Origin: Roseibium aquae
Lineage (GTDB): Bacteria > Pseudomonadota > Alphaproteobacteria > Rhizobiales > Stappiaceae
Assembly (NCBI RefSeq): GCF_008711285.1
Contig: NZ_VXDC01000003.1
Coordinates: forward strand, 186,001 to 250,000
DNA length: 64,000 bases
Direction of reading: 5' to 3'
This document shows, piece by piece, positions 1 to 64,000 of the stretch. Made by a program: the position numbers and the translations under genes. Under the pieces are notes generated by a model. That model saw only the letters and a program-made list of their open reading frames with translations. It searched no databases and was not told the origin of the DNA. The first letter of the stretch is position 1; every line of letters begins with the position of its first letter.

Positions 1-1
1 A

Positions 2-1360
2 ACGACCATCGCCGCGCATTTGTGCAATCTCCAGAACGGGCGCACGGTCTCCTCCCAAGGCACCTCCAATCCCCAGATCCGCTTCGGCGAAGACCTGATG
101 TCCCGGGTGTCCTATGTGCAGATGAACCCGTCCAAACTCCCGGACCTGACCAAGGCCGTGCGCAATGCGATCAATGCTCTGGTCGGCAAGCTGGTCGGCG
201 ATGTCGGCGCGGAGCGCTCGGACATTTTGGACGCCACTTTCGTCGGCAACCCGGTGATGCATCACCTCTTCCTCGGCATTGATCCGGTGGAACTGGGCGG
301 CGCGCCGTTTGCGCTTGCCGCCTCCGACGCCATGGTGCTGAAGGCCCGCGATCTCGACCTCGAGCTTAATCCGGGCGCGCGGGTCTATATGCTGCCCTGT
401 ATTGCCGGGCATGTCGGCGCCGATGCCGCCGCCGCCACGCTCTCGGAAGCCCCGCACAAGGCCGAAGACATCACGCTGCTTGTCGACGTCGGCACCAATG
501 CGGAGATCGTTCTGGGCAACAAGGACCGGCTTTTGGCCGCCTCCTCTCCCACCGGTCCGGCCTTTGAGGGGGCAGAGATTTCCTCCGGCCAGCGCGCCGC
601 GCCCGGCGCCATCGAGCGCATCCGCATCGACAAGGACACTCTGGAACCGCGCTACAAGGTGATCGGCGTCGATGAATGGTCCGATGAAGAAGGGTTTGAA
701 AACAAGATCGACGGAGTCGGTGTGACCGGCATTTGCGGATCCGGCATCATTGAAGCGGTTGCCGAGATGTATCTGGCCAGGCTGATCACCGAAGACGGGG
801 TGATCGACGGGGCGATGGCGGAGCGGACGCCGCGCATTCGGCCCAAAGGCCGGACATTTTCCTATCACATTGCTGACCGCGACGTGGACATCTCCATCCT
901 GCAGACCGACATCCGCGCCATTCAGCTTGCCAAGGCGGCACTGTATGCCGGCGTAAAGCTGTTGCAGGACAAGCTGGGAACGGCACAGCTGGACCGGATC
1001 AAACTGGCAGGCGCCTTCGGCAGCTACATCGACCCGACTTACGCCATGGTGCTTGGGCTGATCCCAGATTGTCCGATCGACGGCGTCTCGGGCGTTGGCA
1101 ACGCGGCCGGAACCGGCGCGCGCATGGCCCTGCTCAACACCGGTCACCGGCGCGAGATTGAGCAAACCGTGCGTGAAATCGAGAAGATCGAAACGGCGCT
1201 GGAGCCGAAGTTCCAGGAGCATTTCGTGAACGCCATGGCGCTGCCCAACAAGGTCGATCCGTTCCCGAACCTGCGCGCGGCGATTGCCCTGCCCGAACGC
1301 AAGGAGGCGTCTTTGAGCACGGAAGGAACCGGCGGCAGACGGCGCCGGCGGCGCGGTTGA
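2..1360 (+). CDS. ASKHA-domain corrinoid activation protein (RamA/RACE-like, DUF4445), 5' truncated
   Basis: Reductive activator of corrinoid proteins: it returns inactive cob(II)alamin to cob(I)alamin in methyltransferase systems, using ATP and an N-terminal 2Fe-2S domain. The reading frame is open to the left edge (Thr-Thr-Ile-Ala-Ala-His precedes the first possible TTG start at 20), so the ferredoxin and linker domains lie outside the window. Visible ASKHA signatures are NPQIRFGEDLMSRV, LVDVGTNAEIVLG, TGICGSGIIEAVAEM and LAGAFGSYIDP. The protein ends in an odd basic tail, GGRRRRRRG, resembling the tail of the homocysteine methyltransferase at 10.0 kb. MttB-family and other methyl-transfer genes within 15 kb support the role. 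The corrinoid protein itself is not in the window. Family assignment is secure; the partner is inferred. Confidence 0.88.
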   Translation, partial: TTIAAHLCNLQNGRTVSSQGTSNPQIRFGEDLMSRVSYVQMNPSKLPDLTKAVRNAINALVGKLVGDVGAERSDILDATFVGNPVMHHLFLGIDPVELGGAPFALAASDAMVLKARDLDLELNPGARVYMLPCIAGHVGADAAAATLSEAPHKAEDITLLVDVGTNAEIVLGNKDRLLAASSPTGPAFEGAEISSGQRAAPGAIERIRIDKDTLEPRYKVIGVDEWSDEEGFENKIDGVGVTGICGSGIIEAVAEMYLARLITEDGVIDGAMAERTPRIRPKGRTFSYHIADRDVDISILQTDIRAIQLAKAALYAGVKLLQDKLGTAQLDRIKLAGAFGSYIDPTYAMVLGLIPDCPIDGVSGVGNAAGTGARMALLNTGHRREIEQTVREIEKIETALEPKFQEHFVNAMALPNKVDPFPNLRAAIALPERKEASLSTEGTGGRRRRRRG

Positions 1361-1370
1361 TCTCAACCGC
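1353..1370. terminator. Hairpin over the stop codon of the ASKHA gene
   Basis: Perfect 8-bp inverted repeat GCGGTTGA/TCAACCGC with a 2-nt loop spans the stop codon. No T-run follows, so it may be a weak or Rho-assisted 3' end rather than a true intrinsic terminator. Confidence 0.35.
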
Positions 1371-1460
1371 TCGCCAATCTGAAAAAGAGGTCGATTTCCA
1401 ATCAAACCGCCTTAGGTGCGTAGGGCATGACTTCTGCCCACGAAACCAGCCGGGATACCG

Positions 1461-2822
1461 ATGGGGCCGCGCATGATTTCTGTCTTATCAAGCATTTGGG
1501 CTCTTTTGGTCGGCATCGTCCTGATCATGCTGGGCAACGGCATGCAGTTCACGTTGATCGGGTTGCGGGGCGACATCGAGGGTTTCTCGGCCGCCGAACT
1601 CGCCATCGTCACGTCGGGCTACTTCATGGGGTTTTTGTCGGGCGCACGGCTGACCCCGGTTCTTATCCGCCGTGTGGGTCATGTCCGTGTGTTCGCGGCG
1701 CTTGGCAGCTTCATGTCCGCTGCCTTGATCGCATTCCCGCTGATGGCAGAACCTTGGGCCTGGACGATCCTGCGGATTCTTGTCGGCTTTTGCATGTCGG
1801 GCATTTACGTGACCGCTGAAAGCTGGCTGAACGACGCGGCGACCAACGAGACGCGCGGCAAGGTGCTGTCCGCCTACATGATTGCGCAAACCCTTGGGAT
1901 CATCGGGGCGCAGGCGCTTTTGACCCTGGGCGATGCCGGAACCGCGGTGCTGTTCATCGGCGCGTCGATCCTCGTTTCGATTTCCTTCTCTCCGATCCTC
2001 CTGTCGGTCGGCCACGTGCCGGCCGCCCAGATGACGCGGCCCATGCCGCTTCGGGAATTGTTTCTCGGCTCGCCGCTTGGCACCGTCGGCATCTTCATTC
2101 TGGGCAGTATCTATGCCACCCAGTCCGGCATGGGCGCGGTTTATGGCACCGCGATCGGATTGACCGCAGATCAGATCGCCTTTTTCGTGGCGATGCTTTT
2201 TGCCGGCGCGCTGGTGCTTCAGTATCCGATCGGCTGGCTGTCCGACCGGATCGACCGGCGCTGGCTGATCTTTGGCGCGTCCGTTCTGGGGGCCTTGTCC
2301 TGTGTTGTTGGCATTGCGATCGGCGGAGGGTTCTGGCCCCTGATGGCCTCGGCCTTTTTCGCCGGCGGCGTGACGACCCCACTCTACGCTCTATTTCTCG
2401 CCTATACGAATGACGGGCTGCCGCTTGAAGATATGCCGGCGGCGTCCGGCGGTCTGGTGCTGACCTTCGGGATCGGGGCGATCCTGGGTCCCCTCGTGAC
2501 CGGTTGGGCCATGCAGCAGCTTGGCCCGATCGCGTTCTGGGCGGTCTTGGGGGGCAGTTTCGCGCTGATCGCGATTTATGCGCTTTACCGCATGACCCAG
2601 CGCCCGCCGACGCCGGTGGAAGAGACCGAGAGCTACCTCAGTGTTCTGCCCACCGCCACGCCCATCGCCGTCGAGGCCGCCGGTGTGTGGGCCGCCGAAC
2701 AGGCTGAAGAGCAGACCGAAGAGCAAGGAAGCGCGCCGGACGCGGCCCAAGAGGAGACGCCGAACGGGACCGATCCGGAGGTGAAGCCGACTTCCGCCGC
2801 CCCCGGAACCGAACGACGGTAG
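1461..2822 (+). CDS. MFS transporter with acidic C-terminal tail
   Basis: A 453-residue, strongly hydrophobic protein with the repeated membrane segments of a 12-TM major facilitator transporter. The region TAESWLNDAATNETRGK after TM4 and the loop GWLSDRIDRR between halves are typical of the YcaD-like MFS group (DHA-type drug or metabolite exporters). After the last segment, roughly residues 385-453 form a hydrophilic tail rich in Glu, Pro and Thr, probably cytoplasmic and disordered. The start at 1461 is uncertain; an in-frame Met four codons later is an alternative. It lies about 100 nt after the corrinoid activator gene and converges on the DUF1499 gene with only 4 nt between stops. Substrate unknown. 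Confidence 0.8.
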   Translation: MGPRMISVLSSIWALLVGIVLIMLGNGMQFTLIGLRGDIEGFSAAELAIVTSGYFMGFLSGARLTPVLIRRVGHVRVFAALGSFMSAALIAFPLMAEPWAWTILRILVGFCMSGIYVTAESWLNDAATNETRGKVLSAYMIAQTLGIIGAQALLTLGDAGTAVLFIGASILVSISFSPILLSVGHVPAAQMTRPMPLRELFLGSPLGTVGIFILGSIYATQSGMGAVYGTAIGLTADQIAFFVAMLFAGALVLQYPIGWLSDRIDRRWLIFGASVLGALSCVVGIAIGGGFWPLMASAFFAGGVTTPLYALFLAYTNDGLPLEDMPAASGGLVLTFGIGAILGPLVTGWAMQQLGPIAFWAVLGGSFALIAIYALYRMTQRPPTPVEETESYLSVLPTATPIAVEAAGVWAAEQAEEQTEEQGSAPDAAQEETPNGTDPEVKPTSAAPGTERR

Positions 2823-2826
2823 AGCC

Positions 2827-3237
2827 TTATTCGGCCAGCCACCGCTGCATCCGGCGCCTGTTCACACCCAGATCGCTGCCGCCGTAGATAAGGTGGGAGT
2901 GGATGTGTACGTTCCCACCTTCCACCCAGACCTGTGTCACGTCTGGAAATCCCCAGAACCAAGTCCGATGGACGAAGGCCATGGGTAGATCGCCCGCACC
3001 GCCGGACAAACGCCGCGTCCGCGGGGTGGCTGCAATTCGTTTTTCAAGGTCCATAAGATCCAGCGTTCCGGGGGACCGCACGACGTAGTGCCCTCCTGCG
3101 AACGAATACTCTCCCGGGGGCTGAGACACCGGGCGTGCCGGAACGTCATCAATCATCACGGGAATGAGACGGATATAGGCGCCCGTTGCAATCACCAGAC
3201 CCAAAACGCCAGTTGCTGCCCATCCCGCCCAGTTCAT
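2827..3237 (-). CDS. DUF1499 family membrane-anchored protein
   Basis: A 136-residue protein with one N-terminal hydrophobic segment (about residues 4-24), then a periplasmic DUF1499-type domain. The C-terminal pattern GFPDVTQVWVEGG followed by SDLGVNRRRMQRWL matches the hallmark of DUF1499 (a GFPD segment, then a D-L-G-x-N-R-x-R helix). The biochemical function of the family is not known. It is preceded upstream, in the same orientation, by the SH3b and EF-hand genes, but gaps of about 140 and 100 nt argue against tight coupling. Confidence 0.75.
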   Translation of the reverse strand: MNWAGWAATGVLGLVIATGAYIRLIPVMIDDVPARPVSQPPGEYSFAGGHYVVRSPGTLDLMDLEKRIAATPRTRRLSGGAGDLPMAFVHRTWFWGFPDVTQVWVEGGNVHIHSHLIYGGSDLGVNRRRMQRWLAE

Positions 3238-3378
3238 ATTCCCCCCTTGAAACCAACGCCTGTCCTCCTGCAGTTCTGGTGCGGAAAAACTGTTTGGTCC
3301 AGGTTATCTTATGTCCACGGGGACAATTGACCAGACGGCCTAAGGACTTTCCAGGAGCCGGCGCGGGGCCGAGCGTTT

Positions 3379-4080
3379 TTACCGAAGCCGGGCACCGCCC
3401 ATAACGGTCCCATCAGGGCCGACAGCGACACCCCGGCAGCCATGGGGTCCGCACCGAGCCGCACCGCTGGCCGTGTTGCCAGCCGGGCCGGTGACGGTTC
3501 CGGCCCGCCCGCACCCATACCGCCCACACGCGGCGCCGCCTGTGGCCGTTCCACCGTTGACGCCAGTTGCGGTTCCCGCTCTGCCGCACCCATAGGGGCC
3601 GCACCCGGCGCTGCCTGTTGCCGTTGCGCCAGCAGGCCCGACAACAGTGCCGGACCGCACCGTGGCAGCGCCGGCCGGATACGCCGTCCAGCGCCCATAC
3701 CAGGGATAGGCGGCATAGTAACGGTCCCAATAGGCTCGGTTATAGGTGACAACGGTCACCCCAACGACTGGAGCAACTGCCGGCGTCAGGACAACGGTTC
3801 TGCCGTTGTAGACCGTTTGAAGATAGGATGCGGCAACCCAGCCCCTGTGGGTGCTGTAGCTCACGTCGCACCAAGTATAGCCGTCGGTACAGCCATAGGT
3901 CACGACCCCCGCGCCTGCCGGAACCGTCACAATCACCGGATAGGCCGTGGATGGCCCTGCGCGTAGATTAACATTAGCGGTGGCAACGGATGTCACTGCG
4001 GCTTGAGCAAAGCCGGCCCAAGCGGTGAGCGCGGCAACATTCAAGATAATCGCTGCGAATATGGTCCGGGCATTCGGCAT
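3379..4080 (-). CDS. Secreted SH3b-domain protein with Cys-Gly-rich C-terminal repeats
   Basis: A 233-residue secreted protein. Signal peptide at residues 1-28, cleaved near AQA-AVT. A bacterial SH3 domain follows at about 30-90 (NVNLRAGPSTAYPVI, CTDGYTWCDVSY, RGWVAASYL), a fold that commonly binds peptidoglycan. A Tyr-rich linker (AYWDRYYAAYPWYGRW) leads into a low-complexity tail. The tail, about residues 142-233, holds three and a half degenerate units of about 25 residues built around CGPYGCGRAGT, each with a C-G-x-x-G-C core. The cysteine pairs suggest disulfides or metal binding, but no function is known for such tails. A Shine-Dalgarno-like AAGGA lies about 10 nt before the ATG. The SH3b call is firm; the role of the repeats is unknown. 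Confidence 0.8.
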   Translation of the reverse strand: MPNARTIFAAIILNVAALTAWAGFAQAAVTSVATANVNLRAGPSTAYPVIVTVPAGAGVVTYGCTDGYTWCDVSYSTHRGWVAASYLQTVYNGRTVVLTPAVAPVVGVTVVTYNRAYWDRYYAAYPWYGRWTAYPAGAATVRSGTVVGPAGATATGSAGCGPYGCGRAGTATGVNGGTATGGAACGRYGCGRAGTVTGPAGNTASGAARCGPHGCRGVAVGPDGTVMGGARLR

Positions 4081-4115
4081 GGTGTTTCGATCCTTGAAAA
4101 GGAAGTGTTACATAA

Positions 4116-4164
4116 GGTCCGGGCGGTTTCCAAGATCGGGGGGCGAGAGGAAACCGCCCGGGCC
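4116..4164 (-). terminator. Long hairpin between EF-hand and SH3b genes
   Basis: Arms at 4119-4131 and 4149-4161 are perfectly complementary over 13 bp and extend to 16 bp with one G-U pair; the loop is 17 nt. It lies directly after the stop of the EF-hand gene on the minus strand. The downstream sequence is not T-rich, so it could instead be an mRNA-stabilising 3' structure or part of the SH3b leader. Confidence 0.5.
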
Positions 4165-4178
4165 GAACTCAAACCGCG

Positions 4179-4487
4179 CTACCGTTGATTAGCAGCGGCT
4201 TGCAGTTCGGCGGGGCTGATGATGCCATTTCTGTCCGCGTCGAGGCGTTCAAACGCCATCGCATACCGGTTGGTGCGCTTGATGAGGCCAGACTGGCCAA
4301 TGCCGTCTTGCGCATTGAGGTCAATGAAGGATTTGAACTCTGCAAATGAAAGAGCGCCATCTCCGTTTGCGTCCGATGCCAGATAGTTGGCCTGAGCTTT
4401 CTGCCGCGGGGTCTCTGCCATGGCAAAAGAAGATGTTCCGGCCACCATCACGGCCGCTGCTGCGAGCGCCTTCAAAACCAAGTTCAT
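4179..4487 (-). CDS. Secreted EF-hand calcium-binding protein
   Basis: A 102-residue protein with a signal peptide (about residues 1-24, MNLVLKALAAAAVMV...) and two EF-hand loops. The first, DANGDGALSFAE, is canonical (D1, N3, D5, S9, E12). The second, DADRNGIISPAE, keeps D1, D3, N5 and E12. It should bind Ca2+ in the periplasm. The ATG at 4487 is chosen because GAGGAG sits 7 nt upstream; an in-frame ATG 21 nt further upstream would lengthen the signal peptide. A long hairpin follows the gene. The next gene, on the other strand, is a response regulator about 200 nt away, so the two share an upstream region. Confidence 0.8.
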   Translation of the reverse strand: MNLVLKALAAAAVMVAGTSSFAMAETPRQKAQANYLASDANGDGALSFAEFKSFIDLNAQDGIGQSGLIKRTNRYAMAFERLDADRNGIISPAELQAAANQR

Positions 4488-4625
4488 GATCTGCTCCTCG
4501 TTTTTCATCCCCCGTTTGGGGACCAGCGACGCGTTGGTGCCGCCGTGTTCGAAAAGACACTAGAAAAGATGCGTCACGTGAATATCTCGAAACCGAAACA
4601 CTTCGTATCGATTGGTCAACGCCGT

Positions 4626-4644
4626 GTAACAGTATGTAATACTG
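4626..4644 (+). promoter_or_regulatory. Candidate OmpR/CpxR-family operator upstream of the two-component genes
   Basis: GTAAC-N5-GTAAT at 4626-4640 fits the tandem half-site layout recognised by CpxR-type regulators, and an overlapping perfect palindrome CAGTAT-GTA-ATACTG lies at 4630-4644. It is about 50-65 nt before the favoured start of the response regulator and about 140 nt from the EF-hand start, so it could control either gene. Pattern evidence only. Confidence 0.4.
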
Positions 4645-4691
4645 GTCATGTGGGGCTTGTGTCTGATGGAAACGCCCATAAAAGTTCCGGC

Positions 4692-5426
4692 ATGAACGAA
4701 CGGAGCCCCTACATACTGATTGTTGATGACGATGCCGATATCCGGCGGCTCGTGGCCGAATACCTGACCCGGGAAGGGCTGGAGGTAGACGGGGCCATGG
4801 ACGCGCGCGAAATGGACGCCCTGCTGGCTCAGCGCCAACCCGACCTGATCGTTCTTGATCTCATGCTGCCCGGTGAGGATGGTCTGTCCATCTGCCGTCG
4901 CTTGCGCGTCGAAACAGGGCCGGCGATCCTGATGCTGACCGCCAAGACCGATGAGATCGACCGGGTGGTCGGGCTGGAAATCGGGGCAGATGACTACCTT
5001 GGCAAACCGTTCGGCCCACGGGAATTGCTGGCTCGGATCCGCGCCATATTGCGCCGGGGAAAACACCAGCTCGCGCCGGCTACACCGGCATCGAAGCGTT
5101 ACACATTCGACCGGTTTGTTCTGGATGTGGACGCAAGGCAATTGAGCGACACTCAAGGGCGTCCGCTGACGCTGACGAGCGGCGAGTTCGATCTGCTGTG
5201 CTGCTTCGTGCAGCGGGCCCGCCGTGTGATTTCCCGGGATCAGATCCTCGACCAGTTGCACGGCCGCAACGCCGATCCGTTTGACAGATCTGTCGACATG
5301 CTTGTCTCGCGCCTCCGGCGAAAACTGGCTGCCGTCAGTCCGCATGCGGAGCTGATCACCACAGTGCGCAACAGCGGGTATCTGTTCACAGCCGTTGTCG
5401 AGGACAGGCCATCATGGCCCAACTAA
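4692..5426 (+). CDS. OmpR/PhoB-family response regulator
   Basis: A 244-residue DNA-binding response regulator. Receiver domain at residues 1-120: acidic pocket D12-D13, phosphoacceptor D56 in LIVLDLMLPGEDG, conserved Lys in DDYLGKPFGPREL. A winged-helix Trans_reg_C domain occupies about 140-235 (LTLTSGEFDLLCCFVQ, RSVDMLVSRLRRKL, TVRNSGYLF). The frame is open 49 codons further upstream, but that stretch is not receiver-like, so the ATG at 4692 is preferred. It overlaps the histidine kinase start by 13 nt, so the pair is translationally coupled. The regulon is unknown; a CpxR-like box lies just upstream. Confidence 0.88.
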   Translation: MNERSPYILIVDDDADIRRLVAEYLTREGLEVDGAMDAREMDALLAQRQPDLIVLDLMLPGEDGLSICRRLRVETGPAILMLTAKTDEIDRVVGLEIGADDYLGKPFGPRELLARIRAILRRGKHQLAPATPASKRYTFDRFVLDVDARQLSDTQGRPLTLTSGEFDLLCCFVQRARRVISRDQILDQLHGRNADPFDRSVDMLVSRLRRKLAAVSPHAELITTVRNSGYLFTAVVEDRPSWPN

Positions 5427-6757
5427 GCCTGCGCTGGCGGCTCGGCATTTTGGTGATAGTGGCCCTGATCGGCCTGTGGCTCGCGGTCATTATTCTAAGC
5501 TACATCTCGTACGGCTTGCGCATTCAAGTGAGCGCCCTGCCCGATGCACACCGGCTAGCAGCGACCATCAGACTGATTGAAACCTCGCAAGGCGCAGAGC
5601 GGGTTGACGTGTTGGCTGCAGTTGAGGCCCTTTCATTTTCGGTGCGCTTTTCCGATGCGCCCGCCGGGCTGGACAACAATGAACAAGACCTTGCCCCTGC
5701 GGATCTTTATTCCGATCATCGGGCCGTGTTCGGGGATCGGGATGTTCGGGTTTTTCAGAAACGGGCAGCTTTTTTTCCACGGTATCTAGCCCACCGCCTC
5801 AATCCCTATGTCATCAGTGTCAAGCTGGACTCAGGCGGATGGATGATCGTGACATCTTGGAGCCCCTATCTCACCGATCCTTTGGGCCTTCCCCTTGGAC
5901 TTAGCGCCGGTCTGACCGGCGTTTTGATCGCGCTCGGCGCATTGATCATCTTGAACCGTGAAATCCGGCCGCTGAAACAACTGGCTGCAGTGTTGAACAA
6001 GGTGGACCCTGAAGGCCCGCTGGTAGATGTGCCGGACATCAAAGCCCAGTCTCCAGAACTCAAAGCCCTGATTGCCGCGTTCCAGCATTTGCAGGGCCGG
6101 TTGCGAACGCTGATCAAGGCGCGTCTTGCCCTGATCGGCGGTATTCAGCACGACTTGAGAACATTCACCACCCGGCTGCGGCTCCGTGTCGACAAGATTG
6201 AAGACGATGGCGAACGGGCCCGCGCTGTCCACGATATCGATGACATTATCGCGCTTTTGAACGACGCCCTTCTAGCGACGCGCACGGGCGCCAACGAGTT
6301 GGATGAAGAACTGATAGAGTTCTCCGCGCTAGTCCGTGCCGAAGTGTCCGACAGGGTTCAGGCCGGGGCAAATATCGATCTGCAAATCTTGGAACCCCAC
6401 CTTAAAGAATCCGTGCTGGGCGACCGGCTCGCCTTGCGGCGGATGGTTGCCAACTTGCTAGAAAACGCCTTGAAATACGGCCTTGAGGCCAACGTTACCC
6501 TGAAAGCGTCGGGAGAAACAATCGAGCTCATCGTCGATGATGCCGGTCCCGGCATCCCGCCTGAAAAGCGCGCTTACCTGTTCGAACCCTTTACGCGGCT
6601 TGAAGAATCCCGGGATCGGAAAACCGGCGGCTCGGGGCTTGGGCTTGCCATCGTAGGCAATGTCGTGAAGGCCCATGGCGGCACTGTGTCGGTGGACACA
6701 TCCTCCAAAGGGGGCGCGAGGTTCTGCGTTCGTCTGCCGAAATTCCAGGTGGGTTAG
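5414..6757 (+). CDS. Sensor histidine kinase (EnvZ/CpxA type)
   Basis: A 447-residue membrane kinase, cognate partner of the response regulator it overlaps. TM1 at about 11-33, a periplasmic sensor loop at 35-155 with no recognised fold, and TM2 at about 158-180. A HAMP-like linker follows, then the dimerisation helix with phospho-acceptor H246 in IGGIQHDLRTFTTRL. The ATPase domain shows the N box (NLLENALKYG), G1 (DDAGPGIPP), F box (LFEPFTRLEES) and G2 (GGSGLGLAIVGNVVKAHGG). All catalytic motifs are intact. The signal sensed is unknown. The reading frame ends cleanly at PKFQVG. Confidence 0.88.
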   Translation: MAQLSLRWRLGILVIVALIGLWLAVIILSYISYGLRIQVSALPDAHRLAATIRLIETSQGAERVDVLAAVEALSFSVRFSDAPAGLDNNEQDLAPADLYSDHRAVFGDRDVRVFQKRAAFFPRYLAHRLNPYVISVKLDSGGWMIVTSWSPYLTDPLGLPLGLSAGLTGVLIALGALIILNREIRPLKQLAAVLNKVDPEGPLVDVPDIKAQSPELKALIAAFQHLQGRLRTLIKARLALIGGIQHDLRTFTTRLRLRVDKIEDDGERARAVHDIDDIIALLNDALLATRTGANELDEELIEFSALVRAEVSDRVQAGANIDLQILEPHLKESVLGDRLALRRMVANLLENALKYGLEANVTLKASGETIELIVDDAGPGIPPEKRAYLFEPFTRLEESRDRKTGGSGLGLAIVGNVVKAHGGTVSVDTSSKGGARFCVRLPKFQVG

Positions 6758-7034
6758 CCGATCATCGAGGGGTGCTTGAAGCAACCAAGCAGCGCTTTCC
6801 GAACTCGCGAACAGCGTCGGTTTAGGCCCCCTCAATGCAAGCCAGAGCCCCTTTCTGGCACCGGCTTGAATACACCATTCCCAAACACGTTGCCCCGGCC
6901 TGCCCACCGCACCTGTCACAACTGCAATCGCATACTGGCAATCTCTAAAGCTAGCCGCTATCATATGATGAGCTAACCTGAAGGTTCAGGCAAAGTGACG
7001 GGTAATTCGCCCGCCGTTCTTCTCAACGGATAAG

Positions 7035-7385
7035 ATGATGGCAATCCTTGTAAAACTGATCCCGCTCATTGGCCTGAGCGCCTCCTTCACTGCCAGTGAA
7101 ATCGGCTTTTTCGCCGTGCAGAAGCAACTCGAATCCGAGGAACGAACCGGTTGGCTGGCCAGCGAGAATCGCGCCATGCTGCTCACCTTCGGGCTCTTCG
7201 CCCTTTTTACGGTGAGCTTCTTCGGGACCTTCATGGCAGCGATGAGCCTGCCCTTCTCGCCGATGACTGATGTGGCGATCGGCCTGGCGGCGGTAACCGC
7301 GGCAACGCTGGCAGCCTATGGGATCTTTGGTTTTGCGACCAAACGCACCTCCGCCAAGGCTGTCCGCGCAATCGCCGGGAAGTGA
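7035..7385 (+). CDS. Small integral membrane protein, unknown
   Basis: A 116-residue protein with three or four hydrophobic stretches (about 3-22, 47-71, 80-101) and a basic C-terminus (KRTSAKAVRAIAGK), consistent with a cytoplasmic tail. No family is recognised. Two tandem ATG codons give the start, and a weak purine stretch (AACGGA) lies upstream. It stands alone: the kinase ends 278 nt before it and the DmdA-like gene starts about 390 nt after. Codon use looks coding, but the call rests on that and on the hydrophobic pattern only. Confidence 0.5.
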   Translation: MMAILVKLIPLIGLSASFTASEIGFFAVQKQLESEERTGWLASENRAMLLTFGLFALFTVSFFGTFMAAMSLPFSPMTDVAIGLAAVTAATLAAYGIFGFATKRTSAKAVRAIAGK

Positions 7386-7628
7386 ATGACGTTGGCTGGC
7401 TTTGAGAGCGTGCCTGCCAGCGCGCTCCCGGCCGGCCGCCTCTGCCGCGTTTTGGCTCTCCAGCTTTCATCCTGATATCGGTTTAGGCTGACCGACCTCT
7501 CCCCTGTGAGATGCCGGTAGTGCGGCATTGAACTTCAGTGGTCGCGCCTCGGATACGGTCCCCTGCGCCACGGCCTCTTGCCGAAAAGTCTCACGTAAAT
7601 TCCCGATGTCGTTCTTGCGACGAAACGC

Positions 7629-7648
7629 GGCACTTGCAGACAAGTGCC
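7629..7648. promoter_or_regulatory. Inverted repeat in the leader of the DmdA-like gene (gap 7386-7779)
   Basis: In the 394-nt non-coding stretch before the DmdA-like gene, GGCACTTG-CAGA-CAAGTGCC forms a perfect 8-bp inverted repeat with a 4-nt centre, about 130 nt before the start codon. It could be an operator for a dimeric regulator or an RNA hairpin. The rest of the gap shows no convincing gene. Confidence 0.4.
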
Positions 7649-7779
7649 AGGGCCGACGCGGCGTCATCTTCCTCGGACCAGATCGAACCGGGCGATTGTT
7701 TGTGCCTTTTTCAGGCGCAGTCCCGGGCGGTCTGTGTTCGGCAAAAGCAAGTTGTTCACATGGAGCGTGGGAGGCGCAC

Positions 7780-8922
7780 ATGACCTCGGCAGCTGAATTC
7801 GGTTTCGGAACCCAAATCCGCAAATCACCCTATTTCGACGCCACTGTGCGATGGGGCGCGCAAGCCTTCTCCATTTACAATCACATGTACATTCCGCGTG
7901 ACTTCGGGGATCCGGAACAGAATTTCTGGAACCTGGTCAACGACGCGATCCTGTGTGATGTCGCGGTCGAACGACAGGTGGAAATCACCGGGCCGGACGC
8001 GGCCGCATTCGTCCAGAAGCTGACCCCCCGCAACCTGTCCGGAATGGCGGTCGGGCAATGCAAGTACATCCTGTTGACCAACGCGGACGGCGGCATCATC
8101 AACGACCCGATCCTGCTGCGGCTCGGCGAGAACCACTTCTGGATCTCGATTGCCGACAGCGACGTCCTGCTTTGGGCGCAAGGCGTCGCGGTCCATTCCG
8201 GGATGGATGTGACGATCCGCGAACCGGATGTTTCCCCGCTGCAACTCCAGGGTCCGAAATCGGGCATGATCATGCAGGCCCTGTTCGGCCCGTCCATCAT
8301 GGATCTGCGTTACTATTGGCTGCGTGAGGTGGAGCTTGACGGGATTCCCCTGATCGTGTCGCGGACAGGATGGTCGAGCGAACTGGGCTACGAACTTTAT
8401 CTGCGCGACGGCAGCCGCGGCGATGAGTTGTGGGAAAAGATCATGGCGGCCGGAGCGCCGTTCAACCTGCGGCCCGGCCATACCTCTTCCATCCGCCGGA
8501 TCGAGGGTGGCATGCTCTCCTATCACGCGGATGCCGATCTTCAGACCAACCCGTTCGAACTCGGGCTCGACCGGCTGGTGGACCTGACCATGGACACCGA
8601 TTTCATCGGCAAGGCCGCCCTGCAGCGCATCCAGGCGGCCGGGGTGAAACGGACCCAGGTCGGCCTGATCATTGACGGCGAGCCGCTTCGCGGTCCCAAC
8701 ACCACGTTCTGGACCATACGGAAGGACGAGGAGACCGTGGGCAAGGTGACCTCTGCGGTGTTTTCTCCGCGGCTTCAGCAAAACATTGCCCTCGCCATGG
8801 TTTCGACCGACGTGAACTGGCTCGGCGCGGAGTTGCAGGTTGACTTGCCCAGCGGTGCGCAGCGCGCGATCATTGTCGAAAAGCCGTTCTACGATCCGCG
8901 AAAGATGATCGCGGCTGCCTGA
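7780..8922 (+). CDS. DmdA-like GcvT-family tetrahydrofolate-dependent demethylase
   Basis: A 380-residue aminomethyltransferase-fold protein without an oxidase domain. Patches such as YNHMYIPRDF, DVAVERQVEI, WISIADSDVLLWAQG, REPDVSPLQLQGPKSG and RIEGGMLSYHAD resemble the dimethylsulfoniopropionate demethylase DmdA more than glycine-cleavage T protein. DmdA moves a methyl group from DMSP to tetrahydrofolate in marine bacteria. Paralogues of unproven substrate are common in roseobacters, so DMSP is a hypothesis. The ATG at 7780 is chosen for the GGGAGG box 5-6 nt upstream; the frame is open 84 codons further up but non-protein-like. No dmdB/C/D genes are adjacent. It converges on the DUF1194 gene across a strong hairpin. 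Confidence 0.75.
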   Translation: MTSAAEFGFGTQIRKSPYFDATVRWGAQAFSIYNHMYIPRDFGDPEQNFWNLVNDAILCDVAVERQVEITGPDAAAFVQKLTPRNLSGMAVGQCKYILLTNADGGIINDPILLRLGENHFWISIADSDVLLWAQGVAVHSGMDVTIREPDVSPLQLQGPKSGMIMQALFGPSIMDLRYYWLREVELDGIPLIVSRTGWSSELGYELYLRDGSRGDELWEKIMAAGAPFNLRPGHTSSIRRIEGGMLSYHADADLQTNPFELGLDRLVDLTMDTDFIGKAALQRIQAAGVKRTQVGLIIDGEPLRGPNTTFWTIRKDEETVGKVTSAVFSPRLQQNIALAMVSTDVNWLGAELQVDLPSGAQRAIIVEKPFYDPRKMIAAA

Positions 8923-8949
8923 ACGGCTGCATGAGCGCCTTCCGGATCA

Positions 8950-8980
8950 AGGGCCCCGCCGGGCAAACGGGCGCGGCCCT
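8950..8980. terminator. Bidirectional hairpin between convergent genes
   Basis: AGGGCC at 8950-8955 pairs with GGCCCT at 8975-8980; after one mismatch four more GC pairs close the inner stem. It sits between the stops of the DmdA-like gene and the DUF1194 gene. There is no clear T-run. Confidence 0.45.
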
Positions 8981-8990
8981 GGCCCGCCGC

Positions 8991-9809
8991 CTACCGGTCC
9001 AGAAACATCCGGCGCTGCTGCCAGAGTTTTTCGCCAATCAGGCAGTCATAAGGTTCGCCGAAGGTGATCTGTGCCGGGATGACCGGCGCCAGATCGGCAG
9101 GGGGAACCGCGCCGATCTCCAGCACCAGTTTCCGCCGCACCGCCTCGGGAAACTGGTCCCAGCTGTTGACCGGGATCATGAAGCTGGCCGGACCGCCGAT
9201 CACGCAACGCCGGTAATATTCGTCCAGATCCGGGATATTGAAGATCCCGCCGAAGCCACCTGAGGTGAGCAGCGGCAGGCCGTTGATAGTGATGCCCCGG
9301 GCTATCGCCTCGTCGCGCGCCTGGGTGACCGGAACGCCCTGATTGTTCGGGCCGTCGCCGGAAATGTCGATCACCTTGCGGTCGACCTCGAAGGGCAGGT
9401 TCTCGAGTTTTTCCATCGCCGCCTCGATCCCGCCCGATATGGACGTGCGCCGTTCGCCGCGCCGGTGGGCGGTTCGGAGTTCCTTGGCGATAGCTTCCGC
9501 GTCTTCCCGGGTCTCGATGATGGTCCAGCCAACCAGTTCACGGGCCCAGCTGTTATTGGCCCATTCGAAGAATGTCACCGCGATCCGGCCATGGAAGCCG
9601 CCGGCAATCGTCGCCAGGACTTCGTCGCTGGTGAGCGCCGCCGCATAGCCGCTCCGCTGGATGCCCATTTCCTCGTAGGACATGGACAGCGACACGTCGA
9701 CGGCAAGGACCAGCGCGACATCGACGGGTTCTTGCGCGCGCGCGGCCGCCAGACCCAAGAGGCTCGCAACCGCCAGCAGAAGCGGGAAATGCAGGAACCA
9801 TTTTTTCAT
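8991..9809 (-). CDS. DUF1194 family secreted von Willebrand A-like protein
   Basis: A 272-residue protein with a signal peptide (about 1-25, cleaved after AARA-Q) and a vWA-like domain. The metal-ion-dependent adhesion site is visible as AVDVSLSMSYEE (D38, S40, S42), with later IDISGDGPNNQG and SWDQFPEAVRRKLVLEIG, typical of DUF1194. Members are exported proteins of alphaproteobacteria with no known function. The gene stands alone; the homocysteine methyltransferase ends about 190 nt upstream on the same strand. Confidence 0.85.
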   Translation of the reverse strand: MKKWFLHFPLLLAVASLLGLAAARAQEPVDVALVLAVDVSLSMSYEEMGIQRSGYAAALTSDEVLATIAGGFHGRIAVTFFEWANNSWARELVGWTIIETREDAEAIAKELRTAHRRGERRTSISGGIEAAMEKLENLPFEVDRKVIDISGDGPNNQGVPVTQARDEAIARGITINGLPLLTSGGFGGIFNIPDLDEYYRRCVIGGPASFMIPVNSWDQFPEAVRRKLVLEIGAVPPADLAPVIPAQITFGEPYDCLIGEKLWQQRRMFLDR

Positions 9810-10002
9810 GCCGTAAGGTTAGGCGAAAAACCGGGCGGGGGCGCACGGGGAACGGACGCCCAGCGGTCACGTCTGCGTGAATGACCCGTCTTGGACCGGG
9901 CAAATCCGATGTCTGCGGACCCAGGTCCGCAAAACACCCCCCTCATAAGGGCCTCAAGGAACGGGCCCGCGCGAACCGGCACGGCTTGTCCCTGCTTCGG
10001 CC

Positions 10003-11037
10003 CTACCCCCTCCGGCGCCCCCGGCGGCGGCCACCGCCTGTTCCCTCCGCCTCCGCTTCGGCGCGGGCCGCATCCGCTTCCAGATTGGGCGGCGAGACAA
10101 GGGGCCCAATTTCCGAGACCACGAGACCGACATCGGGGCGGTTGCCCTTCATGTGAGTGTCGAGTGCCTGGCGCATGGCGGCCAGGTGGCCCGCTGACGT
10201 GCCGCAACAGCCGCCGATGATCCGCGCACCGGCATCCAGCGCCATATGTGCATATTTGGCCATCAACTCGGGCGTGCCGGTATAGACCACTTCGTCACCG
10301 CGAATTTCCGGAATGCCGCAATTGGCCTTGGCCACAACGATCAGGTCCGGGTCTTCAGCGGTCATTTCCAGGACCGCGGCCAGAAGATCGGATGCGCCAA
10401 CGCCGCAATTGGAACCGAGTGCCGCCGGGGTGCAGGCGAATTCGGATTTCAGTCGCGCCATACCCCTTGGGCTCAGACCCATCATGGTCTTGCCGGCCGT
10501 GTCGAAACTCGCCGTCACGACAAGCGGGATATCGCGGCCCTTGGCCGCTTCCGCAGCGGCCTTCATTTCCTCGGCCGCGGACATGGTCTCGACCCACAGA
10601 ATATCGGCCCCGCCCTCGATCAGGCCGTCGATCTGCTCGGCAAAGGCGTCAACCGCCTCTTCGTAGCTGAGCGCGCCGAGCGGCTGGAACAATTCGCCGG
10701 TCGGACCGATCGAGCCGCCGACAAGAACCTCGCGCCCAGTGGCCTCCGCCACCTCGCGCGCGAGCCGGGCACCGGCCGCGTTCAATTCCTTCACGCGGCC
10801 TTCGGCGTTGTGCAGTTTCAGCCGGTGCCGGTTCGCGCCGAATGTGTTGGTCAGGATGATGTCCGATCCGGCATCGACAAATCCCTGATGCAGCGTCCGG
10901 ATCTTGTCCGGCTCATCGACATTCCAGAGTTCCGGTGCATCGCCCGACGTGAGTCCCATGTCGAAGAGCGTGGTTCCGGTCGCGCCATCGGCCAGCAGAG
11001 CGCCTTTCATGGCGAGGAGAGTGTGAAGTTTCGACAT
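10003..11037 (-). CDS. bmt: Homocysteine S-methyltransferase (betaine-homocysteine type)
   Basis: A 344-residue zinc-dependent methyltransferase that would convert homocysteine to methionine with glycine betaine or another methyl donor. Visible motifs: LADGATGTTLFDMG at the N-terminus, ILTNTFGANRHRL, and the zinc ligands in ALGSNCGVG and IIGGCCGTSAGH. The ATG at 11037 gives the usual family N-terminus; in-frame ATGs at 11094 and 11118 would add non-homologous residues. The C-terminus is unusual: an acidic/Ala run, then GGGRRRGRRRG, resembling the tail of the ASKHA activator. It follows the DMGDH-like gene on the same strand after 246 nt of potentially structured leader. The family is certain; betaine as donor is inferred from context. 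Confidence 0.85.
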   Translation of the reverse strand: MSKLHTLLAMKGALLADGATGTTLFDMGLTSGDAPELWNVDEPDKIRTLHQGFVDAGSDIILTNTFGANRHRLKLHNAEGRVKELNAAGARLAREVAEATGREVLVGGSIGPTGELFQPLGALSYEEAVDAFAEQIDGLIEGGADILWVETMSAAEEMKAAAEAAKGRDIPLVVTASFDTAGKTMMGLSPRGMARLKSEFACTPAALGSNCGVGASDLLAAVLEMTAEDPDLIVVAKANCGIPEIRGDEVVYTGTPELMAKYAHMALDAGARIIGGCCGTSAGHLAAMRQALDTHMKGNRPDVGLVVSEIGPLVSPPNLEADAARAEAEAEGTGGGRRRGRRRG

Positions 11038-11100
11038 GGATTCGAGCCCCTGTTTGCAGCAAACCGCCACGTTGGTTCTTGTTTTCTCTGCCATAGCAGA

Positions 11101-11189
11101 ACCCGCGCGGATCTCCACGCGGGTTTTCGAGTTTCAAACTATGCCACGACTTGACAGGGCTTGACCCGGGCTGGACGGGGTGCAAGCCC
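11101..11189 (-). other. Structured leader upstream of bmt
   Basis: Two stem-loops lie between the DMGDH-like stop and bmt: GGGCTTG (11157-11163) with CAAGCCC (11183-11189), enclosing a CCCG/CGGG stem, and ACCCGCG (11101-11107) with CGCGGGT (11118-11124). A third, imperfect stem lies near 11219-11250. They could be operon-internal terminators, processing sites or a regulatory leader. No known riboswitch consensus was recognised. Confidence 0.35.
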
Positions 11190-11282
11190 CATATGGCAAT
11201 CCCGAGCGCGAGCCGAGACCTTTGGCTCAAACAACCGACCGCAGCCAAGGGTCGAGCCCAGCAATGACACCTATATGGGCGC

Positions 11283-13844
11283 TTAACTGCGCGGCTTGAG
11301 GTTTTCCGGATCGTAGAGGGGCGCGTAGCCGACACCGGCGACTTCGACCGGGTAGGTCTCGGCGAAATATTCGACATTCAGCTTCCGGCCGACCTGAGCA
11401 TACTCGTGCGGCAGATAGGCCAGCGCGATATTTTTGCCGATCGTCGGGCCATAAGCGATCGACGTCGTGTACGACCGGCGGCCAAGCTCGTCGACCAATG
11501 TTTCCCCCGTTTCCGGATCCAGCACCGGCAGAATCCCGACAGGATAGCGCTTGATGCCGGTAATGTCGGTGTTCTCAGTCATGACCAAAGTGCACAACAT
11601 GGCGGGCTGGTGATCGCGCGCCCGGTATTCCAAATGCTTGGCCTTGCCGCGGAAATCGGCCTCCTTGACTTTCGGGCGCGCCAGATCCGCCTCGTACAGA
11701 TTGTACTGGGTGAGCAAGTCCGCGTTCTGCAGGCGGAGCGACTTTTCCATACGGCGGGAATTCGCGTAGGTCTCGATGCCGACGGCCATGATGCCGAGAT
11801 CGCGCAGGGCGTCCCAGACAGCCAGGCCGTCCTCATACTTCATATGAAGCTCCCAGCCCTGCTCGCCGACATAGGACAGCCGCAGCGCCATGACCTTCTT
11901 GCCCGCAATCTCGATTTCGCGGATGGCCGCGAAGGGGAAATTCTCCGGATCGAGGGCTGCCGGATCGGACACGGCCTTTTTCAGATTCTCGCGCGCGTTC
12001 GGACCCCAGATCCCGATGGTGGTGAATTGCTCGCTGACATCGGTGACGGTGACATTGAAACCCTTGTCCTGCGCGACGCGCTTGACGTAGTGAAGGTCGC
12101 GCGGTCCGGCGTCGGCCCCATCCACCACGCGGCAGCGGTCGGCCATGCGGAATATGGTGAGGTCGGCGCGGACCATGCCCTCGTCATCGAGGAAATGGGT
12201 GTAGATCCCCTTGCCGATATTGGCATCCCCGCCGATTTTCGCGGCGCAGAGCCATTCCATCAGCGCAACATGGTCGGGTCCGGACACGTCGAACATGTAA
12301 AAGTGCGACAGGTTGATGAGGCCGCAATCCTCGCTGAGTGCCAGATGTTCGGCATTCGACACCCGCCAGAAATGACGGTTGTCCCACTCGTTCTCGCGAA
12401 CGGGAACCTGGTTGCCGTATTTTTCCAGAAGGTGCTCGTTGGCCGCGTAGCCGTGGGCACGCTCCCAGCCGCCCAGCTCCATGCAGTAACCGCCAAGCTC
12501 CACCTCGCGCTCATAAAATGGCGAGCGCTTGATGTTGCGGCCGTTGGCATAAGGCTCGCGCGGATGGATCGCGGGAAAATAGATCTTCTGCGCCGCCTCG
12601 TAGCAGCGGCCCTCGATGAAGTCCTCGGTCAGCTGATGGGCATAAAACCGCGAATAGTCGATGGAGGCGTGGTCGATTTCAGTCCGGCCATCGGTGATCC
12701 AGTCGGCCACCAGCTTGCCGTAGCCCGGGCCGTCCTTCACCCAGATCGCAACGCAGTACCAAAGACCGCGCACCTTCTGGCTTTCGCCCACGGAGGGGCC
12801 ACCGGCTGCCGAGACCTGCAGCAGGCCGTTGAACGACCAGCTCTCATTGTAGCCCAGTTCGCTCAGGATCGGGGTCAGCTCCATCGCGCGCTCGAGCGGC
12901 TCGATCACCTGCTCCAGTTCCAGATCGCGCTGGGATGGCGACAGACGCGCCTCTTCCTTTTCCTGCAGGTCGCGCGGGTGGCACATGCGCGGATGGGTGG
13001 TCTCATAATAGCCCCACTCGATCTGGCCGCCCTCGGTTGTCTTGGGATCGCCCGTGTCACGCATATAGGCCGAGTTGCCCTGGTCGCGCAGCAGCGGGTA
13101 GCCGATGTCCTTGCCGGTGCCCTCGAACTCGTTGAAGGGGCCGAAAAACGTCAGCGGGTGGTCCACCGGCATCACCGGCAGATCTTCGCCCACCATCTCG
13201 GCGATGAGGCGGCCCCACAGGCCAGCGCAGACGATCACGTGATCAGCCATGATCGTGCCGCGGTGGGTCTTGACCCCCTTAATGCGGCCGTCTTCCACGA
13301 TCAGGGATTGCGCGGGCGTGTTGGCGAAGGATTTCAGCTTGCCGCTTTCTACCCCCATGTCGACCAGCTTGCCGGACAGTGCCTGGGAACGCGGCACCAC
13401 AAGGCCGGCATCCGGGTCGTAAAGACCGCCCTGCACCTGATCCTCCTCGATCAACGGGAATTTTTCCTTGATCTCCGCCGGGGTCACAAGATGCGCGCGC
13501 GTGCCGAAGGCTTTGCCGGAAGACACTTTCCGCTTGATCTCATCCATCCAGAAATCATCGCCGGTGCGGGCGACTTCCAAACCGCCGATTTTCTCGTAAG
13601 CGCCCATTTTCTCGAAAAACGCGACGGAATAGAGCGATGTCCAGGTGGACAAGTAATCGTGGCTGGTCGTGTAGCAGAAGTCCGAAGCGTGGGCGGTCGA
13701 ACCGATGTCGGTCGGAATGCCCGACTTGTCGATCCCGACGATGTCGGTCCAGCCGCGCTCGATCAGGTGATGGGCCACCGATGCGCCGACAATGCCGCCC
13801 AGACCGACGATGACGATTTGTGCCTTGTCAGGAAACGCTGACAT
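11283..13844 (-). CDS. Dimethylglycine/sarcosine dehydrogenase-like FAD-GcvT fusion
   Basis: An 853-residue protein with two parts. Residues 1-400 form a D-amino-acid-oxidase-type FAD domain (IVGLGGIVGASVAHHLIERG; GSTAHASDF, where the His matches the covalent flavin site of dimethylglycine and sarcosine dehydrogenases). Residues about 430-850 form a GcvT/aminomethyltransferase domain (LINLSHFYMFDVSGPD, YVGEQGWELHMKYEDG, ETYANSRRMEKSLRL). Such enzymes oxidise N-methyl groups and pass formaldehyde to tetrahydrofolate as 5,10-methylene-THF; electrons usually go to ETF. Upstream of bmt and divergent from mttB, it fits demethylation of dimethylglycine left after betaine demethylation. The exact substrate cannot be read from sequence. 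Confidence 0.85.
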   Translation of the reverse strand: MSAFPDKAQIVIVGLGGIVGASVAHHLIERGWTDIVGIDKSGIPTDIGSTAHASDFCYTTSHDYLSTWTSLYSVAFFEKMGAYEKIGGLEVARTGDDFWMDEIKRKVSSGKAFGTRAHLVTPAEIKEKFPLIEEDQVQGGLYDPDAGLVVPRSQALSGKLVDMGVESGKLKSFANTPAQSLIVEDGRIKGVKTHRGTIMADHVIVCAGLWGRLIAEMVGEDLPVMPVDHPLTFFGPFNEFEGTGKDIGYPLLRDQGNSAYMRDTGDPKTTEGGQIEWGYYETTHPRMCHPRDLQEKEEARLSPSQRDLELEQVIEPLERAMELTPILSELGYNESWSFNGLLQVSAAGGPSVGESQKVRGLWYCVAIWVKDGPGYGKLVADWITDGRTEIDHASIDYSRFYAHQLTEDFIEGRCYEAAQKIYFPAIHPREPYANGRNIKRSPFYEREVELGGYCMELGGWERAHGYAANEHLLEKYGNQVPVRENEWDNRHFWRVSNAEHLALSEDCGLINLSHFYMFDVSGPDHVALMEWLCAAKIGGDANIGKGIYTHFLDDEGMVRADLTIFRMADRCRVVDGADAGPRDLHYVKRVAQDKGFNVTVTDVSEQFTTIGIWGPNARENLKKAVSDPAALDPENFPFAAIREIEIAGKKVMALRLSYVGEQGWELHMKYEDGLAVWDALRDLGIMAVGIETYANSRRMEKSLRLQNADLLTQYNLYEADLARPKVKEADFRGKAKHLEYRARDHQPAMLCTLVMTENTDITGIKRYPVGILPVLDPETGETLVDELGRRSYTTSIAYGPTIGKNIALAYLPHEYAQVGRKLNVEYFAETYPVEVAGVGYAPLYDPENLKPRS

Positions 13845-14304
13845 CTTTCATTCCTCTTCCGTGCACCGGGGCCGGCGCGTACCGGCTTCCCCTGATGTTA
13901 CGACCAATGTTGATGGATATGTCCGAGCCGCGGGCCGTTTGTCCCGGAGGAGCAACCGGAGGCCAAAGGCGCGATCCTTGGCGGCAGTATCGCGGCAGAA
14001 GCCGGGGGTGAGTAGCTTAATTGCGTCATGGCGGCACCATCTCCACGACACCCGCCCTTCGAGGTGCGCCGACGCTGGATCACGTCCGGCATGGCCGGGA
14101 ACTGGCGGTGCGAGACCATCGGCAAACGGGGACCAAGGCGACAGCGATCGTCTCCCGGTTTGCGCCCGGAAACCGCCCGGATCCGGCCCATGCGGATCAG
14201 ATGCCGCAATTAGAGCAGGCCAAGACGCATCTGGAGCGGGACCGCTGGCCAAGCGGCCTAAGACTTGTCATAACGAGCCAAACGCAATCTCCAGGGAGCC
14301 CATC
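13845..14304. promoter_or_regulatory. Divergent intergenic region between the DMGDH-like gene and mttB
   Basis: These 460 nt hold the promoters of both operons. Inverted repeats are seen at 14156-14175 (CGGTTT-N8-AAACCG) and 14242-14256 (CCGCT-GGCCA-AGCGG, about 50 nt before the mttB start). Short open frames here lack protein-like composition and ribosome sites. No promoter box could be fixed with confidence. Confidence 0.4.
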
Positions 14305-15846
14305 ATGTCTGACGTAGCAGCACCCGCAGCCCGCCGGGGACGATCCGCCCGACGCGAGCGCCGCCAGTCCGCACCCGGCATGATCGGCGCACCCTACATC
14401 ACCCGCAACATTCCCGTCTTCGATGTTCTGAGCGACGAAGGGGCGGAAAAGATCGAGGCGCAAGCCGACCGGCTTTTGTGGGAAATCGGTCTTGAATTCC
14501 GCGAAGCGCCGGAGATCCTGCAGATCTGGAAGGCCGCGGGTGCCGAGGTTGACGGCGAGCGCGTGCGCTTTCCAAAGGGTATGCTGCGGGAGGTCCTCAA
14601 GACGGCACCCGCGCAGTTTACGCAACATGCGCGTAATCCGGCCCGGAACGTCGAGGTGGGCGGCAACAACATCATCTTCGCGCCGGTTTACGGACCGCCC
14701 TTCGTCACCGATCTCGACAAGGGGCGCCGCTACGGAACCATCGAGGATTTCCGCAATTTCGTGAAGCTGGCCTACATGTCGCCATGGCTGCACCATTCGG
14801 GCGGGACGGTCTGTGAACCGGTGGATCTGCCGGTGAACAAGCGCCACTTCGACATGGTCTATGCGCATATCAAATATTCCGACAAGCCCTTCATGGGCTC
14901 GGTGACCGCGCCCGAGCGCGCGGAAGATTCGGTGAACATGGCGCGGATCGTGTTTGGCGACGACTTCGTCGACCAGAATTGCGTGATGATCCAGCTCATC
15001 AACGCCAACTCTCCGCTGGTTTTCGATGCCACAATGCTGGGCGCCTTGAAGGTCTATGCCTCGGCCAACCAAGCCTGCATCGTCTCGCCCTTCATTCTGG
15101 CAGGTGCGATGAGCCCGGTCACGGTCGCCGGCACGTTGTCCCAGGTCCTGGCCGAGGCTATGGCCGGATGCGCCCTCACGCAGCTCATCCGCCCGGGCGC
15201 TCCGGTGGTGTTCGGGGCCTTTGTCAGTTCGATTTCCATGCAATCCGGGGCCCCGACCTTCGGCAGCCCGGAAGGCTCGCTCCTGTTGAACGGCGCGGCG
15301 AAACTGGCGCGGCGTCTCGGTTTGCCGTTCCGGTCAGGTGGATCGTTCACGGCGTCGAAAACGCCGGACGCGCAATCCGCGCAAGAATCGGCACAAACCA
15401 TCGCGGCGACGGTTCAGGCGGGCGTGAATTTCTGCCTGCATGCCGCAGGATGGCTCGAAGGCGGCCTGTGCTCGTCCTACGAAAAATTCGTGATGGACGC
15501 GGATCAGCTGGCCATGATGCATGTGCTGGCAAAGGGGATCGATGTGTCCGACGAGGCGATGGCGATGGACGCTTTTCAGGAGGTCGGCCCCGGTGGCCAC
15601 TTCCTCGGAGCGGCACACACCCAGCGCAATTTCGAAAGCGCGTTCTATCGCTCCACGATTGCCGACAACAATTCCTATGAGCAGTGGCTGGCAGACGGGC
15701 AACTGGACGCGGCCACCCGCGCCAACAAGATCTGGAAGGACATGCTGGCCGGATACACGGGACCGGAACTGGATCCGGGAATTGACGAGGCGCTTGTCTC
15801 CTTCATGGAAGAGCGCAAGGCCTCTTTCCCAGACAGCAACGTCTGA
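14305..15846 (+). CDS. MttB-family (non-pyrrolysine) corrinoid methyltransferase
   Basis: A 513-residue member of the trimethylamine methyltransferase family. The frame is uninterrupted, so it is not the pyrrolysine type; characterised relatives such as MtgB demethylate glycine betaine onto a corrinoid protein. Seen motifs: TQHARNPARNVEVGGNN, FAPVYGPPFV, SGGTVCEPVDLPVNKRHF and VGPGGHFLGAAHTQRNF. The ATG at 14305 has GGGAG 7 nt upstream; the frame is open another 171 codons, judged non-coding. The N-terminus has a basic patch (ARRGRSARRERRQ). It is divergent from the DMGDH-like gene and 13 kb from the ASKHA activator. Glycine betaine is the best guess; carnitine or proline betaine are alternatives. 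Confidence 0.88.
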   Translation: MSDVAAPAARRGRSARRERRQSAPGMIGAPYITRNIPVFDVLSDEGAEKIEAQADRLLWEIGLEFREAPEILQIWKAAGAEVDGERVRFPKGMLREVLKTAPAQFTQHARNPARNVEVGGNNIIFAPVYGPPFVTDLDKGRRYGTIEDFRNFVKLAYMSPWLHHSGGTVCEPVDLPVNKRHFDMVYAHIKYSDKPFMGSVTAPERAEDSVNMARIVFGDDFVDQNCVMIQLINANSPLVFDATMLGALKVYASANQACIVSPFILAGAMSPVTVAGTLSQVLAEAMAGCALTQLIRPGAPVVFGAFVSSISMQSGAPTFGSPEGSLLLNGAAKLARRLGLPFRSGGSFTASKTPDAQSAQESAQTIAATVQAGVNFCLHAAGWLEGGLCSSYEKFVMDADQLAMMHVLAKGIDVSDEAMAMDAFQEVGPGGHFLGAAHTQRNFESAFYRSTIADNNSYEQWLADGQLDAATRANKIWKDMLAGYTGPELDPGIDEALVSFMEERKASFPDSNV

Positions 15847-15883
15847 ATTCGGCTGGGCCGGGGAACCGGTCTCGGCTGTGCTA

Positions 15884-15906
15884 TGGCCGGGTCACGGGCC
15901 CGGCCA
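15884..15906. terminator. Hairpin between convergent mttB and GDPD genes
   Basis: TGGCCGGG (15884-15891) pairs perfectly with CCCGGCCA (15899-15906) around a 7-nt loop, between the two convergent stops. A strong T-run is absent. Confidence 0.5.
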
Positions 15907-15929
15907 GTGTAATTTCAAGCTGGTAAGAC

Positions 15930-16655
15930 TTAAGCCGGTAAGATCGACTTCATGCGCGCTTCGACCTCGCGGAACAGCTCGACATGGTCGATATTCATCT
16001 GCTCGATCCCAAAACGGACGGCGTCTTCAAACACCGCTTCATCCTTGCCGTCATAAAACATTTGCGTGATCAAACCGGCGGATTTGGCCGCATTGACCCT
16101 GTCCGCAGACAGATCACCGGAATCAAATTCAAGAATGCTGGCGTTCAGCGCAACAGCCCGTTCGACCGACCCGACATGGCTCCACAACACCATCCGCCGC
16201 AAGTCGGGGACGCGGGCGCGGGCCGCGGCCCGGATGCTTTGATCAAACGAAAATGTCCAAGCGTCGCGCAGGAGATACCGGGCGGCCAGCATATCGCGCA
16301 CCCGGGCCGGATCGGCATCCTTGATTTCCGCGTAGGTCGCGATGCGACCCACACAGGCATCCAGAAAACGGTCCAGCCGTGGCACCCGCTCGCCCGCGAA
16401 TTCCGGAGCAAACCAGCTGCCCGCATCGAGCGCGTCAATTTGCGCGGACGTCAGATCGCCAAACCGCCCGGTCCCATCCGTGGTACGGTCAACCGTCTCG
16501 TCGTGGAAGACGTAGAGGACCCCGTCGCGGCTGGTGCGGATATCGAATTCAACGGCGAACGCGCCGAGGGCAATCGCGCCTTCCAAGGATGCGACGGTGT
16601 TTTCCGGCGCGCTGAGGCAGGCGCCGCGATGGCAGACAATCTTCGCGGTGGTCAA
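15930..16655 (-). CDS. ugpQ: Glycerophosphodiester phosphodiesterase
   Basis: A 241-residue GDPD-family enzyme that hydrolyses glycerophosphodiesters (such as glycerophosphocholine) to glycerol-3-phosphate and an alcohol. Catalytic motifs: CHRGACLSAPENT near residue 8, then EFDIRTSRDGVLYVFHDE at about 36-53, with His, Glu, Asp and His in family positions; Lys in TYAEIKD. No signal peptide is seen, so it is likely cytosolic like UgpQ. Released choline would feed the betaine pathway suggested by neighbours, but that link is inferred. The gene converges on mttB. The symbol is given by similarity to short cytosolic GDPDs. Confidence 0.85.
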   Translation of the reverse strand: MTTAKIVCHRGACLSAPENTVASLEGAIALGAFAVEFDIRTSRDGVLYVFHDETVDRTTDGTGRFGDLTSAQIDALDAGSWFAPEFAGERVPRLDRFLDACVGRIATYAEIKDADPARVRDMLAARYLLRDAWTFSFDQSIRAAARARVPDLRRMVLWSHVGSVERAVALNASILEFDSGDLSADRVNAAKSAGLITQMFYDGKDEAVFEDAVRFGIEQMNIDHVELFREVEARMKSILPA

Positions 16656-16996
16656 GGTTCAGCTCCAGCGTGGCTGGTTTGGTTCGGCGCCGTATGCCCC
16701 AGAACCCGGGCGGCGTCACTTTTATTTCTCTCTATTGGATCAGGAGTGCCTGATTTGCATCATAGAATGATGACAAAGACGCGCAAGGTGCACATGAAAT
16801 CGTTCCCGTCATGGAACAACTTGCACGCGACCGGCCCCTTCCCGGCAGGATGCCTGTTTCGGGCAGTCTAAAGCCCGCCAATTGTCAACTCCCTTGAAAC
16901 AGTGAGTTCAATTGCGGCAACGGCGTTCATACCTATCTTGGCAGCGAAGCGTTCGGGACCGGGCGCTGATCCACGACCATCGACAAAGGACCACTC
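16656..16996. other. Intergenic region before the YceI operon
   Basis: These 341 nt separate the divergent GDPD and yceI genes and should hold both promoters. No convincing gene, hairpin or sharp promoter box was recognised; the stretch just before yceI is purine-rich (AAAGGA) and probably includes its ribosome site. Confidence 0.4.
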
Positions 16997-17581
16997 ATGA
17001 TCCGTCTAGCTGCTTCCGCCTTCGCCTTGTCGCTCCTCACCGGCACGGCATTCGCAGACCCTGTCGCCTATGAATTCGACAAATCCCATTCCAACTTGTC
17101 CTTTACCTACGATCACCTTGGCTACTCCATTACCGATGGCCGTTTCGGCGCCTGGGAGGCCCAACTCCTCATCGACAAGGAAACCCCGGCCAATTCGAGC
17201 ATCAATTTCACCATCGACGTCGACAGCTTGGACACCTTCTGGGCCGAGCGGGACGCGCATCTGAAAAGCGCTGACTTCTTTGATGTCGCACAATACCCGC
17301 AGGCAACTTTCGCAAGCACCAGCGTTGAGCAGGTTGGGGAGAATCAACTCGCTGTGGCCGGCGACCTCACGATCAAGGGGATCACCAAGCCGGCCACGCT
17401 GGATGTCATCGTCACCGCCATGGGTGAGCATCCGATGGCCAAGAAACCGGCCGCAGGGTTTAAGGTCACTACCACCATCAAGCGCTCCGACTACGGCATG
17501 GATCTGTATGTGCCCTATGTTGGAGACGAGATCACAATCACCTTCCATGCCGAAACGCTGGAAGTGGCCGCAAGCCAGTAA
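16997..17581 (+). CDS. YceI family periplasmic lipid-binding protein, first copy
   Basis: A 194-residue exported protein. Signal peptide at about 1-20 (cut after TAFA-D). The mature part is a YceI lipocalin-like barrel: YEFDKSHSNLSFTYDHLGYS at its start, LKSADFFDVAQYPQATFAS in the middle, and NRSDYG-like TIKRSDYGMDLYVPYVGDEI near the end. Family members bind polyisoprenoids such as ubiquinone-like molecules. AAAGGA lies before the ATG. It heads a three-gene run with a cytochrome b561 and a second YceI, a common association suggesting lipid-quinone handling at the membrane. Physiological role unproven. Confidence 0.88.
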   Translation: MIRLAASAFALSLLTGTAFADPVAYEFDKSHSNLSFTYDHLGYSITDGRFGAWEAQLLIDKETPANSSINFTIDVDSLDTFWAERDAHLKSADFFDVAQYPQATFASTSVEQVGENQLAVAGDLTIKGITKPATLDVIVTAMGEHPMAKKPAAGFKVTTTIKRSDYGMDLYVPYVGDEITITFHAETLEVAASQ

Positions 17582-17705
17582 CAGGACAGGCCCCGCCCCG
17601 GCGGGGCCGATCCACCACCTGCCAATGGGTCAAGAGCCATGGAAGTCCAGGATCACAGAGGTCAGGGTTCCAAGGGTCCAGCGGTCCGGCCGAGAGGAGA
17701 CAGTC

Positions 17706-18290
17706 ATGCTTCGCAATACCAAAACCGGCTACGGGCGCGTCGCGATCCTGTTCCACTGGTCCATGGCCCTTCTGGTCCTCGGCATGCTCGCCGGCGGGCT
17801 CTACATGACCCGTTTGCCGATCACCGACCCGTTTACCTTTCAAGTGTATCAGTTGCACAAATCCATAGGTTTCGTGATCCTGACCATGGTTGTGTTGCGC
17901 CTGGGTTGGCGGCTGGCCAATCCGGCTCCGCAACTTCCAGGCGGTATGAAACCCTGGGAACGGTGGGCGGCGCATCTGGGGCACACCGGGCTCTATGCCG
18001 TGATGATCCTCATGCCCCTCTCAGGCTGGTTGATGGTGTCGGCATCACCCTGGAACATTCCGACCGTCGTGTTCAATGTTCTCAACGTGCCGCATCTACC
18101 GGTCCCGGCGTTCCTGGGATCGAAGGAGGAAGCCGAAGGCCTGTTCAAGAGTGCCCATTTCTATCTGGGCTGGCTCGCCATCGCGCTGGTGGTGACACAT
18201 GTGGGCGCCGCGCTAAAACACCATTTCATCGAACGCGACAGCACGCTGCGCCGGATGCTCTCGACCCAGCCGGCCCGGGACAATGCCTGA
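17706..18290 (+). CDS. Cytochrome b561 family protein
   Basis: A 194-residue four-helix membrane cytochrome. Heme-ligand histidines are visible in helix 1 (ILFHWSMALLVLGML, H17), after helix 1 (YQLHKSIGFVILTMV), and in the last segment (VVTHVGAALKHHFIERDSTL). The ATG at 17706 follows GAGGAG by 6-7 nt; a longer open frame reaches back into the preceding yceI but lacks family similarity. Family members pass electrons between membrane quinones and periplasmic partners. It sits between two YceI genes, 124 nt after one and 33 nt before the other. Confidence 0.87.
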   Translation: MLRNTKTGYGRVAILFHWSMALLVLGMLAGGLYMTRLPITDPFTFQVYQLHKSIGFVILTMVVLRLGWRLANPAPQLPGGMKPWERWAAHLGHTGLYAVMILMPLSGWLMVSASPWNIPTVVFNVLNVPHLPVPAFLGSKEEAEGLFKSAHFYLGWLAIALVVTHVGAALKHHFIERDSTLRRMLSTQPARDNA

Positions 18291-18323
18291 CCTTACAGCC
18301 AGAGTTAAAAGGACTATGTCGTC

Positions 18324-18887
18324 ATGGAAATGATCCGTTTGTCCGCGGCTGCCGCCGCGACACTGACTTGCGCCACGCTACTTCTGACCCCAGCGGCCGC
18401 GTCGACCTGGACCGTGGACCAAGGCGGCAGCACGCTCGGGTTCGAAGTGGCGCAGGGGACCGGCTCGATCTCGGGCACCTTCACCGACTGGAGCGCATCA
18501 ATCGACCTTGATCCGGACAATCTCGAAACGGCTGTGATCACGGCCCGCATCGCCCTGCCCTCCGCGACCACCGGCAACGGCCAGATCGATGGCACCCTGC
18601 CGACCGGGCAATTCTTCAATGTGGCCGAGTTTCCAGCGGCCGAATTCACGTCCGAGACCATCAGCCTCGCCAATGACGGCAGTTATGTCGCCGAGGGCTC
18701 CCTTGCGCTGAAAGGTGTCCGCCACCCGGTCACCCTTTCGTTCACCCTGGATATCGAAGGCGACACAGCCACGGCGAAAGGCACGGCCACGCTCGACCGC
18801 ACGGTTTACAACGTGGGAACAGGGGTTGGTCCGGATCAGGTGGGCGCCGATGTCAGCGTCACGATCGACTTGACCGCGACACGCTGA
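18324..18887 (+). CDS. YceI family protein, second copy
   Basis: A 187-residue exported YceI protein, diverged from the copy at 17.0 kb. Signal peptide at about 1-25 (LLLTPAAAS). The mature domain carries [39 protein letters not shown] and [16 protein letters not shown]. Its loop has an inserted [14 protein letters not shown] segment absent from the first copy, hinting at a different ligand or partner. It is followed by a clear intrinsic terminator, so it is the last gene of the operon. Confidence 0.86.
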
Positions 18888-18916
18888 CGGGCGCCGCAGC
18901 CGACCGCCAAAAGACC

Positions 18917-18950
18917 AAGGGCCGGAGACTTGGCGTTGCCGGCCCTTTTG
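18917..18950 (+). terminator. Intrinsic terminator after the YceI operon
   Basis: AAGGGCCGG (18917-18925) pairs perfectly with CCGGCCCTT (18939-18947) over 9 bp, followed by T-rich TTGCCTT. Confidence 0.8.
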
Positions 18951-19027
18951 CCTTATGTAGGCCGCATAACAAGATCCAAGCCGCGCGAGACCGCCAGGAC
19001 CGCGCTCCAGAGACCAAGGCCGCCATC

Positions 19028-20665
19028 ATGAACGCTCCGCTCACCCCGCCAGCCTATCAGCACAGCTCTCTGTTTCCGCAGGGCGCGGACACCACTCCCT
19101 ATCGCAAGCTGACCTCGGACTACGTGAAAACAGCCGAGTTCAACGGCGAAGAGATCCTGATGGTCGAGCCGGAAGGCTTGCGCCTTCTGGCCGAGGAAGC
19201 CTTCAAGGACATCAACCACTATTTGCGCCCCGGCCATCTGGCGCAGCTTCGTCAGATCCTCGACGATCCGGAAGCGACCGAGAACGACAAGTTCGTCGCC
19301 TTCGACCTCCTGAAGAACGCCAACATCGCCGCCCATGGCGTCTTGCCCATGTGCCAGGACACCGGGACAGCGATCATCATGGGCAAGAAGGGGCGCCGGA
19401 TCTGGACCGACGGATCGGATGAGGCCGCCCTTGGGGAAGGCGCGCGCGATGCGTATTTCAAGAAGAACCTGCGCTATTCGCAGCTCGCGCCAATTTCCAT
19501 GTTCGAGGAAAAGAACACCAAGTCGAACATGCCCGCCCAGATCGAGCTCTACTCGGAAGGCGAGGACGCCTACAAGTTCCTGTTCATGGCCAAAGGCGGC
19601 GGCTCGGCCAACAAGTCGTTCCTGTTCCAGGGGACGCCCTCGCTTCTGACCCATGACCGGATGATCGACTTTCTCAAAGAGAAGATCCTGACGCTCGGCA
19701 CCGCCGCCTGCCCGCCCTATCATCTGGCGATTGTCATTGGCGGCACTTCGGCAGAAATGACCATGAAGACGGCCAAGCTCGCCTCCGCCCGCTATCTGGA
19801 CGGCCTGCCAACCGCGGGCTCGGAACTGGGCCATGCGTTCCGCGATCTGGAAATGGAAGCGGAAATCCACAAGCTGACCCAGGCGACAGGCGTCGGCGCG
19901 CAGTTCGGCGGCAAGTATTTCTGCCATGATGTGCGCGTGATCCGTTTGCCGCGCCACGGCGCGTCGCTGCCGATCGGGCTCGCGGTATCCTGCTCCGCCG
20001 ACCGTCAGGCCGTCGGAAAGATCACCAAGGACGGCATCTTCCTGGAGCAGCTCGAAACCCAGCCGGAAAAATACCTGCCGGAAATCACGGACGACCATCT
20101 GGGCGGAGAGGTCGTGAAGATCGACCTGACCAAGCCCATGTCGGAAATCCTGGGTGAACTGACCAGGCACCCGATCAAGACGCGCCTGTCACTGACCGGG
20201 ACGCTGATCGTCGCCCGGGACGCGGCCCACGCGAAGCTGCGCGAGCGTCTGGAGGCCGGCGAGCCCCTACCCGACTACATCAAGAATCATCCGGTCTATT
20301 ACGCCGGCCCCGCCAAGACGCCGGATGGCATGCCCTCGGGCTCCTTCGGCCCGACCACGGCCGGCCGGATGGATTCGTTCGTCGATCAGTTCCAGGCGGC
20401 CGGCGGCTCCATGGTCATGCTGGCCAAGGGCAACCGCTCGCCCCAGGTCCGCCGCGCCTGCCAGGCCCATGGCGGCTTCTATCTCGGCTCGATCGGCGGC
20501 CCCGCCGCACGCCTCGCCCAGGACTGCATCAAATCCGTAGAAGTCGTGGAATATGAAGAACTCGGCATGGAAGCGGTCTGGAAGATCGAGGTCGAGGACT
20601 TCCCCGCCTTCATCGTCATCGACGACAAGGGCAACGACTTCTTCAAGGAATTGAATCTGGGGTAA
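19028..20665 (+). CDS. fum: Class I fumarate hydratase
   Basis: A 545-residue iron-sulfur fumarase of the TCA cycle, interconverting fumarate and malate. Length and sequence match the two-domain FumA/FumB type. The N-terminal domain shows [18 protein letters not shown] with the first cluster Cys (about residue 109), [18 protein letters not shown] and [20 protein letters not shown]. The C-terminal beta domain has [17 protein letters not shown] and [18 protein letters not shown] terminator just upstream separates it from the YceI operon, so it has its own promoter. Assignment is secure. Confidence 0.95.
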
Positions 20666-20907
20666 GTCAACTCCATTCCCCAGCGTCATTGCCGGACCGG
20701 ATAACGGTGGACTTGATCTGGCAATCAATTCCGTGACCTTGTCCTGCAGAATGCCGTGCTGTTTCGCCAGGCAACGCTATGGACGTCTGGATCAAGTTCC
20801 GGGCGTGGCGCCTTGGGCGTTTTGTTTGAAACCCCCAAAGATGCGCGGCCACTCAAGAAGCGATCGGCTTGGGGCGTGAGATCGGTTCCGATGAAACGCC
20901 CGCCGCT

Positions 20908-22920
20908 CTAGCATTCCCGTCCGTCAGAATTGACGGCTTTGGCGAAGTCACCGTGATCCCGTTGTTCGGTCGCTGCCTTCAGGACGGCATGCGGCGGACC
21001 GGGGTGGCCAAAGAAGTAGCCTTGCGCCCTACGGCAGCCCATCTCACGGAGCCGCGCCGCCTGGGCCTCCGCTTCGATCCCTTCGGCAACCACCTCAAAA
21101 CCAAGAAACGTGTGGGCAAGCTCCAGTACGCTTTCGATGATGAAGCGCGATTGTTCGCACTGATCGATTTGCTGGGTCAGAGAACGGTCGATCTTGATCT
21201 CATCGGCATCGACATACCTCAGATAGGCCAGCGAGGAATAGCCGATACCGAAATCGTCGATCGCCACGCGGCAGCCCATCGCGCGCAACATCTTCAGATT
21301 GTCGCTGACGCGCTCCCAATTGTTGAGCTCCACGGTCTCCGTGATCTCCAGGGTCAGCAGATGCGGCGGCAAGCCGTGCCGCCTCAAAACCGCCTTCACA
21401 TAGTCGACAATGATCGTGCCGACCAAATGCTGGGCAGACACGTTGACGCTCACTTGAAAACTGGTGCCGTTGGCCCTGTTCCAGGCCGCTATGACGCGCA
21501 CGGCCTTGTCGAGGATAATGAAATCGATTTTGTTCACAAAACCGGCTTCTTCGGCCCGGCGGATGAACACATCCGGCGGCACAAGGACCCCGTTCCGCGA
21601 CCAACGGGCCAGGGCTTCGAAACCATAGGCCTGGCCGGTGTGGATGTTCACCTTGGGCTGAAGATGGAAATCGATGCTTCCGGTGTTCACGGCGCCGTGC
21701 AAATCGGACAAGAGCGCTGAGCGTTCCTCGTATTGCGCTTCCAGGTCCGCATCATAGACCGTGTAGGTGGCGCGGCCCTTTTCCTTGCTCATGTAAAGGG
21801 CGAAGTCGGCGTATTTCATGACCGTGTCAAAGGTCCGCAGGGCACGCCCTCCGCAGGACCGGACCATGGCCACGCCCAGGCTGATCCGCGCGTGGATCCA
21901 TGTATCCCCATGCCGGAGCGGTGTTTCCGACGCTTTCAAAAGCGCCTTGCAGAACACTTCGATGGTCGCGGGCGCATCGGTCGGGAGCCAGACAGCAAAC
22001 TCATCGCCGCCGAGCCGGGCAGCGAAGCCTTCAAGCGGAGCGCATGCGGCCCTGAGCCGGTCTGCGACGACACACAAGACCTTGTCGCCCGCCTCGTGCC
22101 CAAGCGTGTCGTTGATCCATTTGAACTGATCGAGATCGATCATCACAAGGGTCGAGGCCGGCTTTTTGGCAATGAGGGCGCTGACTTCGTCGGTGAAGCG
22201 CGCCCGGTTCATCAACTGGGTCAGCGGATCGTGATAGGCGAGAAACTCGGCGCGTCGCTCGGCTCTTTCGCGGCTTCTCCGCCCGTCGATTTCCCGGCGG
22301 AGCATGATCAACAGACCGATCCCGAGAAGTGCGAAAACAAGAGAGGACGCAAGGAAAGCTGCGTTTCTTTGTTGGGCCGATCTGTTGTGTGTCTCGGTGA
22401 TACTGTCCTGGAAGCGCCGCAGGAAATCAATCAGCCGGATCGTATCCGCCCGCGCCGCATCGATCGCCGTCAAAACATCGTTCTGTTGACCTGACATGGT
22501 TCGTTCGGGTGCCGCCGTATCGACCAGATCGACGACTGCGCGCAAACTGTGCGTAACCTTTGAGAAGTGTTGCTCCACTTCGCCGACCGCGTGCCGCTCA
22601 AGGCTTTCCGCCCTCACATAAAGCATATCGTTCGCCCGGCTCAGCTCTTGGCCATCTTGCGGCGAAATCGTGGTTTCCATTTGCAGGCGGGCAATCACAG
22701 ACTGCATTCGCTGCAGGTCGTTCAAGGCCATGTAGCCCTCGCGAACGAATTGCTCATAACGCGCGAGCTTTTCGATACGAGCCTGGCTGCGTGTCTCCTT
22801 GATCGCAAAAAGAGCAAGGCCGACGGCCACGATCAAACCCAGGACACCGCAGCCGTAAAAGACCGTGCTTGTGTCGGCAAAAAAACGGCGTTGGGCACTC
22901 TGGATGCGGTTAAGGCGCAT
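20908..22920 (-). CDS. dcpA: DcpA-like dual GGDEF-EAL cyclic-di-GMP enzyme
   Basis: A 670-residue membrane protein. TM1 at about 22-42, a periplasmic helical region at about 45-185, and TM2 at about 190-208. The GGDEF domain starts near 230 (YHDPLTQLMNRARF) and has an intact active-site loop RLGGDEFAVWL near 307. The EAL domain starts near 425 (GFEALARWSRNG), with INVSAQ-like VNVSAQHLV, LEITETVELN and IDDFGIGYSSLAYLRY. Both catalytic signatures look complete, so it may make and break c-di-GMP. The pruR-like gene upstream overlaps its start by 11 nt. In Agrobacterium tumefaciens this pair (PruR-DcpA) couples pterins to surface attachment. The symbol is given by that synteny and architecture. 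Confidence 0.82.
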   Translation of the reverse strand: MRLNRIQSAQRRFFADTSTVFYGCGVLGLIVAVGLALFAIKETRSQARIEKLARYEQFVREGYMALNDLQRMQSVIARLQMETTISPQDGQELSRANDMLYVRAESLERHAVGEVEQHFSKVTHSLRAVVDLVDTAAPERTMSGQQNDVLTAIDAARADTIRLIDFLRRFQDSITETHNRSAQQRNAAFLASSLVFALLGIGLLIMLRREIDGRRSRERAERRAEFLAYHDPLTQLMNRARFTDEVSALIAKKPASTLVMIDLDQFKWINDTLGHEAGDKVLCVVADRLRAACAPLEGFAARLGGDEFAVWLPTDAPATIEVFCKALLKASETPLRHGDTWIHARISLGVAMVRSCGGRALRTFDTVMKYADFALYMSKEKGRATYTVYDADLEAQYEERSALLSDLHGAVNTGSIDFHLQPKVNIHTGQAYGFEALARWSRNGVLVPPDVFIRRAEEAGFVNKIDFIILDKAVRVIAAWNRANGTSFQVSVNVSAQHLVGTIIVDYVKAVLRRHGLPPHLLTLEITETVELNNWERVSDNLKMLRAMGCRVAIDDFGIGYSSLAYLRYVDADEIKIDRSLTQQIDQCEQSRFIIESVLELAHTFLGFEVVAEGIEAEAQAARLREMGCRRAQGYFFGHPGPPHAVLKAATEQRDHGDFAKAVNSDGREC

Positions 22921-23416
22921 GGATCCGGTTCACCATCCACACCAGGTGCCGCTCTCTGATGACCGTTTCACGCTCATAATCCTCGGCATCAACCACGAAC
23001 AGGATCGGCCCCCGGTTGCGCCGTGTCAGCGGGACGCCATTTGCCCGGGTTGCGATGAGAAAGGGCGCGGCCTCCCAGGTTTCCTTCGGCATTTCCACCA
23101 TGAAATCGTTTTCAGCAGTGACTATGACCGCCGGAAGCTGGTCCAGGCCATGTTTTTTCAGCAAGTCCGCCAAAAGAACCCCATCGAAGTCGGCCGGCTC
23201 CAGCCGCCATGGCGTTTTCGTTGTGACACGAAAGGTCGGAAGTGCCTCGAGGGTTTCAGGCGTGTAGGTGGTCACCGTCCCATCCGGAGCCTCGACGACA
23301 AGCTCCGCCGGCTGATGCAGGACCGGCTCCAGGGTCACGGCAGCCGGAGCCGCCTGGACGGCAGTTCCACATAGAACTGCGGCAAAAATTGCCGCGATTG
23401 CGCCGTAAATGGTCAC
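22910..23416 (-). CDS. pruR: PruR-like periplasmic pterin-binding protein
   Basis: A 168-residue exported protein with a molybdopterin-oxidoreductase-type (sulfite oxidase-like) fold but no redox partner domain. Signal peptide at about 1-24 (ending TAVQA-A). The body reads ALPTFRVTTKTPWRLEPADF, GVLLADLLKKHGL and RGPILFVVDAEDYERE. In Agrobacterium, PruR binds a tetrahydromonapterin-type pterin in the periplasm and inhibits the cyclase activity of DcpA. Start: the frame is open further upstream but GTG at 23416 has GGGAG 8 nt before it and begins the signal peptide; a TTG two codons earlier is possible. It overlaps dcpA by 11 nt. Confidence 0.78.
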   Translation of the reverse strand: MTIYGAIAAIFAAVLCGTAVQAAPAAVTLEPVLHQPAELVVEAPDGTVTTYTPETLEALPTFRVTTKTPWRLEPADFDGVLLADLLKKHGLDQLPAVIVTAENDFMVEMPKETWEAAPFLIATRANGVPLTRRNRGPILFVVDAEDYERETVIRERHLVWMVNRIHAP

Positions 23417-23545
23417 TTTCAATACTCCCAGCCGATCTATTGTTGCTCGTCGGCACAGATAAGGCAATACACGTACTAACGATCCCGAATGAAAAGAATG
23501 CGGACGCGGGCAATTGCATTTAGCTTTCCTTAAAGTCAAATTTGC

Positions 23546-23580
23546 CCGGCCCGCGCAACCGGCCCGCGCAACCGGCCCGC
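23546..23580. repeat. Short tandem repeat, 13-bp unit
   Basis: Unit CCGGCCCGCGCAA occurs 2.7 times in perfect tandem, in the region between the pruR-like gene and the EamA transporter. If the transporter started further upstream it would encode a Pro-Ala-Arg stretch, which argues against that start. Confidence 0.8.
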
Positions 23581-23651
23581 TTGCAAAAGCGGATCCATTT
23601 CCGGAAACGCGTAACGCTGCCCTTGCAGGTAGCCTTGAAGACTTCGCCAAA

Positions 23652-24533
23652 ATGTCGGATGCAAGTCAGATGTCCGACCATGTCAAAGGCCTGTTGCTCA
23701 CCTCGGCCGGTGTGCTGCTGGTTGTTCCCGATTCCCTTTTCGTGCGGTTGATCGACGGTGATCCGATCGTCACCGCGTTCTGGCGGGCGCTGTTTTCCGG
23801 TGTCATCATTTTGGCCGGCGTGTGGTTCCTCATGGGCGCCAACGGGTTCAAGGCGGTATTCCGGACCGGCTGGCGGGGATGGCTTTACATCTGCCTGATG
23901 GGATCCACCGCTCCGGGCTTTGTTCTGGCCGTGTCCAACACCAGTGTCGCAAATGTCGTTTTTATCCTGGCGTCCATGCCGGTCTTTGCCGTTCTGTTCA
24001 GCCGGATCTTCCTGAAAGAACCGATCACACGCCGCATGACGCTCACGATAGCGGCCGTTCTCGTCGGACTTGGCGTTCTTGCCCTCGGCAGTCACACCCA
24101 AGCTGCGGCATCCTGGAAAGGCGATCTGTGGGCGCTCTATGTCTCCGTGGTCTTCGCCGGCGCCCTGACACTGGTGCGCCAGCTCAAGTCCGTCTCCATG
24201 GTGCCCGCGCTTCCGATTGCCTTTTTGGGCACCGCGCTCGCCCTTGCGCCCTTCGGTGCGCCTCTGGCGACCTTTGCCATGGACTGGCCCCTTTATCTGG
24301 CTCATGGCGGCTTCATCGGCGTGTCCGCCTGCCTCCTGGCGCTGGGGCCCCGCTACATCCTCCCCGCCGAGGCGGCTTTGTTGATCCTTCTGGAATCGAT
24401 CCTGGCACCGCTTCTGGTCTGGGCGGTGTTGGGGGAGGACCCGGGCGGTTACCCGCTGCTCGGCGGGACCATTGTCATCGGAACATTGATCGTGTCGAAC
24501 ATGATCGCGCTGCGCCGGCCCGCCTACCCGTGA
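23652..24533 (+). CDS. EamA/DMT-family transporter
   Basis: A protein of about 293 residues with ten hydrophobic segments and the two EamA repeats of drug/metabolite transporters. First-repeat cues: PDSLFVRLIDGDPIVTAFWR and ASMPVFAVLFSRIFLKEP. Second repeat: ILPAEAALLILLESILAPLL with the loop ALGPRY. Members export amino acids or small metabolites. The start is unsure: Met codons at 23652 and 23670 precede the first membrane helix and neither has a clear ribosome site; the open frame continues up to 23514 through a tandem repeat. Substrate unknown. Confidence 0.75.
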   Translation: MSDASQMSDHVKGLLLTSAGVLLVVPDSLFVRLIDGDPIVTAFWRALFSGVIILAGVWFLMGANGFKAVFRTGWRGWLYICLMGSTAPGFVLAVSNTSVANVVFILASMPVFAVLFSRIFLKEPITRRMTLTIAAVLVGLGVLALGSHTQAAASWKGDLWALYVSVVFAGALTLVRQLKSVSMVPALPIAFLGTALALAPFGAPLATFAMDWPLYLAHGGFIGVSACLLALGPRYILPAEAALLILLESILAPLLVWAVLGEDPGGYPLLGGTIVIGTLIVSNMIALRRPAYP

Positions 24534-24757
24534 AACGGTGATGGAAATCACAGCGCGTGAAGGCCGGGCAAGGCTAGATGCTGCGGTAACTGGCGCACCG
24601 TTGCCAAAAGGTGACAACAGATGGGCGAGAGCCCCTGCTCACAAACTCGTGAAGAGCGCGCAACGCCATCTTCGCGCCAGAATACTTAACCTGACGGCAA
24701 CGGACGCCATGCACACTCATGTCCACGCCTTTTTAGACACAGTCACCGTGGGGGACG

Positions 24758-25351
24758 ATGATGAAGACGGTAATCGCGGCACTGGCCGCCTTGTTAATTG
24801 GATTCACGGGGTCGGCGCTTGCCGTGCCCGGCGGCAAGTTCTTCGATCCAAACACCAAACAATGGGTGTCCTACGGCCCCTCGCACGGGGGCAAGTCGCC
24901 GATCCGCCGCAAGATGGTCAGCTATGACGGGCCTTATGAACCAGGCACGATTGTGGTGGATACGGAAGAACGGCGCCTGTATCACATCCAGCCCGGGGGC
25001 AAGGCGATGCGCTATGGCGTCGGCGTCGGCCGCGAGGGCTTCCAGTGGGCCGGAACCCACCGCATCACCCGCAAAGCCGAATGGCCGGGCTGGACACCGC
25101 CGCCACAAATGCGCGCCCGCGAGCGTGCAAAGGGACGTATTCTGCCGGCCCATATGGAAGGCGGGCCGAACAATCCGCTGGGTGCGCGGGCCCTTTACAT
25201 CGGCTCAACGCTGTATCGCATCCATGGCACAAACGAGCCCTGGACCATTGGCAGCGCCGTGTCGTCGGGCTGCATCCGGCTCGCGAATGAAGACATCAAG
25301 CATCTTTATTCCAACGTGAGCGTCGGCTCCCGCGTGGTGGTCAAGCGCTAG
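24758..25351 (+). CDS. L,D-transpeptidase (YkuD domain)
   Basis: A 197-residue exported enzyme that forms 3-3 peptidoglycan cross-links or anchors proteins to the wall. Signal peptide at about 1-22 (LAALLIGFTGSALA-V). The YkuD domain spans about 60-197 (PGTIVVDTEERRLYHIQ) and holds the active-site pair IHGTNEPWTIG and SSGCIRLANEDI, with catalytic Cys and upstream His present. GGGGG before the tandem ATG codons is the likely ribosome site. Length is typical of the short single-domain alphaproteobacterial type. A clear terminator follows. Assignment is secure; the physiological target is not known. Confidence 0.9.
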   Translation: MMKTVIAALAALLIGFTGSALAVPGGKFFDPNTKQWVSYGPSHGGKSPIRRKMVSYDGPYEPGTIVVDTEERRLYHIQPGGKAMRYGVGVGREGFQWAGTHRITRKAEWPGWTPPPQMRARERAKGRILPAHMEGGPNNPLGARALYIGSTLYRIHGTNEPWTIGSAVSSGCIRLANEDIKHLYSNVSVGSRVVVKR

Positions 25352-25384
25352 AATCAACCGGCCTTTGCGGCTTATCAATCGAAC

Positions 25385-25410
25385 AAGCCGGTGCCCCGCA
25401 CCGGCTTTCT
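25385..25410 (+). terminator. Intrinsic terminator after the L,D-transpeptidase gene
   Basis: AAGCCGGTG (25385-25393) pairs perfectly with CACCGGCTT (25399-25407) around a 5-nt loop, followed by TCT. Confidence 0.7.
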
Positions 25411-25549
25411 CCGTTTCACGGCCCCGTTCTTTACCGGTCCCTGCTCTTTACCGGCCCCTGGTCGCTGCCGGGCCGGTTAAAGCAGGCAGTAGATAGGTGA
25501 ACGCGCCGCCGGCGGATCTGAGCGCGTGCTTCCGGAGGCCTGCGCCGGT

Positions 25550-25918
25550 TCAACCGTCCCGGCTCAGGCCTTTTTCCTCCAGTTCCTTGAGATACACCCC
25601 CCAATGGCTGTCCGGGTTGCGGCCCAGGTCCAAGAGGTAATCCCAAGAGAAAATACCCGTGTTGTGAAGGTCGTCGAAATGGATCCGCACGGCGTAGTTT
25701 CCGACCGGGTCCAGCTTCATGATGCCCACGTTGCGTTTGCCGGGGATGGTTTTTTTCTGCGAGGGACCATGGCCCTGGACTTCCGCGGACGGGGAACAGA
25801 CGCGCAGATACTCCGCCGGGTATTCATGGCGCTCCCCGCTGTCGAAGGTGACTTCGAGGGTTTTCTTGTCCGCCTTCAGCTTCAACTCGCGCGGCCAAGG
25901 CTTCCTGGTATCGGTCAT
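25550..25918 (-). CDS. DUF971 family protein
   Basis: A 122-residue cytosolic protein. The pattern PWPRELKLKADKKTLEVTF, YPAEYLRVCSPSAEVQGHG and NYAVRIHFDDLHNTGIFSWD matches DUF971, also found as the N-terminal domain of gamma-butyrobetaine hydroxylases and fused to Mrp ATPases in the plant iron-sulfur protein HCF101. Here it is free-standing; an Mrp ATPase lies at 45.9 kb. A role in iron-sulfur handling is therefore possible but unproven. The ATG at 25918 has GGGGAG about 9 nt upstream; the frame is open further but without family similarity. Confidence 0.82.
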   Translation of the reverse strand: MTDTRKPWPRELKLKADKKTLEVTFDSGERHEYPAEYLRVCSPSAEVQGHGPSQKKTIPGKRNVGIMKLDPVGNYAVRIHFDDLHNTGIFSWDYLLDLGRNPDSHWGVYLKELEEKGLSRDG

Positions 25919-26077
25919 CTGTCTTGTCTCCCCGGTTTTCCGCTGATCTCTTCTTGAAATGCCCAGTGTCCTTGGACGTTTCGAACAAAACGCACGAAGC
26001 TCTAAGCGGTGGGTATCTCCCAATCAAGGGCTTACATCCGCGCCGCAGCCTGATCCCGCCCGCCGGTATACCGGGTG

Positions 26078-27496
26078 TCATGCCCCCTTGATCTGTTCAT
26101 AACCCGCCAGGGCGGCCTTGCGGGCCGCCGCATGATCGACGATGGGCAGCGGGTAAGTGTCGCCGAGCCGGATCCCGGCTTTCTCAAGCGCGGACTGCGG
26201 CGCCATATGCGGCGTGTGGAGATAAGGTGCCGGCAGGTCCTTCAGTTCAGGAACCCATTTGCGAACATAATCGCCTTCCGGATCGAATTTCTGGCCCTGT
26301 GTGTAGGGATTGAAGATGCGGAAATAAGGCGCGGCATCGGCTCCACTGCCGGCAACCCATTGCCAGCTTGCGGCGTTGCTTGCCAGATCGGCATCAAGAA
26401 GCGTGTCGCGGAACCAGGCCTCGCCATGGCGCCAGTGCTGGCGCAAATGCTTGATCAGGAAACTGCCAACGATCATCCGGACCCGGTTGTGCATGTATCC
26501 CGTTTGCCAGAGTTCGCGCATGCCCGCGTCGACGATCGGGTATCCGGTCCGGCCGGTCTGCCACGCCCGCAAGGCGGCGGCATCCTCCACCCAGGGATAG
26601 GCATCAAAGGTCCGTTTCCAGTTTTCGGTCGGAAGATCGGGGAAGTGATACAAAAGATGATAGGAGAATTCGCGCCAAACGAGCTCGCTCATGAAGGTCT
26701 CGGCGTCCTGTTGGAGGAACGGCATGAGATCCCGGGCATCGCTGGCCGCGACCCACGCCTGACGCGGTGAGATGTTGCCATAGCGCAGAAAGGGCGACAG
26801 CCGCGACACATTGGGCAGATCCGGCCGGTTCCGCTTCTCGGCGTATCCTGCCAAGCCGGTCTCGACAAACTCAGCCAGGCGCTTGTGCGCTCCCCGTTCA
26901 CCCGGCGTCCACATCCGATCCCATCCCTCCGCCCAGTCCGGAGACTGTGGCAGGAGCGCAAGGTCGCCCAGATCAAGGCCGGGCGCCGGATCGACCACAA
27001 GTTTCGCCGGAGACGGCAACGGCCGATCCAGGCCGATCTCCCGAACCGCGCGCCAGAAGGGTGTGAACACCTTGTACGGTCCGCCGGATTTGGTTTCGAT
27101 TGTCCAGGGTTCGAACATCAACGCGGCCCGATGGCTCTCAACCTCCAGCCCCTTGTCCTTCAGGGCCGTCTTGATCACCGCATCCCGTTTGATCGCATAA
27201 GGGTCGTAGCATCTGTTCCAACGCACGGCGGTGGCGCCTGTCTTGTCGACCAGATCGAGCAGTTCCTGTTTCGGATCGCCGGTGCGCAGCACCAGTCCGC
27301 CAAGGTCGCGCGCGAGCATGGCAAGGCTGTGATGCAGCCACCACTTGCCTGCTCCGCCAAGCGGCTGGCTGTTGGTTAGATCCGCCATCTCATCCCAGAT
27401 GAACACGGGAATGACGGTCCCGGCAGACGCGGCGGCCGTCAGAGCCGGATTGTCTGCAAGGCGAAGATCCTGGCGGAACCAGACAATGGTTGTCAT
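26078..27496 (-). CDS. phrB: Deoxyribodipyrimidine photolyase
   Basis: A 472-residue flavoprotein that repairs cyclobutane pyrimidine dimers with blue light. The antenna-binding domain lies at 1-130 (TTIVWFRQDLRLADNPAL). The FAD/DNA-binding half shows LSPFLRYGNISPRQAW, ELVWREFSYHLLYHFPDL, TGYPIVDAGMRELWQTGYMH and NAASWQWVAGSGADAAPYFR, all hallmarks of class I CPD photolyases. The gene is divergent from moaA across 197 nt. A BLUF photoreceptor elsewhere in the window (49.5 kb) makes light control of repair conceivable, but no direct link is seen. Confidence 0.93.
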   Translation of the reverse strand: MTTIVWFRQDLRLADNPALTAAASAGTVIPVFIWDEMADLTNSQPLGGAGKWWLHHSLAMLARDLGGLVLRTGDPKQELLDLVDKTGATAVRWNRCYDPYAIKRDAVIKTALKDKGLEVESHRAALMFEPWTIETKSGGPYKVFTPFWRAVREIGLDRPLPSPAKLVVDPAPGLDLGDLALLPQSPDWAEGWDRMWTPGERGAHKRLAEFVETGLAGYAEKRNRPDLPNVSRLSPFLRYGNISPRQAWVAASDARDLMPFLQQDAETFMSELVWREFSYHLLYHFPDLPTENWKRTFDAYPWVEDAAALRAWQTGRTGYPIVDAGMRELWQTGYMHNRVRMIVGSFLIKHLRQHWRHGEAWFRDTLLDADLASNAASWQWVAGSGADAAPYFRIFNPYTQGQKFDPEGDYVRKWVPELKDLPAPYLHTPHMAPQSALEKAGIRLGDTYPLPIVDHAAARKAALAGYEQIKGA

Positions 27497-27693
27497 CGGT
27501 CAGACCCTGATAGGAGGACGGAATGCGGCGACTGGACGGTGCCCGGGACCGCGAAAGGCCCGGCCCCCGTTAGATGGCAGCAGGCGGGCTCCGGTCAAGT
27601 GCGCGTCCCCCTCTTGCCTTCAGGTTCGATTTGATTACTCTCAGTTTTAAGAAACAAGATCCGATCCCGCATCGGAACCCGAGGGAGACTGAC

Positions 27694-28749
27694 ATGACAT
27701 CGAGCGCCAAATCCGGCAGCCCGCTGAGTGCACCCATGGCGTCCGCCACCCCACCCGCGATGATCGATCCGTTTGGCCGGGCAGTGACCTATCTGCGGGT
27801 CTCCGTCACCGACCGCTGCGACTTCCGCTGCGTCTATTGCATGGCGGAGGACATGACGTTCCTGCCCAAACGCGAGGTTCTTTCACTCGAAGAGCTCGAC
27901 CGGCTGTGTACCGCGTTCATTGAGAAGGGTGTCCGCAAGCTGAGATTGACGGGCGGCGAACCGCTGGTGCGCAAGAACATCATGTCGCTGATCCGCAGCC
28001 TCGGGCGCCATCTAGACAGCGGTCTGCTGCAAGAATTGACGCTCACGACCAACGGATCCCAGCTTGCCCGGTATGCGGAAGAGCTCTATGAGGCCGGCGT
28101 GCGGCGGATCAACGTGTCGATCGATACGCTCGACCCGCAGAAATTCAAGGCCGTTACCCGCTGGGGGGAACTTGGCAAGGTCATGGATGGCGTGCGGGCC
28201 GCAACGGAAGCGGGGTTGAAAATCAAGATCAACATGGTTGCGCTGAAGGGCGTCAACGAACATGAGATCGTGCCGATGATGGAGTGGGCCCATTCCCACG
28301 GACACGACCTGACCATCATTGAAACCATGCCCCTTGGAGAGATCAACGAGGACCGGACAGACCAGTACCTTCCGCTTTCCCTGGTCCGGGCGCGCCTCGC
28401 CGAGGCCTTCACCCTGGAAGACATTCCCTACAAGACCGGGGGTCCCGCCCGCTATGTCGAGGTGAGGGAGACCGGCGGACGCCTGGGCTTCATCACGCCG
28501 ATGACGCATAATTTCTGCGAAAGCTGCAACCGGGTCCGGGTGACCTGCACCGGGCAACTCTACATGTGCCTGGGTCAGGACGACATGGCCGATCTGAGGG
28601 CTCCCTTGCGCGCCTCGGAAGGAAACGAACTGTTGAACGAGGCCATCGACGAAGCCATTGGCCGCAAGCCGAAGGGCCATGACTTCGTGATTGACCGGCG
28701 GACGAAACAGCCGGCCGTATCGCGGCACATGAGCGTCACTGGCGGCTGA
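27694..28749 (+). CDS. moaA: GTP 3',8-cyclase MoaA
   Basis: A 351-residue radical-SAM enzyme, first step of molybdenum cofactor synthesis from GTP. The N-terminal cluster motif is C42-x3-C46-x2-C49 ([11 protein letters not shown]). The C-terminal substrate cluster motif begins [11 protein letters not shown] and includes the Cys of LYMCLGQDD. The protein ends in the conserved Gly-Gly (SVTGG) needed for catalysis. The ATG at 27694 has GAGGGAG 7 nt upstream. An extra N-terminal 25 residues precede the usual [14 protein letters not shown]. It feeds the formate dehydrogenase and mob/moe genes in this window. Gene and function are clear. Confidence 0.95.
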
Positions 28750-28758
28750 GGCGTCGAC

Positions 28759-29085
28759 GTGGCGCCGCCGCCCTCTTCCGAACCCGTCAAATCCGACAGA
28801 AACAGCCGGATCCTCGCCCTTGCCATTGCTCTGGCGGCACTGGCCCTGATGCTCTGGATCGGTCGACATGATGTCCCGGGCCTGCGCACCGTCTGGGCGG
28901 GGCTATCGGGGTCGGGCGCCGAGCAAACCGGCACCGGAAACCCGGAGCTCGACGCCTGTCTTGCCCAGCGGGTGGGCGATGTCGACAAGATGCGGGACGA
29001 AGGTGTGATCACGCCCGCGCAGCATCAATCCTTCAAGGCGCGCGCGGTCTCCTTCTGCGAGGCGCAATTCCCGCCCGCTCAATAA
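28759..29085 (+). CDS. Small membrane-anchored protein downstream of moaA, unknown
   Basis: A 108-residue protein starting at GTG 9 nt after the moaA stop, so probably co-transcribed. One hydrophobic helix at about 19-37, preceded by a basic stretch, then a hydrophilic, probably periplasmic region. The soluble part has two cysteines (ELDACLAQRV and SFCEAQF) separated by a helix with DKMRDEGVITPAQHQSF. No family is recognised. Being tied to moaA suggests a role in Mo enzyme maturation, but this is only context. Confidence 0.6.
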   Translation: MAPPPSSEPVKSDRNSRILALAIALAALALMLWIGRHDVPGLRTVWAGLSGSGAEQTGTGNPELDACLAQRVGDVDKMRDEGVITPAQHQSFKARAVSFCEAQFPPAQ

Positions 29086-29126
29086 GGTCCGCCAGTTCAA
29101 GACAGATCTTGAGGTCCCGCCGCCGG

Positions 29127-29834
29127 TCAGTCCTCGAACCGAACCGCCATCCGCCGCCGGATCGGGACTTTCGCCGGCGCAGCTTCCTCCTGCCATTCCG
29201 GCGCGGACCCAACCGCGGCCGCTGTTTCTTGCGGGGACTCGGCTTTGTCCTTGTCTTCCGCCGCCTTCATCGGGCCGGGAGTATCAACGCCACCGGGCTC
29301 GGACGGGGATGTCTCCAAGGCCGGGTTCGCCGCTTGACCGTCCTCAACCTGCCGCGCCCGGGCCTCGTCAGCAGCTTCCGCCGCCATTTCCTCGGCCTTT
29401 GCGGCATAGCCTTTGCCAACTTCCCAGGCTGAGCGATAGCTGGACACAAGATGGTCCGCCGTGCGGAAGTCGGTGTCGTAATCGTTCAATCCGTCCAGAA
29501 CCGCGAATACGGGATCACTGCGCCACAGCTTGCGCAAGGCACGGTTTTTCAGCGCTTCGGGTACGCCCTTCTTCATGAAGACTGTAAAATCGGATTCGGC
29601 GGTCAGGGTCTCCAGATCGATTGCTTCGGCAGCCGCGCGGTTGGCGGCCTGTTCCGGATCCTCGCCCGCCCTGTCCGAAGGGGGGCCGTCGCCGGGACTT
29701 TGCGTCAGGCCGGCACTGGCCTGATCCTCAAGGGGCGGCTCGCCTTCCAGCTTTTCCGGCGCCTGGCTTTCCCGCTTCCTGCGCGACCATCTGGCGAGAA
29801 ATCCCCCTTGCGCTGCGTCATCCACCCGGCTCAC
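29127..29834 (-). CDS. DUF3306 domain protein (formate dehydrogenase-associated)
   Basis: A 235-residue hydrophilic protein. The N-terminus FLARWSRRKRESQAPEK and central ESDFTVFMKKGVPEALKNRALRKLW region are the DUF3306 signature; the rest is an acidic, Ala/Glu/Pro-rich tail with no fold. DUF3306 and DUF3305 genes are usually found together near formate dehydrogenase clusters, and their role is not known. The start is GTG, overlapping the DUF3305 stop as GTGA, so the two are translationally coupled. Confidence 0.8.
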   Translation of the reverse strand: MSRVDDAAQGGFLARWSRRKRESQAPEKLEGEPPLEDQASAGLTQSPGDGPPSDRAGEDPEQAANRAAAEAIDLETLTAESDFTVFMKKGVPEALKNRALRKLWRSDPVFAVLDGLNDYDTDFRTADHLVSSYRSAWEVGKGYAAKAEEMAAEAADEARARQVEDGQAANPALETSPSEPGGVDTPGPMKAAEDKDKAESPQETAAAVGSAPEWQEEAAPAKVPIRRRMAVRFED

Positions 29835-30367
29835 GTGTCTTCTCCCTCAACGCGCCGGCCCTCTGGCGAGAAGATCGGCATCTTGCCGAATTTCTGCTCC
29901 TCCAGCTTTTCCGGCACACGCTTGCGTTTCAAGAAGGCCCCAGGGTCCGGCATTTGCTTGATATAGTCGACAGCCCAGGCCAGGATTTCAGGCGGCATGT
30001 CAACACGCTCCACAAGACCTTCGGCCGAATCAAGCCGGCCCTGCGCTTCATAGGGATCGGCGGTTACACCATGCACGCGATACGGCACCGGCTGTGTATC
30101 AGCGTCGTCCAGCATGATCCAGAGCGCCGGAGACCCGGTCTCCACATTGGCGTCATAGGCCTCCCCCATCCGCCGATGCAAGACCAGATTGACGGACGCA
30201 TAGAGGAACTGCGTGGCCATATCTCCTTGAACGGCGATCTGCCAGCCGCCCGTTGGGAGCGCATTTGGCACGACACCCAGCCCCTTCCATGTGTAGTCCG
30301 CCCAGGGGTGCGTGCTTTTCCGGCGTTCGATCAAGATCCCGACCGGCATGAGGATTTCCGATTTCAC
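29831..30367 (-). CDS. DUF3305 domain protein (formate dehydrogenase-associated)
   Basis: A protein of about 178 residues. MPVGILIERRKSTHPWADYTW... with LPTGGWQIAVQG and SPALWIMLDDAD matches DUF3305. It has no signal peptide or membrane segment. GTG at 30367 is favoured (GGAAG upstream); ATG at 30349 is an alternative, while the open frame beyond is not family-like. It is divergent from the multi-cluster ferredoxin gene across about 190 nt, which should carry both promoters. Families like this accompany FDH genes in proteobacteria; function unknown. Confidence 0.8.
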   Translation of the reverse strand: MKSEILMPVGILIERRKSTHPWADYTWKGLGVVPNALPTGGWQIAVQGDMATQFLYASVNLVLHRRMGEAYDANVETGSPALWIMLDDADTQPVPYRVHGVTADPYEAQGRLDSAEGLVERVDMPPEILAWAVDYIKQMPDPGAFLKRKRVPEKLEEQKFGKMPIFSPEGRRVEGEDT

Positions 30368-30557
30368 TGACGCTTCCACCCATGTTTGTTCGGTTTCGAG
30401 TTTATGGCGAAACGTCAGGTTGGAAAAGCGGCCACAGGATCCGAATGAAACAGCGCATTCCAGCTTGCGCCGCAGAAGCCTTTGCTTGCGCCGTGGCCGC
30501 GCTGCGCTAGAGTTAGAAAAATTCAAAACAAGACCTGCGATCGCCGGAGCCCGCTTC

Positions 30558-32606
30558 ATGTCCGCCAGCCAAGGCCGCGTCCTCATCTGCAATTGTTTTA
30601 AAACCATGGATCTGTCGGGGGTCGGCGACGCGCTTGGACCCGATCTTGCCGCCCCCGTGTGCACCGAATTATGCCGGGGTGAAATGGACCGCTATGAGGC
30701 CGCCGTGCGCGAGGGCGGGAGACTTCTGGTGGCCTGCACCCAGGAAGCGCCGCTGTTTACCGAAGTCGCCGACGACATGGACGCCCCGGCTGAACTTTCC
30801 TTCGTCAATATCCGCGAGACAGCCGGATGGGGCGCGGCCGGCGGCAGCGCGGGCGCCAAGATCCTTGCCCTGCTGGCCGATGCTCAGGCCAGGGCGGATC
30901 AAACGCCAACCCCTGTCAGGGAAGTTGAATCGGATGGCCTGTGCCTGGTGTACGGCAAAGGCCAGACCGCCCTCGACGCGGCCTTCTCTCTGGAAGACAC
31001 CCTTTCGGTAACGCTCGTCCTATGTGACTGGGAAGATGTCGTGCTCCCGGCCATTCTGCCGTTCCCGGTCTATTCGGGCCGGCTGAAACGTGTCGGGGGA
31101 TCGCTCGGCCGGTTTGACGTGACGCTAGACGGCTACGCGGAAATGCTTCCCTCATCCCGGCAAAGTCCCGAATTCCAGCTGCCGCGCGATGGCGCCAAGG
31201 CGAGTTGCAGCCTGGTGGTGGATCTCTCGGGCGGGGAGGCAGCGGTCACCGCGCCGCAAAAGCGCGACGGATACTTTCGGGCGGACCCGGCGGATCGCGC
31301 CGCGGTTGAAAGGCTCATGCGCGCCGCCTCGCAAATGGTCGGCACTTTCGAAAAGCCGATCTACGTCAACTACAACCCCGATATCTGCGCGCACACCCAT
31401 GCCGGAAAAACCGGCTGCTCGAAATGCCTGGATGCTTGCCCGGCCGGTGCCCTGACGTCGCTGGACGGCAAGATCGCCGTGGACACGGGGATCTGCGGCG
31501 GCTGCGGCAGTTGTTCCGCGACCTGCCCCACCGGGGCGATCACCTATCAGCATCCGGCGCGCAACGATCTTCTGGAGCGGATCCAGATCCTTCTGGGCGC
31601 CTATCGCGACGCGGGCGGGGCACAGCCCGTTCTGCTGCTCCACGAGGCCAACCATGGCTCCAATGTGATCAATGCGATGGCACGATTCGGCGACGGCTTG
31701 CCGGCCAATGTGCTTCCCCTGCCCGTGCATGCGGTCACGGCGATCGGGCATGATGGGCTCATGACAGCCTTCATGGCGGGCGCGGCGCGGATCGTCCTGC
31801 TGTCTCCGCCCGAAAAACGCCACGAACTGGTGCCCCTGGAAACGGAAATCGCGCTCACGGAAGCGCTCCTTTCCGGTATGGGTCATATGGGCAGCAACCG
31901 GATCACACTTCTGGCCGCGACCGACCCCGATGACCTGGCCGCCGTGTTCATGTCCCCGCTTTCGCCGCTCGGCCTGAGTGGCCCGGCAAGGATCCTGCCG
32001 GTGGGCGGCAAACGCGACGTGGCGCGCATGGTCATCGGCGCGGTCCACAAGGCAAGTCCGGCGGCGCCTGCGGTGGTGCCACTACCCGGCACGGCGCCCT
32101 ATGGCCGGATACATATCGACAGCGCGGGCTGCACCTTGTGCCTGTCCTGCGTGTCCGCCTGTCCCGCCGGCGCGCTTCTGGACAATCCGGACCGGCCGCA
32201 GGTCAGCTTCATCGAAAGCGCCTGTGTCCAATGCGGCCTGTGTCAGACCACCTGTCCGGAACGGGTGATCACTCTGGAACCGCGTTTCAACACCTTGCCC
32301 GATGCCATGCGCCCGTCCATCTTGAAGGAAGATGAACCAGCGGCCTGCATATCCTGCGGCAAGCCGTTCGGAACCAAGGCGACGGTTTCGCGGATCAAGG
32401 AAAAGCTGGCCGGCAAACATCACATGTTCCGATCCGATCTGCAGATCCAAATGATCGAGATGTGCGATGATTGCCGGATCCAGGCGCAATGGGATGCCAA
32501 TCCCGACCTTGGCAACGTTGGCGGACGCCCCAAACCCCGGACCACCGAGGACTATCTGGACGCCGAAAAGCGCGGGCTGAGCATGGACGACTTCTTGAAA
32601 AACTAA
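30558..32606 (+). CDS. Large multi-cluster ferredoxin-type protein of the formate dehydrogenase locus
   Basis: A 682-residue soluble iron-sulfur protein. The N-terminus has RVLICNCFKTMDLSG and CTELCRGEMDRYE. Four ferredoxin-type motifs follow: a first pair around TGCSKCLDACP and CGGCGSCSATCP (near 290-330), and a second pair around CTLCLSCVSACP and CVQCGLCQTTCP (near 525-575). Near the C-terminus CISCGKPFG and CDDCRIQ form extra Cys pairs. No flavin or molybdopterin domain is visible. The ATG at 30558 has GGAG 8 nt upstream. It probably carries electrons linked to formate oxidation or FDH cofactor assembly; similar genes lie near FDH in related bacteria. Exact partner unknown. Confidence 0.8.
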   Translation: MSASQGRVLICNCFKTMDLSGVGDALGPDLAAPVCTELCRGEMDRYEAAVREGGRLLVACTQEAPLFTEVADDMDAPAELSFVNIRETAGWGAAGGSAGAKILALLADAQARADQTPTPVREVESDGLCLVYGKGQTALDAAFSLEDTLSVTLVLCDWEDVVLPAILPFPVYSGRLKRVGGSLGRFDVTLDGYAEMLPSSRQSPEFQLPRDGAKASCSLVVDLSGGEAAVTAPQKRDGYFRADPADRAAVERLMRAASQMVGTFEKPIYVNYNPDICAHTHAGKTGCSKCLDACPAGALTSLDGKIAVDTGICGGCGSCSATCPTGAITYQHPARNDLLERIQILLGAYRDAGGAQPVLLLHEANHGSNVINAMARFGDGLPANVLPLPVHAVTAIGHDGLMTAFMAGAARIVLLSPPEKRHELVPLETEIALTEALLSGMGHMGSNRITLLAATDPDDLAAVFMSPLSPLGLSGPARILPVGGKRDVARMVIGAVHKASPAAPAVVPLPGTAPYGRIHIDSAGCTLCLSCVSACPAGALLDNPDRPQVSFIESACVQCGLCQTTCPERVITLEPRFNTLPDAMRPSILKEDEPAACISCGKPFGTKATVSRIKEKLAGKHHMFRSDLQIQMIEMCDDCRIQAQWDANPDLGNVGGRPKPRTTEDYLDAEKRGLSMDDFLKN

Positions 32607-32757
32607 AGCATCGGGCGTTTGATCGGAAATGCCGCTCGTGCCGTTCTCGCGTTCTCGGGATCACTTGAGCGTATGCTCCCAACTCCCACGTGGTGGCGGG
32701 CGGGATCCGACTCGCATTCCGCCATGGGCATCGGGCCTTGACCGGAGGCCGGACGGA

Positions 32758-33978
32758 TCACTTTTCCCAGAGGCGGACCGCAACGACAAACACGGTTGTC
32801 GCGATCACGCAGGCCACCATGACGGCGGCCATCGGCCAGACCGTGTCGGGATACATCGTGTCGGACAAGGCCCAGGCGACGGCCGCGCTGGCCACCGCCC
32901 CGAAACCGATCTGGAGGCTACCCGACAGCCCCGACGCGGCCCCGGCCAGATCCGGACGCACACTGACGGCTCCGGAAATCGTGCTTGGCAGGCACAGCCC
33001 GTTGCCCAGCCCGATCAACACCATGGGGCCAAAGAAGGTCAAAGGCGTCAGCAGGCCAGTAGCCAGAAACAGGACCAAGGCCCCCACACCCAATGCCGGA
33101 AACACCGATCCGATCAGAATCATCCGGTAGATGCCGATGCGGGCGGCGAACCTGCCGGACAAAAAGTTTCCGGCCATGTAGCCGATGGCAATGAAGAAGA
33201 AATAGAAGCCGATCTCGGGAGGCGTCATATCGAGCACGCCCGCGGCGATGAAGGGTGTTCCTCCCAGGATCGCGAAGTAGATCGCGGACGTGAACATCGA
33301 CACCAGGGCATAACCCCAGAACAACCGCTCCGCGCCGATGGCCTTGTAGGACGTCACGATCCCGGAGACGCCGCCCCCGGCGGTGCGATTATGGTGGGTT
33401 TCGGGCAGCGCAAAGACCGCCGCAAAGGTGACAACGACCCCGAGAACAAGGACCAGATAGAAGCCACCGCTCCAGCCGAATTGCTCATCCAGAAGGCCGC
33501 CGATCGCGGGCGCGACCATGGGCCCCACACTCATGCCCATGGTGACGTAGCCGATCATGCTGGCAGCCTGGTCCCGCCCATAGAGATCCCGCACGATGGC
33601 CCGGCCCAGCACGAGGCCGGTGGCTCCGCCGGCCGCCTGCAACACGCGCGCGGCGATCAGGGCCTCGACGGTTGGCGCCATCAGGCACAAGATGGTGCCC
33701 GCGACGAACATGACCATCCCACCCAGGATGACCGGGCGGCGGCCGAGCCGGTCCGACAGCGGTCCGAGCACCAGCTGGGCAATGCCGATGGACAGGAAAT
33801 AGAGTGACATCGTGAGCTGGACACGGCCCGACGTCGTATCGAACGTCTCAACCATGCCGGACATGGATGGCATGTAGATGTTCATGGCGACGGGGCTGAT
33901 GGTCGAAATGGCGATCAGAATGGCCAAGGATGGCACCTGTCGCGGTGCGCTTGAAGCATCCGGCGAACTGCGTGGCAT
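32758..33978 (-). CDS. MFS multidrug efflux transporter (Bcr/CflA type)
   Basis: A protein of about 406 residues with 12 membrane segments. Motif A is intact as LGPLSDRLGRRPVILGG after TM2, and MGMSVGPMVAPAIGGLLDE in TM5 is the drug:H+ antiporter motif C, characteristic of the Bcr/CflA subfamily. NIYMPSMSGM at the first loop is also typical. The start at 33978 is chosen because residues before it are not membrane-like; an upstream ATG at 34032 is possible. Substrate not predictable. It interrupts the region between the ferredoxin and formate dehydrogenase loci. Confidence 0.82.
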   Translation of the reverse strand: MPRSSPDASSAPRQVPSLAILIAISTISPVAMNIYMPSMSGMVETFDTTSGRVQLTMSLYFLSIGIAQLVLGPLSDRLGRRPVILGGMVMFVAGTILCLMAPTVEALIAARVLQAAGGATGLVLGRAIVRDLYGRDQAASMIGYVTMGMSVGPMVAPAIGGLLDEQFGWSGGFYLVLVLGVVVTFAAVFALPETHHNRTAGGGVSGIVTSYKAIGAERLFWGYALVSMFTSAIYFAILGGTPFIAAGVLDMTPPEIGFYFFFIAIGYMAGNFLSGRFAARIGIYRMILIGSVFPALGVGALVLFLATGLLTPLTFFGPMVLIGLGNGLCLPSTISGAVSVRPDLAGAASGLSGSLQIGFGAVASAAVAWALSDTMYPDTVWPMAAVMVACVIATTVFVVAVRLWEK

Positions 33979-34064
33979 ATATGCTTTGACTTTCGGGACC
34001 GAATACCCCGCCACAAGCCTTCGGCTGATCATGGCGCGAGATATTTCACGAAACCAATTTTAAT

Positions 34065-34952
34065 TCACGAATCTCGAACCGGCCCTGCATGACGCAAACG
34101 CCGTTCTCGAAAGAAGGTGTATATGCCCGTCAGGACCACGACAAGCGTTCCGGCAATTGTCATGGCGTCCGGAATATCCCCCCATACCAGGAAACCGAGG
34201 ACGATCGCCCAAAGCACGATCGAATAGCGGAACGGAGCGACGACCGAAATGTCCCCGGCGCGCATGGCCGCAATGATGAAGACGTATCCCACCATGATGA
34301 AGCCGGCTGCAACGGTAAGATACAGCCACGAGCCCGCGGTCATAGGGACCCAGCCCTTGACCAGGGTCATGGTGCCGCCCATGAGCGTGACGGCGGCCGT
34401 TGTCGCCAGTGCAACCGCGAGCGTGGGGATCGCCGTGGGGATCCGCCGGGTCGCCAGATCCCTCAGCGCCATGAACAAGACCCCGGCCAGCGCGAACAAG
34501 GAAAAACTGTTGAACCCGGCAAGCCCCGGCCGGACGATCAGAACAACACCGGCAAACCCGACGAGGATCGCCGTCCAGCGGCGCCAGCCGACCGCATCGC
34601 GGAAGAAAAGCGCGGCGCCTGCCGTCACGACCAGCGGCAGCGACTGCAGGATCGCGGTCGCATTGGCGAGCGGCAGCTGAAAGAGCGCCGTCAAATAGAG
34701 GAGCGTCGCGGTCACTTCGCCAATCGTGCGCAAGCAGACGGAGGGATGAATCACCCGCGGCACGGCGCGCAAGACCCCGGTCGCGGCACAAGCGATCGCC
34801 AGCAAGGCGCCGCTGATCAAACCACGCACGAAAATGATCTGTCCAAGAGGGAGACTGTCGGATGTCAGCTTCACCATCGTATCGTTGAGAATGAACCCGG
34901 CCATGGCGAGCATCATCGCGCCGATGGCCCGGCCATTTTCCCGAAAGTCCAT
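34065..34952 (-). CDS. EamA/DMT-family transporter
   Basis: A 295-residue integral membrane protein with ten segments and two EamA repeats. Cues: FILNDTMVKLTSDSLPLGQ in the first helix pair, ALFQLPLANATAILQSLPL in TM4, and the matching second-repeat stretch DISVVAPFRYSIVLWAIVLG. It ends in a basic tail (FRERRLRHAG). GGGAGAG lies about 4 nt before the ATG. Members move metabolites outward; the substrate is unknown. It is the middle of three minus-strand genes (MFS, EamA, DUF6352) but is spaced 60-90 nt from each. Confidence 0.83.
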   Translation of the reverse strand: MDFRENGRAIGAMMLAMAGFILNDTMVKLTSDSLPLGQIIFVRGLISGALLAIACAATGVLRAVPRVIHPSVCLRTIGEVTATLLYLTALFQLPLANATAILQSLPLVVTAGAALFFRDAVGWRRWTAILVGFAGVVLIVRPGLAGFNSFSLFALAGVLFMALRDLATRRIPTAIPTLAVALATTAAVTLMGGTMTLVKGWVPMTAGSWLYLTVAAGFIMVGYVFIIAAMRAGDISVVAPFRYSIVLWAIVLGFLVWGDIPDAMTIAGTLVVVLTGIYTFFRERRLRHAGPVRDS

Positions 34953-35012
34953 GACCTCTCCCGTCGTCGTTAAAACCGGCCTGCCCGAACGGGCGGCCTT
35001 GAAGCAAGGACA

Positions 35013-36026
35013 TCAGCTTCGGCTGGCAAGCGGCAGATTGACAAGCAGGTTCTGCGGCTTCATGCGGATCTTCCGGTCCTTTGTCATGGATAGGGCGAGC
35101 CAGACCGGTTTGCCGCGCTGGGCCGGCTGAACACTGGACCGGTTCTCGAAGTCGAGCCGGAAAAGCGAAATGATCTGCAAGTTCTCCGCCTCGGTCAACG
35201 CCTTGCCCTCATAGAGCGCATTCAAGATCACTGTCGAATCCGCATCCAGCCCCACATGCCACGACCACTGGTCGTCCCGGATCTTTTGAACCGGCTGGAC
35301 CCGGACATCGGTTTGAAAGAAATGCTGGATCCAGGCTTCCAGAACACGGGCGAAAGCGTCCGGCCCCGGTTGGGTGAAGCGGAAATCGAGGGCCGTGTCG
35401 AACCGGTCCGATCGCTCCCAATAAATGTCGGCGTTGTCTTCGCCCAGAACGTCCAGGGCGACTTCGCGCATTGGCGTTCCGGCTTCCATGAGCAACGCAC
35501 CCAGCCCGCCGAACCCGCCGGTTTCCGACATCATCGCGACGATTTCGGCATCGGCCACCATCACCGTACCATTCTCGAGCGTGACCACCTGCTCTCGGAA
35601 GAACAGTTCGGCCGCTTTCAACCGGACCGGATCCTGGGTCCTGCGGAGGATATTCCGCAAAATCAGATGAACAAGCTGATCGAGAAACACCGGCGGCACG
35701 AGAAGGCCGCTGTTCTGGAACAGCGCGGCATAGGCCGCCTCGATGGTTCCGTGCTTGACCAGATGGTCCCGGAAGGCGAGCACCACGTTGTAGTTGTCAA
35801 TCGTATCCTTGTCGGCAATCGCGCCGATCTCGGTCACGGCGACGCTGGCAAAGGGGTCAGCCATCAGCTTTTCGAACAAGGCGTGCTCGGCCGAGCAGGA
35901 TTCGTCCACCGGATGGATCTCCGGACGGGTGTAATAGGCGCGCAGAAGATCCGGCGTCACGGCCAGCCAGCCGGACTTTGTGCGGTCGACCAGATGATAA
36001 CCGGCCGACTTCCAAAACTCTCTCAT
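35013..36026 (-). CDS. DUF6352 family protein (formate dehydrogenase-associated)
   Basis: A 337-residue cytosolic protein, mostly helical with no signal peptide. Recognised segments include FWKSAGYHLVDR, WLAVTPDLLRAYYTRPE, VPPVFLDQLVHLILRNIL and DIYWERSDRFDTALDFRF, which match DUF6352. Its start overlaps the DUF6505 stop by ATGA, so the two are coupled. It is the last gene of the run DUF6494-DUF4444-DUF6505-DUF6352 that follows the formate dehydrogenase operon. No catalytic motif was seen. Function unknown; maturation or quality control of FDH is a guess from context. Confidence 0.75.
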   Translation of the reverse strand: MREFWKSAGYHLVDRTKSGWLAVTPDLLRAYYTRPEIHPVDESCSAEHALFEKLMADPFASVAVTEIGAIADKDTIDNYNVVLAFRDHLVKHGTIEAAYAALFQNSGLLVPPVFLDQLVHLILRNILRRTQDPVRLKAAELFFREQVVTLENGTVMVADAEIVAMMSETGGFGGLGALLMEAGTPMREVALDVLGEDNADIYWERSDRFDTALDFRFTQPGPDAFARVLEAWIQHFFQTDVRVQPVQKIRDDQWSWHVGLDADSTVILNALYEGKALTEAENLQIISLFRLDFENRSSVQPAQRGKPVWLALSMTKDRKIRMKPQNLLVNLPLASRS

Positions 36027-36520
36027 TCAGGGTCCTCCACCACATCCCAGACAAGGGCATGCGGTTTTTCCGCCGGCGGATTGACAATGTGAAACTGTTC
36101 GTTGACCTGCCCGTCCTCACCGATTTGCCGGCGGATGGCAAGCAGCATGTTCAAGGGCGCATCGCTGGCCAGGCCAGCGGCGAACGCGACCTCCTCCCGC
36201 GACAGCTGGTCGGCGGCCTCCTCACTTGGAGCACCGAAGTCCTCGATCAGGAACCGGGTCAACCCGGCGCGCGCAGCGTCGATCTCCTCAGGCCGGACCT
36301 CTCCGACACTGACCAGGGTTGAAAAGCCGAAATTCTCCAGACCGAGAAAACCACTGACAAAAGCCTGTCGGGCCTTCCCGCTCACTTGTGCCGGATCGAA
36401 CCCGGGCCGGGGCATGAACAGAAAACTGCCGGGAATAGCCAGCGAATCCGGCGAGGCTGCCCGCTCGAAGACATGCGTGTCGGACACATCGAACCGGATG
36501 GCTCTTAGGAAGCGCGCCAC
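36023..36520 (-). CDS. DUF6505 family protein (formate dehydrogenase-associated)
   Basis: A 165-residue soluble protein. The pattern RAIRFDVSDTHVFERAA, AIPGSFLF, VSGFLGLENFGFSTLV and LTRFLIEDFGAP resembles DUF6505. It begins at GTG one nucleotide after the DUF4444 stop and ends inside the DUF6352 start, so it is firmly within a four-gene operon. No cofactor motif and only hydrophilic sequence are seen. Function unknown. Confidence 0.75.
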   Translation of the reverse strand: MARFLRAIRFDVSDTHVFERAASPDSLAIPGSFLFMPRPGFDPAQVSGKARQAFVSGFLGLENFGFSTLVSVGEVRPEEIDAARAGLTRFLIEDFGAPSEEAADQLSREEVAFAAGLASDAPLNMLLAIRRQIGEDGQVNEQFHIVNPPAEKPHALVWDVVEDPE

Positions 36521-36521
36521 G

Positions 36522-37340
36522 TCAATCGCCCTTCACATCGTCAATGGGCACCACGTTCGCGCCACATGCGAGAGCATCCCTCACCAGCACAACGCGGGTT
36601 GCCGGAGCGCGCTGGGCCTGTGCCGGCGCAAGCAGACAGTTTCCGGTTTCATCCAGCCCGAGCATCCGGCCTTGCTCGCCGTCCTGATTGGGCATTCCGG
36701 CCAAGCGCACATCCTTTTGAAAGCCGTTACACCGGAACAACCAGGCATCGTGAACCGGCTTAAAGCCGTCCCCTTCCCAGCGATTGATCCAGCTCAACAT
36801 GTGGCGGGACCAGGCCTCGATCACCTGCGGCGCGCCGAGATCCGCGGCGCCCTCGTCCCACAAACTCGTCCGGTCTGGAAAATCGCCCGGATCGATCTCC
36901 GGATAGGGCCGCAAACGCAGATCAAGCCCGGCTATCAGCCACAGTGGCGCTCCGTCCCCGTCCAAGTCCGGGCTGATCTCCAAAAAAGCCCGGCCGACAG
37001 AAGCCCCGTTCGCACGGAACCTGTCCGGCCACGTCCACGTAAACGCCAGTTCGGGCGGGCCGACGGACCCGATGGCATCGCCGCAGGACACCATCAACGC
37101 AAAGAGCATTTCCTGTGCGCGGTCGGGGCCAACCTCAGGTTCCAGAACCAGCGCCAAGCCGACCTGGTCCGGATCGCAGGACCAGAACAGATGGCCGGCT
37201 TCCGCCCCGCCCCCGTCCAAGGCCCGGCGCGCAGCCGTTTGAACCGTATCGGGGGGAACTACGGGCCGCCCTGTCAGGAGCGGCGGCAAATCCAGTTTCA
37301 GATCCGGAAGCGGCTCGGTCATGCGCCCTTGGATTGTCAC
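36522..37340 (-). CDS. Biotin/lipoate protein ligase-like protein with DUF4444 domain
   Basis: A 272-residue protein. The N-terminal two thirds resemble the biotin/lipoate ligase fold (PDLKLDLPPLLTGRPV, ELAFTWTWPDRFRANGASVG, LWLIAGLDLRL), and the C-terminal third (RMLGLDETGNCLL) fits DUF4444. Known ligases need a catalytic Lys in a KWPN-like motif; no obvious equivalent is visible, so it may be a non-catalytic relative. The start may be GTG at 37340 (overlapping the DUF6494 stop as GTGA) or ATG at 37322. No lipoyl or biotinyl carrier gene is nearby. Role in the FDH locus unknown. Confidence 0.7.
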   Translation of the reverse strand: MTIQGRMTEPLPDLKLDLPPLLTGRPVVPPDTVQTAARRALDGGGAEAGHLFWSCDPDQVGLALVLEPEVGPDRAQEMLFALMVSCGDAIGSVGPPELAFTWTWPDRFRANGASVGRAFLEISPDLDGDGAPLWLIAGLDLRLRPYPEIDPGDFPDRTSLWDEGAADLGAPQVIEAWSRHMLSWINRWEGDGFKPVHDAWLFRCNGFQKDVRLAGMPNQDGEQGRMLGLDETGNCLLAPAQAQRAPATRVVLVRDALACGANVVPIDDVKGD

Positions 37341-37525
37341 AGTTCGATATCGCCCTTCACCTCATGAGTGAAGTCGGATCCCTCGATGGTCAGGGTTGCC
37401 TTTACTTTCAAGGTTCCGCCGCCAAGGCCTTCTTTCCGCACATGTTCTTCAAGTGCTTGTTGCGAGGTCACGCCAACCTGCTTCAAGAATTTGCGCATGG
37501 ACATGTTGAATGTGTCGTTGGTCAT
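37337..37525 (-). CDS. DUF6494 family small protein
   Basis: A 62-residue acidic-to-neutral protein, TFNMSMRKFLKQVGVTSQ at its start and a short beta-rich end (KVKATLTIEGSDFTHEVKGD). It matches DUF6494. It is the first gene of a four-gene run with an AGGAG box about 11 nt upstream, and it overlaps the ligase-like gene by 4 nt. The 115 nt upstream contain a pair of short palindromes that may be its promoter control. Function unknown. Confidence 0.75.
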   Translation of the reverse strand: MTNDTFNMSMRKFLKQVGVTSQQALEEHVRKEGLGGGTLKVKATLTIEGSDFTHEVKGDIEL

Positions 37526-37569
37526 GGCCTAGCCGGCTCCTGTCAGTTTTATCCTGGTTGGTTAAGACA

Positions 37570-37599
37570 TTGATTCAAGTGCGAAGGATGTTGATTCAA
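37570..37599 (-). promoter_or_regulatory. Twin 9-bp palindromes upstream of the DUF6494 operon
   Basis: TTGATTCAA occurs at 37570-37578 and again at 37591-37599, 21 bp apart start to start, about two helical turns. They lie 45-75 nt upstream of the DUF6494 start. TTGAT and ATCAA are FNR-like half-sites, but a full FNR box is not present. A candidate operator that would give the four-gene unit its own regulation. Confidence 0.45.
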
Positions 37600-37640
37600 A
37601 TAATGCCATCAACACATTGAAAAAACGCGATTATCTGCAG

Positions 37641-37775
37641 TCAATCGAGACGTACGGTCCCGTTCGCGCTCGAATAGACCTGCGAAGCCGAATAATCGAG
37701 CTGGTGCGTCATCACATACCAGGCGCCGATCGTGATCGCGGCACACGCCACTATTCCCGCAAGAAATGCGTTCAT
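37641..37775 (-). CDS. 44-aa single-pass membrane microprotein in the formate dehydrogenase operon
   Basis: A 44-residue protein: one hydrophobic helix at about 3-21 (NAFLAGIVACAAITIGAW), then a short polar C-terminus (YSASQVYSSANGTVRLD) that probably faces the periplasm. It starts 5 nt after the stop of the WD40-cytochrome gene, with GGGAGAC inside that gene 8 nt upstream as ribosome site, so it is coupled to it. The final VRLD and clean codon use support coding. It is too short for routine gene callers. Possibly a small subunit or assembly factor of the membrane FDH complex; this is inference. Confidence 0.75.
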   Translation of the reverse strand: MNAFLAGIVACAAITIGAWYVMTHQLDYSASQVYSSANGTVRLD

Positions 37776-37780
37776 TGATA

Positions 37781-39199
37781 TCAGTCTCCCTTAGTGTTGT
37801 TCCGCGGTCCGCCATGAGCGTCCGGGTCGGTCGCCTTTTCAAGATAGGCGACCAGAGCGTCACGATCCTCGACCGATTTAAGCCGCTGGATGGGCATCTT
37901 GGAACCGGGCGTCACGACATCAGGACCCAGATCGAACAGATCGGATATGGTCTGCGCCGTCCACACCAGGTCCAGATCCTTCAGCGCATTGGAATACGGA
38001 TAGCCCGGCACGGTTCCCGCCTTGCGGCCAAAAACGCCATAAAGGGTCGGCCCGGCGCGGTTCGCGTCATCCGGCGTCAAAGTATGGCAGACCGAGCATT
38101 TGCGAGCAAATTGCAGCGCGCCCGGATCGTCCGTTTCGGCGACCTGAAAGCGCCGGGGAAACGTTCCCAAGACCGGTTCGAACGGCTTTCGCGGCGCCAC
38201 TTGCCAGACATGGACTTCGTCATCCAGGCCAACATAGAACAAGCTGTCCGCCTGCGCGGTGAAGGCCAGGCCCCAGACAGGGCCATATGGGTTCTCGAAC
38301 TCTTCCAGAAGTTCGAAACCATCCGTTGCAAAAACCCGGATCAGACCATCGCCACCGCCACTGGCCGCCCGTTGGCCGTCCGCCGACAAGGCAAGGGACA
38401 GGACGGGACGCGAATGCGGGGGCAGAATTTTCACCTCCTGGCCGCTTTCCGTGTCAAGAACCCCCAGCTTGCCATCGGTGACGCCAAACAGAAGCCGGCC
38501 GCCACCCGGCAAGACCTCGATCACGTTCACGCCCCAGCCGAGGTTGGCGATCTCACGAAGGAAGGAGCCGCTTTGCGTATCGAACGCGCGGATCCCGCCA
38601 TCATAGGATGCGGTGTAAAGGATCCCGCCGTCGGCCGAAAAGGCAACGGCATTCACATTGTTGCGGTGCTGGGTCAAACGATGACGAAGGATCAGGCGAT
38701 CCGGCTCGAGTTGGTAAAGCCGGGCTTCGTTCGCCCAGGATGCCACCGCCACGTAGCGCTCGTCCGCGGACACGGCAAGTCCGAGCACTTTCTCGCCCGC
38801 CCCGTCGGCGCGATGCAGGATCGTACCCGAGGTGAGGTCCCAGAGGATCAGCGCGCTGTCGTCGCCAACGGTGACGGCGCGGTTGCCGGACAGGAAGGCG
38901 CCGTGATTGACCGCCGCGTCATGGCCAACCAGCCGCAAGGGGTCGGCAAGCGCGCCCTCGCCGGCGGCCTTGTCCCAAACAAGGGCGGCGTAATCGAAGG
39001 ACGTCGATAAAAGGCGGTCGCCGGAAGCATCGACGGCCACCGACTTGACCGGACCGCCGTGGCCCTGAAGGGTTTCGGGCCATGCCTGTGCAGCCGCGAT
39101 CTGCGGCGGCAGCAGGATCGCCGCGGCCAACAGCAGCCGCCTTGCGCCAAACCCCAGACCGTCCCCGAGCCAGTCAAACAAGCGTGGCGTCAAAGCCAT
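37781..39199 (-). CDS. Exported WD40 beta-propeller fused to cytochrome c
   Basis: A 472-residue periplasmic protein. Signal peptide at about 1-38 (LLLAAAILLPPQIAAAQA). Seven WD40-type blades follow between about 45 and 345 (for example FDYAALVWD, DDSALILWD, YDGGIRAFD, GDGLIRVFA, DDEVHVWQ), enough for one complete propeller. The C-terminal class I cytochrome c domain has the heme motif CSVCH near 365, the region RAGPTLYGVFGRKAG and the distal Met in GSKMPIQRLKS near 435. It sits 6 nt after fdhC, inside the formate dehydrogenase operon. It may accept electrons from FdhC or dock a partner on the propeller. Domain calls are firm; the role is inferred. Confidence 0.85.
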   Translation of the reverse strand: MALTPRLFDWLGDGLGFGARRLLLAAAILLPPQIAAAQAWPETLQGHGGPVKSVAVDASGDRLLSTSFDYAALVWDKAAGEGALADPLRLVGHDAAVNHGAFLSGNRAVTVGDDSALILWDLTSGTILHRADGAGEKVLGLAVSADERYVAVASWANEARLYQLEPDRLILRHRLTQHRNNVNAVAFSADGGILYTASYDGGIRAFDTQSGSFLREIANLGWGVNVIEVLPGGGRLLFGVTDGKLGVLDTESGQEVKILPPHSRPVLSLALSADGQRAASGGGDGLIRVFATDGFELLEEFENPYGPVWGLAFTAQADSLFYVGLDDEVHVWQVAPRKPFEPVLGTFPRRFQVAETDDPGALQFARKCSVCHTLTPDDANRAGPTLYGVFGRKAGTVPGYPYSNALKDLDLVWTAQTISDLFDLGPDVVTPGSKMPIQRLKSVEDRDALVAYLEKATDPDAHGGPRNNTKGD

Positions 39200-39205
39200 G
39201 TCAGC

Positions 39206-40366
39206 CTATTCCGCCGGTTGTGCGGCAGGCTGCTGCCCGGTCTTCTTGTCGTGAATGTCGGCGACGTGCTCCTCGACCCAAAGCGAGTGGTGCTCCTTTG
39301 CCCAGTTCAGGTCAACCTCGCCTGATCCCATGGCATCGAACGCTCCCTCCATTCCGACGGACCCGATATAGATATGGGCAAGGATGACGCAAATCATGAA
39401 CACGGACATGATCGCGTGCCAGAGAGCCGCCAATTGCTGCTCCTGGATTGGCGCCAGAACCGTTGGAAAATCCGTTCCGAAGACCAGATTGATCTTGTCG
39501 AACGTGTCGGCGAAAAACGTGGTCGTGAAGGGAAAGAGAAGCTGCCAGCCCGACAGCGACAGGGACACGCCGCCAAGGATGGTCAGCCAAAAAATCACCT
39601 TCTGGCCCGCATTGAACTTCTTGGCCGGCGGGTGAAGTTTGTCGGAAAAGATGCCACCGCCCTGCATGGCCCATTTGATATCGGTCCGGTCGGGCAAGTT
39701 GTGCCGCACCCACATGACGAAAATCATCACCAGCCCCGCCATGAAGGCGAAGGCCAGATAATTGTGCAGATACTTGCCCATCTGGGTCACAAAGGCGAAG
39801 GCCTCGTTGCCGATGACATATTTCAGCGTATAGCGCCCATAAAGCAGATTGAGACCGGTCAACGCCAGAACGACGAACGAGGATGCGAGCATCCAGTGGC
39901 CGAACCGTTCAATAGCCTTGAAGCGGGTGATGGTCTGGCCGGAGCGGCCATGGGCGATCTTGATCCGCCCGCGAATGGCATAAAAAATACCCAGGAGAAC
40001 GATGGTGCCGAGCAAGGCCCAGCTGGCATAGAGCGACATCGGGCCGTTCCGGAACGACCGCCAGGCTTCGCCTTCGGACTGGACCAGAATCGCGGCGTTC
40101 TGATCAGGGATCGAAACATTGCCCTGCACCCCGCCGCGAACCGCGCGCCAGTAGTCGCTGTCCGAGGTGGTGCCCATGGATTGGCCAGGCACCGCACCGC
40201 CGGTTGGGGAATCGGCGCTCACGGCGGGAGCCGCCGTGCCCTCCTGGGCGGCCGCCTGCATCGGCATCGCCAAAACGATCCCCACGATGAAGGCCATGGC
40301 CAACACGCTCAAGCTGATGGCGCCGGCCCGTCCCGTGCGGCGGCTGTTGCTGTGTGTCAGACCCAT
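39206..40366 (-). CDS. fdhC: Formate dehydrogenase gamma subunit, cytochrome b556
   Basis: A protein of about 386 residues, membrane anchor and diheme cytochrome b that passes electrons from the FdhAB dimer to the quinone pool. A signal-like first helix (AISLSVLAMAFIVGIVLAMP) is followed by a periplasmic segment of about 90 residues (DYWRAVRGGVQGNVSIPDQN), then four or five helices with His ligands (RFGHWMLASSFVVL, LHNYLAFAFMAGLV, WHAIMSVFMICVILAH, IYIGSVGMEGAFDAMGSG). The N-terminal extension is absent from short E. coli FdnI but usual in alphaproteobacterial FDH3-type gamma subunits. GAGGAGGGG precedes two close start choices (GTG 40369, ATG 40366). Confidence 0.88.
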   Translation of the reverse strand: MGLTHSNSRRTGRAGAISLSVLAMAFIVGIVLAMPMQAAAQEGTAAPAVSADSPTGGAVPGQSMGTTSDSDYWRAVRGGVQGNVSIPDQNAAILVQSEGEAWRSFRNGPMSLYASWALLGTIVLLGIFYAIRGRIKIAHGRSGQTITRFKAIERFGHWMLASSFVVLALTGLNLLYGRYTLKYVIGNEAFAFVTQMGKYLHNYLAFAFMAGLVMIFVMWVRHNLPDRTDIKWAMQGGGIFSDKLHPPAKKFNAGQKVIFWLTILGGVSLSLSGWQLLFPFTTTFFADTFDKINLVFGTDFPTVLAPIQEQQLAALWHAIMSVFMICVILAHIYIGSVGMEGAFDAMGSGEVDLNWAKEHHSLWVEEHVADIHDKKTGQQPAAQPAE

Positions 40367-40431
40367 CACAATGGTCCCCTCCTCATCGTGTCCATTCAAT
40401 CGTGGTCCAGTCATTCAACGCGACCACGAGT

Positions 40432-40629
40432 TCAAAACCCTTGCAGAGTTCCGCGTTGCTGCAACTGCCGGCGCTGTTCCTCGCTGAGCCCGGTATCGGC
40501 CGGCCCGTCATAACTCCCCTTGTCCAGCTTGATCGGCCGGTTTTCCTCCGACTCCCGGCAGGCTCCCAGGCTCATGAGAAGGCCGACAACAAGCATCGCT
40601 TTCGAAAGTCCAGAAACCGGCAAAGACAT
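40432..40629 (-). CDS. Small lipoprotein of the formate dehydrogenase operon
   Basis: A 65-residue protein with a lipoprotein signal: hydrophobic stretch AMLVVGLLMSLGAC with the lipobox Leu-Gly-Ala-Cys at about 21-24. The mature part is about 42 residues, polar (ESEENRPIKLDKGSYDGPAD), ending in EEQRRQLQQR, with no fold recognised. It lies between fdhC and fdhB. Similar small lipoproteins occur in this place in related FDH clusters. A role as an assembly or anchoring factor is possible, but nothing in the sequence shows it. Confidence 0.72.
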   Translation of the reverse strand: MSLPVSGLSKAMLVVGLLMSLGACRESEENRPIKLDKGSYDGPADTGLSEEQRRQLQQRGTLQGF

Positions 40630-40765
40630 AAAGGAATTCCTATATCCGCTTTGTCACGTTTTCTCCCGATTAAGCCGTTCCCCCAAAAGGAAAAATACTT
40701 ACATCGCGAGCCAAATGAAGGCGGCCATCGGCCGCCTTCCAACATGATCACTGTGCAGGCCGCCG

Positions 40766-41365
40766 TTAAAGCGAGCCGGCCTTTTGCTCATAGGCCGTGC
40801 CCCAGCCCCAAGCGCCCGAACCAAAGCCACGGGCCACCACGCGCTCCCGGTAGATGGAAGACACAACGTCCCCGTCCCCGGCGAGCAAGGCCTTGGTGGA
40901 ACACATTTCCGCGCAAAGCGGCAGTTTGCCCTCAGCAAGGCGGTTGCGGCCGTATTTCTGGTATTCGACCGAGCTGTTGTCCGCCTCCGGGCCGCCGGCG
41001 CAGAAGGTGCATTTGTCCATCTTGCCGCGGGATCCGAAATTGCCGACTTGCGGAAATTGCGGCGCGCCGAAGGGGCAAGCATAGAAGCAGTAGCCGCACC
41101 CGATGCACAGGTCCTTGGAATGGAGAATGACCCCGTCGTCGGTCTCATAGAAGCAGTCCACCGGGCAGACCGCCATGCATGGGGCATCCGAACAATGCAT
41201 GCAGGCCACAGAGATGGACCGCTCCCCGGGCTTGCCGTCATTGATGGTGACGACGCGCCGCCGGTTGATGCCCCACGGCACCTCATGCTCGTTTTTACAG
41301 GCGGTGACGCAGGCGTTGCACTCGATGCAGCGTTCGGCGTCGCAGAGGAATTTCATCCGTGCCAT
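40766..41365 (-). CDS. fdhB: Formate dehydrogenase beta subunit, four 4Fe-4S clusters
   Basis: A 199-residue electron-transfer subunit. Four ferredoxin-type Cys groups are present: CDAERCIECNACVTACKNEH near the start, CMHCSDAPCMAVCPVDCF, CIGCGYCFYACPFGAP and KCTFCAGG with CAEMC. These would hold a wire of four clusters from the alpha-subunit Mo centre to cytochrome b. There is no C-terminal membrane helix, unlike FdnH/FdoH, matching the FDH3 type. A GGGAGGGAA ribosome site lies upstream. It directly follows fdhA (16 nt). Confidence 0.93.
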   Translation of the reverse strand: MARMKFLCDAERCIECNACVTACKNEHEVPWGINRRRVVTINDGKPGERSISVACMHCSDAPCMAVCPVDCFYETDDGVILHSKDLCIGCGYCFYACPFGAPQFPQVGNFGSRGKMDKCTFCAGGPEADNSSVEYQKYGRNRLAEGKLPLCAEMCSTKALLAGDGDVVSSIYRERVVARGFGSGAWGWGTAYEQKAGSL

Positions 41366-41381
41366 TGGTCAGTTCCCTCCC

Positions 41382-44282
41382 TTACGCCGCACGCTCGATG
41401 CGGCAGAGCGTTGCTTTGGTTTCCTGCATCTGGGTCACACTGTCATACCCGTAGGTCTGGGCCGTGTTGCACGCTTCGCCCAGGACATAGGGGTCGGAAC
41501 CGGCCGGATACTTCGACCGCAGATCCTCACCCTGGTAGTGACCTCCGAAGTGGAACGGCATGAAGGCAACGCCGCGCCCGACGCGTTCGGTCACCATGGC
41601 CATGACCCTCACCTTTCCGCCTTCCGGACCGTGAACCCAGACCATCTCCCCGTCGCGGATCCCAAGATCGTTGGCATCGCCCGGGTTGATTTCCACGAAC
41701 ATGTCCTGCTGCAGCTCGGCAAGCCACGGATTGGACCGGGTTTCATCGCCGCCACCTTCGTATTCCACAAGACGCCCGGATGTCAGGATCATCGGGAAGT
41801 CCTTGGAGAAGTCGTTCTTCTGGATGGAGGCATAGGCGGTCGGGACGCGCCAGAAGGTCTTGTCTTCGTACGTGGCGTACTTGTCCAGAAGATCCCGGCG
41901 GTTGGTGTAGAGCGGTTCGCGGTGCACCGGAACCGGATCCGGGAAGGTCCAGACAACCGCGCGCGCCTTGGCGTTGCCGTAGGGGGCGCAACCGTGCTTG
42001 ATCGCCACCCGCTGGATCCCGCCGGACAGGTCGGTCTTCCAGTTGGTGTTGTCGCCGGCGACCGCCTCGATTGACGCCCGCTCCGCATCGGTCAGGTCCG
42101 AATCCCATCCCAGCGACTTGAGCATCGCCATGGTGAATTCGGGATAGCCGTCCTGGATTTCCGATCCGACCGGGTAAGACCCTTCGGCCAGAAGATTGTC
42201 GCCATCGCGCTCGACGCCGAACCGGGCGCGGAAACCCATGCCGCCTTCGGCGACCGGGATCGACGTATCATACAGATTGGCCGATCCGGGGTGTTTCATC
42301 TCCGCGGTGCCCCAGCACGGCCAGGGCATGCCGTAGAAATCGCCGTCGCACGGTCCGCCATTGGCCCGCAGCGTGGTGCGGTCGAATGTGTGCTGGTTGG
42401 CCATGTGAAGCTTCATCCGCTCCGGCGACTGGCCGGTATAGCCGATCGTCCACATGCCCTTGTTGAACTCGCGCGTGATGTCCTCGATCACCGGCTCGTT
42501 GCCATTGACCGCGATGTTCTTGAACATTTCATCCGCGAAGCCGAGCTTCTTGGCCAGGAGATACATGATCTCGTGGTCAGTCTTGCTCTCGAACAGCGGC
42601 TCGATGACCTTTTCGCGCCACTGAAGCGACCGGTTGGAGGCGGTGGCCGATCCATAAGTCTCGAACTGCGTGGTGGCCGGCAGGAGGTAAACCCCGTCTT
42701 TCCGGTCCGACAGGACGGCCGACATGGTCGGGAAAGGATCGATCACGACGAGCGTGTCGAGCTTTTCCATTGCCGTCTTCATGTCGGGAAGCCGGGTCTG
42801 CGAGTTCGGGGCGTGGCCCCAGAATACCATGACCTTGGTGTTCTTCGGCTGCTGCAGGTTCTCCTCGTCCTCCAGAACGCCATCGATCCAGCGGGAAACG
42901 GGAATGCCCTTCTCGTTGATCATCTTCACTTCCTGACCGTTCTTGGTCATGGTCGCGAAGCGGTCGCGCAGGTAATTGACGTCAACGTCCCAAACACGGG
43001 CCCAGTGCGCCCAGGAACCGTCGGCAAGACCATAGTACCCCGGCAGGGTGTCGGCCAAAACGCCAAGGTCGGTTGCGCCCTGCACATTGTCGTGGCCGCG
43101 GAAGATATTGGTTCCGCCGCCGGCCTTGCCCATGTTGCCGAGGGCAAGCTGAAGCACGCAATAGGCGCGGGTGTTGTTGTTGCCGTTCGTGTGCTGCGTT
43201 CCGCCCATGCACCAGATCACGGTGCCGGGCCGGTTGTTGGCCAGCGTGCGGGCAACGCGCTTGAGCTGGGAGCCGGGAACGCCGGTGACGTGCTCGACCT
43301 CATCCGGGGTCCAGCGCGCCACTTCTTCCTTGATCTGTTCCATTCCCCAAACGCGCTGACGGATGAACTCCTTGTCTTCCCAGCCGTTGTCGAAAATGTG
43401 CCAGAGAATGCCCCAAACCAGGGCAACGTCCGATCCCGGGCGGAACCGGACATACTCTGTGGCATGGGCGGCGGTCCGGGTGAACCGCGGATCGCAGACG
43501 ATCAGCGGGGCGTTGTTCTCTTCCTTGGCCTTCAGCACGTGGAGCAGCGACACCGGGTGCGCTTCGGCGGGATTGCCGCCGATGATGAAAATCGCCTTGG
43601 AGTTGTGAATGTCGTTGTAGGAGTTGGTCATCGCGCCATAGCCCCAGGTGTTGGCAACACCTGCGACAGTGGTCGAGTGACAAATACGGGCCTGGTGGTC
43701 GATGTTGTTCGTGCCGAAGAAGGCCGCGAATTTGCGCAAGAGATACGCCTGCTCGTTGTTGTGCTTGGCGGACCCGAGCCAATACACACTGTCCGGCCCT
43801 TCGTTTTGCTGGACCTGGAGCATCTTGTCGCCAAGCTCGTCGATCGCCTGCTCCCAGGAAATCCGCTCCCATTGGCCGTTGACCAGCTTCGTGGGATACT
43901 TCAACCGGCGCTCGCCATGGGCGTGCTCGCGCACAGCCGCGCCCTTGGCGCAGTGCGAACCAAGGTTGAACGGGCTGTCGAAACCCGGTTCCTGACCGGT
44001 CCACACACCGTCTTGCACCTCGGCCAGAACCGTGCAGCCGACGGAACAGTGCGTGCAAACCGTTTTCTTGATCTCAACCTTGGCACCGGCGATGGGGCCC
44101 GCGGCTTCCGCCTTGCGCACCATGCCAGCGGACCCGACCGCGGCCACGGCGGCAAATCCGCCGGCCGCAATCCCCGACCGGCGAAGGAACGTGCGCCTGT
44201 CCATCGTCGTGGCCGCCGCATCCGCAAGAGCGGCAGATATCCGCCCGCGCCGGGCGATACCGCTGGTCTTTTTCCTGAGCAT
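41382..44282 (-). CDS. fdhA: Formate dehydrogenase alpha (catalytic) subunit, cysteine type
   Basis: A 966-residue Mo-bisMGD enzyme that oxidises formate to CO2 in the periplasm. A twin-arginine signal is at 28-60 (DRRTFLRRSGIAAGG). The 4Fe-4S cluster uses C76-x2-C79-x3-C83 and C111. The catalytic selenocysteine of E. coli FDH-N/H is replaced by Cys, C201 in ARICHSTTVAG, with conserved His next to it. Molybdopterin contacts include CMGGTQHTNGNNN and QTRLPDM. The extra 27 residues before the TAT motif are unusual; GAGGGAG 8 nt before the ATG supports the start. The operon order is chaperone, TAT microprotein, fdhA, fdhB, lipoprotein, fdhC. Confidence 0.95.
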   Translation of the reverse strand: MLRKKTSGIARRGRISAALADAAATTMDRRTFLRRSGIAAGGFAAVAAVGSAGMVRKAEAAGPIAGAKVEIKKTVCTHCSVGCTVLAEVQDGVWTGQEPGFDSPFNLGSHCAKGAAVREHAHGERRLKYPTKLVNGQWERISWEQAIDELGDKMLQVQQNEGPDSVYWLGSAKHNNEQAYLLRKFAAFFGTNNIDHQARICHSTTVAGVANTWGYGAMTNSYNDIHNSKAIFIIGGNPAEAHPVSLLHVLKAKEENNAPLIVCDPRFTRTAAHATEYVRFRPGSDVALVWGILWHIFDNGWEDKEFIRQRVWGMEQIKEEVARWTPDEVEHVTGVPGSQLKRVARTLANNRPGTVIWCMGGTQHTNGNNNTRAYCVLQLALGNMGKAGGGTNIFRGHDNVQGATDLGVLADTLPGYYGLADGSWAHWARVWDVDVNYLRDRFATMTKNGQEVKMINEKGIPVSRWIDGVLEDEENLQQPKNTKVMVFWGHAPNSQTRLPDMKTAMEKLDTLVVIDPFPTMSAVLSDRKDGVYLLPATTQFETYGSATASNRSLQWREKVIEPLFESKTDHEIMYLLAKKLGFADEMFKNIAVNGNEPVIEDITREFNKGMWTIGYTGQSPERMKLHMANQHTFDRTTLRANGGPCDGDFYGMPWPCWGTAEMKHPGSANLYDTSIPVAEGGMGFRARFGVERDGDNLLAEGSYPVGSEIQDGYPEFTMAMLKSLGWDSDLTDAERASIEAVAGDNTNWKTDLSGGIQRVAIKHGCAPYGNAKARAVVWTFPDPVPVHREPLYTNRRDLLDKYATYEDKTFWRVPTAYASIQKNDFSKDFPMILTSGRLVEYEGGGDETRSNPWLAELQQDMFVEINPGDANDLGIRDGEMVWVHGPEGGKVRVMAMVTERVGRGVAFMPFHFGGHYQGEDLRSKYPAGSDPYVLGEACNTAQTYGYDSVTQMQETKATLCRIERAA

Positions 44283-44375
44283 CTCGTTTCTCCCTCACTT
44301 CGGGCGGCCGGATCAGCGATCCGTGTCCCGACTGCACCCGGCGCCGTCGCGTCCGGCCAAAGGTGCAAGATCTGT

Positions 44376-44567
44376 CTAGAAGCGCGCGGTTTCGTAGGCG
44401 CGTTTCACATGGTCCGTTTCCTGATAGCCGGAAGCTCCAGCCGCCGGGGTCTCTGCGGCGGAGGCTTGACCTGTCATCAGTGTCGCGCCACTCGCCAGGG
44501 TCCCAAGGCTCGCCAGCTTGAGGAAATCGCGACGCCCTTTGACGTCCTTTTCCAACTTCTCACCCAT
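44376..44567 (-). CDS. Small TAT-signal protein of the formate dehydrogenase operon
   Basis: A 63-residue protein with a twin-arginine motif (GRRDFLKLASLG), hydrophobic core and cleavage near ASAAE. The remaining part is about 25 residues (ASGYQETDHVKRAYETARF). It resembles the formate dehydrogenase region TAT protein family found upstream of FDH alpha genes. It is 94 nt before fdhA and 106 nt after the chaperone gene, with GAGGAG upstream. Its role is not established. Confidence 0.85.
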   Translation of the reverse strand: MGEKLEKDVKGRRDFLKLASLGTLASGATLMTGQASAAETPAAGASGYQETDHVKRAYETARF

Positions 44568-44672
44568 TGCCTGTTCTCCTCATGGCACCGGTTTGCGCCC
44601 GGTGCCGGTTTCATTCTGCCTGTCGGGGCCGAAAGACCCGAACCCGGCGCGATCGTGACGGGCTCCCCCGCC

Positions 44673-45296
44673 TTAAGCAGCCATCGAGAAGGCGTCCGCC
44701 TCCACAGCCATCAAAACCCGGCCCAGACCGCCGGCCGCCGCGTAGAAGGGGCTGGTGGTTTGAGCTTCGAGATCCTTGAAAAAATGCGGGGCCCACTTGC
44801 CAATGTGCCCGCTGAAGAATGCCTGCTGCGCCGCCAGCGGCAACGGACCCTCGTGCCAGAGGTCTCCCCGGATCAATCCGCCCATCATCTGCATCAGCGA
44901 TGCGATATGGTCCTCCGGCTCGCACACGCCCTCGTTGCGGGCTATGCCCAGCTGCGCCATCGAGGCCCGCAAATCCGCGAGCGGCTTTTCGTTCAGGAAA
45001 CCGGTCAGGTAATAGGACCCGTAGGGCACCAGTTCGCCGCGGCCAATGCCGATGAAGAGGTCGTGATAGGCGCGCTTGAGTGTCGCTTCGTCCGTTTTCC
45101 GAGCCTCACCGATCACGCGCTCAAGTGCCTTGCCGACGTCGGTACTGGAAAGCGCGGGCTCAATCTCCATAGCGGCGACCGCGCGCAAAAGATCTGAGTT
45201 TGGCGCGGCTTGAAGAAGCGCCCCAATAAAATCGTACAGATCAGCGCGATCGGCGTCCTCGGGCGCCACCGCGCCGCGAGATACTCCTTGAGTCAT
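44673..45296 (-). CDS. TorD/DmsD-family chaperone of formate dehydrogenase
   Basis: A 207-residue all-helical cytosolic protein, a redox-enzyme maturation factor that binds TAT signals of molybdoenzymes. Typical features are the early DLYDFIGALLQAAPNSDLL, the central YHDLFIGIGRGELVPYGSYY (family core Y-x-x-L-F-x-G) and EPEDHIASLMQMMGGLI. The ATG at 45296 is supported by GAGGGAG 6-8 nt upstream; the open frame extends 25 codons without similarity. It is the first gene of the FDH operon. Client: most likely FdhA. Confidence 0.88.
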   Translation of the reverse strand: MTQGVSRGAVAPEDADRADLYDFIGALLQAAPNSDLLRAVAAMEIEPALSSTDVGKALERVIGEARKTDEATLKRAYHDLFIGIGRGELVPYGSYYLTGFLNEKPLADLRASMAQLGIARNEGVCEPEDHIASLMQMMGGLIRGDLWHEGPLPLAAQQAFFSGHIGKWAPHFFKDLEAQTTSPFYAAAGGLGRVLMAVEADAFSMAA

Positions 45297-45318
45297 GTTT
45301 TTCTCCCTCGGCGTAAAG

Positions 45319-45336
45319 AATTGCGCGTGCGCAATT
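45319..45336 (-). promoter_or_regulatory. Perfect palindrome before the formate dehydrogenase operon
   Basis: AATTGCGC-GT-GCGCAATT is an exact 8+2+8 palindrome, 23 nt before the chaperone ATG. A second GCAATTG element lies a few bases upstream. Its place suggests a repressor site overlapping the leader of the FDH operon. Confidence 0.5.
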
Positions 45337-45857
45337 TCGCCGCAATTGAAATCCATGCCGCCCTGCAACATAAGGTGTCTCTATATACCCTAAATTTGCT
45401 CTTTGAATCTAATCTGTAAAAAATTACATTATTTCACATAAAAACACATAATACGTGTTCATACGTAAAGTTACACAAGAAACCGTCAACCTGCCGCAAA
45501 ACCCGACGACAAACCGCCAAATCAAACCTCTTGACGGACCGATTCCGGTACCCGCGATGACGGCGTTTTCAGCCAATAGCCTCCCAACTCAGGCTCCAAG
45601 CATCATAATGGCTGTGAAAACATGGACTTAGGTGAATAGGAATGCAAACGGCATCGGGGTCGCCGGATCGATTTGGCGCGCTCCGGAAAAACCCGCTTGT
45701 GCAGGGGCCGACGCGATCTTGCGGCATCGCAGCAAGCACATATGGCAAAACATATGTTCCGGAAGACAAAAGCTCACCCGGAAAGTCCGGTTAAAAAGTG
45801 GGCCGGATCCCTCCGGATTCCGGCAGCAGCCGTCCCGAGCCGCCGACCGACGGCGTC
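45337..45857. promoter_or_regulatory. AT-rich regulatory region between the FDH operon and mrp
   Basis: About 520 nt without a convincing gene. The stretch 45,371-45,490 is much more AT-rich than the surroundings and should hold the FDH promoter. It includes TACGT-N6-ACGTA near 45,458-45,473. A further perfect repeat, ACATATG-N6-CATATGT, is at 45738-45757. Short open frames here lack ribosome sites. Confidence 0.45.
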
Positions 45858-47042
45858 TTACTCGTAAACGATGCTGGGAGCGGCCCGCTGACCATCCGCG
45901 CCGTAGCGGTCCAGTTCGCCCATGACCTTGGACGCGATATCGCGGTAGATGGCAGCATGGGCACTTTCAGGATCGGACACGACCACCGGCGTTCCGGCAT
46001 CCGAGGTTTCCCGGATCTGCATGTTCAACGGCACTTCGCCGAGGAATGGCACGCCGAGCTTCTCCGCCTCCGCCCGCGCGCCGCCATGACCGAAAATGTC
46101 ATGCCGCCCGCCGCAATCCGGGCACAGGAAATAGCTCATGTTCTCGACGATGCCCAGCACCGGCACATCGACCCGGCGGAACATGTTGAGGCCCTTGCGC
46201 GCATCGATCAGCGCCAGGTCCTGCGGCGTGGAGACGATGACGGCCCCGGCCAGCGGCACCTGCTGCGCCATGGTCAACTGCGCATCGCCCGTCCCCGGCG
46301 GCATGTCGACCACCAGCACATCCAGTTCTCCCCAGGCCACTTCGCGTAGCATCTGGGTGAGCGCCGAAATCACCATCGGGCCGCGCCAGATCATCGGCGT
46401 TTCCTCTTCCACAAGGAACCCCATGGACATCACCTTGACGCCATATCCTTCCAGCGGCTTCAAAATGCGCCCGGACACCGGCTCAGGCCGCCCCGAGACC
46501 CGAAACAGGCGCGGGATCGAGGGGCCGTAAATATCCGCATCGAGAACCCCGACCTTCAAGCCGTTGGCCTGAAGCCCAAGCGCCAGATTGGCGGTGGTGG
46601 TGGATTTTCCCACACCGCCCTTGCCCGAGGCCACGGCAATGATACGCTTGACACCGGGCACGCCAGGTTTTGGGCCCGGCTGCTCCTGCGGGGCGGCCGT
46701 CTTGGCCTGCATGGGCGGCGGAACCGCGCCGATTTGGGCCCGGGAAGGCGCCGGACGCGCGGGAGGAGGAGAGGCCTTGGCAGACCCCGCTGCGCGCTCG
46801 GCCGTCAAGGCGACCATCGCACTTTCCACGCCGGGTACCTCTTTCACGACTTTCTCCGCCGCTTGCCGCAATGGCTCAAGCTCCTGGGCCCTTTCCGCTG
46901 GAACGGTGATCGAGAAGGCCACACGGCCGTCGGAGACAAAAACATCGGACACCAGCCCCAGCGAGACCAGATCGCCCTCAAGATCCGGCCCTTTGACCTT
47001 GGCCAGTTGCTCCATGACAGCCTGCTTGATGGTTTCGCTCAT
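45858..47042 (-). CDS. mrp: Mrp/ApbC-family iron-sulfur carrier ATPase
   Basis: A 394-residue P-loop ATPase that carries and delivers Fe-S clusters. The N-terminal DUF59/MIP18 domain is at about 1-85 (LAKVKGPDLEGDLVSLGLV). A Pro/Ala linker leads to the ATPase domain: IAVASGKGGVGKSTTTANLA (deviant Walker A), DADIYGPSIPRLF, and VDMPPGTGDAQL (Walker B region). The C-terminal Cys pair in YFLCPDCGGRHDIFG binds the cluster. The ATG at 47042 has AAGGCG upstream; 16 extra codons are open before it. It may serve FdhAB and other Fe-S proteins nearby. Confidence 0.93.
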   Translation of the reverse strand: MSETIKQAVMEQLAKVKGPDLEGDLVSLGLVSDVFVSDGRVAFSITVPAERAQELEPLRQAAEKVVKEVPGVESAMVALTAERAAGSAKASPPPARPAPSRAQIGAVPPPMQAKTAAPQEQPGPKPGVPGVKRIIAVASGKGGVGKSTTTANLALGLQANGLKVGVLDADIYGPSIPRLFRVSGRPEPVSGRILKPLEGYGVKVMSMGFLVEEETPMIWRGPMVISALTQMLREVAWGELDVLVVDMPPGTGDAQLTMAQQVPLAGAVIVSTPQDLALIDARKGLNMFRRVDVPVLGIVENMSYFLCPDCGGRHDIFGHGGARAEAEKLGVPFLGEVPLNMQIRETSDAGTPVVVSDPESAHAAIYRDIASKVMGELDRYGADGQRAAPSIVYE

Positions 47043-47175
47043 GATGTGCGCCTTGTTTTCGCGTCCTGTCCGGCACGGCACCGGAATCACCGCCCTAACC
47101 TAACTACGTAAAAACCCGCGTCAATCGCAACACGCAGGGCCGGGCTTCATCGGCATCGCGGGGCCGTGCGCAGCG

Positions 47176-47207
47176 AAAAAAAAGCCGCACCCCGGGGACG
47201 CGGCTTT
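47176..47207 (-). terminator. Intrinsic terminator on the minus strand (gap 47043-47384)
   Basis: AAAGCCGC (47181-47188) pairs with GCGGCTTT (47200-47207), with a self-complementary CCCCGGGG loop. Read on the minus strand it is followed by an eight-base T-run. It ends the transcript of the 43-aa membrane protein gene and isolates mrp. Nothing else is seen in this gap. Confidence 0.85.
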
Positions 47208-47384
47208 CACTGTTGAACAAAGCAGTGGTTCGCTTACAACCTTATCTTGCGGCGCGCGGCGCTGGGAAACGTCAAATGAAACGCCGCACGATCGACAAGG
47301 GCCGAAGGGGTTACCGGCCGGTCATTCAAGGCGGCCTTATGCATTTCCTCAGGAGGAGACGATCAACGCCTTCACCAAAAGACC

Positions 47385-47516
47385 TCAGACGAACCAGAGT
47401 ACCGCGATCGCCGCGATGACAATGGCAGCAAGGCCAAGCGAAATTGTCAAAACGCGCGCATTCTCTTTTTCCGAGTTCGCCTGACGCGCCTCGGTCTTGT
47501 TCTTCACGATTGGCAT
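47385..47516 (-). CDS. 43-aa single-pass membrane protein
   Basis: A 43-residue protein with a polar basic N-terminus (MPIVKNKTEARQANSEKENA) and one hydrophobic helix to the end (VLTISLGLAAIVIAAIAVLW). AAGGAG lies 5 nt before the ATG, an excellent ribosome site; the frame is open further up but without one. A strong terminator lies downstream on the same strand, so it is a monocistronic unit. No function is known. Confidence 0.72.
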   Translation of the reverse strand: MPIVKNKTEARQANSEKENARVLTISLGLAAIVIAAIAVLWFV

Positions 47517-47938
47517 AGGTGCTCCTTCCGTTGTCATCCGAGCCGCGGCACGCGCAGGCTCCGGCCCATTCAATTGGGGCCCGTTCAGATGCTGCCCTTG
47601 GCAAGCCGGACCCGGGGAACCCTGCCGGCTATTCATAGGGCACGGGCCACACACAGGCAGCCGGGGAAGCCAACGCCCGCGGGGGCGCTTCAGCAATGTG
47701 TAGAGAACAAGGCTCCCTGCACCCCCTGTTAGTTAATAGCTTCATCCCTTAAGTCAATCATGCGTCCCAAGTCGGAGAATTTACGTTTTTCATTTCGATC
47801 AAAACACAATTATTATTTCAATATAAAATATTAATACTGATAGATTTCCAATTTCAGATCTCAGATATGTCTGCATTGGAAAATTTTTTCATCCCGATTA
47901 AACTCCGCGGGAATCGTCCGGACAGAAAGCCCACAGCC
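47517..47938. other. Intergenic region with an AT-rich tract before the SDR gene
   Basis: About 420 nt. The part 47,760-47,870 is markedly AT-rich, includes AATAT-AAA-ATATT, and probably holds the promoter of the SDR gene. The left part carries the promoter of the 43-aa protein. No gene is seen. Confidence 0.45.
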
Positions 47939-48619
47939 ATGACTACGATCCTGATCACCGCCACCAATCGGGGGATTGGCCGCGACCTGGCCAGATCTGC
48001 CCTATCGCGGAACTGGACCGTCTATGGTTCCGTGCGCGATGCCCGGCAAGCAGAGCAAGCGGCGGCGGAGTTCGGACCGGCGTTCACGCCTCTGGTTTTC
48101 GATGTGAGGGATCACGAGGCCATCGGCCGCGCCGCCACCCGGCTCGAAAGCCCCCTGGACATCCTGGTCAACAATGCCGGCATCATCGGACCCGACCGGC
48201 AGTCCCCGCTCGATATGGATTTTCCCGGCTTTGCGCAAACCCTTGAGGTCAACACGCTTGCTCCCCTTGCGGTCACTCAGACTTTTCTGCCGAACCTGCG
48301 CCGGGCCAGCCTCGGCCGGATTCTGACCATTTCCAGCCAAATGGCCTGGATGGGGTACCAGAAGTCGGACCGCATTGCCTACCGGGCGTCAAAGGCCGCC
48401 GTGAACAAGGTGATGCAGGGGCTGGCCACCGATCTGAGACCGGAAGGCATCGTGGCGGTACCGGTCGATCCGGGTTGGGTGCGCACCGACATGGGCGGCG
48501 CCGATGCCGACAACGATCCGGGACAGGTGGCCGAAGGTATCCTCGAATTGACCGGGCGGCTAACACTCGAGGACAGCGGAAAGTTCTTCAAGTGGTCTGG
48601 CGAGGAACGCCCCTACTGA
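47939..48619 (+). CDS. Short-chain dehydrogenase/reductase (SDR)
   Basis: A 226-residue classical SDR. The dinucleotide motif is TATNRGIGRDLA (T-x3-G-x-G) at about 6-17. DILVNNAGIIGPD holds the NNAG motif; the catalytic triad is Ser in RILTISSQMAW, then Y-x3-K as AYRASKAAVNK. The C-terminal VDPGWVRTDMGG is typical of the carbonyl-reductase-like group that uses NADPH. The ATG at 47939 gives the normal N-terminus; an upstream in-frame ATG adds 24 non-homologous residues. Substrate unknown. Confidence 0.88.
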   Translation: MTTILITATNRGIGRDLARSALSRNWTVYGSVRDARQAEQAAAEFGPAFTPLVFDVRDHEAIGRAATRLESPLDILVNNAGIIGPDRQSPLDMDFPGFAQTLEVNTLAPLAVTQTFLPNLRRASLGRILTISSQMAWMGYQKSDRIAYRASKAAVNKVMQGLATDLRPEGIVAVPVDPGWVRTDMGGADADNDPGQVAEGILELTGRLTLEDSGKFFKWSGEERPY

Positions 48620-48736
48620 GCCGCATTACAAAGGGGAGATTTCCTTTCCGTTCTTTGGATTGGACTTTTCGCCCTGGCACCGCGTAGATACCGGTCCTGT
48701 ACCCGTTCAAATCCCGGCGCTGTTCAAAGATTTCCC

Positions 48737-49336
48737 ATGACCTGGCCTGCCCCGATCACGCTTCACGGCACCCACGTGCGTCTTGAGCCCCTGGCTCACC
48801 ATCATGCGCCCGACCTGGCCGAAGCCAGTGCGGACGGGAACCTGGCCGCCCTTTGGTACACAAGCGTACCGGCTCCGGAGGCCGTTCCGGCGGAAATCGA
48901 CCGGCGGCTTGCGCTCCAGGCCGCGGGATCGATGCTGCCCTTTGCGGTGATCCAGCCCAGTACAGGACAGGCGGTGGGAATGACCACCTACATGAATGTG
49001 GATGCCGTGAACACACGGGTGGAAATCGGCTCCACCTGGTACCGGAAATCCGTGCAGCGCACGCCGCTCAACACCGAGGCGAAACTCCTGCTGTTGACCC
49101 ATGCGTTCGAGGCACTCGACTGCATCGCCGTCGAATTCCGCACGCATTTCCTGAACCGCCAGAGCCGGCAGGCGATCGAGCGTCTCGGCGCGAAGCTGGA
49201 CGGGATATTGCGCGCGCATCAGGTCATGCCCAATGGCACCCTGCGCGACACCGCCGTCTATTCGATCATCGCCTGCGAATGGCCTGCGGTGCGGGCGGGT
49301 CTGCTTCTCAAACTGGGCCGCTTGCCGGGCAACTGA
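48737..49336 (+). CDS. GNAT family acetyltransferase (RimJ/RimL type)
   Basis: A 199-residue acetyltransferase. The pattern ITLHGTHVRLEPLAHHHAPD at the start, VEIGSTWYRKSVQRTPLNTE, and CIAVEFRTHFLNRQSRQAIERLGA fits the RimJ/RimL-like group that acetylates N-termini or small molecules. The region QRTPLNTEAKLLLL stands in for the acetyl-CoA loop. It stands alone between SDR and BLUF genes. Target unknown. Confidence 0.85.
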   Translation: MTWPAPITLHGTHVRLEPLAHHHAPDLAEASADGNLAALWYTSVPAPEAVPAEIDRRLALQAAGSMLPFAVIQPSTGQAVGMTTYMNVDAVNTRVEIGSTWYRKSVQRTPLNTEAKLLLLTHAFEALDCIAVEFRTHFLNRQSRQAIERLGAKLDGILRAHQVMPNGTLRDTAVYSIIACEWPAVRAGLLLKLGRLPGN

Positions 49337-49470
49337 CCTGCGGGCGGCTCTCAAGAAACGGCAACCGGGCCAACCCGGAGCTGTGCAAATCCATTTCTTG
49401 TTAACCAAAGGGGAAGATTTGAGGCGCACGCTTTTGAGATCGCAGGACGCGAAGCAAAAAGAGCGGCGAC

Positions 49471-49929
49471 ATGGACCTTTACCGCATTTGTTACCGGGCC
49501 CGAATCGACAGGACCTGGCTCAACGGATCTCTGGAGACTGAGCTCGACCAGGCCCTTGGCCGGATCCGGCGCACCAACCGGGTGGCCGGAGTGACAGGCG
49601 CCCTGTTTCTTGGCCGCACCCATGTCATGCAGCTTCTGGAGGGTGGGACGGGGCCCGTCCTGGAAACCCTCTACCATATCATGCAGGATCAACGGCTGGA
49701 GGACATGGAAGCGGTGTGCCACGAACCCGTGGCAGAACGCAGTTTTCCAGCCAGCTTGATGTTTTTCCGGGATTTGAGGGGCATCCATTTCCTCGGCGCC
49801 GCTGAGGACTTGTGCGCCCTTTTGGACAGGAACGAGCGGCTCGACCGGGCACACCTGCAGGCTTTCCTCGACGTGTTCGCTCCGTCTTTAAGCGCCGGCC
49901 ATGCCACCCGGCAAATGATGCTGGTCTAA
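49471..49929 (+). CDS. BLUF-domain blue-light photoreceptor
   Basis: A 152-residue short BLUF protein with an FAD-binding fold and a C-terminal helical cap, no output domain. The flavin-interacting Tyr is Y8 in LYRICYRARI; the essential Gln is in HVMQLLEGGTG at about residue 52, and Asn is in RRTNRVAGVTG. The semi-conserved Met is present (SLMFFRDL), but the Trp often found two residues before it is not (Ser instead). The photocycle residues Tyr, Asn and Gln are complete, so it should respond to light, probably by binding a partner. It lies 74 nt before fdhD, possibly by chance. Partner unknown. Confidence 0.88.
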   Translation: MDLYRICYRARIDRTWLNGSLETELDQALGRIRRTNRVAGVTGALFLGRTHVMQLLEGGTGPVLETLYHIMQDQRLEDMEAVCHEPVAERSFPASLMFFRDLRGIHFLGAAEDLCALLDRNERLDRAHLQAFLDVFAPSLSAGHATRQMMLV

Positions 49930-50003
49930 CCTCCGCCGATTGCGCCTTGCCTGAAGGCCGGGGCCCGCCCTACTCTTGCGCCTGAAAGCAATGGAGTCTT
50001 CAG

Positions 50004-50879
50004 GTGCAACAAGACCTGCTCGTCAAGCCCGATCCGTTCGATGGCCGTTTGTCGACATCCGTCAGCGGCATCGACCACACCGGCGCGGTTGTCGAAACGA
50101 AAGTCGTTACGGAAAAGGCCCTCACCCTTTACCTGAATGCCCAGGAAGTGGTGACGATGATGACCATTGGCGATCATCCCGATCTGCTGGCCGTCGGCTA
50201 CCTCAAGAACCAGAACATGCTCCGGCCCGACGATGTCATCACCGGGATCGACTATGATGACGATCTCGAGGTGGTCGTGGTGCGCACCGCGCGCGAAACC
50301 AACTACGAGGAAAAACTGAAAAAGAAAGTGCGCACCTCCGGCTGCGCTCAAGGGACCGTGTTCGGCGACGTGATGGACAGTTTCGAGGATATGGCCCTGC
50401 CCCGGGCAACCCTCAAAACCTCTTGGCTCTACCAACTCACCAAGACGATCAACACCACGCCGTCGCTCTATCTGGAGGCGGGCGCGATCCATGGTTGCGT
50501 CCTGTGCCAGCAGGACCAGGCGCTCGTCTATATGGAAGATGTCGGCCGACACAACGCGGTGGACAAGATCGCGGGATGGATGACGCTGAACGGAGTCTCG
50601 CCGGACGACAAGATCTTCTACACCACCGGGCGGCTGACATCGGAGATGGTCATCAAGACGGTGATGATGGGCATTCCGATTCTCGTGTCACGGTCCGGTT
50701 TCACGGCCTGGGGCGTGGAACTGGCCCGGCAAGCTGGCTTGACCCTGGTCGGACGGGCGCGCGGCAAGCGCTTTGTGGCTCTGTCTGGCGCGGAGCGGAT
50801 CGAATTCGACATGGACCCGGCCCTGGCCGAGGACGAGCCGAAGGGTACACGGCGAAAGGGAAGTGAAGCGGCGGAATGA
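50004..50879 (+). CDS. fdhD: Formate dehydrogenase accessory sulfurtransferase FdhD
   Basis: A 291-residue protein that transfers sulfur from IscS to the Mo-bisMGD cofactor before it enters FDH. Family signatures: VSGIDHTGAVVETKVVTEKA, AVGYLKNQNML, YMEDVGRHNAVDKIAGWM and IFYTTGRLTSEMVIKT. In E. coli, Cys121-x2-Cys124 move the sulfur; here the loop is TSGCAQGTVFG, with only the first Cys kept. Other Cys are in GAIHGCVLCQQD. The start is GTG with GGAG 7-8 nt upstream. It overlaps mobA by 4 nt. Confidence 0.92.
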   Translation: MQQDLLVKPDPFDGRLSTSVSGIDHTGAVVETKVVTEKALTLYLNAQEVVTMMTIGDHPDLLAVGYLKNQNMLRPDDVITGIDYDDDLEVVVVRTARETNYEEKLKKKVRTSGCAQGTVFGDVMDSFEDMALPRATLKTSWLYQLTKTINTTPSLYLEAGAIHGCVLCQQDQALVYMEDVGRHNAVDKIAGWMTLNGVSPDDKIFYTTGRLTSEMVIKTVMMGIPILVSRSGFTAWGVELARQAGLTLVGRARGKRFVALSGAERIEFDMDPALAEDEPKGTRRKGSEAAE

Positions 50880-51514
50880 AAGTCTCACAATCGAAGATCC
50901 TGGCCTGCGTTCTGGCCGGGGGGCAGTCGCGCCGCATGGGCGGCGGCGACAAGCCGCTTCTGGATCTGGGCGGACGCCCCATGCTCTCCGTGATCCTGGA
51001 CCGTCTCACCCCACAGGTCGACCATGTCATTCTCAATGCCAACGGGGATCCGAACCGGTTCAAGGCCTTCCAACTGCCGGTCGTCCCCGATCCCGTGGGC
51101 GATTTCGCCGGACCGTTGGCGGGGATCCTCGCCGGCATGACCTATGCCAGGGACGCGCTGCCCGACGTGACCCATGTTGTTTCCGTCGCGGGCGACACTC
51201 CTTTCTTTCCGGAGAATCTGGTGAAGCGGCTGGCGAAGTCGGTTCCCTTTGACAAGCCGGTGATCGCGCTCGCCAGTTCCCATGACAAGCTTCATCCGGT
51301 TTTCGGGCTCTGGCCGGTTCAGATTTGCGACGATCTGAAGAGCTATCTGGAAAAGGGGGAAAGCGGCAAGGTGCTTGCCTTTGTCGACCGCTACGACAGC
51401 GTGGAAGTCGCCTTCGACAAAGAGACCGAACATGGTCTCGATCCGTTTTTCAATGCCAACCGTCCGGATGATCTGGAAAGGGCACGGCAGGTGCTGCAAA
51501 AGAAGACCGCATGA
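50876..51514 (+). CDS. mobA: Molybdenum cofactor guanylyltransferase MobA
   Basis: A 212-residue enzyme that attaches GMP to Mo-molybdopterin to make MGD, needed by FdhA. The nucleotide motif is VLAGGQSRRMGGGDKPLL at about 12-29 (G15-G16, R19-R20, K26). VVPDPVGDFAGPLAGILAGM, SVAGDTPFFPENL and DPFFNANRPDDL follow. It overlaps fdhD by ATGA upstream and mobB downstream, so translation is coupled. Assignment is secure. Confidence 0.93.
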   Translation: MKVSQSKILACVLAGGQSRRMGGGDKPLLDLGGRPMLSVILDRLTPQVDHVILNANGDPNRFKAFQLPVVPDPVGDFAGPLAGILAGMTYARDALPDVTHVVSVAGDTPFFPENLVKRLAKSVPFDKPVIALASSHDKLHPVFGLWPVQICDDLKSYLEKGESGKVLAFVDRYDSVEVAFDKETEHGLDPFFNANRPDDLERARQVLQKKTA

Positions 51515-52032
51515 CCCAAAACCGCATTTTCGGCATCACCGGCTGGAAAAACTCCGGCAAAACCCAGCTTGTAACGGCACTCGTCGCCGAATTCACACGG
51601 CGCGGATACAGGGTGTCCACAGTCAAGCATGCTCACCACAATTTCGATATCGACCGGCCAGGCGCGGACAGTTACCGGCACCGGGAAGCGGGGGCCAGCG
51701 AGGTGGCGCTGGTGTCGGGCCGCCGCTGGGCCTTGATGCATGAACTGCGCGACGAGGAAGAACCCCCGCTCGAGGCCATCCTGGTGCGCCTGGCGCCTTG
51801 CGATCTGGTGATCATCGAGGGTTACAAGCGCGAGGCGCACCCGAAGATCGAGGCCCGACGTCTCGACGCGCGCAAGCAGGAGCCGCTGAGCGTCAATGAT
51901 CCCAACATCCTGGCAATCGCGGCCGACCATCCTGTCGCCGAAGATGTCCTGCCGGTGTTCGACTTGAACGACATCGGCGCAATGGCCGATTTCATCGCCC
52001 AAACTGTTGGCCTTGAGAAGGAGACCGTGTGA
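51511..52032 (+). CDS. mobB: Molybdopterin-guanine dinucleotide biosynthesis adaptor MobB
   Basis: A 173-residue GTP-binding protein that assists MobA. The P-loop is GITGWKNSGKTQLV (G8 to K16). Further motifs are VSTVKHAHHNFDIDRPGADS and VIIEGYKREAHPKIE. The start overlaps the mobA stop and its stop overlaps the moeA start. Assignment is secure. Confidence 0.92.
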   Translation: MTQNRIFGITGWKNSGKTQLVTALVAEFTRRGYRVSTVKHAHHNFDIDRPGADSYRHREAGASEVALVSGRRWALMHELRDEEEPPLEAILVRLAPCDLVIIEGYKREAHPKIEARRLDARKQEPLSVNDPNILAIAADHPVAEDVLPVFDLNDIGAMADFIAQTVGLEKETV

Positions 52033-53306
52033 GCGACCGCAGCCTGATCGACGATTGTTTTCTGCATGACAAGGATCGCCTGCGGCATCACGAAGCGCTT
52101 GAGATCCTGAAGGACCGGCTGCGGCCCGTTGCCGGAACGGAATACGTGGCCCTGGAAGACGCGCACCGGCGGGTCCTGGCCGAACGGATCACCGCGCCAC
52201 GGGATGTGCCGGCCGCGGACAATTCCGCCGTGGACGGTTATGCGTTCCGGCACAAGGACCACGATCCGGCGGGAGGCTTTTTCAAACTGGAACAGCGGAT
52301 CGCGGCCGGGCACCCGAGCGACCGGGAAATCGGCCCATGGGCCGCCGCTCGCATTTTCACCGGCGCCCTGATGCCACCGGGCGCCGATACGGTCGCCATG
52401 CAGGAAGACTGCGAGCGGCATGAACAGGACGGCAAATCCTTCGTGATCGTTCCCCACGGCCTGGCGAAGGGCGCCAACCGGCGCCGGGCAGGCGAGGACG
52501 TGAAGCAGGGAACGGTGCTTCTGGAACCCGGCCGGCGGCTGCGCCCGCAGGATGTCGCGGCCATCGCCTCGACCGGTCAGGAAACGGTGCGGGTCCACGC
52601 GCACTTGAAGGTCGGCCTGATGTCGACAGGCGACGAGATCCGCAGGCCCGGAACGGACCTGCCCGATGGCGGCGTCTACGATTCCAACCACTATCTGTTG
52701 CGCGGCCTGTGCCAAAGCCTTGATGTCGAGATCGAGGATCTTGGCATCCTGAACGATACCGCGGACCGGGTCGAAGCCGCCATGAGGGATGCGGCCGGCC
52801 GGTGCGACATGCTGCTGACGACCGGCGGCGCCAGCCGGGGCGAGGAGGACCATATCCTGACCAGCCTGGACCAGTTGGGCGAGCGGCATATGTGGCAGCT
52901 GGCAATCAAGCCGGGCCGCCCGATGATGTTCGGCCAAATCGGAGATTGTGTGTTTCTCGGGCTGCCGGGCAATCCGGTCGCGGCGATGGTCTGCTTTCTG
53001 CTCTACGCCCGGCCGGTCCTTTCCGTGCTGGGTGGCGGTCCTTTCACCGAACCGCAGCGGTTTCTGGTTCCGGCCGCTTTCGAGGTGCCGAAAAAGAAAC
53101 CGGACAGGCGGGAGTTCTACCGCGGTATTCTGACCAGCGATGAAACCGGCAGGACGGCCGTCACCAAGTTCACCCGGGATGGGTCCGGGCTGATCACCGG
53201 GCTGCGCGAAGCGGACGGGCTGATCGAAATCCCGGAAGAGGCGACCCGGGTCGAGCGCGGAGCGCTGGTGACGTTCCTGCCTTTTTCCGGAATGGGTCTG
53301 GGGTAG
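52029..53306 (+). CDS. moeA: Molybdopterin molybdenumtransferase MoeA
   Basis: A 425-residue enzyme that inserts molybdate into adenylated molybdopterin. Signatures: VPAADNSAVDGYAFR, FTGALMPPGADTVAMQED, VGLMSTGDEIRRPG and VFLGLPGNPVAAMVCFLL. The start is GTG overlapping the mobB stop. With moaA at 27.7 kb and mobAB here, much of Moco synthesis is present; moaC, moaD, moaE and mogA are not in the window. It closes the fdhD-mobA-mobB-moeA operon. Confidence 0.93.
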   Translation: MSDRSLIDDCFLHDKDRLRHHEALEILKDRLRPVAGTEYVALEDAHRRVLAERITAPRDVPAADNSAVDGYAFRHKDHDPAGGFFKLEQRIAAGHPSDREIGPWAAARIFTGALMPPGADTVAMQEDCERHEQDGKSFVIVPHGLAKGANRRRAGEDVKQGTVLLEPGRRLRPQDVAAIASTGQETVRVHAHLKVGLMSTGDEIRRPGTDLPDGGVYDSNHYLLRGLCQSLDVEIEDLGILNDTADRVEAAMRDAAGRCDMLLTTGGASRGEEDHILTSLDQLGERHMWQLAIKPGRPMMFGQIGDCVFLGLPGNPVAAMVCFLLYARPVLSVLGGGPFTEPQRFLVPAAFEVPKKKPDRREFYRGILTSDETGRTAVTKFTRDGSGLITGLREADGLIEIPEEATRVERGALVTFLPFSGMGLG

Positions 53307-53433
53307 AGCAATCCCCGCTCAGGTTGAAGCGCTCCACACCGATCTGACCGGGAAACTTCGTTAAATCGGAGAGTTGGAACATATTTCCTGAACCGATTGA
53401 TCGCGAAGCGCGGCAGTCTTGTCAGAAGATGGT

Positions 53434-54081
53434 CTATATCTCGTCTTCTTCGACGATCCACGGCTCCTGCAGCGCGTCGGCCTCCCAACTCTGCCAGGCG
53501 GGCGTTTCGCGCAAGGTGGCGCCATAGGCATCGGCGACCGCATCCTGTGTCAGCATGTAGGTCCCGAACCGGCTCACGACCGGCGCATACATGGCGTCCG
53601 CGATCGTGAACTCGCCAAACAGGTACGGACCGCCGGAGGCATCCAGACACTCGCGCCAAAGATGCACAATGCGAGCGACATCCGCCTTCACCGCGGCATC
53701 GACCGCAAGTTTCTCAACCGGCCGCCGCATGTTCATGGGGCATGCCCCGCGCAAGGCGGCGAAACCGGAGGACATTTCCGCCGAAACCGCCCGCGCCCGG
53801 GCGCGGGCCTTGAAGTCGGCCGGCCAAAGCTCTTTTTCGGGGAAAACCTCCGCCGCGTATTCAAGGATCGCGAGGGACTCCCAGACCATAACATCGCCGT
53901 GCTTCAAGACCGGCACCTTGCCGCTTGGCGAGAGCGCCTTGATATCCGGATTGCCGGCCTCGAAGTTAAACCGCACGAACGTTTCTGTGAAAGTTATGCG
54001 CTTGTGCGACAGCGCAATCCACGGCCGGAATGACCAGGACGAATAGTTCTTGTTGGCGATGATCAGTTCCAGATCAGACAT
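53434..54081 (-). CDS. Glutathione S-transferase family protein
   Basis: A 215-residue protein. The thioredoxin-like N-terminal domain has LELIIANKNYSSWSFRPWIA, a pattern typical of one bacterial GST group, and PSGKVPVLKHGDVMVWESLA. The helical C-terminal domain includes ARAVSAEMSSGFAALR and YLFGEFTIADAMYAPVVSRF. ATG at 54081 is preferred; an upstream ATG adds seven residues. Ends with an acidic tail (WIVEEDEI). Substrate unknown. It converges on moeA and is divergent from the ABC transporter. Confidence 0.87.
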   Translation of the reverse strand: MSDLELIIANKNYSSWSFRPWIALSHKRITFTETFVRFNFEAGNPDIKALSPSGKVPVLKHGDVMVWESLAILEYAAEVFPEKELWPADFKARARARAVSAEMSSGFAALRGACPMNMRRPVEKLAVDAAVKADVARIVHLWRECLDASGGPYLFGEFTIADAMYAPVVSRFGTYMLTQDAVADAYGATLRETPAWQSWEADALQEPWIVEEDEI

Positions 54082-54338
54082 GCCGCCCCCCGATTTGCCC
54101 ATGCACAGGCTGATTTTTCCGCATATGCCCGGAAACTGAGCACAGGCTTTCAGCCGATTGCAAGCCTGAGGAGAAGTTCCCTTGGGACACGGCGCAAAAA
54201 CATTGCAAAATTCTGTTGCTACCGGGATTTTTGCCCTTGTCCTGTTGAAAATGAAAGAAAAATGGAACGATTATAAATCCGCGGGGGCAATGGTCGAAGC
54301 GACCGGCAGACCCTCGAACAGATATAGGGGAACACCAC

Positions 54339-55109
54339 ATGCGTATTTTGCGTTTGGCCGCGGCGGCCGCCTTTGTCGCGGCCGGCTTGGGCGCCGCCCA
54401 GGCAAATGATTGGTCCAAGGTCCGGATCGGCACGGAAGGAGCTTATCCTCCGTTCAACACCCTCACCTCCGATGGCCAACTCGTCGGCTTCGACATCGAT
54501 ATCGCAAACGCGCTTTGCGAACAGATGAAAGTCGAGTGCGAATTCATCACGCAAGATTGGGACGGCATGATCCCGGCCCTGCAGGCCGGCAAGTTCGACG
54601 CTGTCATCGCCTCCATGTCGATCACGGAAGAGCGCAAGCAAAAGGTCGATTTCACCAACAAGTATTACAACACTCCGCCCGCGATCGCGGTGCCGAAGGA
54701 CAGCAGCATCACCAGCGTGGACGGCCTTGCCGGAGCGGCACTAGGGGCCCAGTCTTCCACAACACACTCCAACTACGCGGAAGCCAAGATCCCGCAAGCC
54801 GATCTGAAACTGTATCCAACCCCGGACGAGTACAAGCTCGACATCGCGAACGGCCGGATTGATGCGGTGATTGACGACGTTGTGGTTCTGTCCGAGTGGC
54901 TGAGCACTGAGGATGGCGCGTGCTGCAAGATCCTGACCACCCTGACGCCGGATCCGGTGATCAACGGCGAAGGCGCAGGCATTGCGATCCGCAAGGAAGA
55001 CACCGCGCTCCGCGACATGTTCAATGAAGCAATCATTGCCATCCGCGAGAACGGAAAATACAAGGAAATCAACGATAAGTACTTTGATTTCGACGTCTAT
55101 GGCGGGTAA
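54339..55109 (+). CDS. Polar amino-acid ABC transporter substrate-binding protein
   Basis: A 256-residue periplasmic binding protein of the family that binds lysine, arginine, ornithine, octopine or nopaline. Signal peptide at about 1-22 (FVAAGLGAAQA-N). VRIGTEGAYPPFNTLTSDGQ opens the mature domain; LVGFDIDIANALCEQMKVEC and AVIASMSITEERKQKVDFTN follow. ATG at 54339 is preceded by GGGGAA. An intrinsic terminator separates it from the permeases, which commonly allows excess binding protein. Ligand not predictable beyond polar amino acids or opines. Confidence 0.9.
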   Translation: MRILRLAAAAAFVAAGLGAAQANDWSKVRIGTEGAYPPFNTLTSDGQLVGFDIDIANALCEQMKVECEFITQDWDGMIPALQAGKFDAVIASMSITEERKQKVDFTNKYYNTPPAIAVPKDSSITSVDGLAGAALGAQSSTTHSNYAEAKIPQADLKLYPTPDEYKLDIANGRIDAVIDDVVVLSEWLSTEDGACCKILTTLTPDPVINGEGAGIAIRKEDTALRDMFNEAIIAIRENGKYKEINDKYFDFDVYGG

Positions 55110-55130
55110 TTAGCCGCTCGCAAATGTTTG

Positions 55131-55168
55131 GAGCGCGGCCAGGATGCCACCAGGCCGCGCTCTTTTTG
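55131..55168 (+). terminator. Intrinsic (leaky) terminator between binding protein and permease genes
   Basis: GAGCGCGGCC (55131-55140) pairs perfectly with GGCCGCGCTC (55153-55162), 10 bp, followed by five T. Position suggests partial termination to balance binding protein against permeases. Confidence 0.88.
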
Positions 55169-55221
55169 CGGAGCCACTGTCAAACTGACAAACCGGCAAC
55201 CCGGAAAGCAGCGCCCCTGAC

Positions 55222-55935
55222 ATGGAAGAGGCCCTGACCCTCATATCTTTCGGCCCCGACGGCTGGGGCGATGAGATCGCCCGCGGCGTTCTGATCACCA
55301 TATCGCTCGCGATCGCGACCCTTCCCTTCGGCCTTTTTCTTGGCTTCGTTATCGCGCTGGCCAAGCAGTCGGAAGAGCCTTCGCTCCGGATGGCCGCGAA
55401 CATCTACACGACGATCTTCCGGGGCCTGCCCGAACTGCTTACGCTTTTCCTTGTCTATTATGGCGTGCAGATCGGCCTTCAAGAACTGGTCAAGCTTCTG
55501 GGCTTCGATGTCTTCATTGAGGTCAACTCCTTCGCTGCCGGCATGGTCGCGCTGGCACTGGTCTTCTCTTCCTATGCCTCCGAGGCATTCTTGTCCGCCT
55601 TCCGGGGTATTCCCAAAGGACAATATGAAGGCGGCCACGCGCTTGGCCTGTCGCGGGGCCAAACCATGCGGCTGGTCGTCTTTCCGCAACTCATCCGCCT
55701 CGCATTGCCGGCGCTCGGCAATCTCTGGCTGATCCTGCTGAAGGAAACCGCCCTGGTGTCGGTGATCGGCTTGTCCGACCTCGTCCGTCAATCTGGCATT
55801 GCAGCCCGTGTCACGAAGGAACCGTTTCTGTTCTTCGGCATCGCCTGCCTGATCTATCTGGTGCTGGCGATGATCTCATCGGTCGGGCTCACCCGGATTG
55901 AGGCCTGGTCCAAACGGGGGGATACCGCGCGATGA
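55222..55935 (+). CDS. Amino-acid ABC transporter permease (HisQ/OccQ type)
   Basis: A 237-residue inner-membrane permease with five helices. ILITISLAIATLPFGLFLGF-like start (RGVLITISLAIATLPFG), and the EAA loop AFRGIPKGQYEGGHALGLSR that docks the ATPase. It overlaps the second permease by ATGA. No ATP-binding protein gene follows; see the next entries. Confidence 0.9.
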   Translation: MEEALTLISFGPDGWGDEIARGVLITISLAIATLPFGLFLGFVIALAKQSEEPSLRMAANIYTTIFRGLPELLTLFLVYYGVQIGLQELVKLLGFDVFIEVNSFAAGMVALALVFSSYASEAFLSAFRGIPKGQYEGGHALGLSRGQTMRLVVFPQLIRLALPALGNLWLILLKETALVSVIGLSDLVRQSGIAARVTKEPFLFFGIACLIYLVLAMISSVGLTRIEAWSKRGDTAR

Positions 55936-56759
55936 CCGCCGCAAGCCCTGCAACAGGCAAGGCGCCGCCGCCGCCAAAACCGCGCCCCTGGAACCGGGAC
56001 CGGGTTCTGGGCCATGTTCTGATGGCGCTGTGGATCGTGTCCGGCGGTTATCTCCTGCTCTATCTGGCTGGAAACGTAACCAGCCCCTTCGTTCAGAACT
56101 ACTTCGATGATTACGTCGAGGGGTTCGTTATCACCGTTCAGATCGTCTCCTTGTCATTGCTGATCGGCGCGGCGCTGTCTGTCCCCATAGCCTTGGCGCG
56201 CGCATCGAGCTGGCGGATCCTGTCGGCACCCGCCTATGCCTATGTCTATTTCTTCCGCGGCACCCCGCTTCTGGCTCAAACCTTCCTGATCTATTACGGC
56301 GCCGGTTCTTTCCGTCCAGAACTACAGGCTATTGGCTTGTGGGGCTTCTTCCGGGACGCCTTCAACTGCGTGGTGTTCGCCTTCGCGCTGAACACCTCGG
56401 CCTATCAGGCGGAGATCCTGCGCGGCGCGATCCAGAATGTCGCCCGCGGCCAATGGGAAGGGGGGCAGGCGCTCGGCCTGCGCAAACCCGTGATCTTTTT
56501 CAAGGTCATCCTGCCCCAGGCCCTGATCGTGGCTTTGCGGCCCTATGGCAACGAAATCATCCTGATGATCAAAGGCTCGGCGATCGCCTCCATCGTGACG
56601 ATCTATGATCTCATGGGCGAGACCCGGCGCGCCTATTCGCGCTCCTACGACTTCCAGGCCTACATCTGGGCGGCGGTGCTTTACCTCATCATCGTGGAAA
56701 CGCTGCGCCGGATCTGGGACCGGATCGAAGCCCGGTTGACGCGGCACTTGAAGCGGTGA
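55932..56759 (+). CDS. Amino-acid ABC transporter permease (HisM/OccM type)
   Basis: A 275-residue permease partner. A cytosolic N-terminus rich in Pro and Lys (ATGKAPPPPKPRPWNRDR) is longer than usual. Membrane region with VITVQIVSLSLLIGAALSVP, YFFRGTPLLAQTFLIYYG and the EAA-type loop RGQWEGGQALGLRKPVIFF. It ends in a basic tail. The gene is followed 45 nt later by the PLP enzyme gene rather than an ATPase, so the ATP-hydrolysing subunit must be encoded elsewhere. Confidence 0.9.
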   Translation: MTAASPATGKAPPPPKPRPWNRDRVLGHVLMALWIVSGGYLLLYLAGNVTSPFVQNYFDDYVEGFVITVQIVSLSLLIGAALSVPIALARASSWRILSAPAYAYVYFFRGTPLLAQTFLIYYGAGSFRPELQAIGLWGFFRDAFNCVVFAFALNTSAYQAEILRGAIQNVARGQWEGGQALGLRKPVIFFKVILPQALIVALRPYGNEIILMIKGSAIASIVTIYDLMGETRRAYSRSYDFQAYIWAAVLYLIIVETLRRIWDRIEARLTRHLKR

Positions 56760-56804
56760 TGTGTGGGCCGTCATTGCGCACAAGGAATCGAGTGAAAGAC
56801 CTGC

Positions 56805-57968
56805 ATGCCCGAAACAACACGAAAAGGCGTCCTCCATGCCGACACCCTGCTGGCCCATGGCGGCAGCGGACATGATCCCGCCACAGGAGCTGTGGTGCCG
56901 CCGGTTCAAACGGCGACCACCTTCGTCCGGGACGAGGCCTACAATCTGATCTCGCCGGCCCACCTCTACAGCCGCGACGACAACGACCTTTACCGCAAAG
57001 TCGAAGCCCTGATCGCAACCCTGGAACAGGGTGAGGACAGCCGCCTGTTCGCCTCCGGCATGGCGGCGGTCGCCGCTGTGGCGCGAACCGTCAAGCCAGG
57101 CGGGACACTGATGGTGCAATCCGGGATCTATTGGGGCACAACAGCGTTCTTGCGCGACCACTGCACGCATACGGGCATCGCCCTGATCGAAACCGACGTG
57201 ACCGATCTGACAACCTTCGCAGAGGAAATCGCCATCGCGAAGCCGGATCTGGTCTGGATCGAAGTGCCGAGCAACCCCTATATCAAGGTCGCCGACATTC
57301 CCGCCGTTTCCGCGCCGTGCCGGGAGCACGGGGCCCTTTTATGTGTCGATGCCACCGCCGCCACGCCCCTTGTCCTGAAACCGCTGACCCTTGGCGCGGA
57401 TCTCGTGATGCATTCGGCCACCAAGGCGATAAACGGCCACTCCGACATTCTGGGCGGCGTGGTTTCAACGCGGGACAAAGGCAGCGCGGCCTGGGCTTAC
57501 ATTTGCGCCGAACGCAAGATGGCTGGCGCGGTCATGGGGTCGTTCGAGGCATGGCTGCTGCTGCGCGGGCTGCGCACGCTCGGCCTCAGAGTGGAGCGGA
57601 TGAACGCCAACGCGATTGCCCTCGCAGAACACCTGAACCAACACCCCAAGATCGACCGGGTTCTGTTTCCGGGCCTTGAAACCGACCCCTATCACGACCA
57701 GGCGGTCGCACAAATGACCGGCGGCTTCGGTTCCCTCATGTCCGTCTTGATCGCCGGGTCGCGGGCGGACACCTTGCGGGTCACGGGCGCGCTCAAGCTG
57801 TTCCAGCGCGCGACATCGCTCGGGGGGGTGGAAAGCCTGGTGGAACACCGGCACACCATCGAGGGGGATACCTCGGGCGTACCGGAAAACCTGCTGCGCC
57901 TGTCCGTTGGCATCGAGCATATCGACGACCTGAAGGCCGACTTCGATCAGGCCCTTGGTACGATCTGA
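56805..57968 (+). CDS. metC: Cys/Met metabolism PLP-dependent enzyme (cystathionine beta-lyase-like)
   Basis: A 387-residue PLP enzyme of the MetC/MetB family. TLLAHGGSGHDPATGAVVPP opens the fold; RLFASGMAAVAAVART and VWIEVPSNPYIKVADI follow. The Schiff-base Lys is in MHSATKAINGHSDILGG near residue 208, and AYICAERKMAGAVMGSFEAW is typical of the cystathionine beta-lyase branch. It would cleave cystathionine or a related thioether to homocysteine and pyruvate. Its place after an opine/amino-acid transporter suggests an imported sulfur amino acid; this is inference. Symbol by family, not proof of substrate. Confidence 0.8.
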   Translation: MPETTRKGVLHADTLLAHGGSGHDPATGAVVPPVQTATTFVRDEAYNLISPAHLYSRDDNDLYRKVEALIATLEQGEDSRLFASGMAAVAAVARTVKPGGTLMVQSGIYWGTTAFLRDHCTHTGIALIETDVTDLTTFAEEIAIAKPDLVWIEVPSNPYIKVADIPAVSAPCREHGALLCVDATAATPLVLKPLTLGADLVMHSATKAINGHSDILGGVVSTRDKGSAAWAYICAERKMAGAVMGSFEAWLLLRGLRTLGLRVERMNANAIALAEHLNQHPKIDRVLFPGLETDPYHDQAVAQMTGGFGSLMSVLIAGSRADTLRVTGALKLFQRATSLGGVESLVEHRHTIEGDTSGVPENLLRLSVGIEHIDDLKADFDQALGTI

Positions 57969-58030
57969 GCGACTCCCTCATCGGTTGAAGACCGCCGATC
58001 AGAGTATAGCCGCCCAGGGCCGGTGTGCAT

Positions 58031-58912
58031 TCATTGTCCGCCGCAGAATTTGCGGATCCAGGACACAAAGGCCTTCAGTGGGGGGCGCATGACGCCGGGC
58101 CGGGTGACGAGATAGTAGCCGCTTCCCCCGCCGCGGAGATCTTCAAACAGGATCTGCAGCGTTCCGGCGGCCACATCCGCCTCCACGAACGCCTTGGCGC
58201 TTGCGGTGATGCCATCGCCCCGGCGCAACCCCTCCAGCACCATATATCCGGGCAGGTGGGTGATGTTCAGCTTTGCCTTCGGGATCACGCCCTGCCTTTC
58301 CAGCCACAGCGCCAGTTCGTTGGTGCCAAGTTCCTGCAGCCAGGGAAACTGCAAGAGATGCTCCGGTTCGCTAACCTGCTTGTCCCCGATCAGGCATGTC
58401 GCACCGACCACGACATAATTGGTGGGGAGCAACAGCTCGCTCTCCAACCCCTCCCAACGTCCATTCCCGAACCGGATGGCAAGGTCCACGCCGCCTGGCT
58501 CCAGATCCACAATATCCCCCGTCGGGTTGAGCATCAGTTCGATGTCGGGATGGGCGAGCCGGAAGTCCGAGATCCGGGGCATGAGCCAGCTCACAGCGAA
58601 GGACGGTGTCATCGTCACATGAAGCGGGCGCGTCCGTCCGGACCGGGTCAACCGGTCCACGGCCTCGCTGATGGTGGAAAAGCCGTCTTTCAGACCTGCC
58701 GCCAGCATTTCGCCTTCCGCTGTCAAGGCAACGCCCCGCCCCGCGCGCACGACGAGACGAACGCCCAAGACGTCTTCCAGCGACCGGGTCTGCTGGCTGA
58801 CGGCGGCGTGGGTAACGTTCAACGCGCGGCCCGCCGCCGAATAGCTCTTTGCCTCTGAAACGGCGGCGAAGGCTCGAAGGCTCGACAGCGGCGGCAGGAA
58901 CAACCAATCCAT
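58031..58912 (-). CDS. LysR-family transcriptional regulator (GcvA-like)
   Basis: A 293-residue LysR regulator. The helix-turn-helix is at about 10-65 (PPLSSLRAFAAVSEAKSYSA, LNVTHAAVSQQTRSLED). The effector domain starts near 90 (RPLHVTMTPSFAVSWLMPRI), with IELMLNPTGDIVDLEPGG and LAIRFGNGRWEG, typical of the GcvA group. It converges on the PLP enzyme gene and is divergent from the gene at 59.3 kb, so either could be its target. Effector unknown. Confidence 0.9.
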   Translation of the reverse strand: MDWLFLPPLSSLRAFAAVSEAKSYSAAGRALNVTHAAVSQQTRSLEDVLGVRLVVRAGRGVALTAEGEMLAAGLKDGFSTISEAVDRLTRSGRTRPLHVTMTPSFAVSWLMPRISDFRLAHPDIELMLNPTGDIVDLEPGGVDLAIRFGNGRWEGLESELLLPTNYVVVGATCLIGDKQVSEPEHLLQFPWLQELGTNELALWLERQGVIPKAKLNITHLPGYMVLEGLRRGDGITASAKAFVEADVAAGTLQILFEDLRGGGSGYYLVTRPGVMRPPLKAFVSWIRKFCGGQ

Positions 58913-59031
58913 TTGTTAGCTTACCTTACATATCGAAATTCTTCCTGACTCGTATTCTGATCCGCTTTCCGCCAATGTCAAATCATCAACCGGCGCCAAG
59001 GAATACCTCGTGACCAAAAGGATGTAAGCTC

Positions 59032-59184
59032 ATGTTTGATGTCTATGCCCACAGCTTTCTCGAAGCGACCCGTTTCACCGCCAACACCCGGCCGGATCCG
59101 AAGACCCAGACACATCTGCTTCGGACCGCGCGAAGGCATCCCGAAAAATCAGACCGCTGGCTGCGCGGACACCATCTGATCTGA
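59032..59184 (+). CDS. Possible 50-aa leader ORF
   Basis: A short frame starting MFDVYAHSFLEATRF and ending in SDRWLRGHHLI, about 50 residues, basic and rich in Arg/His. AAAGGA lies about 10 nt before the ATG. An intrinsic terminator lies about 70 nt after its stop, which suggests a real short transcript from this 395-nt gap. The exact frame near 59,040 should be re-read. It may be a leader peptide, a small protein, or an untranslated small RNA. No family recognised. Confidence 0.35.
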   Translation: MFDVYAHSFLEATRFTANTRPDPKTQTHLLRTARRHPEKSDRWLRGHHLI

Positions 59185-59254
59185 CCTATCTGACCCGAGA
59201 GACTGACAAGCGGCGAATAATCGTCTAAGTCACGGTGCGATGTATGTCTGATCC

Positions 59255-59281
59255 GGGCCCGGTTTCCCGCCGGGCCCTTTC
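59255..59281 (+). terminator. Intrinsic terminator upstream of the dehydrogenase gene
   Basis: GGGCCCGG (59255-59262) pairs perfectly with CCGGGCCC (59270-59277) around a 7-nt loop, followed by TTTC. It is only about 25 nt before the next start, so it either ends a short upstream transcript or acts as an attenuator. Confidence 0.75.
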
Positions 59282-59307
59282 ATGTGTTTGCGGAGGACTT
59301 TCACGAC

Positions 59308-60189
59308 ATGGCAAAGATTGCATTCATCGGTCTCGGCGTCATGGGCTACCCGATGGCCGGCCACCTGAAGACGAAAGGCGGCCACGAGGTCACCGTCTAC
59401 AACCGCACTTTTGAAAAAGCCGAAAAATGGGTCGCCGAGTTCGGCGGCACCGCCGCGAAAACACCGCGCGAGGCCGCCGACGGCGCGGAGTTCGTGTTTT
59501 GCTGCGTCGGAAATGACAACGACCTGCGGGAGGTCACCATTGGCGAGGATGGCGCTTTTCACAGCATGAAGTCGGGCTCCATCTTCATCGACAACACCAC
59601 GGCCTCCGCCGAGGTGGCACGCGAGCTTCATGCCCAGGCCGCAGAAAAGGGCTGCGGGTTCATCGACGCACCGGTGTCGGGCGGACAAGCGGGCGCGGAA
59701 AACGGGATGCTGACCGTCATGTGCGGCGGCGAGGAGGCCGTTTTCGAAAAGGCCAAACCTGTGATCGGGAACTTTGCCAAGTTCGCCGGGCTGATGGGGC
59801 CGAGCGGCGCCGGGCAGCTGACCAAGATGGTCAACCAGATCTGTATTGCCGGCCTTGTCCAGGGTCTGTCCGAGGCAATCCACTTCGCCAAGAAGGCGGA
59901 TCTCGACGTGCCGACGGTGATTTCGGCCATCCGTGGCGGGGCGGCGCAATCCTGGCAGATGGAAAACCGCTGGGAGACGATGAAGGACGGCAAGTTCGAT
60001 TTCGGCTTCGCCGTGGACTGGATGCGCAAGGATCTGGGCATATGCCTCAAGACCGCCAATGAGACCGGCGCCCGCCTGCCTGTCACGGCCCTTGTCGATC
60101 AGTTCTATGCGGAAGTCCAGGCCATGGGCGGTCAGCGCTGGGACACGTCAAGCCTGATCGCCCGGCTCGAAAACGCGGAAAAGAAATAG
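59308..60189 (+). CDS. NAD(P)-dependent 3-hydroxyisobutyrate dehydrogenase-family oxidoreductase
   Basis: A 293-residue beta-hydroxyacid dehydrogenase. The dinucleotide motif is IAFIGLGVMGYPMAGHLKT at 4-22. FIDAPVSGGQAGAENGMLTV is the substrate loop, and the catalytic Lys is in GAGQLTKMVNQICIAG near 171. The family includes 3-hydroxyisobutyrate dehydrogenase and tartronate semialdehyde reductase; sequence alone does not choose. ATG at 59308 has GGAGGA about 10 nt upstream; a GTG at 59284 is also in frame. It is divergent from the LysR gene. Confidence 0.87.
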   Translation: MAKIAFIGLGVMGYPMAGHLKTKGGHEVTVYNRTFEKAEKWVAEFGGTAAKTPREAADGAEFVFCCVGNDNDLREVTIGEDGAFHSMKSGSIFIDNTTASAEVARELHAQAAEKGCGFIDAPVSGGQAGAENGMLTVMCGGEEAVFEKAKPVIGNFAKFAGLMGPSGAGQLTKMVNQICIAGLVQGLSEAIHFAKKADLDVPTVISAIRGGAAQSWQMENRWETMKDGKFDFGFAVDWMRKDLGICLKTANETGARLPVTALVDQFYAEVQAMGGQRWDTSSLIARLENAEKK

Positions 60190-60304
60190 AACCTGCTGCG
60201 GCGAATTGAGAACGGTTCCGGGCCCGGTCCGGGACCGGACGCTGCGCGGAGGAGACCGGTCAAACATTCCTGGATCGGGGATGACCCCGTCCGCGCCCGT
60301 CCGG

Positions 60305-61543
60305 CTATCCGGCCACGGCCAGGCGTGTCCCTCCGGTCAAGCCGCGCTGCAGGCTTTGCGCGTACCAGTCGACAAACTGCACGACGCCGCTTTCCTGCAA
60401 CTCAGAGTATGGCCCCGGTTCATAGGCGGGCGATAGGATTCCGCGCTGGTTTTCCTCCACGATCCGGCGGTCCTCATCATTGGTGTGCAGCCAGACTTCT
60501 GTGAGCCGGTTCAAGTCGTAGTCCTCGCCCTCCCGGGCGTCCTGGTGGACCAGCCAGGTGGTGGTGACTTGCGTTTCCATCGGCGAGATCGGCAGCACCC
60601 GGAACAGCAATGCCTGATCCGCCAGAAAATGGTTCCAGGTGTTGGGATAGTGGAAGAACAGACAGGTGCCGGCATCTTCCATCGGGATCTTGCCGATGCG
60701 TTTCGAGACCGCGGCCTTGCCGTCCATCGTGTAGCTGACCGCCTTGCCAAGGAAGGGGATGCGCACGAAGCGCCACTGCTCGGCCGGATCGATCACATAG
60801 GCGGAGGGCAGCCCTGCCGCCTCGCACTTCTCAATATGCATCCGGCCCTCGGGAGCCGAGTCGCTTGCCGAACTGCCGACCAGACGCGGATTGTCGGGAA
60901 AGGTCCGGCAGAGCGAAGGATGCGAGCCCGAGCAGTGGTAGCACTCGCGGTTGTTTTCCAGCACCAGCTTCCAGTTCGCCTTTTCGACGATGGTGCTTTG
61001 ATGGGCAACCTTGGTGTTCTCCAGCCCATGCGGCCCCACATAGCGCGCCGCCATATGCGCGAAGGCATCGAACGGCGGCGCAACCTCCGCCAGCGAAATG
61101 AACACCAGCCCGGCGGCGGACCGGCAATGGACCGGCTTGAGCGGAAACGCGGACGGATCGAAATCCGCCCCCATGTCGCGCGCATACAGCAGCCGTCCGT
61201 CCAGTTCATAGGTCCATTGGTGATAGGGACAGACGAGCTTGGGGGCAGAGCCCTTGGCCGCAGAGCAAATCCGGCTGCCCCGATGGCGGCAGGAATTGTG
61301 AAAGGCGCGGATCTGCCCATCCGCACCACGAACCACGATGACCGGCGCCTCGCCGATCTCCAGCGTGATGTAGGCCCCGCTTTTCGGCAGCTCGGCGGAC
61401 GCGCAGGCAAAGATCCAGTCCTTGAAGAAGATCTGCTCCAGATCCGCGGCATAGACGCCGGGATCGACATAGAACGCGCGCGGCAACGAGTACCCCGGGC
61501 GGCGGCGCAAGAGGGCGGACAGGACCTCGGCATGGGACAACAT
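60305..61543 (-). CDS. Rieske non-heme iron oxygenase alpha subunit (GbcA-like)
   Basis: A 412-residue ring-hydroxylating-type oxygenase. The Rieske centre is CRHRGSRICSA then CPYHQWTYELDG (Cys-x-His ... Cys-x2-His) at about 85-110. The mononuclear iron site includes NNRECYHCSGSHPSL with two His, and a C-terminal Asp. In the GbcA/stachydrine-demethylase branch these oxygenases remove N-methyl groups from quaternary amines as formaldehyde. A reductase (GbcB-like) gene is not in the window. It follows the DgcA-like gene by 35 nt on the same strand, supporting an amine-demethylation role. Substrate: glycine betaine, proline betaine or carnitine; not decidable here. Confidence 0.85.
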   Translation of the reverse strand: MLSHAEVLSALLRRRPGYSLPRAFYVDPGVYAADLEQIFFKDWIFACASAELPKSGAYITLEIGEAPVIVVRGADGQIRAFHNSCRHRGSRICSAAKGSAPKLVCPYHQWTYELDGRLLYARDMGADFDPSAFPLKPVHCRSAAGLVFISLAEVAPPFDAFAHMAARYVGPHGLENTKVAHQSTIVEKANWKLVLENNRECYHCSGSHPSLCRTFPDNPRLVGSSASDSAPEGRMHIEKCEAAGLPSAYVIDPAEQWRFVRIPFLGKAVSYTMDGKAAVSKRIGKIPMEDAGTCLFFHYPNTWNHFLADQALLFRVLPISPMETQVTTTWLVHQDAREGEDYDLNRLTEVWLHTNDEDRRIVEENQRGILSPAYEPGPYSELQESGVVQFVDWYAQSLQRGLTGGTRLAVAG

Positions 61544-61578
61544 GGCAGTGCTCTCCTTGGGGGCTCGGGCCGGAGCCC

Positions 61579-63621
61579 TCAGATATCCTTCATCAACCGC
61601 AGGGCGTCATAGATCGCCGCGTGCGTGTTGCGGGCGGAAACGGCATCGCCGATCCGGAAAAGCTGGAAAGCGCCATCCGGGTTGCTCACGATGGTCTGGG
61701 GCCGGCCGTCCAGCAAGGCGTCCTGATCGACCGCCCCGCCATTGCGCGACCGGGGACGCAGGTCAAAATAAAGGTCGTCAAGCGGAATGGTGCCGTGATT
61801 GACGACGATCTGGTCGAACTCGCGGGTCTCGCGATGCGCGGAGTAATCCGTGCCGATCTGCGCGCTGAGCAAGTTGCCGGATCTGGCCACCGCCTTCAGC
61901 CGGTAGGTGACGGTGAACGTCACATCCTTGTCCTGAAGCGCGCGCATGTAGGGCACAAGGTTCATGGCCATGACATCGGGGGCGAAGGACCGGTCGGGTG
62001 TCATGATTTCCACATGAGCGCCGGACGCGGCAATGACCTCGGCCGCCTGAAGCGCGGCATGATCGCCCGCATCGTCATAGACCAGCACCCGGCGGCCCGG
62101 CTTCACGTCGCCGGAAATGATGTCCCAGGAGGACACGACAAGCTCGTTGCCTGCCTCCAGAACCTCTGTATCCGGCAGGCCGCCGGTCGCGATAATCACG
62201 ACATCGGGCGACAGCGCCTCCACGTCCTCGGCTTCGGCAAAGGTGTTGAAGCGGAATTCCACATCGCGCGCCGCGCATTGGTCCATGCGCCAGTCGATGA
62301 TCGAGATCATTTCCCGCCGACGCGGCGACAATGCCGTCAGCCGGATCTGTCCGCCGGGATCGGGGGCCGCCTCGAACACGGTCACCTTGTGCCCGCGTTC
62401 GGCCGCCACGCGCGCGGCCTCGAGTCCGCCGGGACCCGCGCCGACGATCGCGATTTTTTTTCGGGCGCTTTCGGGGGCCGGCCCGATCTCATGCGGCATG
62501 GACAACTCGCGTCCCGTGGCCGCATTGTGAATGCACAGCGCCTCGCCGCCCTGATAGATCCGGTCGAGGCAGTAGGTCGCCCCCACGCACGGGCGGATGT
62601 CGTGCTCCCGCCCCTCCAGGATTTTCTTCACGATCAGCGGATCCGCCATATGCGCCCGGGTCATCCCGACCATGTCGAGAATGCCCTCGGCAATCGCGTG
62701 CCGGGCGGTTGCCACATCCGGGATCCGGGCAGCATGGAACGTCGGCAGACCGGTCTCCCGCCGGATTGTGCCCGCGAAGTCAAGATGCGGCGCGCTCTTC
62801 ATACCCTGAACCGGAATGACATCTGTCAGGCCGGGATCGGTATCGATATGACCACGGATCACGTTGAGAAAATCGATCTTGCCTGTTGCCTTTAGGCGGC
62901 GGGAGATCTCAATCCCCTGCTCCACAGAAATACCTCCCGGCGCCACCTCGTCCGCGGTGTAGCGAATGCCGACGATGAAATCCGGGCCCACCCTATCGCG
63001 AACGGCGTCAATCACTTCCATCGAAAACCGCAGGCGGTTGTCGAGCGATCCGCCATAGGGCGCATCGAGCTGGTTTGTGCGCTCCGACCAGAACTGGTCC
63101 ATCAAGTGGCCGTAGGCCTGAAGCTCGACCCCGTCGAGGCCCGCCGCCTTCATCCGCTCGGCAGCGTCCGCGTAGTCGGTGATGATCCGGGCGATCTCCC
63201 AGTCCTCGAGCTTTTTCGGAAAGGCGCGGTGGGCCGCCTCCCGTTCGTGACCCGGCGCGACACATGGCAACCAGTCACCCTTGTTCCAATGGGTCCGGCG
63301 GCCCAGATGGGTGAGTTGGATCATCACCGCGCAACCGTGTGCGTGGCAGGCGTCCGCGAGCCTCGCCATCCACGGCACCACCTCGTCCTTGTAGGCCAGA
63401 ATGTTGTTGAAGACGGGCGGACTGGTGCGCGAGACGGCGGCGGATCCGGCGGTCATGGTCAGCGCGATGCCCGCCCGCGCCCGCGCCTCGTGATAGGCGC
63501 GGTACCGGTCCTTCGGCATCCCGTCTTCCGGATAGGCCGGCTCGTGGCTCGTGGTCATGATCCGGTTCTTCAGGGTCAGATGCTTGAGCTGGTAAGGCTG
63601 AAGCAACGGGTCCTTCGACAT
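61579..63621 (-). CDS. DgcA/StcD-like FMN/FAD N-methyl-amine demethylase
   Basis: A 680-residue enzyme of the trimethylamine-dehydrogenase / 2,4-dienoyl-CoA-reductase type. The N-terminal TIM barrel binds FMN (LKHLTLKNRIMTTSHEPAY, VELQAYGHLMDQFWS, NRLRFSMEVIDAVRDRVG). The linker cluster site is CVGATYCLDRIYQGGEALC: three of the four Cys of trimethylamine dehydrogenase are kept and the second is Ala. The C-terminal half has a dinucleotide fold (IAIVGAGPGGLEAARVAAER). Characterised relatives demethylate dimethylglycine (DgcA) or N-methylproline (StcD). ATG at 63621 has GGAGAGG upstream. It is first in an operon with the Rieske gene and divergent from a TetR gene. Confidence 0.87.
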   Translation of the reverse strand: MSKDPLLQPYQLKHLTLKNRIMTTSHEPAYPEDGMPKDRYRAYHEARARAGIALTMTAGSAAVSRTSPPVFNNILAYKDEVVPWMARLADACHAHGCAVMIQLTHLGRRTHWNKGDWLPCVAPGHEREAAHRAFPKKLEDWEIARIITDYADAAERMKAAGLDGVELQAYGHLMDQFWSERTNQLDAPYGGSLDNRLRFSMEVIDAVRDRVGPDFIVGIRYTADEVAPGGISVEQGIEISRRLKATGKIDFLNVIRGHIDTDPGLTDVIPVQGMKSAPHLDFAGTIRRETGLPTFHAARIPDVATARHAIAEGILDMVGMTRAHMADPLIVKKILEGREHDIRPCVGATYCLDRIYQGGEALCIHNAATGRELSMPHEIGPAPESARKKIAIVGAGPGGLEAARVAAERGHKVTVFEAAPDPGGQIRLTALSPRRREMISIIDWRMDQCAARDVEFRFNTFAEAEDVEALSPDVVIIATGGLPDTEVLEAGNELVVSSWDIISGDVKPGRRVLVYDDAGDHAALQAAEVIAASGAHVEIMTPDRSFAPDVMAMNLVPYMRALQDKDVTFTVTYRLKAVARSGNLLSAQIGTDYSAHRETREFDQIVVNHGTIPLDDLYFDLRPRSRNGGAVDQDALLDGRPQTIVSNPDGAFQLFRIGDAVSARNTHAAIYDALRLMKDI

Positions 63622-63724
63622 CGGCAATCCTCTCCAGATGGGCACGGCCAGACATGCGGGTGCCGCCGCCAAGTCGGGCAAGGCGCCAAGTCTAGCCATC
63701 GCGGATCTGGGTTGAAAATGCGAG

Positions 63725-63746
63725 AAAACGACATTCATGTCGCTTT
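63725..63746. promoter_or_regulatory. Candidate TetR operator between the demethylase and tetR genes
   Basis: CGACAT-TC-ATGTCG is a perfect 6+2+6 palindrome at 63729-63742; allowing one mismatch the arms extend with AAA/TTT. It lies in the 184-nt divergent region, where a TetR protein would control both its own gene and the demethylase operon. Confidence 0.5.
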
Positions 63747-63805
63747 TAAAAACACAGGTGTCAATTTTCCTTGCCGGTTCGGATTTCAATTGCTAGGCAC
63801 CGGCC

Positions 63806-64000
63806 ATGGGTAGACATCTGATCGAAAAGACTTCGGGATGGCGGGGCAGCCGGGAGATCTGGATCCAGGCGGCCTATGAAGCGCTGATCGAGGCCGGAAT
63901 CGATGCGGTGAAAGTCATGCCGCTTGCCGACCGGCTGGGCCTGTCCCGGACCAGTTTTTACGGTCATTTCTCAGACCGGGCCGAACTTCTGGATGGGCTC
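63806..64000 (+). CDS. TetR/AcrR-family regulator, 3' truncated by the window
   Basis: First 65 residues of a TetR regulator: the DNA-binding helices are complete (REIWIQAAYEALIEAGIDAV, MPLADRLGLSRTSFYGHF, SDRAELLDGL). The reading frame runs off the right edge, so the ligand domain is missing. It is divergent from the DgcA-like/Rieske operon and has a palindrome in between, so it likely represses or senses substrate for that operon. Confidence 0.82.
   Translation, partial: MGRHLIEKTSGWRGSREIWIQAAYEALIEAGIDAVKVMPLADRLGLSRTSFYGHFSDRAELLDGL

Follow-up and report, generated by a model that had tools for sequence, protein, structure and literature searches.

What do four adjoining genes behind a formate dehydrogenase (FDH) operon do in Roseibium aquae, and do they serve that enzyme? 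The window, a stretch of 64,000 nucleotides of contig NZ_VXDC01000003.1, carries the following four genes.

37337-37525, minus strand: DUF6494 protein, 62 aa (PF20104 match, 1e-27, Pfam)
36522-37340, minus strand: BirA-like protein without active site, 272 aa, here called the ligase-like protein (PF16917, BPL_LplA_LipB_2, 6e-59; PDB 3bfm relative, 4.5e-36)
36023-36520, minus strand: DUF6505 protein, 165 aa (PF20115, 7e-43; AlphaFold2 pLDDT 88.8)
35013-36026, minus strand: DUF6352 protein, 337 aa (PF19879, 3e-90; AlphaFold2 pLDDT 91.4)

The coordinates and Pfam matches (1e-27 to 3e-90) show a common strand and bear out the order and the tight junctions given in a preliminary description of this DNA: a 4-nt GTGA overlap between the DUF6494 and ligase-like genes, a 1-nt gap between the ligase-like and DUF6505 genes, and a 4-nt ATGA overlap between the DUF6505 and DUF6352 genes. 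This tight spacing is kept in relatives, where the ligase-like/DUF6505 junction measures -4 to +30 nt in 29/32 cases and the DUF6505 and DUF6352 genes overlap at 24/33 junctions. The label DUF4444 (PF14563) that had been given to the ligase-like protein does not hold, as the window protein has no match at E<=0.1; the family matches 12/46 of its relatives. The closest relatives of the window DUF6352 are those of Roseibium and Stappia. A DUF6352 protein 49% identical to it is also present in a MAG labelled Bordetella parapertussis (L110), a label that is likely wrong. One contig-limited MAG (L123) seems to join DUF6505 and DUF6352 in a single reading frame, but this could be a fault of the assembly and was given no weight. 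Downstream of the four genes, ORF 34060-35013 is spurious; the genuine gene there encodes an EamA transporter (34065-34952).

The first eight features below lie upstream of the four genes on the same strand, in the order of transcription.

45858-47090, minus strand: Mrp/ApbC iron-sulfur carrier ATPase (PF10609, 8e-105)
44673-45371, minus strand: TorD/NarJ-type chaperone (PF02613, 4.6e-30)
44376-44567, minus strand: small Tat-signal protein of the FDH region (found in 40/80 neighbourhoods)
41382-44282, minus strand: FDH alpha subunit (FdhA), bis-MGD enzyme with a Tat-type signal (PF00384/PF01568/PF04879)
40766-41365, minus strand: FDH beta subunit (FdhB), ferredoxin type, fdh3B-like (Fe-S cysteine motifs in the translation; plasmid relatives named fdh3B)
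39206-40414, minus strand: FDH gamma subunit (FdhC), cytochrome b (TIGR01583 above cut-off)
37781-39199, minus strand: WD40 repeat-cytochrome c fusion protein (Pfam WD40 and Cytochrom_C)
37641-37775, minus strand: conserved ORF for a 44-aa single-helix membrane protein, between the cytochrome c and DUF6494 genes (tblastn, 27 loci, mostly FDH-linked)
30312-32606, plus strand: large cytoplasmic 4Fe-4S protein, conserved neighbour, true start probably downstream (Fer4 repeats; cluster in 39/80 neighbourhoods)
29831-30664, minus strand: DUF3305 protein, true start probably downstream (PF11749, 4.4e-28)
29127-29834, minus strand: DUF3306 protein (PF11748, 1.4e-25)
50106-50801, plus strand: FdhD sulfurtransferase, matched region (PF02634, 2.5e-75, at G000:C31:236106-236801)
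27574-28749, plus strand: moaA

FdhA matches the Fdh-alpha family at 2.5e-143, yet falls below the equivalog cut-off. Both moaA and fdhD lie in the window, so that cofactor synthesis and FDH genes are clustered there. The four genes had been described as directly following the FDH operon; their same-strand position behind an fdh3-type operon stands, while the word "directly" does not, because the WD40-cytochrome c gene, the 44-aa ORF and then 115 nt intervene. No terminator-like or sigma-70-like site was found between the 44-aa ORF and DUF6494, and their co-transcription is therefore plausible. The 44-aa ORF, too short to appear in the 60-aa ORF list, lies 5 nt past the end of the WD40-cytochrome c gene; its product, MNAFLAGIVACAAITIGAWYVMTHQLDYSASQVYSSANGTVRLD, has one membrane helix. 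It is a probable small FDH-linked gene, possibly encoding a small subunit of the FDH complex. In relatives, a 24-locus cluster represented by L062:7313-8419 (+) places a DegP-like trypsin/PDZ protease gene, which is not in the window, near the cytochrome c and DUF6494 genes.

The operon structure of the four genes is ordinary, and their link to FDH is good. The same 240 alphaproteobacterial genomes (203 genera) were used for all families, together with a wider sample of 200 genomes across the phylum. Among the alphaproteobacteria, this FdhA is present in 30/31 genomes that bear DUF6352 (Fisher p=4e-31, a value that, like the one below, ignores phylogeny and shared ancestry), the lone exception being a contaminated draft of 810 contigs (G007). 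The corresponding counts are 22/24 for DUF6505 and 24/25 for the ligase-like protein, whose set was delimited by hand as full-length PF16917 matches with E of about 1e-31 or better, excluding coaX-linked BirA copies. Of the two DUF6505 exceptions, one is a genome that is 80% complete. The other is G119, where this FdhA is likewise missing and the DUF6505 homologue (G119:C3:5362-5742, minus strand) is interrupted by a single in-frame TAA stop, so that it has the look of a remnant in decay. Across the phylum sample, all bearers of DUF6352 (9/9) and DUF6505 (15/15) are FdhA-positive. The preliminary description would have counted its proposal as refuted if the families occurred mostly without FDH genes, a test that three of the four withstand. 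For DUF6352, DUF6505 and the ligase-like protein the association with FDH is strongly supported, by co-occurrence as well as by neighbourhood, and these three families are nearly confined to FdhA genomes, adjacent or not; for DUF6494 the tie is looser. Restriction to hosts of the client enzyme, which marks a dedicated molybdoenzyme maturation module, is thus found in three of the four families and partly in DUF6494.

DUF6494 accompanies this FdhA in 25/39 of the genomes that bear it and occurs without it in 14/39. In genomes without this FDH it sits beside sdhB in two and beside mdh or succinyl-CoA synthetase genes in others (L156:7187-7552, L165:1318-1521 and L155:7813-8166), so that DUF6494 may play a part in respiratory enzymes more widely. 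There is a real chance, if somewhat short of even, that it is a passenger with such a broader role, standing outside the FDH module, which would be compatible with an assembly role for the other three proteins. Against this count its presence in 25/36 FdhA-positive genomes (p=8e-16) and its occurrence inside FDH islands even when apart from the other three.

Linkage without adjacency is the strongest point for the FDH link. On the single contig of G028 the positions are 1.27 Mb for FdhA, 1.55 Mb for DUF6352, 1.65 Mb for DUF6505 and 0.71 Mb for DUF6494; the distance between FdhA and DUF6352 is about 280 kb there and 580 kb in G233. An FDH gene falls within the fetched stretch at 46/80 named DUF6352 loci, or 32/43 of those with full flanks. 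When 30 genomes without an FDH gene in the DUF6352 stretch were searched in full (two of them apparently also in the 240 set, given identical coordinates), FdhA was found at no less than 64% identity in 26/30, as a near-complete protein in 24 (64-80% identity) and as a contig-end fragment in two; the remaining four are MAGs of 1.6-3.2 Mb with no FdhA at that identity level. In the genomes looked at, DUF6352 stands in unrelated contexts, and simple hitch-hiking is therefore no explanation.

Where the genes do meet FDH, they form islands of variable make-up. On plasmids of Bradyrhizobium, Sinorhizobium and Microvirga the genes run ligase-like, DUF6505, DUF6352, DUF3305, DUF3306, TorD, Tat protein, FdhA, fdh3B and gamma subunit, except that DUF3305 is not listed in the Microvirga island; the Sinorhizobium and Microvirga islands also carry FdhD, MobA, molybdopterin genes and DUF6494. 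Beside many FDH islands lies a tungstate-type ABC transporter (PBP_like_2 binding protein, ATPase and permease; L067:15074-17333 and L198:3622-5891, both minus strand), whose presumed tungstate specificity hints at a tungsten enzyme. The ligase-like/DUF6505 pair occurs with FDH and without DUF6352 in non-alphaproteobacteria, and it follows Mrp and the large 4Fe-4S gene in one alphaproteobacterial family (f24, no DUF6352) and one non-alphaproteobacterial genus. Given this pair and the loose attachment of DUF6494, the picture of one uniform four-protein unit has to be given up: the unit is modular, built on the ligase-like/DUF6505 pair as its core, to which many alphaproteobacteria add DUF6352, and with DUF6494 as its loosest member. 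Some alphaproteobacteria (G194, G229 and G075) have FdhA but none of the three core members, DUF6352 and DUF6505 are missing from FdhA-bearing non-alphaproteobacteria G281, G296, G313, G324 and G405, and the module is wholly or partly missing from some genomes whose FdhA is closely similar. The module is therefore not universally essential, and in some FdhA genomes it may be conditional, redundant or replaced.

The proteins themselves offer few known relatives. The single-chain AlphaFold2 models of DUF6352 and DUF6505 are confident, but Foldseek searches of both against the PDB gave no match at E below 0.1, no convincing sequence relative of either is present in the PDB, and the DUF6352 model has no fold relative in a viral structure library. 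Both folds would be new in this sense only, measured against the PDB and within what Foldseek can detect. Many charged or aromatic residues are invariant in DUF6352 (W254, W256, H257, D261, K323 and others), and its tail, KPQNLLxNLPL, is conserved, a pattern as would be expected for a binding surface or pocket. None of the three alignments has an invariant Cys column (best 86%, 63% and 69%), and an iron-sulfur or sulfurtransferase role via Cys ligands was rejected on this ground. No signal peptide or membrane helix is found in any of the four proteins (maximum 19-residue hydropathy 0.28-1.56), and all four are expected to be cytoplasmic. In the literature searched, no mention of DUF6494, DUF6505 or DUF6352 was found and no function is reported for them.

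An FDH of this type has to acquire bis-MGD and several Fe-S clusters, its subunits must pair, and it must be exported by Tat. Some of these needs are covered by TorD, FdhD and Mrp, and the same islands carry TorD, FdhD, MobA/MobB or Mrp. An assembly or proofreading role best fits a cytoplasmic set that tracks FDH at any genomic position and includes a ligase fold without catalysis. Judging from sequence and gene context, the ligase-like protein, DUF6505 and DUF6352, and more loosely DUF6494, probably act in the cytoplasm as dedicated accessory factors for the production of the fdh3-type, Tat-exported, membrane-bound FDH. What counts against an assembly role is that the module does not accompany every such FDH and that FdhD and TorD are already present.

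Genomic association by itself does not tell maturation from regulation or complex membership. The proteins would co-occur as strictly with FdhA, and be linked to it in operons just as they are, if they were not assembly factors but stayed in the FDH complex as cytoplasmic subunits or regulated it, controlling, for example, formate oxidation or transcription. This we hold to be unlikely. The four proteins have no membrane helix or signal, whereas the FDH catalytic subunit, with its Tat-type signal, is expected to be periplasmic; FDHs up to 79% identical occur without DUF6352, which would be odd for a subunit; and Pfam finds no DNA-binding or sensor domain. We are about as doubtful that the genes supply molybdenum or tungsten cofactor in general, serving several bis-MGD enzymes and merely co-located in the FDH island. 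Islands with MobA, MobB, moeA-like genes, FdhD and the tungstate-type transporter, and moaA in the window, are in keeping with such a supply role, but a general factor would be expected with other bis-MGD enzymes too, and the three families almost never occur without this FDH; nor do they have a conserved Cys for sulfur or metal transfer.

The preliminary description had allowed for protein modification as well as maturation or quality control, and the ligase-like protein is where these part. Its homology to the catalytic domain of biotin protein ligases is clear in the PF16917 match, and its profile finds PDB 3bfm at 1e-65 and BirA chains at 3e-11. The closest structure is 3bfm, a "biotin protein ligase-like protein of unknown function", which thus offers a structure and no assigned function. 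With BirA and 3bfm the ligase-like protein shares the profile family, a conserved WP motif and the C-terminal region. Unlike BirA, it is linked to FDH and lacks the GRGRRGR loop and the catalytic Lys. In an alignment of 50 FDH-linked members with six ordinary BirA proteins from alphaproteobacteria, all columns of this ligand/adenylate loop were gaps in 50/50, and a Lys stood at or beside the catalytic column (KxxGIL region) in only 2/50, the window protein having Ser/Ala. The earlier remark that no catalytic Lys is evident is thus confirmed in 48/50 members and extended to the whole active-site loop. A BirA-type protein without the GRGRRGR loop and catalytic Lys should not form biotinyl- or lipoyl-adenylate. 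Attachment of biotin or lipoate by the ligase-like protein is therefore very unlikely, and it is likely a non-catalytic BirA relative. That it is an active lipoate or biotin ligase modifying FDH or its cytochrome, as its BirA homology and database naming might suggest, is barely credible and was rejected on the loss of loop and Lys, several of the same genomes also having separate, normal BirA genes elsewhere; no report of FDH together with a biotin or lipoate ligase was found in the literature searched. Of the earlier proposal, then, the FDH link stands for three of the four families, the modification version is disfavoured, and assembly or quality control is the better inference.

In an assembly role, the BirA-fold protein would hold apo-FdhA or FdhB, serving as a binding scaffold and not as a catalyst. 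DUF6505 and DUF6352 would bind this scaffold or the folding enzyme and, ahead of export by Tat, help to insert cofactors or to proofread. The proposed role resembles that of the TorD/NarJ/DmsD chaperones, which are cytoplasmic, enzyme-specific and encoded beside molybdoenzyme operons. In contrast to these, the module proteins show no relation in sequence or fold (no PF02613 match or NarJ-like fold by Pfam and Foldseek), and the module is additional to a real TorD in the same operon, the separate gene at 44673-45371 that does match PF02613. E. coli FdhD and FdhE are likewise dedicated to FDH biogenesis, but the module proteins have no Pfam match to PF02634 (FdhD) or PF04216 (FdhE). Replacement of FdhD was ruled out, as FdhD differs from a replaced factor in being present alongside FdhA in 34/36 genomes; replacement of FdhE was ruled out because FdhE is missing from 53/53 FdhA-positive genomes tested, DUF6352 present or not, so that the module is no simple FdhE substitute. 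Uncharacterised DUF3305/DUF3306 and 4Fe-4S genes recur beside dmsD/torD-fdhGHI operons (Bay et al. 2015, PMC4464133) and are, like the module, recurrent near FDH; the text of that study differs in making no mention of lipoate.

What is new here is that a single molybdoenzyme would be served by two fold-orphans and by a BirA relative that is likely non-catalytic. We tentatively suggest, as something that may well prove otherwise, that the stripped biotin-ligase fold and the two proteins of unseen fold, DUF6505 and DUF6352, make up a new kind of assembly complex for bis-MGD FDH, additional to TorD and FdhD. If so, three widespread families of "unknown function" would gain a role, the unassigned structure 3bfm would gain a candidate function, and a ligase fold would have been reused as a scaffold. 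There is demand for metal-dependent FDHs, both to reduce CO2 and to support growth on formate, and foreign hosts produce them with difficulty; if these genes are the missing assembly factors, adding them could enable production of the fdh3-type enzyme elsewhere.
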